Below are positions 1 to 64,000 of a DNA stretch of 64,000 nucleotides, in pieces. A model generated the notes under the pieces. It had not been told where the DNA came from and did no database searches. It saw only the letters and a program-made list of their open reading frames with translations. Position numbers and translations under genes: made by a program. This DNA comes from Deferribacter desulfuricans SSM1 (GTDB taxonomy: Bacteria; Chrysiogenota; Deferribacteres; Deferribacterales; Deferribacteraceae): assembly GCF_000010985.1 (NCBI RefSeq), contig NC_013939.1, positions 1,145,501 through 1,209,500 on the forward strand, read 5' to 3'. The first letter of the stretch is position 1. Each line of letters opens with the position of its first letter.

Positions 1-158
1 GTAAAACTTGCAAACATACCTAATACATAGATTGTAAAAGAGATATATTGAGATATTGTGGTACTTTTAGACATTAAAATATAAAATGCAAAAAAACTAA
101 ATATTGTACCGATAAAATGTGTAAAACTGTTTATTGGATCTCTAATCTTTGCAGTCAT
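1..158 (-). CDS. Hemolysin III / PAQR family membrane protein (5' part only)
   Basis: The window edge cuts this gene. From an ATG at 158 the reverse strand reads 52 residues without a stop, beginning MTAKIRDPINSFTHFIG. The KIRDPINSFTHFIG block is the typical N-terminus of the bacterial hemolysin III (YqfA-like, PAQR) family, and it is followed by the first hydrophobic segment. Family members are seven-helix inner-membrane proteins whose cellular role is poorly known; the 'hemolysin' name comes from early heterologous work. An in-frame stop lies eight codons upstream with no other ATG between, which fixes the start. The gene begins 4 bp after the stop of the cytochrome c gene, so it is probably the last gene of that operon. 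Only about a quarter of the usual length (roughly 200 residues) is visible. Confidence 0.7.
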   Translation of the reverse strand, partial: MTAKIRDPINSFTHFIGTIFSFFAFYILMSKSTTISQYISFTIYVLGMFASF

Positions 159-162
159 ATTA

Positions 163-435
163 CTATTTAGAGTAATTTTCTACTAAATAGTTTAAAATGT
201 TTTTATACTCATTTGTACTTAAATTAGCACCGTTTGCTTGCATTTTATCTAAAATTGCTATCCATTCAAGCCTTGATAGTCGTTTATCTTTTACTATTTC
301 GTAAGTGTGGTGACATCTTGAACATTTAGTTTTAACCAATTCTTCTGTTGTCAAATTTTTTTTATTAAAAGATATAAAATAAGCGGCAATAAAAAGTATT
401 GCCGCTAAAATTAATAAATTTTTTCTTTGTTTCAT
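163..435 (-). CDS. Small membrane-anchored monoheme c-type cytochrome
   Basis: A 90-residue protein. Residues 6-22 form one hydrophobic helix (uncleaved anchor or signal peptide) after the basic start MKQRK. CSRCH at 38-42 is a CxxCH heme c site, and Met65 in LDKMQ is a candidate sixth ligand. The remainder is helical and fits a minimal class I cytochrome c on the periplasmic side, acting as an electron carrier; its partners cannot be read from here. The start overlaps the stop of the peptidyl-prolyl isomerase gene by 4 bp (ATGA), so the two are translationally coupled, and a hemolysin III-type gene follows after 4 bp. Family is clear, specific role unknown. Confidence 0.8.
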   Translation of the reverse strand: MKQRKNLLILAAILFIAAYFISFNKKNLTTEELVKTKCSRCHHTYEIVKDKRLSRLEWIAILDKMQANGANLSTNEYKNILNYLVENYSK

Positions 436-1376
436 AAATACCTTTCGATTTTATCCTGTTTTTTCCAATTTTCTATATTACTTTTAATCATGGTTTCCAA
501 TTTCTGATCACTCAAAATTTTAGTTATTTGATCTTTAACCTCATCATAAGATAGTTTTTTCCCTTTTTTCTTATCGACAACCTTTAATATGTGGTAACCA
601 AATTGGGATTTAAAAGGTTTACTAATTTTACCCACTTCAGTTTCAAAAGCAACTTTTTCAAATTCTGGTACAACCTTACCTCTAGTAATATAACCGAGAT
701 CACCGCCCATTTTTGCAGAACCATCTTCAGAGTACTTTTTAGCTAAATCTTCAAAGTTTACACCTTTTTTAAGTTCACTATAAATTTTATCGATAAGTTT
801 TTTTGCTTCTTCATCACTTCTTTTATCGCCAGTTAACAACACAATATGTTTAACATGTACACTATCTTTAATCACAAATTTATCTTTATTTTTATTATAA
901 AAATCTTTTTTCTCTTGTTCACTTACAGTGATTTTAGATTTATATGAATCAAGCTGTTTTTTTACTAAAATATTCTTTTTTATTTTTTCTTTTAATTCAG
1001 TTTCCGTTAGGTTGTTTTTTTGTAAAGCATCTTTATACTCTTTATCAGTTTTAAACCCTGATTTGAGTTCATCTAGTTTTTTATTAACATCATTTTCAAT
1101 ACCTTTGTAAGTAAATGTTTTAGAATGCTGAGCTAAAACTTCTCTATCAATAAGTTGTTCCAATATCTTTTTCTTAATTTCAACTAACTGAGGATTGTTA
1201 AAATCCACGCTACTTGGTGCTATTCCATTTTTCAATAAAAGCTCTGCAATAACAGTATTTACTTCTGACTCATAAATTGCCTTTCCATTGACTTTTGCTG
1301 CAACCTTCTCTTCTGCAAAAGCAAAAGAAACAATAAAGATTGCCAATAAAAATCCTAAAATGATACTTCTTTTCAT
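432..1376 (-). CDS. Periplasmic parvulin-type peptidyl-prolyl isomerase (SurA/PrsA-like)
   Basis: A 314-residue protein. A Sec signal peptide (MKRSIILGFLLAIFIVSFAFA, as residues 1-21) is followed by a charged helical SurA-N-like chaperone region (about 25-165), then one PpiC rotamase domain (about 168-265). The rotamase keeps the VKHIV start, the GGDLGY block and the FGYHIL end of parvulins. Proteins of this kind isomerise X-Pro bonds and chaperone exported or outer-membrane proteins. E. coli SurA has two parvulin domains; this one has a single domain, as in PrsA and many deltaproteobacterial homologues. It is first in an operon with a cytochrome c and a hemolysin III family gene, with a good RBS (AAGGAG) upstream. 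No lipobox Cys is seen, so it is predicted to be soluble in the periplasm. Confidence 0.85.
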   Translation of the reverse strand: MKRSIILGFLLAIFIVSFAFAEEKVAAKVNGKAIYESEVNTVIAELLLKNGIAPSSVDFNNPQLVEIKKKILEQLIDREVLAQHSKTFTYKGIENDVNKKLDELKSGFKTDKEYKDALQKNNLTETELKEKIKKNILVKKQLDSYKSKITVSEQEKKDFYNKNKDKFVIKDSVHVKHIVLLTGDKRSDEEAKKLIDKIYSELKKGVNFEDLAKKYSEDGSAKMGGDLGYITRGKVVPEFEKVAFETEVGKISKPFKSQFGYHILKVVDKKKGKKLSYDEVKDQITKILSDQKLETMIKSNIENWKKQDKIERYL

Positions 1377-1437
1377 AACATGTTCTCCTTTTTCACATTA
1401 AAAATTAGCAAAATACATTGCTGTTTAAACTTTGATA

Positions 1438-1465
1438 TAATTACACCTGAAAAGTTTTAAATCAA
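1438..1465 (-). promoter_or_regulatory. Candidate sigma70 promoter for the isomerase operon
   Basis: On the reverse strand TTGATT (1460-1465) and TAATTA (1438-1443) are 16 bp apart, about 60 bp before the ATG at 1376. It is the best-placed pair in the 249-bp gap. The -10 element is weak, so this is a tentative call. Confidence 0.35.
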
Positions 1466-1581
1466 GCTAAATTTTTTCAAAACAAAAGAATTTTGCGTAA
1501 TAAAAGCAATCTATATTTAAATAAAAAATAAGCATACTATTTTACTATACTTGCAACAAATAATAGATTTACTTTAAAATT

Positions 1582-1630
1582 TAAACTTTGAACGTTGAAC
1601 ATAGAACTTAGAACTTCGTAACTTATTACT
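1582..1630. repeat. Degenerate heptanucleotide tandem repeat
   Basis: Seven consecutive 7-bp units can be read on the plus strand: taaactt, tgaacgt, tgaacat, agaactt, agaactt, cgtaact, tattact. Two units are identical and the others share a GAAC or TAAC core in the same phase. The tract runs into the stop codon of the large MshQ-like gene (TAA at 1626-1628) and lies in the 3' flank of that transcript. No hairpin or U-tract accompanies it, so it is not an obvious terminator. Function unknown. Confidence 0.55.
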
Positions 1631-4600
1631 GTGGTGGTATTTCCTGCCAATCTATTATTATATCTCTACCTCTATAAATACCAAATGTTGCTGTACCACA
1701 AGATTCGTTATCATTCAAATAGTTATAAATAATAGATGAAGTATCAATGCAAATATCAACAGTTCCATAATTATTCTCACCAGGTGTAGTTAAGTGTAAG
1801 CTACCTTTACCTTCACTTATGCCAGTTACATTGTCTATTAAAGAGTTTCCGCTATTTAATTTGTCGGTGTAATTGTCCAATTTAAAATCATTAATACTTA
1901 AACTGTAGTGTGAATCATCAGTATTTAATACCCAATATTTCCCATCCCAATACTGGGTTTCTATATCTAATTCTAAATCTTCGGTTTCTGGGCCATAATT
2001 ATCATAAATTTTTAATCTGCCGTATCTCATTTCACTACCAGTCACAGAAATATTGTCTGGGAGGTTTATGCCAGATACGCTATCATTATCTATAATGCTA
2101 TTTATTTTAAAAGTAAGTTGAGGAATAAATGGTGCAACCTTAGAATTATTATCTCTTATATAAGTAATATTATCATCTCCAAAGGTATAAGTTGCTGAAC
2201 CATCGTTATTAATGGTAAATGTAGCAATTGCTCTATTAATATTTACTGATAGTAGATTACCATCATTGCCAGTAGTTTTATCATCAGTTGTAGGATCGAT
2301 TATACTTATTCCACCAATATCTAATTTAAAAAAATCACCACTATAATTTTTAGTTGTTTGATTGTCTTTATTTTGTGCTTCAATAATAAATTCTGGTTTA
2401 GTCAAGTAAGTTACCGTTTGTCCAGTATATATAAAGTTTCCATTATCATTTAAAACACCATTGGTTTTTGATTTAATAATAAAGTGATCTGGTATAAATC
2501 TACCTATGTTTGCACTTGTGCCAGTAATACTACCTGCACCGAGAAAATCATTGTCAGTGACAGTAAATTTAATTATTCCTACTTCACTAAAAGTTTGATT
2601 AGCAATTGAAGTTATTCCATTTGTAAAATCAAGAGATGTAACACCAATTGTTCCATTATTACCACCAGAAGGTGCAACTAATGTATGAGTTACAGGTATA
2701 TTATTTTCTTGATAATTCTTAGTTACAGGGTTATCTGATAAATCTGTATCAGTATCACTTTGCCAACCTACCGCTTTCACAGTTAAATTGAAATTTTCAC
2801 CTGCTTTTTTGAATACTGTACTATTTGCACCATTATCAGCTTGCCAGTTATTATCAGTAGTATAAACATAAAAACCAAATGGCTTAAAAACCGCTGTATC
2901 AGAGCCAACAGCATAAACAGTTCCATTATCATAAGTAGCTGTAAAACTTAATTTACCAGCCTCTTTGTAAACAACATTAAAAATGGCTGCCCCATTGTTA
3001 TCAAAATTAAGTGTGATGTTATTAGGAAGTGTAATATTATCTATTTCAGGGGCAGTATTTGTTGGATTTGCACTCAAATTATCAAATGTAAAATTAATAT
3101 CAAGGCTTGTATTTTGAAAAGCAGGCACACAGGCTTGGGTTTGGTCATCTTTACGCACAGCCTTAATTGTCACATCTTGAGGTTTATAGGAATATGTATT
3201 TTTAATATCAAAAATAAACCCTGAATCGTAGAAAGTTATATCGCAAGAATCTAAACCTGTTGTAGTATTGTAGCATTTATAACCATTTGTTGCTATAGGA
3301 TTCATATTTGTCAAAGAAAGAGTAATTGTCCCTGCATCATGATGGATTACATCAGCTTTTGTTTCCCCTGTAAAAGAATAGTTTTGTGGTGTAGAATTGT
3401 AATTAAGTGTTACATCTGTAGTTGAAGTATATTCAGTACAAGAAGTTGCATTGTCTGTACATGCTTTTATTGTCACTTTTTCTGGTTGACATGTAAGTCC
3501 GACCCCATCATGCTCAATTAGATAATGATCTAAGATAATTTCTCTTTTTACGAAATTATCACTAAATACAAAAATACTACCTGATTCTTTAATATGGGAG
3601 CGTTCAGAGTCATGATCTTTGTCTTCATCCACAACAAAACCAACTTTATTTTTATCCAGCGAGCATATTCTAAACCATCCTCCATCATCTTCCTTTCTGC
3701 TATTCTTCCATCCAGCTATTAAAGGCGTTTTAGAATAATTATTTTTGAAGCTTACTGTATTACAGTTATTACTCCATCCTTCAAAATATGGTTGTGTTTT
3801 AATAGTTTCATATAGAATTGTGTTATTATCATCATCTACAAAAGAGTCCTGAATATTTCCTTCCGAAACCATGTATGCTACAGTTTCATCTTTGTTAATT
3901 AATCCATCATTTGTTTCACTCATGTCTAATGCTAAATTAAAAGAGTTGGAAGTGATATTGTCAATGACTGCTGTTGACCAAGGAATTAATGCTTTATATG
4001 GTGGTTGTTTTTGAGGATCAGAACTATTTAAGTTGTTTAATGTTTGTATATTAGCAACAACAGCAGGATCACAAAAGTTTACTTTAGTAGTAACTTTTTC
4101 CCACCCGATTATACTTCCATTTGGTGTATATTTCCCTTGAACTTTTTTAGTATTTATTTCACCAACTTCTATATATTGATTACCTAACTTATGAACACCT
4201 TTGTTTATTGCTAAATAGCTAAGTGATTGGGAAATATGTGGGCCATCATACCCTGGGGGTTCTACAATTGTTATATCAAAACCTGTTTTGGTTATGTTTT
4301 TCATTCTAGCGCTTGCGGCATGACCTCCAGTTTTATCTATAACGACAAAGACAGCTGGTGGTTCTCTAAAAGGTTTTTGAAATGTTATATGATCCCAAGT
4401 TTTATTATTATATGTGTTAGTCGTTGTAAATCTACCCCCTTCAAATTCAATTGGTGTTACAATTCCATCATATTCAGGAGTACAGGTACAATTTATAGGT
4501 TCTCTTTCCGTTCCATCCCAATTTTTTCCAGCTTTTTCATTGTTATAAATTGCTTCAATTTGATTTTGAGTTAATAAGCTGTCAAAAATTTTAAATTCAT

Positions 4601-5813
4601 CCATATAGTTTCCGATCGTTTCATCTTTAGTAAAGTCAGTTGAGCTACCAATAATTGATAAAGCTCCATATGTTGCAATATTAACACTATATTCTTGTGA
4701 ATTTCCGTCAATGTATAATTTTGTTTTATCGTTTTCTACTTTTATAGCAAAAAAATGCCAGCCATCGCTTAAAGAAGGTAAATCAATTTCTTTTACATTA
4801 CCATTATTATCATAAACGGCAAATCTATAATTCCCATTATTATCTTTCATAAAAAAACCTATATCTCCAGTACCTTCAACACTCCCAATGATATAAACTT
4901 TATATCCTTGATAAGTATATTGACTTTGGCTTCCTATCAATGGGAATTTTAACCAAAATGTAGTTGTATAATTTGCAGGAAGTTGAAAGGGCTCATCAAT
5001 TGTAATGTATTTTCCATTGAAGTTTGCAACTCGGTAAATTCCTCCACCTGCAGTTATATTATCTATAACATTTGCATTATTTTGTGCAGTGGCATTATGG
5101 TTATTTCCACTACTATCTTTTACTTCACCAGGTGTTCCATCCCAGCTACATTCATCAAAGTAGTAGTCAGCAATTGGTTTTGGTAAGACTATAATATCAT
5201 TTATTGCTGCATAACCAAAATTACATTTAGATTTCGAACCACTAGATACATTTTGAGGTCCTGAACAGTTAAGTGAATTATTTTTATTCTGTTGGTACAC
5301 TACAGTATACGGAACATCTAATGAACCATCTCCATCATTGTCTATACAACTTACAATGACATTATTTACTTTTACAGTAGAATTGCCGTTTTTTTCAAAA
5401 TCACTACAGCTATCATGATCCACATCAATCCATGAGTCAAATATTCTTTGATTACTATCAAATGTTGCAACCGAGCATTGACCAGTTTGCAATCTAGGGT
5501 CATTATTATTTTCTCCTACAAAAAAACCAATATCATACCTTTCAGCTTTATTATCTTTTAGTGTTAATATTATATCAATTGATAATGATTGTCCTTCTAC
5601 ACAAGTAGTAGATTTTCCAGTTGTCAATATATCAACAATAGTTGTAAATTCACCAGCATTACAATTCAAATCTTGGTTAGTTCTTGAACCAGCACAAGTA
5701 AGATTATTAGCTGCAGTTACTTCGTAATCATATGAAAAAACATTGTTTAAGTTATAAATAAGCGAAAAAAGTACTATTAAAATCAATTTGAGTATAGGAA
5801 TATTTCTATTCAT
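1626..5813 (-). CDS. Very large secreted MshQ-like adhesin (LamG, lectin-like repeats, DUF6701)
   Basis: A 1395-residue exported protein with a signal peptide at 1-28. A LamG/concanavalin-like domain lies at about 215-440. Two related lectin-like units follow: one at about 450-560 (with REPPAVFVVIDKTGGH and GFDITIVEP), and a second Cys-containing one at about 660-770. The rest resembles the DUF6701 region of MSHA pilus protein MshQ, ending in RYGRLKIYDNYGPET, YWVLNTDD and the terminal ATFGIYRGRDIIIDW. MshQ proteins are surface- or pilus-associated and thought to aid attachment. No prepilin or MSHA assembly genes are nearby, so this one is an orphan. The sequence is rich in Asn, Asp and Thr. 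The start has a GGAG 5 bp upstream and overlaps a small upstream ORF by 8 bp. Adhesion is inferred from domains. Confidence 0.8.
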   Translation of the reverse strand: MNRNIPILKLILIVLFSLIYNLNNVFSYDYEVTAANNLTCAGSRTNQDLNCNAGEFTTIVDILTTGKSTTCVEGQSLSIDIILTLKDNKAERYDIGFFVGENNNDPRLQTGQCSVATFDSNQRIFDSWIDVDHDSCSDFEKNGNSTVKVNNVIVSCIDNDGDGSLDVPYTVVYQQNKNNSLNCSGPQNVSSGSKSKCNFGYAAINDIIVLPKPIADYYFDECSWDGTPGEVKDSSGNNHNATAQNNANVIDNITAGGGIYRVANFNGKYITIDEPFQLPANYTTTFWLKFPLIGSQSQYTYQGYKVYIIGSVEGTGDIGFFMKDNNGNYRFAVYDNNGNVKEIDLPSLSDGWHFFAIKVENDKTKLYIDGNSQEYSVNIATYGALSIIGSSTDFTKDETIGNYMDEFKIFDSLLTQNQIEAIYNNEKAGKNWDGTEREPINCTCTPEYDGIVTPIEFEGGRFTTTNTYNNKTWDHITFQKPFREPPAVFVVIDKTGGHAASARMKNITKTGFDITIVEPPGYDGPHISQSLSYLAINKGVHKLGNQYIEVGEINTKKVQGKYTPNGSIIGWEKVTTKVNFCDPAVVANIQTLNNLNSSDPQKQPPYKALIPWSTAVIDNITSNSFNLALDMSETNDGLINKDETVAYMVSEGNIQDSFVDDDNNTILYETIKTQPYFEGWSNNCNTVSFKNNYSKTPLIAGWKNSRKEDDGGWFRICSLDKNKVGFVVDEDKDHDSERSHIKESGSIFVFSDNFVKREIILDHYLIEHDGVGLTCQPEKVTIKACTDNATSCTEYTSTTDVTLNYNSTPQNYSFTGETKADVIHHDAGTITLSLTNMNPIATNGYKCYNTTTGLDSCDITFYDSGFIFDIKNTYSYKPQDVTIKAVRKDDQTQACVPAFQNTSLDINFTFDNLSANPTNTAPEIDNITLPNNITLNFDNNGAAIFNVVYKEAGKLSFTATYDNGTVYAVGSDTAVFKPFGFYVYTTDNNWQADNGANSTVFKKAGENFNLTVKAVGWQSDTDTDLSDNPVTKNYQENNIPVTHTLVAPSGGNNGTIGVTSLDFTNGITSIANQTFSEVGIIKFTVTDNDFLGAGSITGTSANIGRFIPDHFIIKSKTNGVLNDNGNFIYTGQTVTYLTKPEFIIEAQNKDNQTTKNYSGDFFKLDIGGISIIDPTTDDKTTGNDGNLLSVNINRAIATFTINNDGSATYTFGDDNITYIRDNNSKVAPFIPQLTFKINSIIDNDSVSGINLPDNISVTGSEMRYGRLKIYDNYGPETEDLELDIETQYWDGKYWVLNTDDSHYSLSINDFKLDNYTDKLNSGNSLIDNVTGISEGKGSLHLTTPGENNYGTVDICIDTSSIIYNYLNDNESCGTATFGIYRGRDIIIDWQEIPPQ

Positions 5814-5997
5814 TAAAACTCCAAATAAGTAGTTTTATTTTATATTTTTTGAAATTTGAATTTTTTTTTACTTCTTGAGAATTAATAAGTAGAAATGAAT
5901 TAAAATAACACTTAATTTCTTCAATTAAATCAAAATTAGATATTTTCATAGAGTTTTGATATTTTAAATATTTAATTATTTTTGTTAACAAACTCAT
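5806..5997 (-). CDS. Hypothetical 63-residue protein upstream of the MshQ-like gene
   Basis: Not recognised. An ATG at 5997 is preceded by TTTTTGGAG with 5 bp spacing, a much better start than the upstream ATG at 6027. The 63-residue product begins MSLLTKIIKYLKYQNSMK. It is Lys/Asn/Ile-rich, with no signal peptide, Cys pair or obvious domain. Its stop overlaps the start of the large secreted protein by 8 bp and it starts about 60 bp after rsmB, so it could be a coupling or leader gene of the adhesin. The RBS and overlap favour a real gene; the composition does not exclude chance. Confidence 0.4.
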   Translation of the reverse strand: MSLLTKIIKYLKYQNSMKISNFDLIEEIKCYFNSFLLINSQEVKKNSNFKKYKIKLLIWSFNE

Positions 5998-6058
5998 AGG
6001 TTCTCCAAAAACTGTTGTGATATTCACATTTTACAATTTATTTTAAATTATTTCAAGG

Positions 6059-7186
6059 CTAATGAGTTTTTTGGAAAACTGCTCCGAAAAATGAGTCCAT
6101 ACCGTTTATTTTTGGTGAAGTCTTGAAAAATTGATTATGAATAAATGTGTTAAAATGATTGTCAGTTAAAATATTGGATATATTTATTAACTTAATGTTT
6201 TTATGATTTTCCAAAAAGTATTCCACCTGTTTTTCATTTTCTTCTTTTAGAAAACTACAGGTTACATAAATTATGTATCCTCCATTTTTTGCCGATTCAA
6301 CAGCTTTGTTAAAAATAGTTCTTTGAAGATTTAAAACCTTTTTTAATGACCTTGGTGTGGTTCTGATATTTAAATCTACATCTCTTCTTAAAGTTCCCAA
6401 GCCAGAGCAGGGCGCATCTATTAATACTGCATCATAAAAGTTTGTTTTTGGCTTTTTGATAATTTTTATTTTTGCATCAGCAATTTTACTTCTTTTAGCT
6501 AATTTTTGTAATCTATTTTTATCTATATCAAAAGCTTCAATGTTTATAGAGTTGTAAAAATGAGAAGCAATTGCCAGAGACTTTCCACCTGTACCAGCAC
6601 AAATATCTAAAATATTATTACCTGGTATTATCGGTAAAAGAAATGTGATGAGTTGGCTTGCTTCATCCTGAATTTCGAAAAAACCTTTTTTAAATTTTTC
6701 CATAACTCTGACATTGATATGACTATCTACAGTTAAACCATATGGTGAAAATTGTGTCGTAATTGTCTTATATTTTTTAAATTTGTTCTCGAATTCTATT
6801 AAAAGTTTTTCTCTGGTGGTTTTTATCATGTTTGCCCTGATTGTAAGAGGTGCACGCTCTAAGAAAAGTGAAAAATCATCAATTGGTATGCTGTCTAAAA
6901 TAAGTTTTGATATTTCTTCATTAAATCCAAGAATATTTACAAATGAACTTTCATCTAAGATTAAATTGTTTTTAATCTCATCAAGCTGCTCTTTAGTTAT
7001 TTTAAAGTCATGGTTTTTAACAAAACCGATAAATCTTATACAATCGTATATAAAATCTAAAATTTCTTTTCTCTGTTTTGAGTTTATATTGAGATTTCTT
7101 ATAAATTTATCAACAGCAATACGAGCTACTAATTTTTCATGATAAATCTTTTTTAAAAGCTCTGAAATTTGTTCTGAAAAATTCAT
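6059..7186 (-). CDS. rsmB: 16S rRNA m5C methyltransferase, RsmB/Sun family
   Basis: A 375-residue protein. An N-terminal NusB-like helical domain (about 1-130) is followed by a Rossmann methyltransferase fold. NILDICAGTGGKSLAIA binds S-adenosylmethionine. DAPCSGLGTLRRD carries the motif IV Cys and YVTCSFLKEEN the motif VI Cys, the release and nucleophile pair of RNA m5C methyltransferases. E. coli RsmB modifies C967 of 16S rRNA, and the NusB-like domain supports this subfamily over RsmF. At 375 residues it is a little shorter than the E. coli protein (429). The start codon shares one base with the stop of the GGDEF gene (TAATG), so the two are coupled, with lysS upstream. Confidence 0.85.
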   Translation of the reverse strand: MNFSEQISELLKKIYHEKLVARIAVDKFIRNLNINSKQRKEILDFIYDCIRFIGFVKNHDFKITKEQLDEIKNNLILDESSFVNILGFNEEISKLILDSIPIDDFSLFLERAPLTIRANMIKTTREKLLIEFENKFKKYKTITTQFSPYGLTVDSHINVRVMEKFKKGFFEIQDEASQLITFLLPIIPGNNILDICAGTGGKSLAIASHFYNSINIEAFDIDKNRLQKLAKRSKIADAKIKIIKKPKTNFYDAVLIDAPCSGLGTLRRDVDLNIRTTPRSLKKVLNLQRTIFNKAVESAKNGGYIIYVTCSFLKEENEKQVEYFLENHKNIKLINISNILTDNHFNTFIHNQFFKTSPKINGMDSFFGAVFQKTH

Positions 7187-8094
7187 TATTCAACAAAGGT
7201 AAATCTATTCCTACCAGAATTTTTACTCATATAAAGTCCAATATCTGCATTTGCTAACATTTCTTTTGCTGATTTATATTTGTCATTATATTCAGTAAAA
7301 CCAGCGCTAAAGGTTATTTTTATTTTGTAATCTTCAAATTCAAAAATATGATTTGTTACTACATCTTTGATTTTTTCTAATACTTTTTCTGTACAAGTTT
7401 TATCACAATCTGGAATTATTATTCCAAACTCTTCCCCACCATATCTTGCCACAATATCTGTTTTCCTCGTGTTTTCTTTGAGTATTTTTGCAAAATCTTT
7501 TAAAACTTTGTCTCCTGCAAGATGTCCATATGTATCATTTACTTTTTTGAAAAAATCTATATCAAGAATCGCAACATTAAAAATTTTATTAGTCTTTTTG
7601 GCTAAGGTAAAATACTCACGTAATTTTTTTTGAAAAAAAGAATGATTGTATAGGTTTGTTAAATTATCTTTATTTACAAGATCTTCCATTTTTTCTTTTT
7701 CTTCAAGGACATATGTAGATGCGAATGCAAGGTCAAAAACATTATCATAAATCTCATTTATTTTTTTATTTTTATTTTTTAGCATATTTAGAATAGAATT
7801 CATAAATAACTTTGAATCATCTAAATAAAAAAACTTTTCGTGGACTAATACAACCTTCTGTGCCATCATTTCTTTTATCTCTTTATCTATGAAATCATCA
7901 TCATAAATAACAAAGATATCATTATCATGCCTTAATAAAGTAGAAAATAAACCACTTTGTTTTATACTCACAAATATTATACTATCTTTTATATTTAAAA
8001 GGTTATCAACTTCCGCAATAATTTTACATCCTATATCAGATAAAAATTTTTCACATTTATTATTTAGTCCATCATTATACGCATAAAAGCTCAT
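7186..8094 (-). CDS. GGDEF diguanylate cyclase with an unrecognised N-terminal domain
   Basis: A 302-residue cytoplasmic protein. The C-terminal half (about 140-302) is a GGDEF domain with the signature GGEEF at 219-223, the DIDFFKKVNDTYGH metal/GTP block at 178-191, and RKTD at 210-213, five residues before the signature, which fits the RxxD inhibitory site for cyclic di-GMP. It should therefore make c-di-GMP from GTP under feedback control. The N-terminal about 115 residues look alpha/beta, perhaps a degenerate receiver; acidic residues cluster at 65-67 but I cannot assign a phospho-acceptor. The gene overlaps lysS (4 bp) and rsmB (1 bp), so signalling is physically tied to translation genes. 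Its input is unknown. Confidence 0.85.
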   Translation of the reverse strand: MSFYAYNDGLNNKCEKFLSDIGCKIIAEVDNLLNIKDSIIFVSIKQSGLFSTLLRHDNDIFVIYDDDFIDKEIKEMMAQKVVLVHEKFFYLDDSKLFMNSILNMLKNKNKKINEIYDNVFDLAFASTYVLEEKEKMEDLVNKDNLTNLYNHSFFQKKLREYFTLAKKTNKIFNVAILDIDFFKKVNDTYGHLAGDKVLKDFAKILKENTRKTDIVARYGGEEFGIIIPDCDKTCTEKVLEKIKDVVTNHIFEFEDYKIKITFSAGFTEYNDKYKSAKEMLANADIGLYMSKNSGRNRFTFVE

Positions 8095-9557
8095 ATATCT
8101 TCTGGTCTCATATGTGGAAAGAGAATAACTTCTCTAATAGAATTTTTATTTGTGAACAACATAACAAGCCTATCCACTCCTAAACCCTGTCCAGCTGTAG
8201 GAGGTAAGCCATACTCAAGGGCTCTAATATAATCATGATCCATCATATGAGCTTCTTCATCACCAGCTTCTTTTGCTTCTACCTGCTTTTCAAACCGCTC
8301 TTTTTGATCTATTGGATCATTTAGCTCGTTAAATCCGTTTGCAACTTCCATGCCTGCAATAAACAATTCAAATCTTTCTGTAACATCTGGATTATCAAAT
8401 TTTGATTTTGCAAGAGGTGAAACCTCTTTTGGGTAATCAATTATGAAAGTAGGTTGAATTAATTTGTGTTCTACAGTTTTTTCAAAAATTTCTAATACAA
8501 TTTTGCCTCTACCCCAGTTTTTTTCAAGCTTAATTTCAAGATTTTTTGCTACTTGTTTAGCACTATCAAAATCTTTTAAATCATCTTTTTTAATATCTGT
8601 ATATTTTTCAATAGAATCTTCTAAAGTCAGCTTATCCCATGGTGGTGTTAAATCAATTTCGTATTCTCCAAAAGTGATGGTTGTTTTACCGAGAACATCT
8701 TTTGCAATTGTATAAAGCATATTTTCGGTAAAAGCCATCTGATCATAATAATCAGCATAGGCCATATACCATTCTACCATAGTAAATTCTGGATTATGTT
8801 TTGTAGAAATACCCTCATTTCTAAAATTTCTGTTTATTTCAAAAACCCTTTCTAGACCACCAATTACAAGCCTTTTAAGATACAATTCAGGAGCTATTCT
8901 TAAGTAAAGGGTCATATCCAATGCATTGTGATGAGTGATAAAAGGTCTTGCAGTAGCTCCACCAGCTATAGGCTGCATCATAGGTGTTTCTACTTCAATA
9001 AACTCATTTTCAATAAAAAACTGTCTCATCCTCTGGATTATTTTACTCCTTAAAATAAAAAGTTCTCTAATTTCATCATTTACTATTAAATCAACATATC
9101 TTTGTCTGTATCTCTTTTCTACATCTTTTAAACCATGCCATTTTTCAGGCAGGTCTCTCAAAGCCTTTGTAAGTATTTTATAGGTTTCGGCCAAAACAGT
9201 GAGCTCACCTGTCTTGGTTTTAAAGAGATATCCTGAAACTCCAATAAAATCTCCTATATCTGTTTTTTTGAAAATTTCATATTCCTGTTCACTTAACTCT
9301 TTTTTTGCAATATAAACTTGGATACTTCCACTTCTGTCTTTTATATTTAGAAACGCTGCCTTCCCAAACTCTCTAATTGCCATTACACGTCCAGCAACAG
9401 TAACTCTATATTTTTTATCCAAAAGCTCAGCAGAAGATGTGTTTATATATGCCTTTTTTATATCAGAAATTTTATTAGTAACTTTAAAAGAGCTGATGTA
9501 TGGGTTTATCCCCATCTGTTTTAACTCATTTAATTTTTCAAAACGATGATTGTCCAT
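8091..9557 (-). CDS. lysS: Lysyl-tRNA synthetase, class II
   Basis: A 488-residue protein that attaches lysine to tRNA-Lys. An N-terminal OB-fold anticodon-binding domain (about 55-155, with VTVAGRVMAIREFGKAAFL) precedes the class II catalytic core. Motif 2 is seen as FRNEGISTKHNPEFTMVEWY, and motif 3 as GLGVDRLVMLF. Length and order match bacterial LysS. It is the first gene of a minus-strand operon running into the GGDEF gene and rsmB (4-bp and 1-bp overlaps). It is divergent from mnmA across a 99-bp gap that must hold both promoters. Confidence 0.95.
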   Translation of the reverse strand: MDNHRFEKLNELKQMGINPYISSFKVTNKISDIKKAYINTSSAELLDKKYRVTVAGRVMAIREFGKAAFLNIKDRSGSIQVYIAKKELSEQEYEIFKKTDIGDFIGVSGYLFKTKTGELTVLAETYKILTKALRDLPEKWHGLKDVEKRYRQRYVDLIVNDEIRELFILRSKIIQRMRQFFIENEFIEVETPMMQPIAGGATARPFITHHNALDMTLYLRIAPELYLKRLVIGGLERVFEINRNFRNEGISTKHNPEFTMVEWYMAYADYYDQMAFTENMLYTIAKDVLGKTTITFGEYEIDLTPPWDKLTLEDSIEKYTDIKKDDLKDFDSAKQVAKNLEIKLEKNWGRGKIVLEIFEKTVEHKLIQPTFIIDYPKEVSPLAKSKFDNPDVTERFELFIAGMEVANGFNELNDPIDQKERFEKQVEAKEAGDEEAHMMDHDYIRALEYGLPPTAGQGLGVDRLVMLFTNKNSIREVILFPHMRPEDI

Positions 9558-9656
9558 TTACTACCCCTTTTTGTTTTTTTCTTTCAAAGTAAAAGAATTA
9601 TTGCATTTTTTATTTTTTTTCAATAGTTATGTTTTAAAACCTTTAGGTAGGTGTAA

Positions 9657-10697
9657 ATGAAGGACAAAATAATAGTTGCAATGAGTGGTGGAGTTGATAG
9701 CTCAGTTGCTGCATATAAAATGTTGAAAGAAGGGTTTGATGTTGTTGGTGTCACATTAAAATTATTTGACAGTGAAAACACAGAAAAAATGATTGCAGAT
9801 GCAGAATCAGTGGCAAAATTACTTGGAATAAAATGGTGTGTTGCTGATTACAGTAGCTATTTTAAAGATGTAATTTCTTATTTTATCAATAGTTATAGAA
9901 AGGGGGAAACTCCAAACCCTTGTGCATATTGTAATAAAACTGCTAAGTTTGTTTATCTTTTTAATGAAATGCAAAAAAACAATGCAAAGTATATTGCTAC
10001 AGGTCATTATGCAAAAATCATTGAGAAGAATGGGAAAAAATATATCGGCAAAGCAACAAATTTACAAAAAGACCAATCCTACTATTTAGCTTTATTAGAT
10101 AGTTTTCAGATTAGTTTATTGAAATTCCCTTTAAGTGAGATTGATTCAAAAGATGAAACAAGACAAATTGCTAAAGAGATAGGTTTGCCAGTTTCAGAAA
10201 AAAAGGATAGTCAAGAAGTTTGTTTTTTATGTGGTAGGAATTACAGAGAGTTCTTGTCAGAAAAGGTGGATAGTAAAAGGTTTAAAAAAGGGTATATGAT
10301 TTATAATGGTAAAAAATTAAGAGAACACGAGGGGGTTGAGTTTTATACAGTAGGTCAAAGAAGAGGTCTTGGATTAAACTATCATGAGCCCTTATATGTC
10401 AAAGAAATTGATGCTAAAAAGGGTAATATTTATCTTGCTAAAAAAGAAGAAGTGGTTAAAAGAGGGGTGAAATTAAGAGATGTTAATATGGTAGATGATA
10501 GGTTACGGGTTTTTAAAGCTAAGGCAAAGATAAGGTATAGAATGAATGAAGAGGATTGTTTGGTGGAAATATTACCAGAAAGTAAGGCTTTAATCTTGTT
10601 TGAAAAGCCACAATTTGCTCCAACTAAAGGCCAATTAGCAGCAATTTATTTAGATGATATAGTTGTTGGTGGAGGGTTTATCTATGAAACATTTTAA
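9657..10697 (+). CDS. mnmA: tRNA-specific 2-thiouridylase MnmA
   Basis: A 346-residue ATP pyrophosphatase that installs 2-thiouridine at wobble U34 of Lys, Glu and Gln tRNAs. The PP-loop SGGVDSS is at 10-16. Cys92 in AYCNKTAKF and Cys189 in SQEVCFLCGRNYREF align with the two catalytic cysteines (E. coli Cys102 and Cys199), and GQRRGLGL sits where expected in the central domain. Sulfur usually comes via IscS/Tus or another persulfide donor, and none is encoded nearby. It starts at ATG 9657 after an AGGTAGG-type RBS and is followed at 14 bp by a phosphodiesterase gene. Confidence 0.93.
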   Translation: MKDKIIVAMSGGVDSSVAAYKMLKEGFDVVGVTLKLFDSENTEKMIADAESVAKLLGIKWCVADYSSYFKDVISYFINSYRKGETPNPCAYCNKTAKFVYLFNEMQKNNAKYIATGHYAKIIEKNGKKYIGKATNLQKDQSYYLALLDSFQISLLKFPLSEIDSKDETRQIAKEIGLPVSEKKDSQEVCFLCGRNYREFLSEKVDSKRFKKGYMIYNGKKLREHEGVEFYTVGQRRGLGLNYHEPLYVKEIDAKKGNIYLAKKEEVVKRGVKLRDVNMVDDRLRVFKAKAKIRYRMNEEDCLVEILPESKALILFEKPQFAPTKGQLAAIYLDDIVVGGGFIYETF

Positions 10698-10711
10698 ATT
10701 GGAGGTTTAAA

Positions 10712-11197
10712 TTGCCTAAAATAGCTATAATTTCAGACTCACATGATAATTTGTTAAATCTTGAAAAGTGTGTTAAATATTTAAATGACATAAAAGTAGA
10801 TTTTTTGTTTCATTGTGGTGATATTGTTTCACCCTTTTCATTAAAAATTTTAAATGAATTAAATTGTGATTACAGAGCAGTTTTTGGGAATAATGATGGG
10901 GAATGGCTATTATTAAATCAGGTAAGTAAAGGTAAAATATTTAAACCACCTTACTATTTTGAATTGTTCAATAAAAAATTTATACTATTTCACGAAGGTG
11001 ATATCGCTAACTATATAGATGACTCGATAGATTATGTTTTTTATGGACATACCCACAAAACTTATTTTGAGAAAAAAGGTTCTCAACTCATTGTAAATCC
11101 TGGAAGTTTAGCAGGTTATCTAACTGATAAACCTACTTTTGCAACTTTAGATTTAGAAAGCAACATGTTGGAAATTATTAATGTTGATACTATCTGA
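10712..11197 (+). CDS. YfcE/MJ0936-type metallophosphoesterase
   Basis: A 161-residue calcineurin-like phosphoesterase. The five metal-site blocks are all present: ISDSHDN near the start, HCGDIVS, GNNDGE, FHEGD and GHTHKTYF, followed by VNPGSLAGY typical of the YfcE/MJ0936 family. Such proteins hydrolyse phosphodiesters in vitro; the natural substrate here is unknown. The start is a TTG at 10712, chosen because GGAGGT lies 6 bp upstream and no ATG fits. It sits between mnmA and mreB, same strand. Confidence 0.85.
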   Translation: MPKIAIISDSHDNLLNLEKCVKYLNDIKVDFLFHCGDIVSPFSLKILNELNCDYRAVFGNNDGEWLLLNQVSKGKIFKPPYYFELFNKKFILFHEGDIANYIDDSIDYVFYGHTHKTYFEKKGSQLIVNPGSLAGYLTDKPTFATLDLESNMLEIINVDTI

Positions 11198-11231
11198 AAA
11201 ATTTGCTAATGTTAATATTTGGAGGTGTTGA

Positions 11232-12256
<1,025 letters not shown>

Positions 12257-12257
<1 letters not shown>

Positions 12258-13054
12258 TGTTTAATATAAAAAAAAAATATGTAATAATTATAATATTGAT
12301 TTTCTTATTAATTTTAGTTCAGTATAAAATTCCTTCAACTTATAGGCCAATAAAAGGGTTGTTGGGAAATATATTAAACCCATTTTTATATTTAGTCGAT
12401 AACACAGCTGATTTTGTAAACAAGACTTTAGATAATTACATTTTTGTAATCAATGTAAAACAAAATAATATTCAACTGGAGAATAAAATTCAACAGTTAG
12501 AGTTGGAAAATTCTATACTTAAAGAAAAAGTAAAAGAGTTGGAAAGACTAAAAAAACTGTTAAATTTTAAAGAAGCTTACAAGTTTGATACTGTAGCAGC
12601 TAATGTCATAGGTAGAAATAATTTAGGTTTCATAAAATATCTAATCATAGATATGGGTAGTAAAGATGGAATTAAGGTTGATTTGCCTGTTATAAGTTCA
12701 AAGGGTTTAGTAGGTAAAGTCGTTGATGTTTATAGGAGTAGTTCGAAAGTAAAGGTTATTTTAGATAAAACATTAAAAGTATCTGTAATAAATTTTAATA
12801 GTAGAGAAACAGGGGTCGCAAGTGGTTCAGATAATGGTTTGATCGTTGTTGATTTTTACTCTAACCTGGGTCAAGTAAATATTGGTGATTTGTTTATAAC
12901 TTCTGGTTTAGGGATGCTTTATCCTAAGGGGATTCCTGTTGGGTTAGTTGTTAAGATTAAAATCCCCGATTATGGACTATTCAAAAAGGTTTACTTAAAA
13001 CCATTAGTTGATTTTAATAAGTTAGAAAATGTATTAGTGATATTAACGAAATGA
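12257..13054 (+). CDS. mreC: Rod-shape-determining protein MreC
   Basis: A 265-residue protein with one N-terminal membrane helix (about 8-25), a coiled coil (about 70-110, NIQLENKIQQLELENSILK region) and a C-terminal periplasmic beta-rich domain. MreC assembles in the periplasm and activates PBP2/RodA, linking MreB to wall synthesis. The order and length match the family. A run of ten adenines near the fourth to seventh codons is a potential slippage tract, but the frame is intact. Translationally coupled to mreB upstream and mreD downstream (4-bp overlap). Confidence 0.92.
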
Positions 13055-13503
13055 ATAGATTAAATAAAGCTATTATCTTGCTAATAATACTAATTATATC
13101 ATACAGTATAATAAACTATTATGATGGCTGGCTTAATATGATTCAAGTTCCGTTGGTTTTATTTATTGTATTTGAAAGATATAAAGAGAACGACATTAAC
13201 TATATAGATGTTATCTTATCGATTTTTTTGGATTTTGAAAATAATTTATACTTTGGTACGAGCTTATTAATTTTTATTTTTATTAAAATATTATACACAA
13301 TTATAAGTAAATCAATTTCTGAAAGACCAGTTTTTATGTTGCTAAAGCAATACCTTTTTGTTTTAATATATTTTGTATTTTTAAATATAATATATAAAAA
13401 CAATAATGTTGAACTTGTAATGTTTTACTTAATCGTAAACATTACAGTCATTACAATTTTTAAATTCATAGGTAGAGGCAATCTTGTTCAAAGCTTTAAG
13501 TGA
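13051..13503 (+). CDS. mreD: Rod-shape-determining protein MreD
   Basis: A 150-residue, very hydrophobic protein with about five membrane helices, matching the size and position of MreD between mreC and mrdA. MreD is a poorly conserved inner-membrane partner of MreC, so the call rests mainly on context and hydropathy. The start overlaps mreC by 4 bp, and the end overlaps the mrdA start by 20 bp. Confidence 0.8.
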   Translation: MNRLNKAIILLIILIISYSIINYYDGWLNMIQVPLVLFIVFERYKENDINYIDVILSIFLDFENNLYFGTSLLIFIFIKILYTIISKSISERPVFMLLKQYLFVLIYFVFLNIIYKNNNVELVMFYLIVNITVITIFKFIGRGNLVQSFK

Positions 13504-15301
13504 TTTAGTTAACAACGTTTACAATAAGAGATTAATCTATTTTTTTATAGTATTTTTACTATTTTTTGCAGTTTTGTTTTTGAGGTTGTTTTATCTTCAA
13601 ATTGTCAATTATGAAAAATACAAATTACTTTCAGAAAACAACCGAATTAGAATTATGAGAATTAAAGCTGATAGAGGTTTTATAAAGGATAGATATGGGA
13701 AGTTTTTAGTGGTAAACCGCCCATCATTTAATTTGCTTGGCACAAAATCGGACATTAAGAATCTTGATATAATTATTCAGAAGCTGTCTCAACTAATAGA
13801 TGTTGATAATAAAACTGTAAAAAAAAGATATAAACAAACATATTATTATGGTGATTTTCTAATATATAGAGGTTTAAATGAAAACCAAATAAACTATTTG
13901 TTAGAACATCATGAACAATTCCCTGGTATCAAAATTGATGTTGATTCTGTGAGAGAATACTCCGATAGCAAAGTGTTGAGTCATGTAATTGGTTATATGG
14001 GAGAAGTAACAGAAGATGATTTAAAGAAAAACAAAGGGTATCAAACGGGAGACTTAATAGGTAAATCCGGTATTGAAAAAGTTTATGAAGATTTTTTAAG
14101 AGGAATCGATGGTGCAAAACAGGTAGAGGTTGATAGCTTAGGTTTTGTCATTAAAGAGATGTCGGTTAAAAAACCTGTAAAAGGTAGCAATGTTGTTTTA
14201 AGTATAGATTATGATTTACAAAAAGCTATAAATTCTATTTTCAAAGATAAGGTTGGTGGAGTTGTTGTTTTAAATATAAGAACCGGTAAAATATTAGCTC
14301 TTTACTCAGCTCCAACTTTTGATTTAAATAAGTTTGTCCCATTTATTACAAAAAAAGACTGGGACTCAATAATTCATAATAAATTAAAACCTCTTACGAA
14401 TAGAGTAATTGAAGATGCTTATCCTCCTGGTTCTGTTTTTAAAATTTTGATGTCCTATATAGGTTTAAACGAAAATGTAATTAACTATAATACGAAGTTT
14501 TTCTGTAGCGGATCTCTTGACTTTCATGGTTATAAATATGGATGCTGGAAAAAAGGTGGTCACGGAAATCTGACTTTACATGATGCTATCGTTCAATCTT
14601 GTGATGTTTATTTTTATAATGTTGGTTTGTTGTTAGGTATAGACAAAATTTCAGAATACGCTTTTAATTTCGGCCTTGGTAAAAAAACAGGTATCGATCT
14701 GACCAACGAAAAAGATGGATTATTCCCATCAAGAGAGTGGAAGCAGAAAAGGTTTCATGCCCCTTGGTACCCAGGAGAAACAATTATAGCATCAATTGGT
14801 CAGGGGTATATTTCCACAACCCCTATTCAAATTGCCGTGATGCTTTCCTCATTGTTCAATGGTGGAAATGTTTTCAAACCAACGGTTGTTTTAGGTATAG
14901 AAAAGAATGGGGAAGAGTTTATAGAGAATAAAACAGAAATTGTAAGAAAATTAAATATAAATAATCAGTATGTAAAGTTTATTTTAAATGCTTTGTATGA
15001 TACTGTTTACTCTAAACATGCGACTGGATATAGAGCAAGAGTAAGCAAAGTTAAAATTGGTGGGAAAACAGGTACTGCACAAGTTGTTTCACTAAAGAAG
15101 TTTAAAGATAAAGATGAGAATGAAATCCCTTGGAGATTTAGGGATCACTCATGGTTTGCAGGAGTTGTTCCAGTTAGTAATCCAGAATATGTTGTTGTTG
15201 CCTTTGTGGAACACGGTGGTTCTGGTAGTAAGGGTGCCGCACCTGTTGTGGGAGCTGTAATTAATAAATTGGTGGATTTAGGTTATGTTTCAACTAAATA
15301 G
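13484..15301 (+). CDS. mrdA: Penicillin-binding protein 2 (elongation transpeptidase)
   Basis: A 605-residue class B PBP that cross-links peptidoglycan during elongation together with RodA. One N-terminal membrane helix (about 17-38) is followed by the dimerisation domain (about 55-230) and a transpeptidase domain with PGSVFKIL (SxxK), SCDVYFYN (SxD/SxN motif) and GGKTGTAQVV (KTG). A TTG start at 13484 is supported by GAGG five bases upstream. It overlaps mreD by 20 bp and rodA by 17 bp. Length and motifs are normal; predicted target of mecillinam-type beta-lactams. Confidence 0.93.
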   Translation: MFKALSDLVNNVYNKRLIYFFIVFLLFFAVLFLRLFYLQIVNYEKYKLLSENNRIRIMRIKADRGFIKDRYGKFLVVNRPSFNLLGTKSDIKNLDIIIQKLSQLIDVDNKTVKKRYKQTYYYGDFLIYRGLNENQINYLLEHHEQFPGIKIDVDSVREYSDSKVLSHVIGYMGEVTEDDLKKNKGYQTGDLIGKSGIEKVYEDFLRGIDGAKQVEVDSLGFVIKEMSVKKPVKGSNVVLSIDYDLQKAINSIFKDKVGGVVVLNIRTGKILALYSAPTFDLNKFVPFITKKDWDSIIHNKLKPLTNRVIEDAYPPGSVFKILMSYIGLNENVINYNTKFFCSGSLDFHGYKYGCWKKGGHGNLTLHDAIVQSCDVYFYNVGLLLGIDKISEYAFNFGLGKKTGIDLTNEKDGLFPSREWKQKRFHAPWYPGETIIASIGQGYISTTPIQIAVMLSSLFNGGNVFKPTVVLGIEKNGEEFIENKTEIVRKLNINNQYVKFILNALYDTVYSKHATGYRARVSKVKIGGKTGTAQVVSLKKFKDKDENEIPWRFRDHSWFAGVVPVSNPEYVVVAFVEHGGSGSKGAAPVVGAVINKLVDLGYVSTK

Positions 15302-16394
15302 AAAACATTTTAAATATTTTGATTATATTTTGACGCTAATTGTTTTAACAATTGCCACAATAGGTATTTTTGCTATTTATTCTGCTTCATTTGATTTAAA
15401 TTCTGGTAAGTTTAGTAGTTTTTATTTAAAACAGATGATTTGGTTATTTGCTGGAATATTAACCTATCTATTATTTACAATTATAAATTACAGATTTTTA
15501 GTAAAACATTCATTTCTTTTATATTTACTGAGTCTTGCAATTTTACTCCTTGTATTGATAAAAGGTCATATTGGTATGGGAGCTCAGAGGTGGATTAATA
15601 TAGCTGGATTTAGATTACAGCCTTCCGAATTTATAAAAGTGGTATGGATACTTTTTCTTGCAAAACAATTTGCTACAAACAAAATTGAATATGCAACATT
15701 TTTAGATATTTTTAAAAAGTTGATTTATTTAATTCCAATATTTCTTTTGATTTTTTTAGAGCCTGATTTAGGCACCGCTCTTGTTTATGTTTATTTATGG
15801 GGGATAGGGGTATTATATTTGGGAGTTAAAAGGTACACTGTATTCATAACATTGATAATAATTATTATTGCCTTACCAGTTGGTTGGAATCACTTAAAAG
15901 ATTACCAAAAAAAGAGAGTTATAACCTTTTTAAATCCAGAAAAAGACCCCTTTGGAGCTGGATATCATGTTATTCAGTCAAAAATTGCTATTGGGTCAGG
16001 TGGCCTTAAAGGGAAAGGTTTTTTGAAAGGTACTCAATCACATTTAAAATTTTTACCTGAAAGACACACCGATTTTATTTTTTCTTTAATTTGCGAAGAG
16101 TTTGGATTTATAGGTGGGGCAACTCTTCTTTCACTATTCCTTTTGTTACTAATGAGAATAATATATATTGCGATATTAACTAAAGAGCCTTCTGGTAAAC
16201 TGATCGCTTTATTAACAGCAGCTCTTATCTTTTTTCAAACATATGTAAATGCTGCGATGACAATGGGAATAATGCCTGTTGTTGGTATTCCAATGCCGTT
16301 TGTAAGTTATGGTGGATCATCGTTGATTACACTATGTAGTTTATGCGGTATTGTAAATTCTATAGCATTAAGGAGATATGACATTGTTTCATAA
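15285..16394 (+). CDS. rodA: Rod-shape glycosyltransferase RodA (SEDS family)
   Basis: A 369-residue polytopic membrane protein with about ten helices. It carries SEDS landmarks: AQRWINIAGFRLQPSEFIK, an LEPDLGTALVY segment, the large periplasmic loop with LPERHTDFIFSLICEEFG, and PMPFVSYGGSS. RodA polymerises lipid II glycan strands with PBP2. It is co-encoded with mrdA (17-bp overlap), and its 3' end overlaps the next radical SAM gene by 17 bp. Confidence 0.94.
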   Translation: MFQLNRKHFKYFDYILTLIVLTIATIGIFAIYSASFDLNSGKFSSFYLKQMIWLFAGILTYLLFTIINYRFLVKHSFLLYLLSLAILLLVLIKGHIGMGAQRWINIAGFRLQPSEFIKVVWILFLAKQFATNKIEYATFLDIFKKLIYLIPIFLLIFLEPDLGTALVYVYLWGIGVLYLGVKRYTVFITLIIIIIALPVGWNHLKDYQKKRVITFLNPEKDPFGAGYHVIQSKIAIGSGGLKGKGFLKGTQSHLKFLPERHTDFIFSLICEEFGFIGGATLLSLFLLLLMRIIYIAILTKEPSGKLIALLTAALIFFQTYVNAAMTMGIMPVVGIPMPFVSYGGSSLITLCSLCGIVNSIALRRYDIVS

Positions 16395-18741
16395 AAATGA
16401 GTTATTATTAGTTTCAAAGCCGTCCAGATATTTGGGTAAAGAAATAAATTCCTTTAATAAAACAGATTACAAAGTCCATTTCTGTTTAGTGTTCCCTGAT
16501 GTTTATGAAGTGGGTATGTCCCATTATGGTCTAAAATTACTTTATGAAAATCTAAACTCACAAAAGGATATATTTTGCGAACGTTTTTTTATGCCCTGGA
16601 TTGATGCAATATCAACTTTTAATAAAGATATTTTTATATCATTAGAGTCAAAAACTCCATTGTCTAATTTTGATATATTAGGGTTTTCTTTACAGTATGA
16701 ACTTTCATATACAAACATGTTATTTATTTTAAATAAATCAGAAATCCCTATAAAATCTGCAGAAAGAACAGATCAACACCCATTAATAATTGCTGGAGGG
16801 CCCTGCACTGTAAATCCTGCTCCTGTAAAGGACTATATAGATGTATTTTTTATAGGTGAAATGGATGAAAAATTAAGTGAGATTTTAAATTCTTATAAAA
16901 ATAAGAGTTTTAAAAATAGATTAGAAAAACTAAAATTTTTTGATTCTTTTGAGTTTACATATGTACCATCATTAAATCCTGACAAAAAAATAAAAAGATT
17001 TATATATAACAAGTTTTCCGAAGAGGGATTTATTAAGGCTCCGTTAGTGCCTAATTTTTCAGTTGTACATGACAGAATAAGTCTTGAAATTAGCAGAGGT
17101 TGTACAAGAGGGTGTAGGTTTTGTCAGGCTGGTTTTATTTACAGACCATCAAGAGAAAGGGATGTAAAGTCGTTAATTAATAATGCGTTAGTTCAACTTG
17201 AAAATAGTGGTTATTTTGAAATTTCTTTTTTATCTCTTTCTGCAGCCGACTATACTAAATTAGAAGAACTTTTAGATAAACTAAATAGTATTGTATATGA
17301 TAAAAACGTTTCCGTTAGCCTACCATCAGTGAGAGCAGATCAGATTAAAAGCTTTATCTTTAGGGAGTTATCGAAAGTTAGAAAATCAGGCTTTACTATT
17401 GCACCTGAGGCTGGCTCACAAAGGTTAAGAAATATTATTAATAAAAACTTAACGGAAGAAGAAATAATTGAAGCAGTGAAATTAGCAAAAGAGGGCGGCT
17501 TTAATCATGCTAAGCTATATTTTATGATTGGACTCCCTTTTGAAGAAATCTCTGATGTTATCGCTATAGCAGATTTAGCATATAAGATAAAAAAAATAGT
17601 TGGAAAACGATTTGATATTTCAGTTTCTGTATCAAATTTTGTTCCAAAACCTCATACACCTTTTCAATGGTGTGGCCAAGATAACTATAAAAATTTAGAG
17701 TATAAACAAAACTTGTTAAAAGAAGAGTTTAGAAAACGAAGGATAAAACTAAAATTACATGACATTGGTCAAAGTATTCTTGAAGCTTGTTTTTCTAGAG
17801 GTGGAGATGAACTTAATAAAATTTTATATGATGCCTTGAGTGAAAATATAATTTTCGATGGATGGAGTGAGTTTTTTAATTTTAAAAAGTGGGAACAGAT
17901 TTTTAACAAAAATGGCTTAAACATCTATGAATATGCATCACAACTATTTGATTTAGAAGATAATTTACCATGGGATCATATTGATACTGGTATTTCTAAA
18001 GATTTTTTAATCAAAGAATATCGTAAATCATCTAATGGGTTAGTTGTTAATGATTGTAAAACTGATAAATGCTATAACTGTGGGGTATGTGATTTTAAAA
18101 ATATAAAAAATATATTTGCTAAAGATTATGAGCAAAAATCTAAAGATATTAAGATTGATAATAATAAATTTAATAAATATTTGATAACTTTCGAAAAAGT
18201 AAATGATTCAATATTTTTTTCTGCTCTTGATACTTCACGATATTTTCAACATATATTTTTAAAAAATGGTGTTAATCTAAAATTTACTCAGGGATTTAAT
18301 CCACAGCCTAAAATAAATTACATTTACCCTTTACCTTTAGGTATTAAAGGATTAAATGAGCTTATGATTATAGAATCGGACAGTACTGTATTAGATTTAA
18401 AAGGTTATATGGATGAAATTGGATTTAAAATTAAAAATATTGAAATGTTAGAAAATAAAATTTTTGATATATGTGTTCAGGAATTTATTTTTGATAACGA
18501 TTCATTTGCCTTTATAAAAAATTTATGGGATATTGATAAGTTGTATTATAAAAAAGTCACTAAAAAGGGGAAAGAAAAAATTGTCAATTTAAAAGATTTT
18601 TTAGTAAAAATGGATAACAATTTTATTTCAGTAAAGATTTCTCCGACAGGGAGCTTTAATTTTCTTGATTTTTTTAGATTTTGGGATTATAATATTTCTA
18701 AATTAGAATTATTGAGAATAAATATATACCCAATAAAATAA
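16378..18741 (+). CDS. B12-binding radical SAM protein fused to DUF2344 (TIGR03960/TIGR03936 type)
   Basis: A 787-residue protein in three parts. The N-terminal region (about 30-190) is a B12-binding-like fold. A radical SAM core follows, with C242, C246 and C249 in SRGCTRGCRFC binding the 4Fe-4S cluster that cleaves S-adenosylmethionine. The C-terminal DUF2344 domain (about 595-787) has FTQGFNPQPKINY and PLPLGI. A Cys cluster at about 561-571 (CKTDKCYNCGVC) precedes it and may bind metal. Fused or adjacent versions occur widely, often near ribosome or RNase genes, and the reaction is not established. Here it is coupled to the cell-shape operon by a 17-bp overlap with rodA. The family is secure; the substrate is unknown. 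Confidence 0.88.
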   Translation: MTLFHKNELLLVSKPSRYLGKEINSFNKTDYKVHFCLVFPDVYEVGMSHYGLKLLYENLNSQKDIFCERFFMPWIDAISTFNKDIFISLESKTPLSNFDILGFSLQYELSYTNMLFILNKSEIPIKSAERTDQHPLIIAGGPCTVNPAPVKDYIDVFFIGEMDEKLSEILNSYKNKSFKNRLEKLKFFDSFEFTYVPSLNPDKKIKRFIYNKFSEEGFIKAPLVPNFSVVHDRISLEISRGCTRGCRFCQAGFIYRPSRERDVKSLINNALVQLENSGYFEISFLSLSAADYTKLEELLDKLNSIVYDKNVSVSLPSVRADQIKSFIFRELSKVRKSGFTIAPEAGSQRLRNIINKNLTEEEIIEAVKLAKEGGFNHAKLYFMIGLPFEEISDVIAIADLAYKIKKIVGKRFDISVSVSNFVPKPHTPFQWCGQDNYKNLEYKQNLLKEEFRKRRIKLKLHDIGQSILEACFSRGGDELNKILYDALSENIIFDGWSEFFNFKKWEQIFNKNGLNIYEYASQLFDLEDNLPWDHIDTGISKDFLIKEYRKSSNGLVVNDCKTDKCYNCGVCDFKNIKNIFAKDYEQKSKDIKIDNNKFNKYLITFEKVNDSIFFSALDTSRYFQHIFLKNGVNLKFTQGFNPQPKINYIYPLPLGIKGLNELMIIESDSTVLDLKGYMDEIGFKIKNIEMLENKIFDICVQEFIFDNDSFAFIKNLWDIDKLYYKKVTKKGKEKIVNLKDFLVKMDNNFISVKISPTGSFNFLDFFRFWDYNISKLELLRINIYPIK

Positions 18742-18757
18742 GTCAAAGGAGCCGAAT

Positions 18758-19162
18758 ATGTTTAAAGAAAAAGCAATCGAAGCAATGAAAAGAGCTGGCT
18801 ACAAACTTACAAAACCAAGGATGTGGATTGTTGAGTATCTTGATGGCAATAAAAATCACCCATCTGCAGTTGAGATCTATGATGATTTAAGGAGAGAAAA
18901 TAAACAATTCTCATTTGCTACAATCTATAATACATTAGACACACTCGTAAAATCTGGTGCTATTAAACAGATTACAGTTGATCCTTCTTGCAGTAGGTTT
19001 GATCCAGATACTTCTGATCATGGACATTTTGTTTGTAGCGTTTGCAAAAAAGTTTATGATCTTGAAAATATAGAGGTAAACTTTGACAACGATATAATTG
19101 CCGAAGTTGAACATATTGATTTACATATAAAAGGTGTTTGTAAAAATTGTAAAAAGCAGTAG
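18758..19162 (+). CDS. Fur family transcriptional regulator, PerR-like
   Basis: A 134-residue DNA-binding repressor. A winged helix with KLTKPRMWIVEYL and FATIYNTLDTLVKSGAI is followed by the dimerisation domain. CSVC at about 93-96 and CKNC near the C-terminus form the structural zinc site found in PerR and most Fur proteins, and SDHGHFVC supplies metal ligands. PerR-type proteins sense peroxide through bound Fe or Mn; Fur or Zur roles cannot be excluded. The neighbour is a tiny rubredoxin-like protein, consistent with oxidative stress control. The RBS is AAAGGAG before ATG 18758. Confidence 0.85.
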   Translation: MFKEKAIEAMKRAGYKLTKPRMWIVEYLDGNKNHPSAVEIYDDLRRENKQFSFATIYNTLDTLVKSGAIKQITVDPSCSRFDPDTSDHGHFVCSVCKKVYDLENIEVNFDNDIIAEVEHIDLHIKGVCKNCKKQ

Positions 19163-19173
19163 GAGGTAAATTT

Positions 19174-19281
19174 ATGGCTGTATTTAAATGTACCAAATGC
19201 GGTTATGAAAAAGAGGGTAGGTGTAAACCAAGAAAATGTCCTGAATGTGGTTCTCAAGGAACTTTCGAAAAAAAAGAATAA
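19174..19281 (+). CDS. 35-residue RCKP-type rubredoxin-like zinc/iron ribbon protein
   Basis: A short gene with a strong AGGAGG RBS. The translation runs MAVFKCTKCGYEKEGRCKPR and then KCPECGSQGTFEKKE. Two CxxC pairs (C6/C9 and C22/C25) make a rubredoxin-like metal knuckle, and the central RCKPRKCPECG is the signature of the RCKP rubredoxin-like family. Such proteins bind Fe or Zn; electron transfer in peroxide or superoxide detoxification is plausible but not shown. It follows the PerR-like gene by 11 bp and ends just before a hairpin terminator, so the two form a probable operon. Confidence 0.8.
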   Translation: MAVFKCTKCGYEKEGRCKPRKCPECGSQGTFEKKE

Positions 19282-19285
19282 TTTT

Positions 19286-19318
19286 GAGCGAGGAATTGTT
19301 ACCTCGCTCTATTTATTT
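19286..19318 (+). terminator. Intrinsic terminator of the PerR/rubredoxin operon
   Basis: A perfect 8-bp stem GAGCGAGG/CCTCGCTC (19286-19293 and 19302-19309) with an 8-nt loop is followed by TATTTATTT. The U-tract is interrupted, so it may be moderate in strength. It ends only a few bases before the next ATG. Confidence 0.7.
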
Positions 19319-19320
19319 AA

Positions 19321-20094
19321 ATGTTATCATTTTTAGAAAAAATTTATCATTATTATAATCGAAAAGAATTTATCTCAACAGATCCTATTATTTATCCTCA
19401 TACTATCAAAGGTGATATTGAGTTTATTGCGTTTATATCATCAATCTTTGCTTATGGAAGAGTCGCGTCTATAAACAAATTTTTAAAACTTTTCTTTGAT
19501 TTGTATGGTTTTTACCCTAATAGAGTAAAAACGAAAAAAAATATATATTATCGATTTCAATCAAGTGATGATATTTATAATTTTTTAAATTTCTTAAAAA
19601 ATATTTTTCAAAGTTATGGCTCGTTATATGATTTTTTGCTAAAAATAAATCCAAACGATTTAGATGCAGCTTATAAAGGTTTTCATGAATATTATTTAGA
19701 ATATTTTGGGAATAAATTAACTCAAGGTCTTAGATTCTTGCTACCAGATATTACAAAATCATCTGCAAAAAGGGTAAGAATGTTTTTTAGATGGATGGTA
19801 AGAAAAGATAATATAGATTTTGGTGTATGGGTTAAATATGATAAAAAGAGCTTGAAATTCCCTTTAGATATTCATATATTGACATATGCATATAATAGAA
19901 ATATTATAAGAAATAAATCTAACTCTTATAAAAATACATTAAAGGTTACTGATTATTTTTTGAAAATAAATGAGATAGATCCAGTAAAGTATGATTTTGC
20001 GCTAACAAGGTTAGGGATGATAGAAGGTTGTAAGTTTTTAAAAGATGAAAGTTGTAAAAATTGTCGATGGTTTAAAGTGTGCGTTTTTAATTGA
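19321..20094 (+). CDS. DUF2400 (TIGR02757) family protein with an endonuclease III-like Cys motif
   Basis: A 257-residue protein recognised as TIGR02757/DUF2400 from EKIYHYYNRKEFISTDP at the start and the FIAFISSIFAYGRV block. The family is widespread but has no proven function. The C-terminus carries GCKFLKDESCKNCRWFKVC, that is C-x7-C-x2-C-x5-C, close to the C-x6-C-x2-C-x5-C 4Fe-4S motif that ends endonuclease III type DNA glycosylases. This suggests an HhH-glycosylase-like protein that may bind an iron-sulfur cluster. The ATG at 19321 has no Shine-Dalgarno sequence and lies 11 bp after a terminator, so expression may be leaderless or low. Confidence 0.75.
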   Translation: MLSFLEKIYHYYNRKEFISTDPIIYPHTIKGDIEFIAFISSIFAYGRVASINKFLKLFFDLYGFYPNRVKTKKNIYYRFQSSDDIYNFLNFLKNIFQSYGSLYDFLLKINPNDLDAAYKGFHEYYLEYFGNKLTQGLRFLLPDITKSSAKRVRMFFRWMVRKDNIDFGVWVKYDKKSLKFPLDIHILTYAYNRNIIRNKSNSYKNTLKVTDYFLKINEIDPVKYDFALTRLGMIEGCKFLKDESCKNCRWFKVCVFN

Positions 20095-20118
20095 CAATTG
20101 GGTGATAAGATATATATT
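20091..20118 (+). promoter_or_regulatory. Sigma70-type promoter for trxA
   Basis: TTGACA (20091-20096) and TATATT (20113-20118) are 16 bp apart, 32 bp before the thioredoxin ATG. The -35 box overlaps the stop codon of the preceding DUF2400 gene. Confidence 0.6.
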
Positions 20119-20149
20119 AGCGGGTGAATAACAAAAGGAGGTACGAAAT

Positions 20150-20467
20150 ATGGCATTAACTTTTACAGAAGAGAATTTCCAAAAGGAAGTATTGGAAAGT
20201 GATATCCCAGTATTAGTGGATTTCTGGGCAGTATGGTGTGGACCATGTAAAATGCTTGCCCCAACTATTGATCAGTTGGCTAATGAACTTGAAGGGAAAG
20301 TTAAAGTAGGAAAAGTAAATGTAGATGAAAATCAGAGTTTAGCTGCAAGATATGGTATAATGAGTATTCCAACTGTTATGATTTTCAAAGATGGTAAAGT
20401 GGTAGAACAATTTATAGGTGTTCAACCAAAAGGTGTATATGTTGATGCGTTAAATAAATATTTATAG
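20150..20467 (+). CDS. trxA: Thioredoxin
   Basis: A 105-residue cytoplasmic disulfide reductase with the WCGPCK active site (in [16 protein letters not shown]) and the cis-proline segment SIPTVMIF. Size and motifs are those of standard Trx1. It has its own promoter and a strong AGGAGGT RBS, and is followed after 13 bp by an FmdB-type zinc ribbon. It probably supplies electrons to repair and biosynthetic enzymes. No thioredoxin reductase gene is present in the window. Confidence 0.95.
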
Positions 20468-20480
20468 AGGTGTCTTAAAG

Positions 20481-20669
20481 ATGCCAATATATGAATACAA
20501 ATGCAAGGATTGTGGTAAGCAGTTTACAAAACTTGTATTTAAATTAGATGAAGAGGTTGAGTGTCCATCCTGTAAAAGTAAGAATGTAGAAAAAATGATT
20601 TCTACCATTTCCAGCATATCTGGTGGAAGTGGTTCTTCTTGCAGCGGTGGACCTTCAGGTTTCAGCTGA
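20481..20669 (+). CDS. FmdB-type zinc ribbon protein
   Basis: A 62-residue protein beginning MPIYEYKCKDCGKQF. Two CxxC knuckles (CKDC and CPSC) give the FmdB/CxxC_CXXC_SSSS zinc ribbon, followed by the usual Ser/Gly-rich tail (SSISGGSGSSCSGGPSGFS). The name comes from a putative formamidase regulator; the true role is unknown. Co-transcribed with trxA and followed by two hairpins. Confidence 0.85.
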   Translation: MPIYEYKCKDCGKQFTKLVFKLDEEVECPSCKSKNVEKMISTISSISGGSGSSCSGGPSGFS

Positions 20670-20683
20670 GCTTAGTTTATAAT

Positions 20684-20701
20684 ACGCCAGGTTGGCGTTT
20701 T
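20684..20701 (+). terminator. First hairpin after the trxA operon
   Basis: ACGCC (20684-20688), a 5-nt loop and GGCGT (20694-20698) followed by a short T run. It is short and probably assists the stronger hairpin directly downstream. Confidence 0.5.
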
Positions 20702-20732
20702 AAAAAAGCTCCCGTTTGGGAGCTTTTTTTTT
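20702..20732. terminator. Strong bidirectional intrinsic terminator
   Basis: The 7-bp stem AGCTCCC/GGGAGCT with a GTTT loop is flanked by six A on the left and nine T on the right. It therefore ends both the trxA operon (plus) and the convergent ribonucleotide reductase gene (minus), whose stop is at 20736. Confidence 0.85.
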
Positions 20733-20735
20733 ATT

Positions 20736-23042
20736 TTAACTACAGTGTGAATATCCGCAGGAATAGCAAACATCACACCCTTCTACGTAATTTAGAATAC
20801 CGCCACATTCAGGACATGCACCATTTCTTGGTGTTGCATTTTTTATATCCTTTTCATCTTTTTCTACTTCTTTTAAAAGCTTATCTACAGTTATTTCTTC
20901 CTGCTTTATTACCTTTATTTCAGTTGGCATATTCAACGCTTGCTCAATAGCCTTTCCAACAGCATCAGCACAACTTAACACTTGATTTGGCCCAAAACCG
21001 TATCTCATATGACAAGAAATACCTTTTAATTGTTTAATTATTGTTTCAGGTTCACCACCACTACGGAGAACCAAAGAAATCAATCTTCCTATAGCCTCGC
21101 ATTGACTTTGAGCACATCCGCCAGCTTTCCCCATACTCGTAAAAACTTCAAAAGGTTCTCCATTTTCATCTTGATTTATAGTAACATACAATTTTCCGCA
21201 ACCAGTCATCATCTCTATAGTTTTACCCACAAGTACTTTTGGCCTTGGTCTTGGCCTAAATTGACCCCTAATTTCAACCGTTTGAGTTTCCTCTTTTTTA
21301 TCTTTCGTTCCTACATTTATAACTTGTCCTTCTCGACTACCATCTCTATAAATTGTTATACCTTTACAACCCTCTTTATAAGCTAATAAATATACTTCTC
21401 TAACATCTTCTACAGTAGCCTCATTAGGGAAATTTACAGTTTTGCTAACTGCATTATCAGTATATCTCTGAAATGCTGCCTGCATTTTAACATGCCATAT
21501 CGGAGATATTTCATGCGCTGTAACAAAAACCCTTTTCCATTTTTCAGGAACTTCATCTATATCTTCTAAATGTCCGCTTTCAGCAATTTTTTCCATCAGC
21601 TCATCACTATAAAACCCTTCTCTTTTAGCAATCTCTTTAAAAATTGGATTTACTTCAACAAGTTTATCATTATCTAATACATTCCTATAAAAAGCTATTG
21701 CGAAATAAGGTTCTATACCTGATGAAGCTCCAGCAATAATTGAAATAGTCCCTGTTGGAGCTATAGTTGTTACTGTAGCGTTTCTCAGCATTTTAAAACC
21801 TTTTTCAGGATATATGCTATCCTTAAAATTAGGGAAGCTTCCTCTTTTTTCTGCAAGTTTTACAGAAGCATTTCTTCCTTCTTCTTGAATAAAAGACATA
21901 ACTTTTTCTGCCAATTTTAATGCATCTTCACTATTGTATGGGATTTCAAGTAAAGCCATCATATCAGCCCAACCCATTACACCTAAACCAATTTTTCTGT
22001 TTTTCTTAGTCATTTCTTCAATTTGAGGTATAGGATAATTGTTCATATCAATTACGTTATCTAAAAAATGAACCGCAGTATGTATTACTTTTTTCAGCTC
22101 ATCCCATAATATTTTCTTATTTTTTACAAACTTGCCAAGATTTATTGAACCTAAATTACAAGACTCATAAGGTAACAATGGCTGCTCACCGCATGGATTA
22201 GTAGATTCTATTTCACCTTCTTTAGGTGTAGGGTTGTCTTTATTAATTCTATCTATAAATACAATACCAGGATCTCCACCTTCCCAAGCAAGTTTTACCA
22301 TTTGGTCAAAAACTTCTTTAGCATTTAATTTTTTTACTACTTTGCCATCTTTAGGGTTAATCAATGGGTAATCTTCACCTTTTATTACCGCCTCCATGAA
22401 TTTTTCTGTTACAGCAACAGATAAATTAAAGTTTGTTAATTTTGTTTTATCTTTTTTGGCGTAAATAAATTCCATTATATCAGGGTGATCAACCCTTAAA
22501 ATCCCCATATTTGCACCACGCCTTGTGCCACCTTGCTTTATTGTTTCTGTAGCAGAATCAAAAACAGTCATAAAAGAAACAGGGCCACTTGAAACCCCTT
22601 TTGTTGTTTTAACAACATCATCTTTAGGCCTCAATCTTGAAAAAGAAAAACCGGTCCCACCACCAGATTTATGAATTAACGCTGTATATTTTACAGCTTC
22701 AAAAATTTTATCCAAAGAATCTTCAACCGGTAGCACAAAACAAGCAGATAACTGTTGCAATTCTTTGCCAGCATTCATAAGGGTAGGGGAGTTGGGTAAA
22801 AATTTAAGAGAAACCATAATGTCGAAAAACTCTTTAGCAGTTTTTTCAATATCAGCATTTTTATCATAATTAAGATCTGCCAAAGCAATATTCATTGCTA
22901 CTCTTTGAAACATCCCTTTTGGAGTTTCTACTATATTCCCTTTTTCATCTTTTTTAAGATATCTTTTTCTCAATACAGTTAATGCATTTGCAGATAATTT
23001 TGGCTCTTCGTCTAAAAGTTCGTAAATCTTTTCAGAATACAT
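20736..23042 (-). CDS. nrdJ: Adenosylcobalamin-dependent class II ribonucleotide reductase
   Basis: A 768-residue enzyme reducing ribonucleotides to deoxyribonucleotides with coenzyme B12, independently of oxygen. Seen are NSPTLMNAG, GTGFSFSRLRP, the active-site loop STNPCGEQPLLPYESCNLG, and ATVTTIAPTGTISIIAG. A TSCPD-type domain follows (about 620-720), then a C-terminal Cys cluster CPECGG...CDVCYSCGYSHC that may shuttle electrons from thioredoxin. The start is set at 23042 because GGAGGG lies 7 bp upstream and MYSEKIYELLDEEPKLS is a typical beginning; an upstream in-frame ATG at 23096 lacks an RBS. A good promoter lies 57 bp further up. It is monocistronic. Confidence 0.93.
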   Translation of the reverse strand: MYSEKIYELLDEEPKLSANALTVLRKRYLKKDEKGNIVETPKGMFQRVAMNIALADLNYDKNADIEKTAKEFFDIMVSLKFLPNSPTLMNAGKELQQLSACFVLPVEDSLDKIFEAVKYTALIHKSGGGTGFSFSRLRPKDDVVKTTKGVSSGPVSFMTVFDSATETIKQGGTRRGANMGILRVDHPDIMEFIYAKKDKTKLTNFNLSVAVTEKFMEAVIKGEDYPLINPKDGKVVKKLNAKEVFDQMVKLAWEGGDPGIVFIDRINKDNPTPKEGEIESTNPCGEQPLLPYESCNLGSINLGKFVKNKKILWDELKKVIHTAVHFLDNVIDMNNYPIPQIEEMTKKNRKIGLGVMGWADMMALLEIPYNSEDALKLAEKVMSFIQEEGRNASVKLAEKRGSFPNFKDSIYPEKGFKMLRNATVTTIAPTGTISIIAGASSGIEPYFAIAFYRNVLDNDKLVEVNPIFKEIAKREGFYSDELMEKIAESGHLEDIDEVPEKWKRVFVTAHEISPIWHVKMQAAFQRYTDNAVSKTVNFPNEATVEDVREVYLLAYKEGCKGITIYRDGSREGQVINVGTKDKKEETQTVEIRGQFRPRPRPKVLVGKTIEMMTGCGKLYVTINQDENGEPFEVFTSMGKAGGCAQSQCEAIGRLISLVLRSGGEPETIIKQLKGISCHMRYGFGPNQVLSCADAVGKAIEQALNMPTEIKVIKQEEITVDKLLKEVEKDEKDIKNATPRNGACPECGGILNYVEGCDVCYSCGYSHCS

Positions 23043-23098
23043 CAAAAATCCCTCCAGTTCTATAAAATATTGATAATATTTAATAATTATATCCAATA

Positions 23099-23127
23099 AT
23101 CATACATTAAGTTTACTTATTTCTCAA
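23099..23127 (-). promoter_or_regulatory. Sigma70-type promoter for nrdJ
   Basis: On the reverse strand TTGAGA (23122-23127) and TATGAT (23099-23104) are separated by 17 bp, upstream of the chosen start. No cobalamin riboswitch is recognisable in the roughly 50-bp leader, which is too short for one. Confidence 0.55.
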
Positions 23128-23155
23128 GTGATATTTAAAATTTTTAGTTTGTAAC

Positions 23156-23182
23156 AAAAAAGCAGGAGAGAAATCTCCTGCT
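23156..23182 (-). terminator. Intrinsic terminator of the CydA-like operon
   Basis: On the reverse strand a 9-bp stem AGCAGGAGA/TCTCCTGCT with a 4-nt loop is followed by six T. It ends the two-gene CydA-like operon and insulates nrdJ. Confidence 0.85.
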
Positions 23183-23193
23183 ACAAATAAAAC

Positions 23194-24273
23194 TTATTTA
23201 TTAGCAAGTTCATACTTCAATTTAATAATTAAATAATAAAGAGTAGCTAACAAGGCTACAAATAATATTATAAAAATAATAAATATCCCCCATTGAGGTT
23301 TAACACTTAAACTCATATAGTCAAAGTATTTTGAAAAATATGTGCTTTCTATAATTCTTCTAACAATTACCATACTGAACACCGACAATGTAGCAGCTCC
23401 AAAAACAATTTTTTCATTCTCTTTTTTCACAAGTATTAAAAATGCAGGATAAAGTGCCAAAGCAATTCCAATAACTAAAAACAGTATTAAAGTTGGATTT
23501 GAATAAAAATTTGCAGGGTGAGAAAATAGAAACCATGTTCCTACAATTAACTGCACTAAAGTAGGGATCAAGAATGAATATTTACCAAGAGAATACATCT
23601 TATCTGACAATTCATTACTGTATTTTTTTCTCATTCTTGAATATATCATCAAAAAAGCGCCACTAAAGGCAATGGCAGCAAAAATAAAATGGAAAAATCT
23701 CAAAGTAAGAGTTTTTGCAGAAAAAACAGATAATTTTCCTAAATATATATCTTTCCATAGTTCTGGTTGCATAGATAAAAGAGTATAGGTCACAAGCATC
23801 AAAGCAACATATAAAAATAGTATAGCTGCAAATACTATGAAAATAAATCCTCGCCCTCCAGTATACTTCAACCTAAAAGGCTTAAATTTAAATAGATAAT
23901 AAAAATAATAAGCTAAAATAATTGCTAATAACACAAATAACCATTTCCATGATAGTAAAACAGAAGAACTATAAAAAAACTGACCATACAATACCTGCAA
24001 GAAAAGTAAAGGAGCAACCCCAGTTGTAACCGTAAGTGATATATTAAAAGTATTTAACCAACCAAGCTCTTCAGCAATTTTATCATAGGTACTATCACCT
24101 TTATTTTTAGAAATATACTTAGATACCAATATCAGAATCGTACCTCCCAATGTTAGATTCATAAAGATAAAATGTATAAATAATGTAACAACAAGAAAAA
24201 ATAGAAATATATATTGATGACTTGGAATAGGTATTAAATCTGGTGATGGTATATAATTCAAAATTTCATTCAT
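23194..24273 (-). CDS. CydA-like integral membrane partner subunit
   Basis: A 359-residue protein with about nine membrane helices. The N-terminal segment with conserved His (IPSHQY at about 16-21, FIHFIFMNLTLGG at about 32-45) resembles the first helices of cytochrome bd subunit I, but the classical quinol-binding Q-loop is absent. It follows the cytochrome c-fused CydA-like gene by 9 bp with a GGAGG-type RBS, so the two probably form one complex. Similar two-gene sets occur in other anaerobic and microaerophilic bacteria and are often annotated as cytochrome bd or c oxidase-like. Role in oxygen, nitric oxide or other electron-acceptor reduction is unproven. Confidence 0.65.
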   Translation of the reverse strand: MNEILNYIPSPDLIPIPSHQYIFLFFLVVTLFIHFIFMNLTLGGTILILVSKYISKNKGDSTYDKIAEELGWLNTFNISLTVTTGVAPLLFLQVLYGQFFYSSSVLLSWKWLFVLLAIILAYYFYYLFKFKPFRLKYTGGRGFIFIVFAAILFLYVALMLVTYTLLSMQPELWKDIYLGKLSVFSAKTLTLRFFHFIFAAIAFSGAFLMIYSRMRKKYSNELSDKMYSLGKYSFLIPTLVQLIVGTWFLFSHPANFYSNPTLILFLVIGIALALYPAFLILVKKENEKIVFGAATLSVFSMVIVRRIIESTYFSKYFDYMSLSVKPQWGIFIIFIILFVALLATLYYLIIKLKYELANK

Positions 24274-24282
24274 ATTAGCCTC

Positions 24283-25554
24283 CTACTTCGCTATTTCTGC
24301 TAAATAAGCAGCTAAAGCTTCTCTTTCTTTCTCAGTACCAATAAAAGGTGGCATTAATGGGTTTGAATCTAAATCCATTAAAATACCATCAAGATCTTCA
24401 GCTTCTAACCCTTCAATTTTAGGTCTTAAGGCATTAAACCCATTTAGGGAGTGGCAAATTTTACATTCAGCTACAAATACAGCTCTTCCCACTTTAAGTT
24501 TATCCTTGTAACCAGCTATGTTTGCCCATTTTGCTTTAGATAAAACACCATTTTCATTTAGCTTTTCAACCTCAGAAACAAGAATTCCGTTAGAATACAT
24601 ATAGTCTCTTATAATAAATGGTTTTCTAACCCTTTCTCTTGCAAACTCATAATATCCAAAACTGATTTGAGCTAAAATCAATACAATTAATGCAATTGCA
24701 ATATTTATGTATCTTGGCACTACAAACATAAATAAAAGCGATAGTATTGTGATAATAGCGGTAATCCATCCAGAATAGTATAAGAAGTTAGTCAATATTT
24801 CATTACCACCCAGCATCTGTTCTCTAACATCTACAGGTATAGCATATACCCACCATGTCATACCCAAAAAAGCTAAAATTGAACCAGCTAACACAAAATA
24901 GCCTGCAAAATGGGAAGCATCCTTTTTTATATTTTGATTTTTAATAAAAGATATTGTAACCATTGCATATAGACCAGCTAATAAAAATGCAATACCGGTT
25001 CTACCAATAACTGATGGAATATAGGTTGGATTGAAAAACGCATCAAAGAATGATCTTGTTTCTACCCACTTACCTGGTGTTAATTGAAATGTTATAATAC
25101 CTACAATAATAACCAAACTCATAAATGCACCAACAAAATATAACCAACCAAGTAAAACATGGTATTTATCTGAGACTTTGTCCCATGTATAATAATATAT
25201 GAGTATGGTTACAATCTCTAATACAAAGAATATCCATTCAGTGGCCCATCCCCATACAAAGTTGTGAATTAATGCTGATGTCCCTGCAGGTGAAATAAGC
25301 GCAATAGTAAACCATATACCAACTCCTGTAAGAGCACCAACAACAGCAGAAACAAGTAAAACAAGGCCACTAGTTTTCTTAACAAACTGTTTAAGGTCAT
25401 CATTGCCAAGTTTTATTGCTTTAAGCTCTGCTAAAACTAAAAACAATCCCATACCAACAGCAAAATGAGAAATAAAGACATGAAACACTGCTACAATAGC
25501 AATTACCAGGGCTCCTGGAATGTCACTATTAGCCAACCAAAGGGGGTAATCCAT
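24283..25554 (-). CDS. CydA-like membrane protein fused to cytochrome c (bd-type oxidase-like)
   Basis: A 423-residue protein. Residues 1-310 hold about eight or nine membrane helices resembling cytochrome bd subunit I. His25 and His30 in the first helix (AVFHVFISHFAVG) and Glu106/Glu113 (WGWATEWIFFVLEI) are candidate heme or proton-path residues. The C-terminal tail (about 345-423) is a soluble cytochrome c with CKICH at 364-368 and Met401 in LMPPF as likely sixth ligand. The fused heme c suggests electrons arrive from a c-type carrier instead of, or as well as, quinol. Distinct from canonical CydA in length (about 520 for E. coli) and in lacking a recognisable Q-loop. It is co-transcribed with the partner gene downstream. 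The exact reaction is inferred only. Confidence 0.7.
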   Translation of the reverse strand: MDYPLWLANSDIPGALVIAIVAVFHVFISHFAVGMGLFLVLAELKAIKLGNDDLKQFVKKTSGLVLLVSAVVGALTGVGIWFTIALISPAGTSALIHNFVWGWATEWIFFVLEIVTILIYYYTWDKVSDKYHVLLGWLYFVGAFMSLVIIVGIITFQLTPGKWVETRSFFDAFFNPTYIPSVIGRTGIAFLLAGLYAMVTISFIKNQNIKKDASHFAGYFVLAGSILAFLGMTWWVYAIPVDVREQMLGGNEILTNFLYYSGWITAIITILSLLFMFVVPRYINIAIALIVLILAQISFGYYEFARERVRKPFIIRDYMYSNGILVSEVEKLNENGVLSKAKWANIAGYKDKLKVGRAVFVAECKICHSLNGFNALRPKIEGLEAEDLDGILMDLDSNPLMPPFIGTEKEREALAAYLAEIAK

Positions 25555-25722
25555 AATACACCTCCAAATAAAAATTTATATATTTTAATTATATCATTTA
25601 AATTAAATTTTTAAAGGATGATTTTTAAGTTAGAAAAATTAAAAATAATATTATTCAAAAATGTTTGATATTTTGAAATAATTATATTATTTAAATCAAA
25701 GAAAAAATTTATGAGGTGAAAA

Positions 25723-26832
25723 ATGATAATAGGAATACCAAAAGAGATTAAAACTAATGAAAACCGAGTTAGTGTTACACCTTCTGGTGTAGCTGAGTTT
25801 ATAAAAAATGGGCACAAAGTTATAATTGAGAAAAATGCTGGTTTAGGTAGCGGTATTACAGATGATGAGTATATCAAAGAGGGTGCTGAAATAGTTGAAA
25901 CTGCAGATGAAGTTTTTAATAAAGCTGATATGATAATCAAAGTTAAGGAACCACAACAGGTTGAAATAGAAAAAATGAAAGAAGGGCAAATTATTTTTAC
26001 TTACCTTCATTTAGCACCAGACAAAGAACAAACTTTGGGGTTAATGAAAAAGAAAGTGGTTGCAATAGCTTATGAAACAATAGAAGTAAACGGTAAGTTG
26101 CCTCTACTTGAACCAATGAGCGAAATTGCTGGCAAAATGTCATCAATTATGGGTGCATACTATCTAGCAAAACCTTATGGTGGAGCTGGTGTTTTAGCTG
26201 GAGGTGTTGCTGGTGTTCATAGTGCTAAATTTGTAATTTTAGGTGGTGGGACAGCTGGTTTAAACGCTGCAAAAATTGCTGCTGGACTTGGGGCAAGAGT
26301 AGTTGTTATGGATATAAATTTAGAAAGAATGAGATATCTTGAAGATATTTTACCAAAAAATTGTGAAGTAATTATGTCTAACAAATTAAATATTTTAAAA
26401 GAGATTCAAGATGCTGATTGTGTTATAGGCACTGTTCTTATACCAGGCGCAAGAGCTCCTAAATTGATTACAAAAGATATGCTAAAGCTTATGAAAAAAG
26501 GTTCAGTAATAGTAGATGTGAGTATTGATCAAGGTGGTTGTGTCGAAACATCAAGGCCTACAACTCATCAAAAACCAGTTTATGAGGTTGATGGAGTTTT
26601 ACATTACTGTGTTGCAAATATGCCAGGAGCATACGCAAGGACATCTACATTTGCACTAACTAATGCAACACTACCTTTTGCCCTTGAATTAGCTAACAAA
26701 GGGTGGAAGACTGCTTGCAAAGAAAATGAATCATTAAAGAAAGGGCTTAATGTTGTAAATGGAGTAATAACATGTAAACCAGTAGCTGAAGCTCATGATT
26801 TAGATTTTGTTGACCCAGATGAGTTGCTATGA
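25723..26832 (+). CDS. ald: Alanine dehydrogenase
   Basis: A 369-residue NAD-dependent enzyme interconverting alanine and pyruvate plus ammonia. It starts MIIGIPKEIKTNENRVSVTP, as the family does. It contains the substrate-site segment FTYLHLAPDKEQT, the NAD-binding VILGGGTAGLNAAKIAAGLGA, and DVSIDQGGCVETSRPTTH near the active-site Asp. Normal length. It is preceded by a 168-bp gap shared with the divergent CydA-like operon and has GAGGTG as RBS. It may serve nitrogen assimilation or alanine catabolism. Confidence 0.95.
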   Translation: MIIGIPKEIKTNENRVSVTPSGVAEFIKNGHKVIIEKNAGLGSGITDDEYIKEGAEIVETADEVFNKADMIIKVKEPQQVEIEKMKEGQIIFTYLHLAPDKEQTLGLMKKKVVAIAYETIEVNGKLPLLEPMSEIAGKMSSIMGAYYLAKPYGGAGVLAGGVAGVHSAKFVILGGGTAGLNAAKIAAGLGARVVVMDINLERMRYLEDILPKNCEVIMSNKLNILKEIQDADCVIGTVLIPGARAPKLITKDMLKLMKKGSVIVDVSIDQGGCVETSRPTTHQKPVYEVDGVLHYCVANMPGAYARTSTFALTNATLPFALELANKGWKTACKENESLKKGLNVVNGVITCKPVAEAHDLDFVDPDELL

Positions 26833-26916
26833 ATTGATTGAGAATTCATACAATTCTTTTGATTATAAAGTAAAGGTATGTTAGCAATAGTTTTAAAAGT
26901 AAATTTGAGGTGAGTT

Positions 26917-27879
26917 ATGGCGATTCAACCTTTACCATTTGAAACACAGATTTTTGAGCTTGAAAAAAAGATTGAAGAGTTAAAGAAAGTTTCTGAGCTT
27001 TCAGATCAATCTTTAAGTAAAGAAATAGAAAGTTTAGAAAAAAAATTGGAGCAGGTTAAAGCAAATATATATAAGTCTCTCACTCCTCAGCAGAAAGTTA
27101 TGGTTGCTAGACACCCAAACCGTCCTTACACATTAGATTTTGTCAAATATATTTTTGAAGACTTTGTTGAGCTACATGGTGATCGTCTTTTTAGAGACGA
27201 TCCAGCTATTGTTTGCGGAATTGCAAAATTTGATGGTGAACCTGTTACAATAGTTGGTCATCAAAAAGGTAAAAATACAAAAGAAAATATATATAGAAAT
27301 TTTGGGATGGCACATCCTGAAGGGTATAGGAAAGCTTTAAGAGTATTTCAATTAGCTGAGAAATTTAGAAGACCGATAATTACATTTGTAGATACACCAG
27401 GGGCTTTTCCAGGGATAGAAGCAGAGGAAAGAGGGCAGGCTGAAGCTATAGCAAGAAATTTAAGAGAAATGGCAGGTTTAACTGTTCCAATGATTACTAT
27501 AATAACTGGTGAAGGTGGTAGTGGTGGAGCTTTAGCAATTGCAATGGGCAATAGAGTTTTAATGTTAGAGCACTCTATTTATGCGGTTATCAGTCCAGAG
27601 GGGTGTGCTTCAATACTATGGAAAGATGCTTCCTACTCTGATAAAGCTGCAGAAGCATTAAAGTTAACTGCTCAAGATTTATTGAAATTAAAAGTAATCG
27701 ATGAAATAATAAAAGAACCAGTGGGCGGCGCACATAGAGATCATTTAGAAACTGCTAAAAATGTAAAATATGCTATCAGAAAGCATCTAAACGAGTTGAT
27801 GGCTATGTCATCTGATAAACTGTTTGAAGATCGTTATATGAAATATAGAAATATTGGGGTTTTTGCTGAAGCTAAATGA
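26917..27879 (+). CDS. accA: Acetyl-CoA carboxylase carboxyltransferase subunit alpha
   Basis: A 320-residue subunit that, with AccD, transfers carboxyl from biotin to acetyl-CoA to give malonyl-CoA for fatty acid synthesis. An N-terminal coiled coil ([16 protein letters not shown] onward) is followed by the crotonase-like core with [18 protein letters not shown] and [18 protein letters not shown], which form the oxyanion hole. The normal length and motifs leave little doubt. AccD is not in the window. Stop overlaps the mutL start by 4 bp (ATGA). Confidence 0.95.
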
Positions 27880-29582
27880 GGAAAATAAATGTTTTACCTG
27901 ATGATGTTGCAAATAAAATTGCAGCTGGAGAGGTAGTAGAAAGACCTTTCAATGTTGTAAAAGAGCTAGTAGAAAATTCTTTAGATGCTGGCGCCACTAA
28001 AATTGAAATAGAGTTGATTGATGGTGGGTTATCTCTAATTAAGGTTGTAGATAATGGATTAGGGATAGATGAAGAAGATTTACCTCTAACAGTTCAAAGG
28101 TTTGCTACAAGCAAAATTACAAAATATGAAGATATTTTCTCTATAAACAGTTTTGGATTTCGTGGAGAGGCACTTTCAGCAATAAGTTCAGTAAGTGATT
28201 TCAGTATAAAAAGTAAAGGGAATGAGTTAAGAGTAAGTTTCGGAAATATAATAAGTATATCTCCAGCAGCATATACAAATGGTACTATTGTAACAGTAAA
28301 AAATCTTTTTGAAAAAGTACCAGCTAGGCACAAATTTTTAAAATCTCCCACATCGGAATATAAAGAAATTTTAAAATATATTAAACATATAGCCTTATTA
28401 AACTATAACGTATCATTTAAAGTGATAAACAATGGAAAAGTGGCATTAAACTTAATAAACGATAACAACCTGTTAGATAGAGTAAAAAAGATTATTGGTG
28501 AAGATTATTCGTTTATTGAGCTTAATTTTGAAAATAAGGTTAAAATTAGTGGTGTAGTTACTACGCCAGATGTTCAAAAATTTAGGAAAGATAGTATCTT
28601 GATTGGAGTAAATAATAGAGCTATTAAAGATAATCTAATACAACAAGCAATTTTACAGGCATATCATAGAAAATTGCCAGAAAATAGATACCCAATCGCT
28701 GTTTTAAACATAGAAATCTCACCAGATCAAATCGATGTTAATGTTCATCCTGCTAAGCTTTTTATAAGGTTTTACAATAGTAACTTATTGTTTAAAGATG
28801 TTTATAAAGCAGTTGAAAGTTGTCTAAAAAATTATGATTTAAAGAATAACTCGAAAGGAACTTCTGATATACCTTTGGATGAGTTGAATTTCGGTGGTGT
28901 TAAAGAGGATGAAATCAAATATACAGTTGATTTATCAAATATTGTAGATGTTGTTGAAATAAATAAAGAAAAAAATACTAAAAACAATGATCTCAATTTG
29001 AGTTATAGGCAAACTCTAAATAAAGAGTTTAAAATAATTGGGCAACTTTTTGATACAGTTATATTAGTTGAGTATAATAATGAGTTATGGCTGATAGATC
29101 AGCATATAGCACATGAAAGAGTTTTATATGAGAAATTTATGAACAATGCCGATTTCGTTTCTTCGGTATACCTTACAGAACCGCTACTAATTTCCATTGA
29201 TGAAGAACTTGTAGAATTTTGTATAAAAAATCAAGCAAAACTTGCAAAATGTGGCATTGACCTTGAGCAATTTGGCAAAAATGTTATCAAGATAAATTCT
29301 GTACCATCTCAATTTTTAAATAAAGATATAGAAAAAGAGATTAAAGAATTTATTAAAAACTCAATGGAAAGTATCTTAGATAATGATTTGAATGAACCCA
29401 TATATTTAAATATGTCATGTAAGTTAGCCATAAAAGCAGGAGACAAACTATTAGAAGAAGAAATGAATGATATCGTTTCAAATCTTTTAAAATGTGAAAA
29501 TCCTTTTACCTGCCCACATGGCAGACCAATAGTTTATAAAATAAAAAAAGAAGAAATATTTAAAAAGTTTAATCGTCAATGA
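27876..29582 (+). CDS. mutL: DNA mismatch repair protein MutL
   Basis: A 568-residue GHKL ATPase. The N-terminal domain has [28 protein letters not shown] and [13 protein letters not shown]. The C-terminal dimerisation domain has [14 protein letters not shown], a near-perfect endonuclease motif (DQHAxxExxxxE with Ile for Ala), and CPHGRP near the end. MutL is therefore predicted to nick DNA itself, as in bacteria without MutH. MutS is not in the window. Coupled to accA upstream and miaA downstream by 4-bp overlaps; the mutL-miaA pairing is common in bacteria. Confidence 0.95.
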
Positions 29583-30496
29583 TTCCAGTTATAACAGGAC
29601 CTACTGCTACAGGAAAAACAGATTTTGTTTTAAATCTTGCAAAGGAAATAGATTTAGAAATTATTAATGCAGATGCCTATCAAGTTTATAAATATATGGA
29701 TATAGGTACTGCAAAACCATCTTTAGAAGAAAGAAAACAGATAAAACATCATTTAATAGACATTTTAACACCAGATAAAACTTACTCTGCTGGAGATTTT
29801 TTCGACAATGCAGAAAAACTAATAGAAGAGATCTTAGCTAAGAATAAAAAACCTATAATTGTTGGCGGAACGGGTCTATATGTTGAAACATTACAAAAAG
29901 GGTTATTTAAAGGTCCTCCTAGGAATGAGCAAATCAGAAATGAGTTTAGGAACATAATAAAAGATAAAGGGCTACAATATCTTTATGAGCATCTTAAAAA
30001 GATTGACCCAGAATACGCTTTAAAAATTTCAGAGAACGATTCTGTAAGGATTATAAGAGCATTAGAAGTCTATGAAATCTTAAAAATCCCTTTTACAGAA
30101 GCGCATCGTATTTATCATAAATATCCAAAATTCCAGTACAAAATTTATGTTTTTTATAGGAAACGACAAAATCTTTATGATAGAATCAATAAACGTGTTG
30201 ATACCATGATTAAGTTTGGGTGGGTTGATGAAGTAAATAATTTGAAAAATATGGGATATTCAAAAGATTTACCTTCTATGAAAGCTATTGGCTACTGTGA
30301 AATCTATGATTATATCGAAGGTAAAATGGATTTGGATGAAACGATTCAAAAAATAAAAAAAAGAACTCGTAATTTTGCAAAAAGACAACTCACTTGGTTT
30401 AGACATATGCAAAATGTTGAATGGGTAGATGTGGAAAATTACGATATGAAAGATTTAATAAACAAGATAATATCAGACTATGATTGTAGTATATAA
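29579..30496 (+). CDS. miaA: tRNA dimethylallyltransferase MiaA
   Basis: A 305-residue prenyltransferase that adds dimethylallyl to N6 of A37 in tRNAs reading UNN codons. The P-loop GPTATGKT is at 7-14, followed by DAYQVYKYMDIGTAKPS and a GGTGLYVETL block; KAIGYCEI near the C-terminus is also typical. It overlaps mutL by 4 bp and is the last gene of accA-mutL-miaA. The partner methylthiotransferase MiaB is not in the window. Confidence 0.95.
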   Translation: MIPVITGPTATGKTDFVLNLAKEIDLEIINADAYQVYKYMDIGTAKPSLEERKQIKHHLIDILTPDKTYSAGDFFDNAEKLIEEILAKNKKPIIVGGTGLYVETLQKGLFKGPPRNEQIRNEFRNIIKDKGLQYLYEHLKKIDPEYALKISENDSVRIIRALEVYEILKIPFTEAHRIYHKYPKFQYKIYVFYRKRQNLYDRINKRVDTMIKFGWVDEVNNLKNMGYSKDLPSMKAIGYCEIYDYIEGKMDLDETIQKIKKRTRNFAKRQLTWFRHMQNVEWVDVENYDMKDLINKIISDYDCSI

Positions 30497-30533
30497 TTAT
30501 ATATTATATTTTGATATTTTGATTAAGCACTAC

Positions 30534-30562
30534 TTGACTTTGTTTAGTCTTGGTAGTAATAT
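30534..30562 (+). promoter_or_regulatory. Sigma70-type promoter of the hom operon
   Basis: TTGACT (30534-30539) and TAATAT (30557-30562) are separated by 17 bp, 30 bp before the hom ATG, with AGGAGG between. This is among the best promoter matches in the window. A small dyad CCTAAA/TTTAGG overlaps the RBS region at 30565-30578. Confidence 0.65.
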
Positions 30563-30592
30563 CCCCTAAATTTTTAGGAGGTAGTAGCTATA

Positions 30593-31906
30593 ATGCATTC
30601 GGTTAATGTTGGGATAATCGGTTATGGCACTGTTGGTAGCGGAACTGTAGAAGTTTTAATAGATAACAAAGAAACCATAAAACAAAAAACAGGGATTGAA
30701 ATTAATATTACAAAAATTGCTGATTTAAGAATTGATAAGATTCAAGATAAATATTTAGATCAAATCCCTTTTAAAACAAAAGATGCTTATGAAATAATTA
30801 ATGATGATAATATAGATATTGTTGTTGAGCTAATTGGTGGATATGAGCCCGCAAAAACCTTTATTATGGATTCATTAAAAAATCAAAAACATGTTGTTAC
30901 AGCTAATAAAGCATTACTTGCTGTAGATGGATTAGACATTTTTAAACTTTCTGATGAAAAAGGTGTATATTTAGGCTTTGAGGGTAGTGTTGGAGGAGGT
31001 ATCCCTATTATTAGGGTTATAAAAGAAGATTTAGCTGCAAATAATATCAAAGAGATATATGGAATAATTAATGGTACTGCAAATTATATTTTAACCAAAA
31101 TGGAGCAAGATAAAAAGGAGTTTGATGAAGTTTTAAAAGAAGCTCAACAGCTTGGATATGCAGAAGCTGATCCAACTTTTGACGTAGAAGGGATTGATAC
31201 CGCTCATAAAATCACTATTCTCTCCACATTAGCTTTCAACACAATTGTACCTTTTGATAAAGTTTTTGTTGAAGGGATATCAAAGATAAAACAGGTAGAT
31301 ATAGATTTTGCAAATAAATTGGGGTGTAAAATAAAGCTTCTTGCAATTGCTAAAAAACATGAAAATGATATTGAAGTGAGAGTACATCCAACAATGATAC
31401 CAAATAGATATATTTTATCCAAGGTAGTGGATGTCTTTAATGCTATTTACCTTATTTCTGATAAAGTGGATAGAACAATTCATTATGGTAGAGGTGCAGG
31501 AGCAAAACCCACTGGTAGCGCAGTTGCTGGAGATATAATAGATATAGCTAGAAAACTCGTTTCTGGATGTCAAAAAACAGTTTCTACATTAGGGTTTACT
31601 GGGAAATATACACAATATTACCCAATAAAAGATATAAATGATATTAGATCATCATTTTATCTTAGGTTCAACGCTTTGGATAAACCAGGAGTTTTATCTA
31701 AAATTGCCGGTATTCTTGGCAAATATGGAATCAGTATCAGCTCGGCAATCCAACCTGGAGAAAGCTCACCAGGTGATGTTGTTCCTCTTGTTTTTATGAC
31801 TCATGAAACTCTTGGTAGAAATGTAAATAATGCAGTAAATGAAATAGATAGTTTAGATGTTGTAAAAGATAAGACTGTAGTAATAAGAGTAGAAGGGAAG
31901 AAATAA
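30593..31906 (+). CDS. hom: Homoserine dehydrogenase with ACT domain
   Basis: A 437-residue enzyme reducing aspartate semialdehyde to homoserine. The NAD(P)-binding IGYGTVGSGTVEVL is at the N-terminus, followed by VTANKALLA, GSVGGGIPIIR and ADPTFDVEGIDTAHK with the catalytic Lys/Asp region. The C-terminal ACT domain (about 355-430) suggests feedback by threonine. It is the first gene of hom-apgM-lysC-cimA, a threonine/isoleucine precursor operon. The stop overlaps the next start (TAATG). Confidence 0.94.
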   Translation: MHSVNVGIIGYGTVGSGTVEVLIDNKETIKQKTGIEINITKIADLRIDKIQDKYLDQIPFKTKDAYEIINDDNIDIVVELIGGYEPAKTFIMDSLKNQKHVVTANKALLAVDGLDIFKLSDEKGVYLGFEGSVGGGIPIIRVIKEDLAANNIKEIYGIINGTANYILTKMEQDKKEFDEVLKEAQQLGYAEADPTFDVEGIDTAHKITILSTLAFNTIVPFDKVFVEGISKIKQVDIDFANKLGCKIKLLAIAKKHENDIEVRVHPTMIPNRYILSKVVDVFNAIYLISDKVDRTIHYGRGAGAKPTGSAVAGDIIDIARKLVSGCQKTVSTLGFTGKYTQYYPIKDINDIRSSFYLRFNALDKPGVLSKIAGILGKYGISISSAIQPGESSPGDVVPLVFMTHETLGRNVNNAVNEIDSLDVVKDKTVVIRVEGKK

Positions 31907-33066
31907 TGAAACATATTGTGCTTTTATGTGATGGGATGAGTGATCATAAAATTGATAAATTAGATAATAAAACCGTTTTGGAATATGCAAACACACCACA
32001 TTTTAACCAATTAGCAAAAGAGGGGATTTGTGGATTAATTCACACAACACCAGAAGGGTGGTATCCTGGAAGCGATGTTTGTAATCTATCTGTATTTGGG
32101 TATAACCCAAAAGATGTTTATACAGGCAGAAGTCCTATTGAGGCAGCTAGCATAGGTATAGATTTAGGTGAAAACGATTTTGCTTTTAGATGTAATTTGG
32201 TAACTCTTGATAGCCAATTTAAAAAGATGGAAGATTTTAGTGCTTTTCATATTGATAATGAAACAGCAAAAAAAGCTATCGATTTGCTTAATGAACACTT
32301 CAAAGATTCAAATATAGAGTTTTATCCGGGTGTTGGATATAGAAATATTATGGTTGTTAGAAATATGGATTTTGATGTAAAGACAACACCTCCTCACGAT
32401 ATTATGAATCAAAATATAGATAGTTATTTACCTACAGGTAAGAATGCTGATTTCTTAAATAAAATTATTAAAAAATCATGGGAATTGCTTGATGGAGAAT
32501 TTAAAGAAGCTAATTCTATATGGTTGTGGGGTGAGGGTAAAAAACCAAGTTTAACACCATTTGAAGATAAATTTGGATTAAAAGGTGCTGTTATTGCAGC
32601 TGTAGACCTGATTAGAGGTATAGGTAATTTGGCAAAAATGACAGTAATTGATGTACCAGGTGCTACAGGGTTTATAGATACAAATTTCAAAGGGAAAGCT
32701 GAGTATGCTATTAAAGCTCTTGATGATGTTGATTACGTATATATCCATGTGGAAGCACCAGATGAGGCAGGGCATATGGGCAGTATAGAAGAAAAATTAA
32801 AAGCAGTTGAAAATATAGATAAGATAATGCTTCCAATAATTATAAATGGGTTAAAAAAATTTGGAGAATATAGATTATTAATTACTCCAGACCATCCAAC
32901 ACCAGTAGAAATCAGAACTCATGTGGCTGAGCCAGTTCCAGCAATAATTTGGGGTTCGGATATAGAACCGGATAAAAATATTGAGTATAATGAGTTTATA
33001 GTGCCATCATTTGAGTTTAAAGATGGTTATAAAATAGGAGATTTTTTCATCAGGAGGTCTAAATGA
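31906..33066 (+). CDS. ApgM-type phosphomutase; possible homoserine kinase substitute
   Basis: A 386-residue alkaline phosphatase-superfamily protein of the archaeal cofactor-independent phosphoglycerate mutase type. [21 protein letters not shown] supplies the first metal Asp (quoted in two parts: LLCDGMSD, then [10 protein letters not shown]). [13 protein letters not shown] carries the nucleophile Ser, and [13 protein letters not shown] and TPDHPTP are metal-binding blocks. ApgM itself interconverts 3- and 2-phosphoglycerate. Relatives encoded beside hom and thrC/lysC genes have been proposed, and at least in one Bacteroides case reported, to serve as homoserine kinase. Its place between hom and lysC, with no thrB in the window, makes that role attractive here, but the sequence alone does not decide. 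Confidence 0.7.
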
Positions 33067-34292
33067 GCTTAGTTGTAATGAAGTTTGGTGGAACCAGTGT
33101 AGGAACTATCGAAAGGATTAAAAATGTTGCAAAGCGTGTAGCTAAGAAAAAAGATGAAGGGCATGATGTGATTGTAACCGTTTCTGCAATGGCAGGAGAA
33201 ACGGATAGATTGATAAACTTAATTAAAGAAATAGACCCTAAGTATGATCCAAGAGAATATGACATGGTTGTCTCAACTGGTGAGCAGGTTAGTATAGGTT
33301 TGCTTGCTCAGGCATTAAAATCTATGGGGTATGATGCTGTATCTTTAACAGGTCCTCAAATAGGGATGATCACTGACGGTGCACATTCTAAAGCTAGAAT
33401 TGTTGAAATTACCGGAGAAAGACTAAGAAAAGAATTAAAAGAGGGGAAAATTTGTGTGGTAGCTGGCTTCCAGGGTATTTATCCTAAAACAGGAGATATA
33501 ACAACCCTTGGTAGAGGAGGCTCAGATACCACAGCAGTAGCTATTGCTGCCGCAATGAAAGCAAATGTATGTGAAATATATACAGATGTAGATGGAGTAT
33601 ATACTGCTGATCCAAGAATTGTTAAAAAGGCAAAAAAGTTGGATAAAATATCATATGAAGAGATGTTAGAATTAGCATCTTTAGGTGCTAAAGTTCTACA
33701 ATCCAGAAGTGTTGAGTTTGGGATGAAGTATAATGTGGATATACTTGTTTTATCATCTTTAGAAGAAAAACCTGGTACATTAGTAACAAAGGAGGATAAA
33801 GATATGGAAAAAGTAATAGTTTCAGGTGTAACAAGTGACAAAAATCAGGCAAAAATTACAATTACTGAAGTTCCAGATAGACCAGGAATTGCTGCAGAAA
33901 TCTTTGAAGAATTGGCAAAACAAAATATAAATGTTGATATGATAGTTCAAAATGTGAGTACTGAAGGTAAAACTGACATATCATTTACTGTAGCTCAAAC
34001 AGATATTCTCAGAGCTTATGATGCATGCAAAGAAATAGCAAAAAATATTGGCGCTTCAAACGTTTTATCAGATGAAAACATAGCTAAAGTATCCATTGTT
34101 GGTGTAGGTATGAAGAGTCATGCAGGTGTTGCTGCTGCTATGTTTAAAACTTTAGCTGAAAACAATATTAATATACAAATGATTTCCACAAGTGAAATTA
34201 AAGTGTCTTGCGTAATCGATGAAAAGTTTTCTGAGCTTGCAGTTAGAGTATTGCATGAAAGATTTGTAGAGGAGGGGGATCATGTCTCGTGA
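33063..34292 (+). CDS. lysC: Aspartate kinase
   Basis: A 409-residue enzyme phosphorylating aspartate, the entry to Lys, Met and Thr. It begins [12 protein letters not shown] with the KFGGTS nucleotide motif, then [17 protein letters not shown] and [15 protein letters not shown]. Two C-terminal ACT domains (about 265-400) indicate allosteric control by lysine and/or threonine. An AGGAGG RBS lies within the apgM 3' end; the two overlap by 4 bp, and lysC overlaps cimA by 11 bp. Confidence 0.95.
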
Positions 34293-35859
34293 AATAATAT
34301 TATATGATACAACATTAAGAGATGGTACCCAGGCTGAAGATGTAAATTTTACTGTACCAGATAAGGTTAGAATTGCTGAAAAACTTGTAGATTTTGGTAT
34401 ACATTATATTGAAGGTGGTTGGCCTGGTTCAAATCCACGTGATATAGAATTTTTCCAGGCGGTAAAGAAGTCAAGGGTACCCATTGACCACATAGCTGCT
34501 TTTGGAAGCACAAGAAGAGCTAAAAAGAGTTGCGATGATGATGAAATATTTCAGGCTCTTTTAGCTGCTGGGGTTCCTAATATTACAATTTTTGGAAAAA
34601 CGTGGGATTTACATGTAACTGAAGCATTAAAAATTACTTTAGAACAAAATTTAGAAATTATTTACGATTCTATACAGTATCTTAAAAAGAGAGTTGATAC
34701 TGTTTTTTATGATGCAGAACACTTCTTTGATGGTTTTAAAGCCAACAGCGAATACGCTATAAAAACATTGCAGGCAGCTAAAGAAGCTGGTGCAGATTGT
34801 TTAGTTTTGTGTGATACAAATGGCGGGACAATGCCTGATGAACTTGTTGATATTATAGAGATAGTTAAAAAAGAGATTGGAGATTATCCGTTAGGGATTC
34901 ATTGCCACAATGATAGTGATTGTGCTGTGGCAAATTCTTGTTTAGCTGTAAAACACGGTATTGTCCATGTTCAGGGGACAATTAACGGTTATGGCGAAAG
35001 ATGCGGAAATGCAAATCTTTGTTCTGTAATACCTAACTTACAGCTTAAATACGGATATAAATGTGTAACTCCTGAGCAATTAAGAAAGCTTAAAGAAGTA
35101 TCAAGGTTTGTAAATGAACTTGGTAATCTAAAACACAATATTCATCAACCTTACGTTGGTCGGTCTGCTTTTGCTCACAAAGGTGGTGTTCATGTTAGTG
35201 CAATACTTAAAAACTCTAAAACTTATGAACATATAGAACCAGAATTAGTTGGTAACAAACAAAGAGTGTTATTATCAGACTTAAGCGGTAAAAGTAACCT
35301 TATTTATAAAGCAAAAGATTTTGGTCTTGATATTGATCCAAAAGATGAAAGACTTAGTGATTTGTTACAACAATTAAAAGAGCTTGAAAATAAAGGATTT
35401 CAATTTGAAGGTGCCGAAGCATCTTTCGAATTACTAGTTAGAAAAGCCATTGGTAATTTTCAAAAATTCTTTGATCTTCTCAGTTTTAGGGTAATAGATG
35501 AAAAAAGGAGTGCATTGGAGCCACCTTTTGCAGAAGCCACTGTTATGTTGAGGGTAGGTGGAGAAATTGAGCATACAGCTGCAATTGGAAATGGCCCTGT
35601 AAATGCTCTGGACAACGCTTTAAGAAAAGCATTAGAAAAGTTTTATCCAAACTTAAGAACTATGCAACTTGTTGACTATAAAGTAAGAATCTTGACAGGA
35701 AAAGATGGAACAAAAGCTTTAACAAGGGTTTTAATTGAATCAAAAGATGACAAAGATACCTGGGGAACAGTTGGTGTTGCCCACAATATTATTGATGCAA
35801 GTTATCAAGCATTAGTAGACTCTATTGAGTACAAACTTTTTAAAGACGCTTACAAATAA
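34282..35859 (+). CDS. cimA: (R)-citramalate synthase
   Basis: A 525-residue DRE-TIM metallolyase. [19 protein letters not shown] holds the catalytic Arg-Asp pair, [15 protein letters not shown] the metal-binding His pair, and [17 protein letters not shown] is characteristic. The C-terminal LeuA allosteric domain (about 385-520) follows. Tyrosine-poor 'QAEDV' at the active site and the overall length fit the TIGR00977 citramalate synthases rather than isopropylmalate or homocitrate synthase. It condenses pyruvate and acetyl-CoA, giving a threonine-independent route to 2-oxobutyrate and isoleucine. Last gene of the operon, followed by a terminator. Confidence 0.9.
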
Positions 35860-35863
35860 AATT

Positions 35864-35890
35864 AAGGGGCTTCTGCCCCTTTATTTTATT
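35864..35890. terminator. Terminator between cimA and the anion permease
   Basis: A 7-bp stem AAGGGGC/GCCCCTT with a TTCT loop is followed by TATTTTATTT on the plus strand. The reverse strand also gives a stem with a T-rich tail, so it can serve both convergent genes. Confidence 0.75.
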
Positions 35891-37101
35891 TAAAATATTA
35901 AATCTAACCATGCAATTCCAACTAATAGTGTTATTATTGTAACAACAATACCTATTTTAAAAAACTGCATAAAAGTAATTTTTATACCTTTTTTTAAAGC
36001 AATTTCCAACACAATTATATTTGCAATTGAGCCTAAAATTGTAAGATTACCTGCAAAGGTTGATGCCATTGCTGCAGTTATCCAGTATTCGTGGCTATTT
36101 CCAATTGATTTTATAAAAGGAGCAAAAAGCATTACTGCTGGAACATTTGATACAATATTGCTGAGAATAGCTATAGAAAATGAAAAGAGATACATATTTG
36201 TAAACATGTACTTATTGTATAAAAGATAAATTGTTTTACTAATACCTGTAGTTTCTACAGAAGAAGTAATAACAAATAGTGAGGAAAAAAGTACAAGTAA
36301 TGACCAATCAATCTTTTGAAAGATTTTTTCAGGTTTTATCCTTCTTGTAAATAGAAAAATTGAGGCTGCTATTAAAGCAGAATATGACACTGGATATCTA
36401 AATAAAAATAAAATAAACATGACAATTGTTGTCAATATAAATTTTAATAAAACTGGTTTGTATATTTTAAAGTTAGGAATATATTGATGTATTATTTCTC
36501 TTTCTGTAAATTCTTTTCTAAAAAAAAGTAGCAGGGTAAAATAGAGAATAAATAGCGAAATAATCGAAACTATAAAGAGCGGAATAACAAAATCTAAAAA
36601 CTTAAGCCCAGAATAGCTTGCTATAAGCATATTCTGAGGATTTCCTACTGGTGTTATCGCTGAACCAATGTTAGCTGCCATTCCAAGTCCAAGTAAGTAA
36701 GGTATAGGATTTCTTTTTAAACTAATTAAAATAGAAATTGTTATAGGTGTAAACATTATCACAATCGTATCATTTAACAAAATTGCTGACAGTAAACCAG
36801 AACTAAATATTATGATAAAGAGTAATTTTTTGGGGGTATTAGCGTACTTTATGATCTTATGTGTAATAAGTTCTGAAAAACCGGAAATAACAAAATGTGC
36901 ATTAACAATCATCATAGAAAATAATAATACAAGTGTATCTAAGTTTATTGATTTAAGAGCTGATTTGTAACTAATTCCTCCTGTTATAATTAAAAAAGTA
37001 GCACCAACCAGTGCAATTGTTGTTCTATTCATTCTGAATTTAGGAAAATATCCGATACCTATTGCAACCAGAGTGAAGGCAAGTATAATTTTAGGCAACA
37101 T
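35890..37101 (-). CDS. ArsB/NhaD/SLC13-type anion permease
   Basis: A 403-residue membrane protein with about eleven helices. Two paired re-entrant-loop motifs of the ion transporter superfamily are visible: NIGSAITPVGNPQNML in the first half and AGNLTILGSIANIIVLE in the second. DTIVIMFTP also fits the CitMHS/ArsB group. Members move dicarboxylates, arsenite, silicon, sulfate or sodium, and the substrate cannot be told from sequence. It stands alone, convergent with cimA. Confidence 0.75.
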   Translation of the reverse strand: MLPKIILAFTLVAIGIGYFPKFRMNRTTIALVGATFLIITGGISYKSALKSINLDTLVLLFSMMIVNAHFVISGFSELITHKIIKYANTPKKLLFIIIFSSGLLSAILLNDTIVIMFTPITISILISLKRNPIPYLLGLGMAANIGSAITPVGNPQNMLIASYSGLKFLDFVIPLFIVSIISLFILYFTLLLFFRKEFTEREIIHQYIPNFKIYKPVLLKFILTTIVMFILFLFRYPVSYSALIAASIFLFTRRIKPEKIFQKIDWSLLVLFSSLFVITSSVETTGISKTIYLLYNKYMFTNMYLFSFSIAILSNIVSNVPAVMLFAPFIKSIGNSHEYWITAAMASTFAGNLTILGSIANIIVLEIALKKGIKITFMQFFKIGIVVTIITLLVGIAWLDLIF

Positions 37102-37268
37102 GATTTTTATTCTTTACATTTTATATGAAAAGTCAATAGATATCACTTAATGCTTCTCTATATGTTAATTTTGCAACTATTCTTCTAATCATAAAATTAT
37201 AAAAAAAGTTGGCTTATTATAAAAAATAATCTAAAATAATGATTACAATTGTTAACAGGAGAATGTTT

Positions 37269-38758
37269 GTGAAAAAATACTTTGTTTTTATTTTAACATT
37301 AGTAGTAATTCTTTTTAATTTATTGATTTATATCGAAAAAAAACCGTTAATTCATGAAGAACCAAGAAGAGCCATTGTGGCACAAGAGATGCTTTTAAGT
37401 GGAAATTATATAGTCCCTACTGTCTATTCAAAACCTTATTTAAAAAAACCGCCTCTACAAAATTGGTTAATAGCAATATTAGGATTTAAAGATAAGTATG
37501 TTTCAAATTTTGATGCAAGATTTCCTTCTGTACTTGCTTTAATTCTAATAGGTTTTTTAATGTTGATTTTCATTGAAGAAAAAAAATAGCTATAACCTCT
37601 TCATTTGTTGCAATGACAAATTATTTAATGCTTTATTCTTATGGTAATAAATCTGAGCCTGATTTATTGTTAACTTTATTTACGTTATTATCTTTCTTTT
37701 TTTACATAAAATCACCAAAAAACTTTAAGTTTATCATTGTTTCCTCTATTTTTATGGGATTAGGAATACTTACAAAAGGTGTTTCTCCTTTATTTTTTTA
37801 TCCTGGAATTGTTGTTTATTTATTATTACATAAAAGAAATCAGTTTTATAGTTATATAAAATTCTTACTTTTACATTTACTGTTATCATTAATATTACCA
37901 ACATGTTGGATTATTTTATATTATTACAATGGAAATATTAATGATTTAATAACCGTTTTTTCATCAGAAGCAACAAGTCGAGCAAAAGGCGAAATTGGAA
38001 GAATTGTTACTCATTTTCTAGTATTTCCATTGCGAATATTTTTAGCACTATTTCCATGGAGCATATTATTGTTTTTTTATAAAAAATTTTCTTTCAAGAC
38101 TAAAAATGATTTGTTTAATTCAGCACTGATAATTTTTATAGTTTCTTTTTTAATAATGGCTATATTGCCTGGAGGTAGAGGAAGATACTTCATGCCAGCA
38201 GTACCATTTTTCGCTATATCTATTTCACATCTATTAAATGATGATTTTAATCACAATATAAGTTGGAATAAATATATTTCTTATCTTTTGGCAACGATAT
38301 TTGTAATTTCGGCAGGATTTTTAATCTATAATAAAGCTTATCTCCAAATTTTAATAATTTTTATAGGATTTTTATTGTTTATATTTTTGGTGAAAAATAC
38401 AAAATCTGTCATTTATTTATTATTGTTTGTAAATTTGTTAGGATTCACTATTTTCACTAATACTTACGAGTATTATAGAGCAACTAATTATTATAACTAT
38501 AAAAAAGCTGCTAAAAAGGTGATAACGAGTTTAAATGAAGATTTACCTTTAGTTGTAGATACCTCAATAAATCCAATACAATTATTATTTAATTATGAAA
38601 GAATGAGTAAAAAATTGGTTTATTCTTCTGCTGTTAATACTTTTAAAAAATATTATTTTGTTACAAATAAAAATTTAAAAGAATGTGAAAAAGTATTAGA
38701 ATTAAAATATTCAAAAAAAAGACTGAAGAAGATATTTTTTTACAAAAGCCAAAAATAA
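37269..38758 (+). pseudogene. ArnT/PMT-like membrane glycosyltransferase broken by a poly(A) frameshift
   Basis: Two reading frames together encode one GT-C glycosyltransferase of about 495 residues. The first runs from a GTG at 37269 (AGGAG seven bases upstream; an ATG at 37239 lacks an RBS) to TAG at 37587. It contains the first membrane helix and the acidic loop HEEPRRAIVAQEML plus KPYLKKPPLQNW, the metal/catalytic region of ArnT-like enzymes. The second frame resumes as KKIAITSSFVAMTNY and continues through about ten helices to 38758, with SEPDLL conserved. The shift lies in a run of eight A (37579-37586); nine A would join the frames exactly. It may be a pseudogene, a phase-variable gene, a transcriptional-slippage gene or a sequencing error. 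The substrate is probably a polyprenyl-phosphate sugar. Confidence 0.75.
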
Positions 38759-38819
38759 TAATAAAATTTTTTAAATTCATCGATTTTTAAGATTTTAAAG
38801 TTTGACTAATAATGAAAAA

Positions 38820-38906
38820 TGCCCGGGGCCGGACTCGAACCGGCACGGGCTGAAAGGCCCACAGGATTTTAAGTCCTGTGTGTCTACCAAGTTCCACCAC
38901 CCGGGC
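38820..38906 (-). tRNA. tRNA-Leu (anticodon TAA)
   Basis: The reverse strand folds as an 87-nt class II tRNA. It has acceptor GCCCGGG/CCCGGGC with discriminator A, anticodon stem CAGGA/TCCTG with loop CTTAAAA (anticodon TAA), a long variable arm GGGCCTTTCAGCCC, and the T arm GCCGGTTCGAGTCCGGC. CCA is not encoded in full. It lies between a glycosyltransferase remnant and threonine aldolase. Confidence 0.95.
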
Positions 38907-38935
38907 AGCTAAGATTTCCTCAGCTGTGCCTGGAA

Positions 38936-38964
38936 GTTATAATCATTTAGTTTATTTTTGTCAA
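38936..38964 (-). promoter_or_regulatory. Promoter of tRNA-Leu inside the threonine aldolase 3' end
   Basis: On the reverse strand TTGACA (38959-38964) and TATAAC (38936-38941) are 17 bp apart, about 30 bp before the mature tRNA. The -35 element falls within the last codons of the upstream gene. Confidence 0.65.
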
Positions 38965-39990
38965 GAAAGATTTTACTTCTTCTATAAATTTTTTAACACT
39001 CTTTTCATCAGTTGCCCATGAGGTAACTATTCTAATGGCACTTGTATTTTCATCAAGTTTTTCCCATATATAAAATTCAAATTTTTCTAATAAATAGTTT
39101 ATCAATTTGTTATCGAGAATAGGGAAAATCTGATTGCTTTCCACTGGATATAAAAAATTAACCCCTAACTTTTTCAATTCATCAGCTATTAGAAAAGACA
39201 TATCATTTGCATGTCTAGCTAAATCATAATAAAGGTTATTTTTAAACAATTCTAAAAATTGAATACCTAAAATTCTCCCTTTTGCAATCAAGCCACCTTT
39301 TTGTTTTATGTTGTATCTAAAATCTTCTTTAAAATTTTCATTACAGATAACAATAGCTTCGCCCAGCATAGCACCATTTTTGGTGCCTCCAATTGTGAAA
39401 ATATCACAATATTCTGCTATATCTTGTAATGTCAAATTGCTTTTTGAAGAAACAATCGCTGATGCTATCCTTGCACCATCTAAAACCAAATAAAGATTAT
39501 GTTGTTTGCATATATTGGAAATATTTTGAAGCTCTTTTAATTTATAGACAGTTCCTGTTTCAGTAGAATTGGATATGTATACTGCTTTTGGTTTTACCAT
39601 ATGCTCATCGGTATGTTTATCCAAAACTTCAATAATTTGCTCTGGATAAAGTTTACCATCAGTAGAATCTATCGTAATAATTTTATGCCCACAATTTTCA
39701 ATAGCTCCTGCTTCATGTACATTTATATGGCCTGTATCAGCGGAAATAACAGCTTCATATGGCCTTAATATTGATGATATCATTATAAGATTTGCTTGAG
39801 TTCCACCTGTAACAAAATGGATATCTACATCATCATTTTGTAGATAACTTTTAATTATTTCTGCAGCTTTCTTACAAAATATATCTTGGGAATAACCTTC
39901 CGTTTGTAGAAAATTTGTTTCAGATAACACTTTGATAATATTTGGATGAGCTCCTTCACTATAATCATTTTTGAAACTATATTTGTTCAT
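38947..39990 (-). CDS. Low-specificity L-threonine aldolase / beta-eliminating lyase
   Basis: A 347-residue PLP enzyme of the fold-type I aldolase group (LtaE-like), splitting threonine or allo-threonine to glycine and acetaldehyde. It starts MNKYSFKNDYSEGAHPNI and keeps HFVTGGTQANLIM, VYISNSTETGTVY, LDGARIASA and FTIGGTKNGAMLGEA, the last with the PLP-binding Lys. The start is placed at 39990 because GAGG lies 6 bp upstream; the longer ORF from 40023 has no RBS. It stands as a single gene between two tRNAs. Preference for threonine, allo-threonine or another hydroxy amino acid is not decided by sequence. Confidence 0.88.
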   Translation of the reverse strand: MNKYSFKNDYSEGAHPNIIKVLSETNFLQTEGYSQDIFCKKAAEIIKSYLQNDDVDIHFVTGGTQANLIMISSILRPYEAVISADTGHINVHEAGAIENCGHKIITIDSTDGKLYPEQIIEVLDKHTDEHMVKPKAVYISNSTETGTVYKLKELQNISNICKQHNLYLVLDGARIASAIVSSKSNLTLQDIAEYCDIFTIGGTKNGAMLGEAIVICNENFKEDFRYNIKQKGGLIAKGRILGIQFLELFKNNLYYDLARHANDMSFLIADELKKLGVNFLYPVESNQIFPILDNKLINYLLEKFEFYIWEKLDENTSAIRIVTSWATDEKSVKKFIEEVKSFLTKIN

Positions 39991-40138
39991 ATTTTTCCTC
40001 ATTTTTAGATTTTTATTGTTCAAAGAGAATAGTTAAATTAAAACTAAAATAAAATCAAACAAATTAAACGAAAAAGATAAGAATTTCTTGTTTTAATGGT
40101 TATTTGTTCTTGAATAGTAGACTAAATTTTAGAAATGG

Positions 40139-40212
40139 TCGGGGCGAGAGGACTTGAACCTCCGACCCTCGGTTCCCAAGACCGATGCGCTACCAAACTG
40201 CGCTACGCCCCG
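40139..40212 (-). tRNA. tRNA-Pro (anticodon TGG)
   Basis: A 74-nt cloverleaf on the reverse strand: acceptor CGGGGCG/CGCCCCG with discriminator A, D stem GCGC/GCGC, anticodon stem TCGGT/ACCGA with loop CTTGGGA (anticodon TGG), and T arm GGAGG TTCAAGT CCTCT. A second tRNA-Pro (GGG) with nearly the same acceptor stem is at 49154. Confidence 0.95.
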
Positions 40213-40223
40213 AACGGATGGAT

Positions 40224-40252
40224 TGTATATTACAAATAATATTAAATGTCAA
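40224..40252 (-). promoter_or_regulatory. Promoter of tRNA-Pro (TGG)
   Basis: On the reverse strand TTGACA (40247-40252) and TATACA (40224-40229) are 17 bp apart. The -35 box directly follows the stop codon of the DsbC-like gene. Confidence 0.6.
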
Positions 40253-41080
40253 CTATTTTTTAAAAGAATTTAATCCTTTTTCGATCAAGTTTGGATCAAA
40301 CCCTTCTACTTTTTTACCATCAAACACTAAAACTGGCGTAGCTCTAAAACCATACTTTTCAGCAATTTTTTTCTGTCTTTCAATTCTATCCTTTATCTCT
40401 TGTGATTTTATAAGTTCTTTAAATCTTGCAGGATCGTTTGTTTTTTTAGCAAACTCATCTATAATCTCACTATCCTGTTTATTATCATATTTTCCACTAT
40501 ATAAATCATCGGCAAAATTATAACCCATCTTCATACCTGCCTCAAAAACTTGAGCAAAAATCATAGCTTTTTTATGAATAGGCAAAGGGTAATTCAGCAT
40601 ATAAAGAGCAATATTTTTATTATCTTTGATTTTAGGTTCTATATATTTATAAGCTCTACGGCAAAAAGGGCATTGGAAATCACTAATCTTTATTATTTTA
40701 TGTTTAGCATTTTTATTACCCTGCATTAAAGTTAAATCTTTAGTAGGTATATCAACTTTATCGTATTCAAAAGTTAAATCTTTAACGAAGCTTTTACCAT
40801 TTTGTAATTCTATAATATCTGGGATTACGAGTTTACCATCTGTGATTAAATACTGTGTTGCTTGCTTATTTCTTTTTTTATCTTTTATATTTATTTTTAC
40901 AAAATAAAACCCTTTTGGACTATCAAGTTTTTTTAAAACTTTTGCATTAACTTCAACACCTTTTAATCCACGTTTCTGGAAATTAAGTTTAATATTTTTC
41001 AATAAATCCGTTTTAACATCAGCAAAAGCTGTAAATGATAAAGAAATAATTAAAAGTGTAACAAACAAAAACCTTTTCAT
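40253..41080 (-). CDS. Periplasmic DsbA/DsbC-like thiol-disulfide protein
   Basis: A 275-residue protein with a signal peptide ([20 protein letters not shown]). A 100-residue N-terminal region follows, then a thioredoxin fold (about 130-275) with active site [10 protein letters not shown] (CPFC) and cis-proline loop ATPVLVF. The helical insertion (about 165-235) is of the DsbA/DsbG type. It probably oxidises or isomerises disulfides of exported proteins, or serves c-type cytochrome maturation. It stands alone, separated from divergent ileS by a 136-bp region, with a GGAGGAG RBS. Confidence 0.85.
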
Positions 41081-41152
41081 ATACTCCTCCGTTTTTTTTC
41101 TTTATTATACTTTTTATCAGATAATGTAAACTACAAAAAATTCATTATAAAC

Positions 41153-41181
41153 TTGATTTAAAAAAAGTTTAGTGCTAATAA
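41153..41181 (+). promoter_or_regulatory. Candidate promoter of ileS
   Basis: TTGATT (41153-41158) and TAATAA (41176-41181) are separated by 17 bp, 35 bp before the chosen start. No T-box leader is visible; the leader is too short. Confidence 0.45.
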
Positions 41182-41216
41182 TCTACTTCCGAAAAAATAA
41201 AATAGGTAGGGGAATG

Positions 41217-44018
41217 ATGGATTATAAAGACACTCTAAATTTACCTAAAACAAATTTTCCTATGAAGGCAAATCTAACTAAAAACGAACCTTTAAGATTA
41301 AAAAAGTGGGAAGATTCTAAAGTATATGAAAAAATATTGTCAAACAGAGATGATAATAAAAAATATATTCTCCATGATGGTCCTCCATATGCCAATGGAC
41401 ACTTACATATGGGACACGCCTTAAATAAAATTTTAAAAGATTTTATAATAAAAACAAAATCAGGTTTTGGTTTTAAAACACCATATGTGCCTGGTTGGGA
41501 TTGTCATGGTTTACCAATTGAGCATCAAGTAGATAAAGAGTTAGGTAAGAAAAAAGACTCAATTCCAAAACATGAAAAGAGAAAGCATTGTAGAGCTTAT
41601 GCTGAAAAATTTATAAATATCCAGAGAGAAGAGTTTAAACGTTTAGGTGTTTTTGGAGATTGGGAAAATCCTTACATTACAATGGATTTTGCTTATGAGG
41701 CAAATACATTAAAGGAGCTTTATAAGTTTTTTAATAATGGTGGAGCATATAAAGGGTTGAAGCCTGTTTATTGGTGTATTTCATGCGTAACTGCACTTGC
41801 AGAAGCTGAAGTAGAATATCATGACCATACATCACCATCAATATATGTTAAGTTCCCATTACAAGATGATGCAAAAAAAGCTCTTGGAATAGAAACTGAA
41901 AAAGCCTTTGCTGTTATATGGACAACTACACCATGGACTATCCCAGCAAACCTTGGAATAGCATTAAACCCAGAATTTGAATATGCGCTTTTAAAAGTTA
42001 AAAAATCAAATAATAAAAATATTGATAACGATGATATTTTAGTTTTAGCTAAAGAGCTTGTAGAAAGATTGGTAGAAATATTTGAAATTGAAGAATATGA
42101 TATTATCAAAACTTTTAATCCTGAGATTATTGAAAACAAAAACGCAAAACACCCTTTTTATGATAGAAACTCTCTTTTTGTTCTTGGAAACCATGTAACA
42201 TTAGAGCAAGGTACTGGATTAGTACATACAGCACCAGGGCATGGTCAAGAAGACTATGAAGTTGGTTTAAAGTATGGGTTGGAGATATTAAATCCTGTAG
42301 ATGATTATGGTAACTTTAAAAAAGATACAGAACTATTTGCTGGACAAAATATTTTTAAGGCAAATCAGGATATTATCAATCTTATGGATGAAAACAAAAC
42401 ACTTATTAGACAGGATAAAGTAGAACACTCATACCCTCATTGTTGGAGGTGTAAAAATCCAGTTGTTTTTCGAGCTACTCCTCAATGGTTTATTTCTATG
42501 GAAAAAAATGATCTTAGGAAAAAAGCTTTGGAAGAGATTGATAAAAATGTAACATGGATCCCTAAATGGGGAAGAAATAGAATTTATTCCATGATTGAGC
42601 ATAGACCTGACTGGTGTATTTCAAGACAGAGAAGCTGGGGTGTCCCAATTGCAGTATTTCTATGTGGTGAATGTGGTGAAATTATTCTAAATGAAGAAAT
42701 CCAAGAAAAAGTATTATCAGAGTTTTATAAACAAGGTGCAGACATTTGGTTTGAAAAAGATGTTGAATATTTTATAGGTGATGCTTCATGCCCAAAATGT
42801 GGCAGCAAAAATATCAGAAAAGAAACTGATATATTAGATGTATGGTTTGATTCTGGTGTAAGTCATGCTGCCGTTTGTGAAGTTAGAAAAGAACTTGGAT
42901 GGCCAGCTGATATGTATCTTGAAGGTAGCGATCAGCATAGAGGTTGGTTTCATAGCTCACTTTTGGAAAGTGTTGGCACAAGGGGTAGGGCACCTTATAA
43001 GGAAGTACTTACTCATGGATTTGTTGTTGATGGTAAAGGGCTTAAAATGTCCAAATCACTTGGAAATGTTATTACTCCTGATGAAATAATTGATAAATAT
43101 GGTGCAGAAATACTGAGATTGTGGGTTGCTGCAGAAGATTATACAGAGGATGTAAGGATTTCTAATGATATTATCAAAAGGCTTGTGGAATCATACAGAA
43201 AAATAAGAAATACTATGAGATACTTACTTGGAAACCTTTATGATTTTAATCCTGATGAAAATAGTATTCCATTTGAAAAACTTAAAGAACTTGATAAATA
43301 TATTTTAATGAGATGGCAGGAAGTTAAAAAGAGAATATATAAAGCCTATGAAAATTATCAGTTTCACATTTTCTATCATACACTTATTAACTTTTGTATT
43401 AATGACCTTTCTGCATTCTATTTAGATATAATTAAAGACAGGGTTTATGCCTATAAAAATGACTCTTTTGAAAGAAGGTCTGCTCAGTCTACTATGTTCA
43501 CATTGGCTAAAGAAATGGCTATTGTAATGAATCCTATTCTTTCTTTTACTGCTGATGAAGTTTGGGAGTTTTTACCTAATTTTGACGGGAAACAAGAATC
43601 TGTGTTTATACATACATTCCCAGAATTATTAAATATAGATGATAATAGTTTAATTAAGAAAATGGAAGCTCTAACCAACTTAAAAGCTGAAATAAACAAA
43701 GCTTGTGAGATTGCAAGACGTAATAAAATCATTGGACACTCTTTGGATGCCAAAGTAATAGTTGGTATTAAGAATGTTGATAAAGATGTTTTAGATGTTG
43801 ATGAAGGTATAGAAAAAATATTTATTGTCTCAGAGTTTGTTTTAGAGGATTTTGATAAAATGAGTAATTGTTACACATCTGAAGATGGGAGTATAAAGGT
43901 TCAGGTTGAAGCATCAGCATTACCAAAATGTGAGCGCTGTTGGACTCATGCTGAAAGTGTAGGCAAAATTGATAAGCATCCTACGATCTGCGAAAGGTGT
44001 GCTAATCAGTTGATATAG
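41217..44018 (+). CDS. ileS: Isoleucyl-tRNA synthetase
   Basis: A 933-residue class I synthetase. The HIGH motif is in GPPYANGHLHMGHALNK, the CP1 editing domain covers about 180-400 with WTTTPWTIPANLG, and the KMSKS loop is in GKGLKMSKSLGNV. The C-terminal zinc finger is CERCW...CERCANQL. Start 41217 is chosen because MDYKDTLNLPKTNFPM aligns with the usual N-terminus and the AGGTAGGGG RBS sits four bases upstream; the ORF extends to 41172 without RBS. Zinc-containing tail is typical of bacterial type 1 IleS. Followed by a terminator, then lspA. Confidence 0.95.
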   Translation: MDYKDTLNLPKTNFPMKANLTKNEPLRLKKWEDSKVYEKILSNRDDNKKYILHDGPPYANGHLHMGHALNKILKDFIIKTKSGFGFKTPYVPGWDCHGLPIEHQVDKELGKKKDSIPKHEKRKHCRAYAEKFINIQREEFKRLGVFGDWENPYITMDFAYEANTLKELYKFFNNGGAYKGLKPVYWCISCVTALAEAEVEYHDHTSPSIYVKFPLQDDAKKALGIETEKAFAVIWTTTPWTIPANLGIALNPEFEYALLKVKKSNNKNIDNDDILVLAKELVERLVEIFEIEEYDIIKTFNPEIIENKNAKHPFYDRNSLFVLGNHVTLEQGTGLVHTAPGHGQEDYEVGLKYGLEILNPVDDYGNFKKDTELFAGQNIFKANQDIINLMDENKTLIRQDKVEHSYPHCWRCKNPVVFRATPQWFISMEKNDLRKKALEEIDKNVTWIPKWGRNRIYSMIEHRPDWCISRQRSWGVPIAVFLCGECGEIILNEEIQEKVLSEFYKQGADIWFEKDVEYFIGDASCPKCGSKNIRKETDILDVWFDSGVSHAAVCEVRKELGWPADMYLEGSDQHRGWFHSSLLESVGTRGRAPYKEVLTHGFVVDGKGLKMSKSLGNVITPDEIIDKYGAEILRLWVAAEDYTEDVRISNDIIKRLVESYRKIRNTMRYLLGNLYDFNPDENSIPFEKLKELDKYILMRWQEVKKRIYKAYENYQFHIFYHTLINFCINDLSAFYLDIIKDRVYAYKNDSFERRSAQSTMFTLAKEMAIVMNPILSFTADEVWEFLPNFDGKQESVFIHTFPELLNIDDNSLIKKMEALTNLKAEINKACEIARRNKIIGHSLDAKVIVGIKNVDKDVLDVDEGIEKIFIVSEFVLEDFDKMSNCYTSEDGSIKVQVEASALPKCERCWTHAESVGKIDKHPTICERCANQLI

Positions 44019-44046
44019 ATGGGAGCTTTATGCTCCCATTTTTTTT
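44019..44046 (+). terminator. Intrinsic terminator after ileS
   Basis: An 8-bp stem ATGGGAGC/GCTCCCAT with a TTTAT loop is followed by seven T. It begins immediately after the ileS stop codon and lies 25 bp before lspA. Read-through or an unseen promoter must supply lspA. Confidence 0.85.
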
Positions 44047-44070
44047 ATCCAAAACCAGTTTGGGGGTTTT

Positions 44071-44565
44071 ATGAAAAATAAAAAATTTCTTTTTTTAACA
44101 TTAATTATCATTTTATTAGACCAATATACGAAATATATTATTAAAACTAACTTTGAACTATTTGAAGTAAAACCTATTATAAAAGGTTTTTTTAACCTAA
44201 CTTATATACTCAATCCTGGAGCTGCTTTTGGATTTTTGGCAAAATTGGATGAAAGCTATAGACAAATCTTTTTTGTTTTAATTACTATAATTGCAATATT
44301 TATAGTTATTTATCTCTTTGTAAAGGAAAATAGGTCTCTTTTAAGAAAGATTTCCTACTCTTTAATTTTAGGTGGAGCTTTTGGAAATTTTATAGATAGG
44401 CTTATTATTGGGAAGGTTGTTGATTTCTTAGATTTTTATGTTGGAAGCTACCATTGGCCAGCTTTTAATATTGCTGATTCTGCAATAAGTGTGGGGATAT
44501 TTTTTCTCTTATTGGATATAATATTTGATAAAAGGAGGGAAGAAAGTAATGAACTTAATTCCTAA
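44071..44565 (+). CDS. lspA: Lipoprotein signal peptidase (SPase II)
   Basis: A 164-residue inner-membrane aspartyl protease that cleaves lipoprotein signal peptides after diacylglyceryl addition. Four helices are seen with [23 protein letters not shown], the catalytic Asp blocks [11 protein letters not shown] and [11 protein letters not shown]. Normal length. Its 3' end overlaps purH by 17 bp; the ileS-lspA order is common in bacteria. Confidence 0.95.
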
Positions 44566-46096
44566 AAGAGCTTTAATAAGTGTATCAGAAAAAAGTGGTA
44601 TTGTAGAATTTGCCACAGAACTTGTAAATCTTGGTATTGAAATCATTTCTACTGGAGGAACAGCAAAACTTTTAAAAGAAAATGGCATTGATATCGTGGA
44701 GATTTCTGATTTTACAGGATTTCCAGAAATTTTAGATGGAAGGGTAAAAACTCTTCATCCTAAGGTTCATGCTGGAATACTGAATATTAGAGATAACGAA
44801 AATCATCAAAAAATCATGAAGGAAATGGGGTTAGTTAATATAGATTTAGTTGTTGTAAATTTATACCCTTTTGAGAAAACTGTTGCAAAAGAGGATGTGA
44901 GTTTTGATGAAGCTATAGAAAATATAGATATTGGCGGTCCAACAATGGTCAGAAGTGCTGCTAAAAATCATAAATATGTCGCAATAGTTGTTGATAATAA
45001 TGACTACAACAAAATCATCGATGAGTTAAAAAAAGGTGGAATAACCTATGAAACAAGATTGAATCTTGCAAGGAAAGCATTTACTCACACAGCAGTTTAC
45101 GATGCACTAATTTCTAATTATTTTAATAAAGTTTGTAATATAGTTTTTCCTGATGAAATCTCATTACCAATGAGAAAAGCTCAAGATTTACGCTATGGTG
45201 AAAATCCTCATCAAAAAGCAGCTTTTTATAAGTCACCATTGATAAAAGAGGTTTCGGTTTCAACATCAAAGCAGTTACATGGCAAAGAATTATCATTTAA
45301 CAATATTATTGATATAAATGCTGCATTAGAGCTTGTTAAAGAGTTTGACAAACCTGCAGCAGTAATTATTAAACACACCAATCCTTGTGGAGTAGGGACA
45401 GCTGATAATCTACTTGATGCATATAATTTTGCATTAGAATGTGATCCTGTGAGTGCTTTTGGTGGAATTGTTGCCTTTAACAGAGTTTTAGATAAAGAAA
45501 CAGCTGAAAAACTAAAAGAGTTGTTTTTAGAAGTTGTTATCGCACCAGATTTTGAAGAGGGAGCATTGGATATTTTGACTACAAAGAAAAATCTAAGATT
45601 GATAAAAACTGGCGATTTTAATCAAATAAAAGATAATGAGTTTGATGTTAAAAAAGTTATTGGTGGGTTTTTATTACAGGATAGAGATTTGGAAAATTTT
45701 GATAGAGAGCATGGATTAAAAGTTGTTACAAAAAGAAAACCCACAGAAGAAGAACTTGAAGCTTTAAAGTTTGCCTGGATAGTTGTAAAACATGTAAAAT
45801 CAAACGCAATAGTTTATGCAAACAAAAATCAAACTGTAGGTATTGGTGCAGGTCAAATGAGTAGGGTAGATTCAAGTGTTATTGCAGCAATGAAGGCCAG
45901 AAAACCACTTAAAGGCTGTGTTATGGCATCAGATGCATTTTTCCCTTTTAGAGATTCAGTGGATGAAGCTGCAAAAAATGGTATTACAGCAATTATTCAG
46001 CCTGGTGGCTCAATAAGGGATAACGAGGTAATAGAAGCAGCAAATGAGCATAATATTGCGATGATTTTTACAGGTATGAGACATTTTAAACATTAA
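44549..46096 (+). CDS. purH: Bifunctional AICAR transformylase / IMP cyclohydrolase
   Basis: A 515-residue enzyme doing the last two steps of IMP synthesis. The N-terminal MGS-like cyclohydrolase domain (about 1-195) has [15 protein letters not shown] and [10 protein letters not shown]. The C-terminal transformylase domain has [25 protein letters not shown] (catalytic Lys-His) and [14 protein letters not shown]. The start at 44549 is preferred because [12 protein letters not shown] is the family N-terminus and AGGAGG lies about 11 bases upstream; the frame is open back to 44525. It heads a purH-purD-purE run. Confidence 0.95.
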
Positions 46097-46108
46097 AAGG
46101 GGTGTTTT

Positions 46109-47392
46109 ATGAAAGTATTGGTTGTTGGTTCTGGTGGTAGAGAGCATGCTTTGAGCTGGAAGATAGCTCAAAGTAATTTGGCAGAAAAAGTATTTGTGGC
46201 TCCAGGTAATGCTGGAACAGCTTTAGAAGAAAAATGTGAAAATGTAGATATAAATGCTAATGATTTTGATAGTCTTATCTCATTTGCAAAAAATGAAAAA
46301 ATCGATTTAACAGTAGTTGGGCCAGAAGATCCTCTTGCAAAAGGGATTGTAGATGAATTTGAAAAGAATGGATTAAAAATCTTTGGTCCAAAAAAAGATG
46401 CAGCAATGATTGAGGCAAGTAAAGCATTTGCAAAAGAGATAATGTTTAGTGCAGGGATTCCTACAGCAGAGTATAAAGAGTTTTCAGAATTTGATGCTGC
46501 AAAAAAATATGTTGAAGAAAAGGGTGCTCCAATAGTTGTAAAGGCTGATGGACTTGCAGCAGGAAAGGGTGTAACAGTTGCTAAAACTATAGAAGAAGCC
46601 ATTTCTGCTTTAAAAGAGATATTTATAGATAAAGTTTTTGGTAAATCAGGTGAAAAAGTAGTTATAGAAGAATTTTTAGAAGGGGAAGAGGCTTCCTATC
46701 TTGCTTTTACAGATGGAAAACATGTACTACCTCTTGTTTCAAGCCAGGATCACAAACCAGTATATGACAATGACGAAGGTCCAAATACAGGAGGGATGGG
46801 AGCTTACTCTCCAGCTCCAGTAGTTACAGATGAAATTTTTAGCTTTACTACAGAAAATATTGCTAAGCCATTAATAAATGAGTTAAATAAAAGAGGGATT
46901 GTTTATAAAGGGATTATTTATGCAGGGTTAATGATTACTCAAGATGGACCAAAAGTATTGGAGTTTAACTGCCGTTTTGGTGATCCAGAAACACAACCTG
47001 TTTTATATAAGATGAGGTCAGATATTATTCCAATTATTTTAAGTGCTGTTGATGGAAATCTTTCAAGTGTGAATGTAGAGTGGTACGATGATGCGACTAT
47101 TTGTGTTGTTTTAGCCTCTGGAGGCTATCCAAAATCATATAAAAAAGGTTACGAAATAACAGGGATTGAAGATGCAGAAAAATTAGAGAATATCAAAGTT
47201 TTTCATGCTGGTACAAAACTTGAAAATAACAAAGTTTTAACAAATGGTGGAAGAGTACTTGGTGTTACATGTCGTGCTAAAGATTTAAAGACTGCTATTG
47301 ATAATGTTTATAAGGCCGTAGAAAAAATTCATTTTAAAGATATGCACTTTAGAAAAGATATAGGAGCAAAAGCATTGAGGAGGTTGTCGTGA
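46109..47392 (+). CDS. purD: Phosphoribosylamine-glycine ligase
   Basis: A 427-residue ATP-grasp enzyme for the second step of purine synthesis. MKVLVVGSGGREHALSWK opens the protein, followed by VKADGLAAGKGVTVA, the SQDHKPVYDNDEGPNTGGMG loop and EFNCRFGDPETQ. Length is standard. Begins 12 bp after purH and overlaps purE by 4 bp. Confidence 0.96.
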   Translation: MKVLVVGSGGREHALSWKIAQSNLAEKVFVAPGNAGTALEEKCENVDINANDFDSLISFAKNEKIDLTVVGPEDPLAKGIVDEFEKNGLKIFGPKKDAAMIEASKAFAKEIMFSAGIPTAEYKEFSEFDAAKKYVEEKGAPIVVKADGLAAGKGVTVAKTIEEAISALKEIFIDKVFGKSGEKVVIEEFLEGEEASYLAFTDGKHVLPLVSSQDHKPVYDNDEGPNTGGMGAYSPAPVVTDEIFSFTTENIAKPLINELNKRGIVYKGIIYAGLMITQDGPKVLEFNCRFGDPETQPVLYKMRSDIIPIILSAVDGNLSSVNVEWYDDATICVVLASGGYPKSYKKGYEITGIEDAEKLENIKVFHAGTKLENNKVLTNGGRVLGVTCRAKDLKTAIDNVYKAVEKIHFKDMHFRKDIGAKALRRLS

Positions 47393-47886
47393 AAATAGGG
47401 ATAATTATTGGAAGTAAATCAGACTTTCCTGTAGCTAAATCTGTCATTGATGTATTAAATGAATTTGGTGTGGACTTTGAACTGATTGTTTCAAGTGCTC
47501 ATAGAACACCAGAGAGAACCACAGAATGGTCAAGAACAGCAGAAAGTAGAGGCCTTGAAGTGATTATAGCTATAGCTGGTGCAGCTGCTCATTTAGCTGG
47601 TGTGGTTGCAAGTGAGACTTCTTTACCTGTAATTGCTGTACCTGTGGCAGCTACATCTCTTGGTGGTATTGATGCATTGTTATCTATGGTTCAAATGCCA
47701 GGAGGTATCCCTGTTGCCACAATGGCTATTGGTAATGCAGGAGCAAAAAATGCTGCAATATTTGCTTGTCAGATTTTAGGAGTAAAGTATCCTGAAATAA
47801 ATAGAAAATTAAAAGAGTATAGGCAACAAATAAAAGATAAAGTTATTAAAGATAACGAAGAAGTCCAAAAACTATTGAATAGCTAA
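47389..47886 (+). CDS. purE: N5-carboxyaminoimidazole ribonucleotide mutase (class I PurE)
   Basis: A 165-residue mutase converting N5-CAIR to CAIR. GSKSDFPVAKSVIDVL, VSSAHRTPERT and AIAGAAAHLAGVVA are the class I PurE motifs; the His in AHRTP is catalytic. Class I enzymes normally work with PurK, which is not in the window. The start is a GTG coupled to purD (GTGA overlap). The TAA stop is followed with no gap by the next gene's ATG. Confidence 0.94.
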   Translation: MKIGIIIGSKSDFPVAKSVIDVLNEFGVDFELIVSSAHRTPERTTEWSRTAESRGLEVIIAIAGAAAHLAGVVASETSLPVIAVPVAATSLGGIDALLSMVQMPGGIPVATMAIGNAGAKNAAIFACQILGVKYPEINRKLKEYRQQIKDKVIKDNEEVQKLLNS

Positions 47887-48498
47887 ATGATAATATATAA
47901 AGAAACGACTCAAAATTTCATAAAATTAATCAATCTTTCAAACAAAAATAACCAACCCTTTATTTATCCCACCGATACCATTTACGGTATCGGTGCTTCT
48001 TATTTGAATGAAGAAGCAAATAATAAAATTTATGAAATTAAAAAGAGGGACAAAGGGAAGACTTTTATAACTTTAATAGGTAGTGTAAAGCAACTCTATG
48101 ATCTCATAGACAGAAGTTTTTTTACAAATACACATGAAAAAATAATCAATAGATTCTGGCCAGGTTCTTTTACATTTATTTTTTTTGCTAACAAAAAGTT
48201 GCCAAACTATTTGATTCAAGATGGAAAAATAGCAGTTAGATTGCCTTCAAGAAAAATTCTGTCTGAAGCTATTAAAAACACTCAACCAATAACTTCAACA
48301 AGTGTAAATATTTCAGATAAAAAAAATTTAAACGATTTAAAGAGTATCTATAAATATTTTAATAAAAATATAAAATATATTTTAGCTGGAAATACATCAT
48401 CACATATACCATCATCGATTATCGATATTTCTGATATAGATAATATCAACGTAATTAGAAACCCAAACAATATAAATTTTAAAGAATTAATCAGATAA
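47887..48498 (+). CDS. Sua5/YciO/YrdC family protein, probable threonylcarbamoyl-AMP synthase
   Basis: A 203-residue protein with the YrdC fold. FIYPTDTIYGIGASYLNEEA, KIYEIKKRDKGKTFITLIG, the WPGSFTFIF block and SNVNISD-like TSTSVNIS match TsaC/Sua5, which makes threonylcarbamoyl-adenylate for t6A37 of tRNA. It lacks the C-terminal Sua5 domain, so it is TsaC-like. TsaC and the less well understood YciO share the fold and sequence cannot fully separate them. Its ATG abuts the purE stop, so it is probably co-transcribed. Confidence 0.8.
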   Translation: MIIYKETTQNFIKLINLSNKNNQPFIYPTDTIYGIGASYLNEEANNKIYEIKKRDKGKTFITLIGSVKQLYDLIDRSFFTNTHEKIINRFWPGSFTFIFFANKKLPNYLIQDGKIAVRLPSRKILSEAIKNTQPITSTSVNISDKKNLNDLKSIYKYFNKNIKYILAGNTSSHIPSSIIDISDIDNINVIRNPNNINFKELIR

Positions 48499-48511
48499 TT
48501 TATCAAACTTA

Positions 48512-48540
48512 TTGACATATAATACTTTTTTTATTAAACT
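48512..48540 (+). promoter_or_regulatory. Promoter of the IHF/HU-merR-tRNA-Pro unit
   Basis: TTGACA (48512-48517) and TAAACT (48535-48540) are 17 bp apart, 20 bp before the start codon at 48560, with GGAGGTG as RBS between. Confidence 0.5.
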
Positions 48541-48559
48541 TAAAATATGGAGGTGTCTT

Positions 48560-48835
48560 ATGACTAAAGCTGACATCGTTGAAAAAATTTATAATCAGTT
48601 AGGTATTACTAAAAAAGATATTGCTAACGTAGTTGATATGGTTTTTACTACTATGAGAGAAGAAATTTTGAGTGGCAACAGTGTGAAAGTTTCTGGTTTT
48701 GGTAATTTTGAAGTCAAAGTTAGAGGAAGAAGAGTTGGTAGAAACCCTAAAACTGGCGAAGAAGTTATAATACCACCAAGATATGTAGTATCATTTAAAC
48801 CAAGCAACCTATTTAAAGAAGAGGTTAATGCATAA
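48560..48835 (+). CDS. IHF/HU family DNA-bending protein (IhfA-like)
   Basis: A 91-residue nucleoid protein. MTKADIVEKIYNQLGITKKD opens the helical dimerisation part, and GFGNFEVKVRGRRVGRNPKTGEE leads into the DNA-binding beta arm with the intercalating Pro. The extended FGNFxV..R..R.GRNP pattern and a following MerR gene fit IHF alpha. The start at 48560 is fixed by GGAGGTG 4 bases upstream; the frame is open back to 48512 without RBS. It overlaps the MerR gene by 8 bp. Confidence 0.9.
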   Translation: MTKADIVEKIYNQLGITKKDIANVVDMVFTTMREEILSGNSVKVSGFGNFEVKVRGRRVGRNPKTGEEVIIPPRYVVSFKPSNLFKEEVNA

Positions 48836-49142
48836 TTCTGATAAGTTGTATTATAAGATCAGTGAAGTTTGCAAAATTACTGGGTTGAAACCTTCTGTTT
48901 TGAGGTTTTGGGAAAAAGAGTTTAAGCAATTAAGACCTTCAAAAATAGGCAGTAGTCACAGATTATATACAAAAAAACATATTGATTTAATTTTGCAAAT
49001 AAAGAGTTTGCTCTATGAAGAAAAACTGACAATAGAAGGCGCAAAAAAGCGCCTTTCTTCTAATAATAATTTAAAAAATAATCCCGATAAAGAGTTTATA
49101 AAAAAAGAGTTGCAAGAAATATTAAATCTGTTAAAAAAATAA
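48828..49142 (+). CDS. MerR family transcriptional regulator
   Basis: A 104-residue protein. The N-terminal winged helix YYKISEVCKITGLKPSVLRFWEKEF is given in parts: KISEVCKITGLKPSVLRFW is the MerR HTH and SSHRLYTKKHIDLI the wing. A short helical tail of about 30 residues follows instead of an effector domain. This is the small MerR protein found after ihfA in many Gram-negative genomes; its target is unknown. It overlaps the IHF gene by 8 bp and lies 11 bp before tRNA-Pro. Confidence 0.88.
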   Translation: MHNSDKLYYKISEVCKITGLKPSVLRFWEKEFKQLRPSKIGSSHRLYTKKHIDLILQIKSLLYEEKLTIEGAKKRLSSNNNLKNNPDKEFIKKELQEILNLLKK

Positions 49143-49153
49143 ACCTTGCAAAA

Positions 49154-49227
49154 CGGGGCGTGGCGCAGCTTGGTAGCGCACACGCATGGGGCGCGTGTGG
49201 TCGCTGGTTCAAATCCAGTCGCCCCGA
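49154..49227 (+). tRNA. tRNA-Pro (anticodon GGG)
   Basis: A 74-nt cloverleaf: acceptor CGGGGCG/CGCCCCG with discriminator A, D stem GCGC/GCGC, anticodon stem CACGC/GCGTG with loop ATGGGGC (anticodon GGG), and T arm GCTGG TTCAAAT CCAGT. It follows the MerR gene by 11 bp and may be co-transcribed. A tyrosine integrase remnant lies 44 bp downstream, so its 3' end is a plausible attachment site. Confidence 0.95.
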
Positions 49228-49270
49228 TTTCTTTTTTTATAAGTTTATCAGTCATTTATAATTTTGAAGA

Positions 49271-49510
49271 TTAAAATTCGACAGAATTTCGACAAAAATC
49301 ATCATTTGAAAATAAAAATTTAGTTAACTTAGATTCAGATTGATATTCCTTTAGATATTTTGCATACCCATTAAAAAAGGTTAATAAATTAGAATGTCCC
49401 ATTCTTTTGGCAATATCATGTGGGTTATCACCTGCAAGAATACTTAAAATTGCATGAGTATGTCTTAATTGTCTAATTTCCCTATATCTTATACCTGATT
49501 TTTTTAACAT
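49271..49510 (-). pseudogene. C-terminal remnant of a tyrosine recombinase (phage/ICE integrase)
   Basis: A 79-residue open frame reads as the end of an integrase. GIRYREIRQLRHTHAILSIL contains the second catalytic Arg (RHTHA), MGHSN the conserved His, and FNGYAKYLKEY the nucleophile Tyr. The arm-binding and core-binding domains and the first catalytic Arg are missing, and in-frame stops lie four codons before its ATG at 49510, so it cannot be a working enzyme. Position next to the tRNA-Pro 3' end, pointing towards it, is the usual arrangement for an element integrated there. It accounts for most of the 385-bp stretch 49228-49612, which holds no intact gene. Confidence 0.75.
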
Positions 49511-49600
49511 AGTTTGGACATGTTACAATAAAGTAGACAAAGAGTTAAGGAAATACTAAGGTTAAATGAATGTGTTGAAATTATTAGTAAAATATTATAG
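49511..49600 (+). other. Possible insertion-sequence remnant (IS21-like left end)
   Basis: After the integrase fragment, 49535-49600 reads as RQRVKEILRLNECVEIISKI and L before a stop, without a start codon. VKEILRL resembles the beginning of IS21-family IstA transposases, and the preceding TGTTACAATAAAGTAGACAA resembles IS21 terminal repeats. This is from memory and the stretch is very short, so it is a weak call. Confidence 0.2.
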
Positions 49601-49612
49601 ATTTTTTTTGGG

Positions 49613-50392
49613 ATGAAAACAAGTGTTATATCTTTTGCAAATAAAAAAGGAGGAAGTGGTAAAACAACGATCACTTTAAATATTGGTGCAATTCTTGGAG
49701 ATAGAGGGTATCGCGTTTTATTGATAGATCTTGATCCTCAAGCTCATCTTTCTTATTGGAGTGGTGTAAATACTTACGATGAATACTTTTCAATTTATGA
49801 TTGTTTATTAGATAGATGTCCTATAAATAAAGCTGTATATACTCCAGAACATAATTTATTTGATATAATACCTGCTTCAAATAAATTTGATAAAGATGAC
49901 CTAAAAGTTTTACTTAATTTTACTAAACCAGAAAATAGGTTAAATCGTAAGCTTATGCTTTATAAGAAAAAGTATGACTTTGTTTTAATAGATACCCCTC
50001 CAACTTTCGCTTTAATGACATTAGGTGCTTTAATTGCTTCAGATTTTGTTATTATTCCAATCTTATTGAATTTTTTAGCTATAGAAGGACTTTCACAGTT
50101 GGTTCAAAATATTTACAAAATAAATTATTTATACAATCCCAAATTAAAAATTTTAGGAATTATACCTAATCAGTTCAATTTAAGAAGTAATCATGCTAAA
50201 AAAGTATTAGCTGAAATAAAAGAGAATTTTGATAATAAAATAATATTCCCAAAATTAAGAAATGATATTAAACTAGCAGAAGCCCCCGAGTTTAGATTAC
50301 CAATAAACTTGTATTCTAAAAAGAGTAAAGCTAATATGGATTTTAATCTAATGGTAGATTATATGTTAGATGTTCTTAATAATGAGGTATAA
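49613..50392 (+). CDS. ParA/MinD-like ATPase of the chemosensory cluster
   Basis: A 259-residue deviant Walker A ATPase. The signature KKGGSGKTTITLNIG is at about 11-25, LLIDLDPQAHLSYW is the A' motif, and VLIDTPP the Walker B. Soj/ParA proteins partition DNA, while chemotaxis-linked relatives (ParC type) position receptor arrays. No ParB is present, and the gene is 2 bp upstream of an Hsp70 gene in the chemosensory operon, so array or cluster positioning is the more likely role. The RBS is poor (TTTGGG just before ATG). It is first in the operon, right after the mobile-element scar. Confidence 0.85.
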   Translation: MKTSVISFANKKGGSGKTTITLNIGAILGDRGYRVLLIDLDPQAHLSYWSGVNTYDEYFSIYDCLLDRCPINKAVYTPEHNLFDIIPASNKFDKDDLKVLLNFTKPENRLNRKLMLYKKKYDFVLIDTPPTFALMTLGALIASDFVIIPILLNFLAIEGLSQLVQNIYKINYLYNPKLKILGIIPNQFNLRSNHAKKVLAEIKENFDNKIIFPKLRNDIKLAEAPEFRLPINLYSKKSKANMDFNLMVDYMLDVLNNEV

Positions 50393-50394
50393 AT

Positions 50395-51903
50395 ATGGGA
50401 AGTTATACTGTAGGCATCGATTTTGGAACTACAAACTCTTTAATTGCAATTTATCGTGATAAAGAGCAAGTTGAAGTCATCAATACTGATAGTGGAGATA
50501 AGTTTTTACCATCAGTTGTGTACTTTAAAAATGAAAAAGAAGTTATTGTTGGTAATAACGCTAAAGCTGTTGAAGTTATTGAACCTGAATTTACCATATC
50601 AAATGTTAAAAGGTTTTTAGGTAGTGACAAAACATATAAAATTTATGATATGGAGTTTTTACCTGAAGATATTGCATATTTTATCTTTAAAAAGTTAAAA
50701 ACTGTTTTTGATGAATTTGCTGGTTCAAACAATAAGGTTAACGCAGTTGTTACTGTTCCAGCATATTTCGATCATCTGCAGAGGGAGTCGGTTAGAGTTG
50801 CAGCTGAAAAAGCTGGTTTTAATGTTTTATTGTTAGTAAATGAACCTACAGCAGCTTTCATATATTACGATAATATATACAATCTTGATAAAGGAAATTA
50901 TTTTGTATTTGATTTAGGAGGAGGAACATTAGATATAAGTTTAGTTGAATCTGATGAGCATTTTTGTAAGGTTTTATCATCTGTAGGTTCTACAGATATA
51001 GGTGGAATAGATTTTGATATTTGTCTAGCAGATTATTTTGTGAAACAGTTTTTAGATAAATATGATATTAATTTAAAAGAAGATAAAGTTGCTTATCAAC
51101 AACTTATTTTACAATCTGAAAGGGCTAAAAAAGAACTGTCAAATTTAAAAGAAATTAATGTGGTGATACCTTACATAACGCAAACCAAAAATGGTGTTTT
51201 GCATTTTAAGGAACTTATTACTCGAGAACAGTTTAAATCTATTTCAAAAAACATATTGAAAAAAATTGAACAAATACTAAATAAATTTAAAGAAGAAAAT
51301 GAGGAATATCTAAAAGAAGTTTATAATGTTCTGTTAGTAGGTGGTGGGTCAAGGTTATTTTTAATGGAAGATTTTTTGAATAATCACTTAAAGAAAGCGG
51401 TTAGAAAAAATTTAAATCCGGAAGAAGCTGTAGTTAAAGGAGCTGCTTTAATTGCTGCCATGTTATCTGGAAAACTAGAAAAAAAAGAGTTTTATGATGT
51501 GACTACCCATAATTTGGGTGTTGAGGATGATGAAGGAAATTTTGAAATTATTATTAAGAAAAATGAAATTTATCCGATAAAAACAAGTAAGGTATTTACA
51601 AACAGTATAGATAATATTGAGGAAATTGTTGTGCATGTTTTACAAGATATGGCTATAACAACATTAAATGAATCTATATCAATAAAAGACAATCCTGACA
51701 ACTTTGTAAGTTTAGGTCAGTTTTCAATGGAAATTGATAAAAATTTAAAAGCAGGAGACGCAAACTTAGAGATAATTTTTAATATTGATAGTAATGGAAT
51801 AATTTCTATTAAAGCAAAAGATTTAAATAGAAATATTGAAAAGGATTTTATTTTGAAAAAAACTATTAATAATCCGAATCTTGAAACAATTGATGTGTTA
51901 TAA
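50395..51903 (+). CDS. Hsp70/DnaK-like protein lacking the helical lid
   Basis: A 502-residue Hsp70. The nucleotide-binding domain (about 1-365) has GIDFGTTNSLIAIY, FDLGGGTLDISLVE and VLLVGGGSRLFLMEDFL. A short linker with DVTTHNLGVED aligns with the DnaK DVTPLSLG segment and is followed by a beta substrate-binding domain (about 380-490). The C-terminal alpha lid and tail of DnaK (about 130 residues) are absent. Lidless forms resemble HscC-like or specialised Hsp70s. Wedged between ParA and the receptor, it may chaperone or remodel the array, or act as an actin-like switch. No DnaJ or GrpE is nearby. Function inferred from context only. Confidence 0.85.
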   Translation: MGSYTVGIDFGTTNSLIAIYRDKEQVEVINTDSGDKFLPSVVYFKNEKEVIVGNNAKAVEVIEPEFTISNVKRFLGSDKTYKIYDMEFLPEDIAYFIFKKLKTVFDEFAGSNNKVNAVVTVPAYFDHLQRESVRVAAEKAGFNVLLLVNEPTAAFIYYDNIYNLDKGNYFVFDLGGGTLDISLVESDEHFCKVLSSVGSTDIGGIDFDICLADYFVKQFLDKYDINLKEDKVAYQQLILQSERAKKELSNLKEINVVIPYITQTKNGVLHFKELITREQFKSISKNILKKIEQILNKFKEENEEYLKEVYNVLLVGGGSRLFLMEDFLNNHLKKAVRKNLNPEEAVVKGAALIAAMLSGKLEKKEFYDVTTHNLGVEDDEGNFEIIIKKNEIYPIKTSKVFTNSIDNIEEIVVHVLQDMAITTLNESISIKDNPDNFVSLGQFSMEIDKNLKAGDANLEIIFNIDSNGIISIKAKDLNRNIEKDFILKKTINNPNLETIDVL

Positions 51904-51945
51904 TAAAGTCTTAGAAATTAATGTTTGTTAAGGGAGGTAAATAAT

Positions 51946-53886
51946 ATGAAAAAGTTGGCTCAGCCGAAAGATAAGAGAACTGGTATTATTAGAAAGACCA
52001 ATGTGAAAAAAACTGATGATGTTACGCAAAAAGATGCTAAAAAAATTGCACAAGAAAAAGCTAAAGCAAGAGTATTAGCAAGGCAACAACAGTTAGCTGA
52101 AAGAATTGCAACTGCCACAGAACAGCTATCTGCAGCGGTTGAAGAATCACTTGCTGCAGCAGAACAACTATTAAAAAACATGGAGCAGATTGCAGCAGGC
52201 GCAGAAGAAGCAAGTGGTGCTTGTGAGGAAGCTAGGTCAGGCACCATTCAAATTGATAAATCAATTAATGTTGTAGTCGATAAAGCTGAAAATATAATAA
52301 CAAGTATAGATGATAATCAAAAAATGCTTACAACTGCAATAAATAGCGTTCAAGAACTAATTAACGGAATTAATGAAAGTGTTGAAGCAGGGGAGGAAAC
52401 TGTTCAAATCATAAATGAGTTAAACAGTAAATCAGATGAAATTGGTAATATTGTTCAAGCAGTTGTTAGAATTGCTGATCAAACAAATTTGCTGGCATTA
52501 AATGCTGCAATAGAGGCTGCAAGAGCTGGTGAGCATGGTAAAGGTTTTGCTGTTGTGGCGGATGAGGTGAGAAATTTGGCTGAAGTATCTGGTAAAAGTG
52601 CAAATGAAATAAAGGATGTCGTTAGTAGTATACAAGATTTTGTAAAAGAGATTGTTAAGGAAATTAATGAATCTGGAAATATTGCACAATCAATGTCAAA
52701 GGATGGTGAGTCTGTTGCAGTTTCATTAAATGAATTAGTAACTGCATTTCAAGAAATGATTAATTCTGGTGAGAAATTAAAAAAGGTTGCCGAGGACTTA
52801 AAGGTTAATTCTAAAAAAATGTTAGAGATGATGGAGCAGGTTGCAACTGCTTCAGAGCAAATCTCTGCAGCATGTGAGGAATCAAGAAAAGCAGCAGAAG
52901 AGCAGGTAAAAGCTTTTGAAGAGATTTCTATTGCAACAAATGAATTAGCAGAGATGGCTGATGATTTAAAAAACTCTACAGATGCAAATAAATCATCTGA
53001 TGAGCTTGTTGCAGCTGCTCATCAATTGTCTGCAAATATAGAAGAGGCTGCGGCTGCTGCAGAAGAAATGGCAGAAGGTATTAGTCAAATTAAAGAAGGT
53101 GCTGAAATTCAAGCAGATACTGTAGATGATGCCTTAGAAGTTACGGAAAAAGCTTTAGAAAGTCTAAAACAAGCAAAAAATGATGCGGAGGAGTTAATAA
53201 AAAATATTCAAGAAAGCACATCATTATTAGATGAAAATTATAAAAAAATAATTAGTTTAGAGGAAGGATTAGAGAAATTTACAGGTATTAATGATAACGC
53301 ATTAAAGAAGATAAAAGATTTAGAAAAGTATACTAAAAAAATTGATAAAATAGTTGATTCGATTTCTGTTGTAACAATTCAAACAAATATGTTAGCCGTA
53401 AGTGGTTCTATAGAAGCTGCAAGAGCAGGTGAGTATGGAAAGGGTTTCTCTGTTGTCGCTAGCGATATAAGAGTGTTAGCTAATGAGTCTGCAGAGAATG
53501 CTGATAAAATTAAAGATATGGTGAAAGAATTACAAGAGCAAGTTTCTTTGAGCTTATACAATGTTGACAAGTCAACAGAAACTGCTAAAAATGAGGTCGA
53601 AAAAGCAAAAACTACTAATGGATTATTAAAAAATAGTTCAGAATCCTTAAATGCTCTATCAGATGTTGCTATTGAAATTGAAAAATTAGTTGAACAATCT
53701 GTAACTGCAATGGAACAAGCTAAAGTGGGTGTAGAGCAAATTGGTTCTGGTGCTGAAGAATCAGCTCAAGCTGTTGCCGAAGCAGCTTCAGCTTCAGAAC
53801 AGCAAGCTAAGGGGCTTGAAGAATTATCTAATGCAATAGAGGAAATAACAAGTATAGCTGAAGAAATGCAAACAGATATTATTTAA
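51946..53886 (+). CDS. Soluble chemoreceptor with two tandem MCP signalling domains
   Basis: A 646-residue almost entirely helical protein with no signal peptide, membrane helix or sensor domain. A Lys/Arg-rich head (1-50) is followed by two complete methyl-accepting signalling hairpins. The tip [20 protein letters not shown] begins at 179, and [20 protein letters not shown] at 479, exactly 300 residues apart. The flanks repeat in the same register ([12 protein letters not shown] near 57, [12 protein letters not shown] near 357). Tips bind CheA and CheW, and Glu/Gln pairs along the arms are candidate methylation sites for the CheR and CheB encoded here. The start at 51946 follows GGGAGG; the frame is open to 51925. 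A receptor without input domain implies sensing by a partner, perhaps Hsp70, ParA, STAS or HEAT. Confidence 0.9.
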
Positions 53887-53918
53887 AAAAGTGCCAAGTA
53901 TCTTAAACAGGAGGCTTT

Positions 53919-55424
53919 ATGCCAAATATCGCAAATCAAGTTGTTACTTTTAGCATAAAAAATGAAATTTTTGGATTAAATGCTGATTATATTGATAGTA
54001 TAGTTCGAATACCTGAATATACGAAAGTGCCTAAAACATCAAAAGAGTTATTAGGGATATCTAATTTGAGAGGGGATGTTGTTCCTATAATTGATCTAGC
54101 TTTGAAATTGGGATATGATGAACCTGTTGAGATTGGTGAAAATTCCAGAGCTATTATTTTAGATTATAAAGGAGAAAAAGCTGCTTTAACTGTAGATGAA
54201 ATGAAATCTGTTCTTAATCAAGAAGATTATGAAACTGAAGATTTACCTCCAACTATGAGTTCTAATGTCGATAAAAAATATATTAGTGGTGTCTTAAAAA
54301 TAAAACAAAATGATATGTTAGTACAATTACTTGATATTGAAAATATGATGGAATTAAATTATGTTGAAGATAGTAAAAGTGATGGTTCCTTTAAACATCA
54401 AGATCAAAAATATTTAGATGAGTCAAATCAGGCTCAGGTTGAAGAAGAAAAATTTATAAGTTTTATTGTAGATGATGTAGAGTATGCTGTAAAGGTTCAG
54501 CAGATTAGAGAAATTTTGAGATATCAAGAAATAAGCGAGGTGCCTGGTTTACAAGATTATGTTTTAGGCATATTTCCTTTAAGAAACGAGATAATACCTG
54601 TTATTTCGGCAAGAAAACTTTTTAAAAAAAGTTGTATTGATATAACAGAAGATGCAAGAATTGTAATCCTTGAGATTAAAAACTTTAAAATTGGGTTATT
54701 AGTTGATAAGGTAAATGAAGTTTTATCAGTAGAAAAAAGTTTTATTGAGGATTTATCAACATTATTTAACTCTTCCGAGTCAAGAGAAATAAATGGTGTT
54801 ATTAAGCTTGATGAAGGGAAACAAATTATTCTAATACTCAATTCAGAAAAGATTTTTAATGAAGATGAGTTATCTGATATTGTGGGTAAAGTTGTAGAGA
54901 AACAAGAAACAGGAGAAGATAATATGGAAAAGGATTTTAATGAAACAGATGAAATTGTACAAATTGTTACTTTTAAAGTTGATGAAGAGTATTATGGATT
55001 TCCTATAGAAATGGTACAAGAAATAAATAGATTCACTAATGTTACTAAAGTGCCTAAAACTCCAAAGTTTGTTGAAGGGATAATTAATCTTAGAGGAGAA
55101 GTTATCCCTCTTGTTGATATTCGCAAAAGATTTGATTTAGAAGAAAAAGAAAGAGATGAATTTACTAGATTAATTATTGTTAATTTTGATGATTTAAAAG
55201 TTGGTTTTATAGTAGATTCTGTAGAGGAAGTATTAAGAATTAATAAAAATAAGATAGATGATGTGCCAGCCGTTTTATCAGCATCTGTTGATACCGAATT
55301 TATAACAAATGTTATTAATATTGATCAAGACAAGATGGTAATGATATTAGATGCTAAAAAAATGTTTAGTGATGATGAGTATAAAAAATTAGAAAAAATC
55401 AGAGGGAAAGAAAAGAAAGATTAA
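53919..55424 (+). CDS. Triple-domain CheW scaffold protein
   Basis: A 501-residue protein made of three CheW domains (about 5-150, 170-320 and 345-490). Domain 1 has LLGISNLRGDVVPIIDL, domain 2 YVLGIFPLRNEIIPVISA and domain 3 FVEGIINLRGEVIPLVDIRK. The NLRG motif is kept in 1 and 3 and altered to PLRN in 2. CheW couples receptors to CheA; three linked domains could make rings or lattice links by themselves. Usual CheW has a single domain of about 150 residues. It follows the receptor gene by 32 bp with an AGGAGG RBS. Confidence 0.9.
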   Translation: MPNIANQVVTFSIKNEIFGLNADYIDSIVRIPEYTKVPKTSKELLGISNLRGDVVPIIDLALKLGYDEPVEIGENSRAIILDYKGEKAALTVDEMKSVLNQEDYETEDLPPTMSSNVDKKYISGVLKIKQNDMLVQLLDIENMMELNYVEDSKSDGSFKHQDQKYLDESNQAQVEEEKFISFIVDDVEYAVKVQQIREILRYQEISEVPGLQDYVLGIFPLRNEIIPVISARKLFKKSCIDITEDARIVILEIKNFKIGLLVDKVNEVLSVEKSFIEDLSTLFNSSESREINGVIKLDEGKQIILILNSEKIFNEDELSDIVGKVVEKQETGEDNMEKDFNETDEIVQIVTFKVDEEYYGFPIEMVQEINRFTNVTKVPKTPKFVEGIINLRGEVIPLVDIRKRFDLEEKERDEFTRLIIVNFDDLKVGFIVDSVEEVLRINKNKIDDVPAVLSASVDTEFITNVINIDQDKMVMILDAKKMFSDDEYKKLEKIRGKEKKD

Positions 55425-55463
55425 TAACAAATATTTAGTGTTAACAAATAGAGAGAGGGATAA

Positions 55464-56522
55464 ATGTCAAAAATAAAAGTATTGGTTGTTGATGATTCTG
55501 CTTTAATGAGAAAAAGAATTAAGGAAATGCTTGAGAGTGATCCAAAAATAGAGGTTATAGGGTTAGCAAGAAATGGTGAAGATGCAATAAAAAAGGCGAA
55601 AGAATTATCTCCTGATGTAATTACATTAGATGTTAATATGCCTGTAATGGACGGACTGACAGCTTTAAAATTGATTGTTGAAGAAGAAATATGTCCTGTA
55701 ATTATGGTTAGTTCTTTGACTCAGAAAGATGCTGAAATCACTTTTAAGGCTTTAGAACTTGGAGCTTTTGACTTTGTACCAAAGCCAGGGGGGACTATAT
55801 CTTTAAACATTGATCAGATTAGAGATGATTTAATTAGAAAAGTTAAAGCAGCTGTTAAAGGAAAGTTTAAAACGTTAAAACGTTCTGTTGATAGAAAAAA
55901 AACTATAAAAAGAAGAATTACAAGAAGAAAAGAAAACGAATCTGGTTTTAAAGCAATTTGTATAGGTATATCTACTGGAGGGCCAAAAACAATTTTCGAT
56001 GTTTTACCATATTTGCCTAAAGATATAAATGCAGCTATTTTTTTAGTGCAGCATATGCCTCCAGGATTTACTGCATCTTTTGCTAAAAGACTTGATAATT
56101 ATTGTGAGATAAAAGTTAAAGAAGCTGAGGCAGGAGATATTGTTGAGCCAGGAATTTGCTATTTAGGTAAGGGAGGCTACCACTTAACTCTTTTTCAAAG
56201 GCTTAATAAAGATATAATTTTAAGGTTGCCAACGAAACCAGAACACCTTTTTATGCCGAGTGTAGATGTGATGATGGATTCAGTTGTTAAAATTTTTCAA
56301 TCTAATACTATTGGCGTTTTAATGACTGGGATGGGGGATGATGGAGCTGAAGGGATGGTAAAAATAAAAAATGCTGGAGGATATACAATAGCAGAAAGTG
56401 AAGAAACAGCTGTGGTTTTTGGAATGCCTGCAGAAGCAATTAAAAGGGGAGGAGCTGATATTGTATTACCAAGTTATGAAATTGCTAATGAGATTTTGAG
56501 AGTATTGGAAGAAGGATGGTAA
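55464..56522 (+). CDS. cheB: Chemotaxis protein-glutamate methylesterase/deamidase
   Basis: A 352-residue response regulator. The receiver domain (1-125) has D10/D11 and phospho-acceptor D56 (TLDVNMPVMDG) and ends with FVPKPGG. A Lys/Arg-rich linker (about 126-158, with RSVDRKKTIKRRITRRK) leads to the methylesterase domain with Ser170 in IGISTGGPK, His197 in VQHMPPGF and Asp292 in TGMGDDGAEGM. It removes methyl groups from receptor glutamates when phosphorylated by CheA. Encoded with CheR, so the system has full adaptation. Confidence 0.95.
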   Translation: MSKIKVLVVDDSALMRKRIKEMLESDPKIEVIGLARNGEDAIKKAKELSPDVITLDVNMPVMDGLTALKLIVEEEICPVIMVSSLTQKDAEITFKALELGAFDFVPKPGGTISLNIDQIRDDLIRKVKAAVKGKFKTLKRSVDRKKTIKRRITRRKENESGFKAICIGISTGGPKTIFDVLPYLPKDINAAIFLVQHMPPGFTASFAKRLDNYCEIKVKEAEAGDIVEPGICYLGKGGYHLTLFQRLNKDIILRLPTKPEHLFMPSVDVMMDSVVKIFQSNTIGVLMTGMGDDGAEGMVKIKNAGGYTIAESEETAVVFGMPAEAIKRGGADIVLPSYEIANEILRVLEEGW

Positions 56523-56543
56523 AATTATAATAGAGGTGATTCT

Positions 56544-56861
56544 ATGAAAGTTGAGCAACTGAAAACGAAAATAAAAGTCATCTTTCCAGAAGAATGTGAA
56601 ATATTTTCAGTTGAAGAATCAAAAAATGAGCTTATAACTATTTTTGACAGTGGTGAATACAAGGAAAAGCTTGTAGAAATAGATTTAAGTAAAGTTGAAA
56701 GTATAGATACAACTTTTTTCCAGCTTATTTTAAGTTTTATCAAGACACTAAAAAATGAAGAAGTTAAATATAAAGTTAAAAGTGTTTCTGAAAGAGTTCA
56801 GCAAGTTTTTGAACTATATGGTGTTAAGTTAGATATATTTTTAGGGGGATATGATGGCTAA
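56544..56861 (+). CDS. STAS domain protein
   Basis: A 105-residue single-domain protein of the anti-sigma-factor-antagonist fold. IDLSKVESIDTTFFQLILSFI matches the segment that in SpoIIAA holds the phosphorylated Ser; here Thr occupies that place. Members transmit signals by partner switching, and some are linked to receptor arrays. No anti-sigma kinase is encoded nearby, so the partner is unknown. It overlaps the CheY gene by 8 bp and follows cheB by 21 bp with an AGAGGTG RBS. Confidence 0.75.
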   Translation: MKVEQLKTKIKVIFPEECEIFSVEESKNELITIFDSGEYKEKLVEIDLSKVESIDTTFFQLILSFIKTLKNEEVKYKVKSVSERVQQVFELYGVKLDIFLGGYDG

Positions 56862-57222
56862 GAAGATATTAGTAATAGATGATGCTGTTACAATGAGGCA
56901 ACTAGTTTCAGCTACTCTAAAGTCTGCTGGTTTTGATGTTGTAGATGCATCCAATGGCAAAGAAGCTTTAATGAAATTAGAAAAAGATAGATTTAACTTG
57001 ATAATTACAGATCTCAATATGCCAATTATGGATGGTATTACTTTTATAAAAGAGGTTAAAAAAAATCCGAAGTATAGACTTATACCTATTATTATGCTTA
57101 CAACTGAGTCAGGAGCTGATAAAAAAGAAGAAGGTAGAAAAGCTGGAGCAAAAGCATGGATAGTTAAACCTTTTAAACCAAATGATTTATTAACTGTAGT
57201 AAAAAAGATTTTACCTTTTTGA
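56854..57222 (+). CDS. cheY: CheY-like response regulator (first copy)
   Basis: A 122-residue receiver domain. The acidic pair D9/D10 (LVIDDAVTMRQ), phospho-acceptor D53 (TDLNMPIMDG), the Thr of MLTTES and Lys of IVKPFKP are all present. Single-domain proteins of this type carry the signal from CheA to an output such as a motor, or act as phosphate sinks. The start is 56854, the second of two adjacent ATGs, because GGGGG lies five bases before it. Two CheY proteins flank the HEAT and CheR genes. Confidence 0.93.
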   Translation: MAKKILVIDDAVTMRQLVSATLKSAGFDVVDASNGKEALMKLEKDRFNLIITDLNMPIMDGITFIKEVKKNPKYRLIPIIMLTTESGADKKEEGRKAGAKAWIVKPFKPNDLLTVVKKILPF

Positions 57223-57254
57223 TATAAATGAATTAAGATAGCTTGGGAGGATAT

Positions 57255-58325
57255 ATGGATTCTAACGACATAAAAAAGTATCTTAAAAGTAAAGATGAAG
57301 AAGAAAAATTGTTTGCGCTAAATGATATTATGTCTCAGAGTTTATCTGAATTTATTCCAGATATAATTGATTTAATAGAAAATGATGAGTCTCAAATTGT
57401 CAGGGAAACTGCAGTCGATGTTCTAAAAAATATTGATATAAGCTCTTATTACGATAACATATCTAAAATGTTCGAGTCTCCTGATGCTTATGTAAGAAAT
57501 GCAGCTATTGAGATATTTGGTGCTAAAGGTGAAGAAGTTGTTCCTTATTTAACCTCTATCATGGATCATAAAAATAAAGAAGTTAGAAAGCTTATACTTG
57601 ATAGTCTTGTTGCTACAGGTTCTGAATATGCTTATCCAGCTTTAGAAGCTGCTTTAAACGATCCTGCTCCTAATGTAAAGATTACTGCTGTTGAGTATAT
57701 AGGTGCTTTACAATATACAAAAGGTAAGGAAAAAATAATGGAGATACTTTTACAGGCTGATGAACCTATGTTACAAATTGCTTGTCTTGAAACATTATCA
57801 ATTATTGGGGATAAAGAGGTTTTAAATCAAATTTTAAATTATTTTGATGTGGAGAAAGGTAATATTGAAAATTTTTATAAGCCATTTATATTTAAAATGA
57901 TTGGTTATTATGGTGATTGTTGTTATCTTGAAATTTTATTAAAGTATTTAAATTATAAAAATCTTTCTTTTATTAAAGAGATTTTAAGCGCTTTAAATAA
58001 ATTAATGGCTAGATGCAAAATAAAAAGTTTAGAAAAAGAGGTTATAAGTTTTCTTAAAAAAATTGTAACAAGTGATAGTAATGATATAGAAACAAAAATA
58101 GAAACTATAACTATTTTGTCATTGATAGATTTTGATGGTAAAGAGGAACTTTTTGAATCTTTATGCGACAGTAATGAAACAGAGCTACTTTCAATTGTCT
58201 TTGATACATATTTTAAAATTAATAAAGATAAAGCTATAAACATATTAAATAAAAAAATAAAAGTTTCTACTGGAGAAGTTAAAGAAGCTTTAATAAATAT
58301 AAAAGAGGAATTAATAGGTGAGTAA
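57255..58325 (+). CDS. HEAT-repeat protein of the chemosensory cluster
   Basis: A 356-residue all-helical protein. At least five HEAT-like repeats are visible between about 20 and 200, for example SQIVRETAVDVLKNI, AYVRNAAIEIFGAKG, KEVRKLILDSLVATG and PNVKITAVEYIGALQ. The C-terminal third is more divergent but still helical. HEAT solenoids bind proteins and are known additions to some non-flagellar chemosensory clusters. It probably acts as an adaptor. The start follows GGGAGG; the frame is open to 57243. It lies 2 bp before cheR. Confidence 0.85.
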   Translation: MDSNDIKKYLKSKDEEEKLFALNDIMSQSLSEFIPDIIDLIENDESQIVRETAVDVLKNIDISSYYDNISKMFESPDAYVRNAAIEIFGAKGEEVVPYLTSIMDHKNKEVRKLILDSLVATGSEYAYPALEAALNDPAPNVKITAVEYIGALQYTKGKEKIMEILLQADEPMLQIACLETLSIIGDKEVLNQILNYFDVEKGNIENFYKPFIFKMIGYYGDCCYLEILLKYLNYKNLSFIKEILSALNKLMARCKIKSLEKEVISFLKKIVTSDSNDIETKIETITILSLIDFDGKEELFESLCDSNETELLSIVFDTYFKINKDKAINILNKKIKVSTGEVKEALINIKEELIGE

Positions 58326-58327
58326 AG

Positions 58328-59161
58328 ATGATAGCGGTATCAACAACTGAGTTAAAAGATCTTATAAATTTAATCTATAAAAAAACAGGGATTAAGTTTG
58401 AAGAGAAAAAACTATATTTTATTTCAAAAAGGCTTGAAAAAAGAATGGAAGCAACAGGTTGTGAAACAGTCAGAGAATATATTAGATACCTAAAATTTAG
58501 AGATAAAAGTGGAGATGAGTTTCAAGAATTAATGAATTTATTAACTATCAATGAAACATATTTTTTTAGAGAATTTCCTACACTTCAAGCTTTCGCTGAA
58601 CATTGCTTACCAAGAGTCATTGAAAATAAAAAAAAGACTGGTAGTAACAAAATTAGAATATGGTCAGCTGGTTGTTCAACTGGAGAAGAACCTTATACAT
58701 TAGCAATTATTTGTAAAGAAATGATAGATGATTTTGATGAATGGGATGTAAATATACTTGCTACAGATATAGATAGGAATGCTCTAGCAAAAGCAAAACT
58801 AGGTAGATATAGCGATAGAAGTGTTAGTAAAGTCCCTGAAGAATATTATGAAAAATATTTTTATTATGACAATGGTAGTCACTGCGTGGTGGATGAGATT
58901 AAAAAATTAGTTACTTTTGAGCACTTAAACTTAATGGATAGTGTGAATTTGAGAAAAAAAAAGGGGTTCGATTTTATCTTTTGTAGGAATGTGCTTATAT
59001 ATTTTGATGATATTTCTAGAAGGCAGGTTGTTAACCATTTTTATATGGCATTAAATAAAGGTGGCTACATTTTCTTAGGACATAGTGAATCAGTTGGTAG
59101 AATAACAACTGCTTTTAAGTTAAAAAAATATGGGGAACATCTTGTTTATGTTAAGGAGTGA
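58328..59161 (+). CDS. cheR: Chemotaxis protein methyltransferase
   Basis: A 277-residue enzyme that methylates receptor glutamates with S-adenosylmethionine. A small N-terminal helical domain (about 1-80) ends in NLLTINETYFFRE. The SAM domain has IRIWSAGCSTGEEPYTLAI, NILATDIDRNALAKA and FDFIFCRNVLIYFDD. Normal length with no TPR extension. The RBS GGTGAG lies within the 3' end of the HEAT gene. Paired with cheB for adaptation of the tandem receptor. Confidence 0.95.
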   Translation: MIAVSTTELKDLINLIYKKTGIKFEEKKLYFISKRLEKRMEATGCETVREYIRYLKFRDKSGDEFQELMNLLTINETYFFREFPTLQAFAEHCLPRVIENKKKTGSNKIRIWSAGCSTGEEPYTLAIICKEMIDDFDEWDVNILATDIDRNALAKAKLGRYSDRSVSKVPEEYYEKYFYYDNGSHCVVDEIKKLVTFEHLNLMDSVNLRKKKGFDFIFCRNVLIYFDDISRRQVVNHFYMALNKGGYIFLGHSESVGRITTAFKLKKYGEHLVYVKE

Positions 59162-59164
59162 AAT

Positions 59165-59533
59165 ATGAAAATAAAAATATTGGTTGTTGATGACTCTGAC
59201 TTAGTAAGGCATTTTCACTCAAATATTCTTAGAGCAAGCGGTTTTGAAACAGATACTGCTGTTGATGGTATGGATGCGCTTGAAAAAGCATTGAGCAATA
59301 ACTATTCTCTGATTTTATCTGATTTAAACATGCCAAGAATGGATGGGTTAACTTTTATTAAAGAATTGAGAAAAGCTGATAATGAAACTCCAGTTATTAT
59401 TATCACAACACAGGAAGAAAATGAAAATAGAATTGCTGGACTTAAAGCAGGTGCAAATCTCTATATAGTTAAACCAGTAAAGCCACAGGACTTGATAACC
59501 AATGTCAAGATGCTTTTGGGAATATTGTCATAA
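59165..59533 (+). CDS. CheY-like response regulator (second copy)
   Basis: A 122-residue receiver domain with D9/D10 (VVDDSDLVRHF), phospho-acceptor D53 (LSDLNMPRMDG), the Thr of IITTQE and Lys in IVKPVKP. It is clearly distinct from the first copy. It lies 3 bp after cheR and 53 bp before cheA. One copy may be the output and the other a phosphate sink, but the sequence does not say which. Confidence 0.92.
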   Translation: MKIKILVVDDSDLVRHFHSNILRASGFETDTAVDGMDALEKALSNNYSLILSDLNMPRMDGLTFIKELRKADNETPVIIITTQEENENRIAGLKAGANLYIVKPVKPQDLITNVKMLLGILS

Positions 59534-59586
59534 TGTTAGTTAATTTTGAGCTGATACTGACTGTTTTGACTTATTAGGAGGTAGTT

Positions 59587-62460
59587 ATGAGTGAATTTAA
59601 TATGGAAGAATATGCGAAAGCATTTTTAGAAGAAGCTACCGAGCTACTGGAGCAAGCAAATGAGGATGTTTTGAAAATAGAAAGCAGTCCAGATGATGAA
59701 ACTCTAAACTCTCTATTTAGAGCAATACACACAATAAAAGGAAGTGCTGGTGGTTTTGGTTTTGATGAAATATCAGAATTTAGTCATCATATAGAAACAT
59801 TACTTGATAAACTAAGAGCTCATGAGTTAGATGTATCCCCTGATATTATAGATATTATTTTGGAAGGCTTAGATATAATAACTGAAATGGTAAATGCAGC
59901 AAGATCTGGAAATAAATATGAATTTGATTCAAATGAAATTATAGATAAAATAAATAAAATTATAAATAATGAAAACAGTACTAAAGTAAACAATTCTAAT
60001 ACTCAGATTAAAAATAAAGAAACCGTTATCGATTTGACAATAGATGAAGTTGCTGATGGTGATATTAAAGAGTGGTTATTATCTAATAAAAGCTTGAGTG
60101 ATATTTGCTACAAAGTTATTTTAAACATTGATAATGATTTCTTAGAAAATGGTTATGATCCTCTTGCATTTTTATATAATTTAAAAAACGAGTCTAAAGA
60201 ATTTTATGTAAAGACTGATATTAGTAAAATACCTGAATTAAGAGAATTAGAGCCTTTAAATTTGTATGTTAATCCTGAAATATATGTTTTTACTGATTTA
60301 AATAAAAATGAAATTAAAGAGTTGTTTTTTGATCCAAACTTCGTAGATATTAAAACTATTTTGTTAAAATCATCTACTGCAACAAAAATAAAAAAAGATG
60401 ATTATGTAGATTATGAAGGATTGGATAATGATTCGCTTAAAGAACTTCTTGATAGTTTTGAAGATTATCTATCTTCAATAGAACATATTATTGTTGAACT
60501 AGAAAAAGAAAAAATATTGGATAAACAAAAGGTTAATGAGCTTTTTAGAATTTTCCATAACATTAAAGGTGATGCGGGCTATGTTGGTTTTAAGTTTATT
60601 GAAAGATATGCTCATATGATTGAAAATGTCTTAGATAAGGTAAGAAATGAAGAATTAACGTTTGATGAAAAAGCATCCGACTTGATTTTAAGAGCGATTG
60701 ACGAAATTAAATTAGTATTAAATAGTGCAATAGAAAATACACAAGTTTTAATACCTGCAAATTACAAATATCTAGAAAGGCTTTTTAATGCTATTGAAGA
60801 AGGTGATAGTAAACCTACTAATGTGGAAGGAGTTGATATATTTTTACAACAGACTGAACAAATGATGGAAATTATAGAGATTGCAACAGAAGGCGAACAT
60901 ATAGATAAAAAAATGTTATTAAGGGGGGTTAACGGTTTAAAAAATGCAGCAAAATTTATGAAATTTGATGATTTAGTCAAAATTATAGAGAATTTGGAAA
61001 ATAATTTAAACGAAGGTAAAAATATCGAGGAAGATTTGGAAGCTATAAAAAACTATATTGATAAATTGAGTTCCCCACCTAAAAAAATTGGGGAAATTTT
61101 AGTTGATGAAGGAATAATAAAGGAAGAGGATCTTAAAGATGCACTTCAAGAACAAAAACCACTAGGCGAGATACTGATTGAAAAAGGGAAAGTCGATAAA
61201 GATGCTGTAGAACTTGCCTTGAAAAAGCAAAAAATTATGGAAAAAAGTTATAGCAAAAAAGTTGAAGAAAATATAGTTAATCAAAAACACTTTGAATCAA
61301 AAACAATGAAAATAGACCAAACAAAAATAGATAAGTTTACAAACACAATTGGGGAGATGATAGTTGCTAAAAATAGTTATGAATACTTAGTCAATAGACT
61401 TGCTACAAATTATAATTTACCTACTAGTGTTATTAAAGAGTTTAAAGATAATGTTTATTTAATATCAAGGATAGCGCAAGATCTTCAATCTGATATTATG
61501 TCGTTAAGAATGGTTCCAGTAAAACAAATTTTCCAAAAGTTTCCAAGAGTTGTTAGGGATATTTCTAGAAAACATGGCAAAAAGATAGAGTTGTTAATAG
61601 TTGGTGAAGAAACAGAAATAGATAAGAAAATAGCTGATATGTTAAATGACCCTTTGATACATATAGTTAGAAATGCTTGCGATCATGGTATTGAAACACC
61701 AGAGGAAAGAGTTGCTAAAAATAAACCGGAAGAAGGCACACTGGTTTTAAAAGCTTTTCAAGAAGGCAGTTTTGTATATATAGAAATTAGTGATGATGGT
61801 AGAGGTATTGATAAGGATAAAGTTTATAATAAAGCTCTTGAGAAAGGAACTATCTCTCCAGATGATGAATTAACAGATGATCAAATTATAAATCTAATTT
61901 TTCACCCAGGCTTTTCTACAGCTGATAAAGTAACTGATGTTTCAGGTCGTGGAGTAGGTATGGATGTAGTTAAAACATCCATAGAATCACTAGGTGGTAA
62001 TATTGATATTAAAACGAAAAAAGATGAAGGTACAAGAATAATATTAAAAATACCTATGACAATAGGAGTATCAACAGCATTATTAATAGAAAATAATGGT
62101 GAGCAGTATGCAATACCTATAGAAGATATTATAGAAACATTAAAAGTTACAGCAGAAGATATAAAGAATTTGCATTATGGATATGGAATTTATTATAGAA
62201 ATCATGTTTTACCAATTTATTCTTTATCAGAAATATTAGGCGAAGAAAAAAAAGAATTTGATGGAGAAATTAGTATTATTGTGCTAAAAACTGATAGTGG
62301 ACAGTTTGGTTTGGTTGTGGATAATTATAACAACATAATTGATATTGCTGTTAAGCCAACACCTAAGTATCTTTCAAACTTATCTTATATTGGAGGTATT
62401 ACCATTTTAGGTAGTGGTAAAGCAGTAATATTATTAAATCCTAACAAATTATTTGTCTAA
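59587..62460 (+). CDS. cheA: Multi-HPt CheA sensor kinase
   Basis: A 957-residue kinase. HPt1 (1-120) has H48 in AIHTIKGSAGG. A P2-like region follows (about 150-265). HPt2 (280-385) has H324 in RIFHNIKGDAG. A third HPt-like bundle (about 415-490) has Asn449 where His is expected (GVNGLKNAAKF). Two short repeats with GEILVDEGIIKEEDL and GEILIEKGKVDKDAV lie at 500-550. The dimerisation helices, the ATPase domain (HIVRNACDHG, SDDGRGID, GRGVGMDVV) and a C-terminal CheW-like domain (about 825-957) complete it. It phosphorylates the CheY and CheB proteins. E. coli CheA has one HPt and 654 residues. The AGGAGG RBS is strong. Confidence 0.93.
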   Translation: MSEFNMEEYAKAFLEEATELLEQANEDVLKIESSPDDETLNSLFRAIHTIKGSAGGFGFDEISEFSHHIETLLDKLRAHELDVSPDIIDIILEGLDIITEMVNAARSGNKYEFDSNEIIDKINKIINNENSTKVNNSNTQIKNKETVIDLTIDEVADGDIKEWLLSNKSLSDICYKVILNIDNDFLENGYDPLAFLYNLKNESKEFYVKTDISKIPELRELEPLNLYVNPEIYVFTDLNKNEIKELFFDPNFVDIKTILLKSSTATKIKKDDYVDYEGLDNDSLKELLDSFEDYLSSIEHIIVELEKEKILDKQKVNELFRIFHNIKGDAGYVGFKFIERYAHMIENVLDKVRNEELTFDEKASDLILRAIDEIKLVLNSAIENTQVLIPANYKYLERLFNAIEEGDSKPTNVEGVDIFLQQTEQMMEIIEIATEGEHIDKKMLLRGVNGLKNAAKFMKFDDLVKIIENLENNLNEGKNIEEDLEAIKNYIDKLSSPPKKIGEILVDEGIIKEEDLKDALQEQKPLGEILIEKGKVDKDAVELALKKQKIMEKSYSKKVEENIVNQKHFESKTMKIDQTKIDKFTNTIGEMIVAKNSYEYLVNRLATNYNLPTSVIKEFKDNVYLISRIAQDLQSDIMSLRMVPVKQIFQKFPRVVRDISRKHGKKIELLIVGEETEIDKKIADMLNDPLIHIVRNACDHGIETPEERVAKNKPEEGTLVLKAFQEGSFVYIEISDDGRGIDKDKVYNKALEKGTISPDDELTDDQIINLIFHPGFSTADKVTDVSGRGVGMDVVKTSIESLGGNIDIKTKKDEGTRIILKIPMTIGVSTALLIENNGEQYAIPIEDIIETLKVTAEDIKNLHYGYGIYYRNHVLPIYSLSEILGEEKKEFDGEISIIVLKTDSGQFGLVVDNYNNIIDIAVKPTPKYLSNLSYIGGITILGSGKAVILLNPNKLFV

Positions 62461-62510
62461 GTGTTGTATAAGAGTTGGATGAAAAAGTTGTTATAAAAAT
62501 AGTGGGAAAG

Positions 62511-63986
62511 TTAGAAGAATTCAACTGAAGAGAGGTCTTCGTCATCAGCTTTTATAATAGTTAATTCAGTATTATTATATGCATCGATAAATTCTTGTGA
62601 TTGTTTTATAGATTCAGGTAAGGTTTTGTCCATATTATCAAACTCTTCTTTAACTATATTAATCATATTTTCAATATTTTCTATGATTTTCGATTTAAAA
62701 TTACTAATCAGTTCATAATAATCTTTATTAGTAAGTAGGTTTTTGATATTATTAACACTATTTGTTAATTCATTATTATTGTTTACTAAACTATCAAATT
62801 TTTCTCCGAAATTTATCCCTTTAAAACTATTGTACTTTTCTTTACTTTCCGTAATAATTCCATTTAAATCATTTATCAAAATTTGCCATAGGTTAATTGT
62901 ATCTGTTAATTTTTGAATAAGTTCTTGTAATTTATTGTAAGTTTTGTTCATAGAATCTATCAAACTGTTTAGCGATGTCTCTCCAATTCTAGCAACCTCT
63001 ATAGCTGAAATCACAATAAGTACATTGAATGATTTACTAAACTTTTTTAATTCAAATATGTTATTTTCTGTAATTGTTAATGTGTTTTGTATCGAAATGA
63101 TATTCTCATAAATTTCATCAATAATATTCGATATATAAGCTCCTTCCTTTTCTATCTCTTTAAATATTGACTCAGAGATGGATGTTTTGCTTATAACATT
63201 TTGTATATCAGTGTTTATATTATAAACATACAGTTTTATTTCATTACTAATTTCATCAAGTATATTTTCTAAATCGTTTTTTATATTTTCTAAAATACCT
63301 AATATTTCTTTAAGAAGTTTAAATTTTTTCCCTAAATAACTTTTATCTTGGTTATCTTCATCTTTTATGCTATTTAAAGCTTCTTCTATTTTTGCAATTT
63401 GTTGGATATAAATATCATGAAATTGAGAGTATTCAACTAGCTTTGAAATACTTGCACTAAAGCCAATTGAACTGCTATTATCTAAAGTTGATTTATTAAT
63501 ATGTTCAAAATTGTTTTTGATTCTTAATTTTTGTATGGTTTCTCGAAAGTTTTTATATATATTATTAAAATTATTACTAATCTCATTTAATAAAGATTTT
63601 GCTTTATCAGAGTGTTTTTTTATTTCTTTGCTTAAATATGCTATGGTTGCTCCCTTTTCACCTAAACTATAAGTTTTACAAATAGTATTATATGACAATA
63701 TTTCTAAGTCGTCAGTGATTGAAATAAAAGTCGATGTTGCATGTTCTATATCAGATTTTAATTGGTCTATATTGATGTCGCTGATTTTTTTATTAAACGT
63801 AGATTTTATGTTTTCTATCATTGAAACAGTATCAGATAAAAAAGTATTTATCTTTGAGTTAATAAAATTATCTGTATCTATAACCCTTTGAAAATGAACT
63901 TGATCAAGATTGATGAGATCAGTTATTATCTCAATAATTTCTTGAAAAAGTATATCTAAATTATTTTTTATGGCTTGAAAATCCAT
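62511..63986 (-). CDS. Coiled-coil protein with a degenerate chemoreceptor hairpin
   Basis: A 491-residue, nearly all-helical cytoplasmic protein without membrane span. Around 325-350, SFNVLIVISAIEVARIGETS aligns with the chemoreceptor tip ([19 protein letters not shown] in the tandem receptor), but the following GKGFSVVA segment is replaced. Long heptad arms flank it, rich in Asn, Ile and Glu. It may be a divergent receptor, or a CheA/CheW-binding decoy. The end, DEDLSSVEFF, does not match a CheR tether pentapeptide. It is convergent with cheA, 50 bp apart with no terminator, so antisense overlap is possible. The start at 63986 has an AAAGG RBS, so the gene is complete. Confidence 0.65.
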   Translation of the reverse strand: MDFQAIKNNLDILFQEIIEIITDLINLDQVHFQRVIDTDNFINSKINTFLSDTVSMIENIKSTFNKKISDINIDQLKSDIEHATSTFISITDDLEILSYNTICKTYSLGEKGATIAYLSKEIKKHSDKAKSLLNEISNNFNNIYKNFRETIQKLRIKNNFEHINKSTLDNSSSIGFSASISKLVEYSQFHDIYIQQIAKIEEALNSIKDEDNQDKSYLGKKFKLLKEILGILENIKNDLENILDEISNEIKLYVYNINTDIQNVISKTSISESIFKEIEKEGAYISNIIDEIYENIISIQNTLTITENNIFELKKFSKSFNVLIVISAIEVARIGETSLNSLIDSMNKTYNKLQELIQKLTDTINLWQILINDLNGIITESKEKYNSFKGINFGEKFDSLVNNNNELTNSVNNIKNLLTNKDYYELISNFKSKIIENIENMINIVKEEFDNMDKTLPESIKQSQEFIDAYNNTELTIIKADDEDLSSVEFF

Positions 63987-64000
63987 TTATAAAGCCTTTT

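Follow-up and report, generated by a model that had tools for sequence, protein, structure and literature searches.

The eleven closely spaced genes at positions 49613-62460 of the window, the 64,000-nucleotide stretch of Deferribacter desulfuricans SSM1 DNA analysed here, almost certainly encode a chemosensory system of the already known class F9. Class F9 builds double-layered cytoplasmic arrays, which have been imaged in Vibrio cholerae, and from its composition the D. desulfuricans system would very probably form such an array as well. The hallmarks of the class are DosM, a receptor with two signalling domains, and a concatenated triple CheW, as in V. cholerae cluster I (PMC9321776, PMC7534058). 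We observed both hallmarks here by Pfam matching (a DosM-type receptor and CheW3), together with a full set of CheA, CheB, CheR and CheY within the cluster, as in class F9. The original prediction had placed this composition outside all named chemosensory classes, a view that gives way to the match with the published hallmarks. What is new is an F9 variant with an Hsp70, a STAS-CheY pair and a module of a receiver and a helical protein. These are the unusual parts; the HEAT-repeat protein and ParA are not unusual, because the former recurs with this gene order and the latter is common in che operons (37% of 206 species; PMC2829493). The ParA, Hsp70, STAS and c-di-GMP-sensor-like extras suggest testable ways in which F9 arrays might be placed in the cell, built and adjusted.

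Gene order and class of the operon

Rechecking of the open reading frames and their coordinates gave eleven genes on the + strand (Table 1), in the order ParA, Hsp70, receptor, CheW3, CheB, STAS, CheY1, HEAT, CheR, CheY2 and CheA. Since the spacing between them is -11 to +53 bp on a single strand, the eleven genes are likely to lie on one transcript. A search for the ordered gene set across genomes, as had been proposed, found the 11-gene order to be identical in 10 relatives, and the order is therefore far beyond chance; the open reading frames, Pfam matches, gaps and relatives together bear out the earlier description of one tight ordered operon. More widely, DosM, CheW3 and CheB are contiguous in all 66 related loci, and clusters ranging from alphaproteobacteria to Firmicutes share the core gene order. 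Orthologues of the HEAT protein occur in 12 of 51 Deferribacterota genomes. The STAS-CheY gene pair is conserved, and the STAS protein has an invariant DT where the canonical Ser would lie.

Table 1. Features of the chemosensory operon and the adjoining convergent genes (window positions unless otherwise stated)
Feature	Position	Strand	Matches and remarks
ParA/PpfA-like ATPase	49613..50392	+	Pfam AAA_31 3e-47; Walker A KKGGSGKT
Lidless Hsp70 (NBD + SBD-beta, 502 aa)	50395..51903	+	Pfam 7e-105; directly upstream of receptor gene
DosM-type soluble receptor, two signalling domains	51946..53886	+	Pfam MCPsignal 2e-65, two modules; likely true start 51946
RTGIIRK peptide in disordered DosM N-tail	51976..51996	+	Candidate Hsp70-binding site
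CheW3, three concatenated CheW domains	53919..55424	+	Pfam CheW 1.2e-98, 3 stretches
CheB, receiver + methylesterase	55464..56522	+	Pfam 3e-61; S170, H197, D292
STAS-domain protein	56544..56861	+	Pfam STAS 5.7e-8; 11-bp overlap with CheY1 gene
CheY1, paired with STAS	56851..57222	+	Pfam 1.7e-28
HEAT-repeat protein	57255..58325	+	Pfam HEAT_2 1e-25; likely true start 57255
CheR methyltransferase	58328..59161	+	Pfam 1.3e-61
CheY2	59165..59533	+	Pfam 1.6e-31
CheA	59587..62460	+	Hpt1 (H48), Hpt2 (H324), degenerate third Hpt, P3-P4-P5
MshE-related c-di-GMP-binding motif pair, CheA residues 500-548	61084..61230	+	Just before dimerisation domain
491-aa all-helical protein	62511..63986	-	AF2 pLDDT 77
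RR3, extra receiver, 130 aa	genome C1:1209461-1209853	-	Pfam Response_reg 1.3e-8

The catalytic residues of ParA, the Hsp70 NBD, CheY, CheB, CheR and both Hpt1 and Hpt2 of CheA are conserved, so that the core signalling and adaptation enzymes are intact as predicted, the degenerate third Hpt of CheA aside. The operon proteins contain no membrane span, which extends to all of them what had been noticed for the receptor; the single hydrophobic peak, in ParA, reads as a core strand.

In a phylogenetic tree, CheA falls outside the clade formed by the F1, F7 and the genome's own flagellar CheA sequences (SH-aLRT 99), the reference set consisting of these and of the DosM-CheW3 clusters, among which there was no V. 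cholerae F9, ACF or Tfp sequence. In this quick tree it lies near the CheAs of other DosM-CheW3 clusters, which do not form one clade there. Placement of CheA inside a flagellar class, with the accessory genes missing from close relatives, had been named as evidence that would count against an unusual system. The first part did not hold for F1 and F7, and the second holds in that the whole system is absent from some near relatives, among them G001, of the same genus, and G034, of the same family. An ordinary flagellar che cluster beside unrelated neighbour genes would account for the presence of all five core Che proteins, and the F classes are nominally flagellar, but we consider this very improbable given the gene order shared by 10 relatives, the position of CheA outside the flagellar clade and the existence of a separate locus with CheA, CheZ and FliM/FliN-like genes (one of six CheA loci in the genome). 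Class F9 is usually accompanied by flagella and by a further chemosensory class, and the six CheA loci, with their one FliM/FliN/CheZ-type locus, agree with this. We are highly confident in the core claim of an F9-type cytoplasmic array.

The operon had been described as closing with a convergent receptor-like gene. The gene is convergent but not demonstrably receptor-like: its 491-aa product was rejected as an MCP receptor (Pfam MCPsignal E 0.26-0.64; hhalign probability to the receptor family 1.6%), and Foldseek returned matches to all-helical proteins, including the soluble chemoreceptor 3g67, none of them significant. Its conserved blocks include SQFHDIxxQ and a C-terminal SS(V/I)(E/D)FF. 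A CheZ-type phosphatase was likewise rejected, the hhalign probability being 0.97% and the resemblance confined to a short F(Q/H)DIxxQ motif. The 491-aa gene forms a module with RR3 that follows CheA co-directionally in the 10 relatives and is inverted in D. desulfuricans SSM1, where the last 40 bases of the window (63961..64000, - strand) are the 3' end of RR3.

The receptor and its candidate partners ParA and Hsp70

The two tips of the window's DosM stand 300 residues apart. Counted by locus, the spacing is 300 in 40, 301 in 3 and 402 or 403 in 18, and all 18 of the latter carry an insert at the DosM midpoint. The AF2 model of the window's DosM (pLDDT 88.9) comprises helices 24-343 and 348-645, with a break at 344-347, close to 150 residues past the first tip, and an N-terminal tail (about residues 1-24) that is disordered (pLDDT < 50). 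We hypothesize that DosM is a rod with a signalling tip at either end, which would bridge two CheA/CheW3 baseplates and be adapted by CheR and CheB. Were the 300 residues a single unbroken helix, the baseplates would lie at most about 45 nm from each other; the distance measured in V. cholerae is 35 nm. That the receptor lacks a ligand domain is correct within the window; in the 10 relatives, by contrast, DosM has the midpoint insert, which is a zinc-binding CZB domain in all three tested. Such a domain is an input in a receptor type of which 98% are reported to lack sensory domains (PMC9321776).

ParA is present in 41 of the 66 related loci, and its Walker A motif is intact and invariant in 11 orthologues. 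By analogy with PpfA and TlpT (PMC5706961, PMC3964821), ParA would space and partition the soluble array over the nucleoid; we think it probable that it does position the array, and homology favours the earlier suggestion of a cytoplasmic array with ParA as its positioner over other readings. We asked whether the DosM tail depends on ParA and rejected the idea: every F9 DosM measured has a tail net charge of +5 to +12, with or without ParA at the locus, and the correlation test fails. A basic tail is therefore no specific pointer to ParA, and the tail might contact the nucleoid without an intermediary. Such direct binding of DNA by the basic tail, in the manner of FrzCD (PMC5716589), with ParA working via another partner or target, is a real if minority possibility, and a small TPR protein that adjoins ParA in other phyla offers a rival partner. 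However, the Deferribacterota clusters yielded no TPR gene, which leaves DosM as the obvious local partner of ParA, and in the PpfA-TlpT precedent it is the receptor N-terminus that works with ParA.

The Hsp70 aligns over residues 5-490 with DnaK 4-473 (NBD and SBD-beta); it has no lid, since the alignment stops at SBD-beta and the whole chain is 502 residues long. Its ATPase residues are invariant among orthologues. At 27 of the 66 loci its gene immediately precedes DosM; these are 27 of the 28 loci that have Hsp70. A TG(I/L) peptide occurs in the DosM tail at 23 of 25 loci with Hsp70 versus 1 of 34 without it. We stress that this association comes down to no more than about four independent events (a single gain and three losses), so that kinship inflates the Fisher p value. 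The one locus that keeps the peptide without Hsp70, L184, retains a C-terminal remnant of Hsp70 in its cluster. From these observations we tentatively propose that Hsp70 acts on the DosM tail: it would bind the TG(I/L) peptide in the disordered basic tail, which is expected to emerge near the array mid-plane, and would gate, with ATP, the assembly or occupancy of DosM. If this link is true, it is a direct case of a chaperone as a regular component of a chemosensory array. Alternatively, Hsp70 could have no regulatory role, being an ordinary folding helper for the long DosM coiled coil or a hitchhiker in a ParA-TPR-Hsp70 block, which we take seriously while judging it somewhat short of an even prospect. 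The joint absence of ParA, TPR and Hsp70 in L184 and L104 and the small number of independent gains and losses fit that alternative; on the other hand, L170 and L171 have lost Hsp70 while keeping ParA and TPR, these two loci and L104 no longer have the tail peptide, and Hsp70 is immediately 5' of DosM in nearly every locus that has it. Of the earlier idea that Hsp70 or STAS partners tune the array, the Hsp70 half thus gains indirect support from adjacency and peptide co-occurrence, and the STAS half has only the conserved gene pair.

Possible inputs to CheA and output of the system

Neither a P2 nor a receiver domain was detected in CheA, whose third Hpt lacks the His. MshEN-type c-di-GMP receptors have two 24-residue motifs with a 5-residue spacer. 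In CheA both motifs and both Gln residues are present (NCBIfam NF053729, 45.6 bits against a cut-off of 38), but the spacer is 1 residue instead of 5 and K or M stands in place of the first Arg. The window's CheA and those of 6 among 8 additional F9 clusters examined score above the cut-off for the motif, and the D. desulfuricans SSM1 genome has 18 GGDEF genes. CheA may thus take c-di-GMP input via this motif, although we would put the chance at somewhat less than half. The operon thereby supplies three handles on F9 arrays: ParA for partitioning, the Hsp70 together with its matching peptide on DosM, and the c-di-GMP motif of CheA. That all would act together, with the lidless Hsp70 reading the tail peptide near the mid-plane and gating assembly or kinase output by ATP, ParA partitioning the array and c-di-GMP tuning CheA directly, is unlikely in our estimation.

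Output would run via CheY1, CheY2 and, in Deferribacterota, RR3, and would most plausibly bias flagellar motility in low-energy or stress states; we give a flagellar output an even chance. FlhA is found in 19 of 20 other host genomes (the published figure is 97%; PMC9321776), but chemosensory hosts in general are often flagellated, and the count is therefore weak evidence. The cluster-bearing Aminicenantes genome has FlhA, which only 10 of 142 genomes in that class do. These hosts argue against a non-flagellar output, that is, surface growth, matrix or c-di-GMP-linked behaviour like Dif/StkA in Myxococcus, as does the fact that no matrix genes were recognised beside the operon. Still, such an output is conceivable, if on the improbable side: in the control of EPS, the action of the Hsp70 StkA lies upstream of the Dif pathway (PMC4319316), CheA has the MshE-type motif, V. 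cholerae F9 has no known motility phenotype (PMC7534058) and, in agreement with the original prediction, no flagellar genes were recognised by eye within or beside the cluster or elsewhere in the window. The window has no sigma-28 promoter that could serve either the operon or the 491-aa gene, and genome-wide the number was near that of the control (5 versus 3).

Comparison with known systems

Compared by description, V. cholerae cluster I (DosM VC1403, CheW3 VC1402) has the same soluble tandem receptor, triple CheW and CheA/B/R/Y, whereas ParA, Hsp70, STAS and an MshE-type motif are not described there (PMC7534058, PMC9321776). The cluster on plasmid pOB3b_01 of Methylosinus trichosporium OB3b (P3C36_RS21820-RS21780) has the same MCP-CheW-CheB-HEAT-CheR-RR-CheA order with ParA, but there ParA follows CheA, and Hsp70 and STAS are not annotated. 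The Geobacter alpha and beta che clusters are similar in lying away from flagellar genes and in having accessory genes; we rejected them as the same system, as they contain no mcp genes (PMC2577667). In Myxococcus xanthus, StkA is likewise an Hsp70 genetically upstream of a chemosensory pathway, Dif (PMC4319316), although it is encoded in a separate stk locus and its direct target is not established. FrzCD of the same species is a cytoplasmic chemoreceptor whose N-terminal tail carries positive charge (PMC5716589), but that tail binds DNA directly and the protein is not described as a tandem receptor. Rhodobacter sphaeroides CheOp3 differs in its receptor, TlpT, for which a classical MCP coiled coil is described, in that no Hsp70 is described and in that CheA is split into CheA3 and CheA4 (PMC10782961); it is alike in having a cytoplasmic array that a ParA homologue positions by way of the receptor's N-terminus (PMC5706961, PMC3964821).

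Operon order and chemosensory class

The window (C1:1145501-1209500 of a genome of 2,542,933 bases in two contigs) contains an operon of 11 genes on one strand, in the order ParA, lidless Hsp70, soluble tandem receptor, triple CheW, CheB, STAS, CheY, HEAT, CheR, CheY and CheA, with intergenic gaps of -11 to +53 bp. The arrangement is identical in ten species of one family within the same order as D. desulfuricans. The ordered operon of the original prediction thus stands, as does its lack of a membrane-spanning receptor, since none of the 11 proteins has a membrane span. Its claim that the composition belongs to no named class does not: a receptor with two tandem signalling domains (DosM) and three concatenated CheW domains (CheW3) are markers of class F9 (PMC9321776, PMC7534058), and both are found here. 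Judged by sequence, the operon is of the known class F9, and the proposed novelty of the class is not confirmed. In V. cholerae, the array formed by F9 is cytoplasmic, flat and two-layered, and DosM passes through both layers (PMC9321776, PMC7534058).

By a CheB-family scan of genome contigs, then phylum and class searches and then neighbourhood retrieval, we collected 66 clusters with DosM and CheW3, and DosM, CheW3 and CheB were contiguous in all 66. Companions were HEAT in at least 35, ParA in at least 41 and Hsp70 in at least 28, these being lower bounds because contig ends cut clusters. Plasmids of Methylosinus trichosporium OB3b and Sphaerotilus sulfidivorans provide annotated examples of DosM-CheW3 clusters. 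The phylogeny of CheA, proposed as a check on its class, gave a partial answer: the protein falls outside the clade of T. maritima F1, E. coli F7 and the genome's own flagellar CheA (SH-aLRT 99) in a quick tree built without V. cholerae, ACF or Tfp references.

Hsp70, ParA and the receptor tail

The Hsp70 is lidless but retains its nucleotide-binding part and its beta substrate-binding part. Its gene lies immediately 5' of DosM in 27 of the 28 Hsp70-bearing clusters, and on a CheB tree its history comprises one gain and three losses. A TG(I/L) peptide with basic flanks occurs in the DosM tail of 23/25 Hsp70-bearing clusters, versus 1/34 of those lacking Hsp70. Of the three exceptions, L100 has its reading frame truncated and L138 has the tail sequence TRITVK; in the third (L184) the peptide is kept and Hsp70 is gone, and we take the loss to be recent because the cluster holds a 49-residue remnant of the Hsp70 C-terminus and another contig a broken copy. 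The association is strong by count, with few independent events behind it. In Myxococcus, the Dif chemosensory pathway has an Hsp70, StkA, acting upstream of it (PMC4319316).

ParA homologues are frequent in che operons, where they accompany cytoplasmic receptors (PMC2829493), and PpfA acts via the TlpT N-terminus (PMC5706961). DosM residues 1-23 are predicted by AlphaFold2 to be a disordered tail. Since the net charge was +5 to +12 in every DosM tail measured, whether ParA was found or not, this tail could be a contact for ParA, for DNA or for both. Many clusters outside Deferribacterota encode a small TPR protein after ParA, whereas none turned up in those of Deferribacterota; in Syntrophomonas the N-terminus of this TPR protein reads KNLGMGLDALL, which we take to resemble the ParA-contacting start of ParB.

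Receptor geometry and the kinase

The two signalling tips of DosM are separated by 300 residues in 40 proteins and by 301 in three; in 18 proteins with an insert the distance is 402 or 403. The window DosM, which has no insert, is modelled (AlphaFold2, pLDDT 88.9) as a pair of long helices interrupted once, at 344-347, close to tip 1 + 150 residues, and it is at this midpoint that the insert sits in the DosMs that have one. The insert matched the zinc-binding CZB domain in all three proteins tested (Pfam, 9e-11 to 5e-13); CZB domains are reported to be redox and zinc sensors (PMC6715182, PMC13370339). The window DosM is 48-49% identical to insert-free DosMs from Thermodesulfobacterium and an unclassified MAG, versus 33-41% to the ten relatives, whereas ParA, Hsp70, CheW3, CheA and HEAT score best with those relatives. 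This may reflect either a receptor swap or fast change of the relatives' receptor.

CheA residues 500-548 match the NCBIfam MshE-related c-di-GMP-binding model (45.6 bits, cut-off 38), which is also passed by the CheAs of L055, L064, L096, L098, L100 and both CheAs of L105; that of L058 falls just under the cut-off and that of L112 gives no match. A single residue, instead of the five expected, separates the two motifs, making this a candidate c-di-GMP site with an altered spacer. The genome encodes 18 GGDEF domains. Fusion of CheA to an MshE-related domain has been noted (PMC5013675); a limited literature survey found no tie between this domain and F9. The two CheA genes of L105 both carry MshE-type motifs, with two stretches matched in one of them; a HEAT-receiver fusion lies between the two genes.

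Coordinates of features in the window and in related clusters
Feature	Position	Strand	Remark
Surface protein, 1395 aa	window 1626-5813	-
tRNA-Pro(ggg)	window 49154-49227	+	immediately upstream of operon
491-aa protein	window 62511-63986	-	invariant SQFHDIxxQ block (residues 187-196) and SS(V/I)(E/D)FF (480-491)
Hybrid kinase, CheR-like and CheD-like genes	L065:4018-8616	-	just downstream of window
Midpoint insert in DosM genes	L055-L064, e.g. L064:4256-6496	+	CZB by Pfam in three tested
Small TPR protein	L096:5603-6040	+	between ParA and Hsp70/DosM
Small TPR protein	L100:4270-4665	+	between ParA and Hsp70/DosM
Small TPR protein	L107:4436-4804	+	between ParA and Hsp70/DosM
F9 cluster with two CheA genes	L105:13452-20355	+
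Hsp70 C-terminus remnant	L184 (genome G615), C32:17209-17355		F9 cluster minus ParA-TPR-Hsp70 block

Neighbouring genes, output and distribution

The STAS and CheY1 genes overlap, and the pair stays together at a different position in L095. Convergent with CheA is the gene for the 491-aa protein, preceded on its strand by a receiver gene (RR3) that starts outside the window and of which only the 3' end falls within it, in the final 40 bases; in the ten species, RR3 and the 490-aa gene lie downstream of CheA on the same strand. The protein is predicted to be all-helical and its family is conserved. Neither a receptor nor CheZ could be supported, as there is no significant homology to either, and the label "receptor-like" is not supported. 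Its SQFHDIxxQ block resembles the CheZ motif EFQDIxxQ, profile homology to CheZ being absent. At the operon end corresponding to the window's tRNA-Pro(ggg), L055-L057 and L064 have a tRNA-Arg(cct), their flanks otherwise differing. Elsewhere, the large surface protein looks by eye like an adhesin of the MSHA type (MshQ-like) that includes a LamG-like part, and the hybrid kinase, CheR-like and CheD-like genes stand in a row apart from the F9 operon.

Flagellar FlhA was present in 19 of 20 other host genomes, and the only Aminicenantes host belongs to a class in which just 10/142 genomes carry it. These counts favour a role in motility, if weakly, since flagella are usual in chemosensory hosts and V. 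cholerae F9 has no known motility phenotype (PMC7534058). In this F9 variant, the points worth testing are the Hsp70-receptor pairing, the c-di-GMP motif of the kinase and the midpoint zinc domain of the relatives.

Among 51 genomes of the phylum, 12 have an orthologue of the HEAT protein, namely D. desulfuricans and 11 of the 12 sampled members of the relatives' family. Since it is missing from the sole other genome of the genus and from one member of that family, the distribution is patchy, and in this the operon is like the published distribution of F9.
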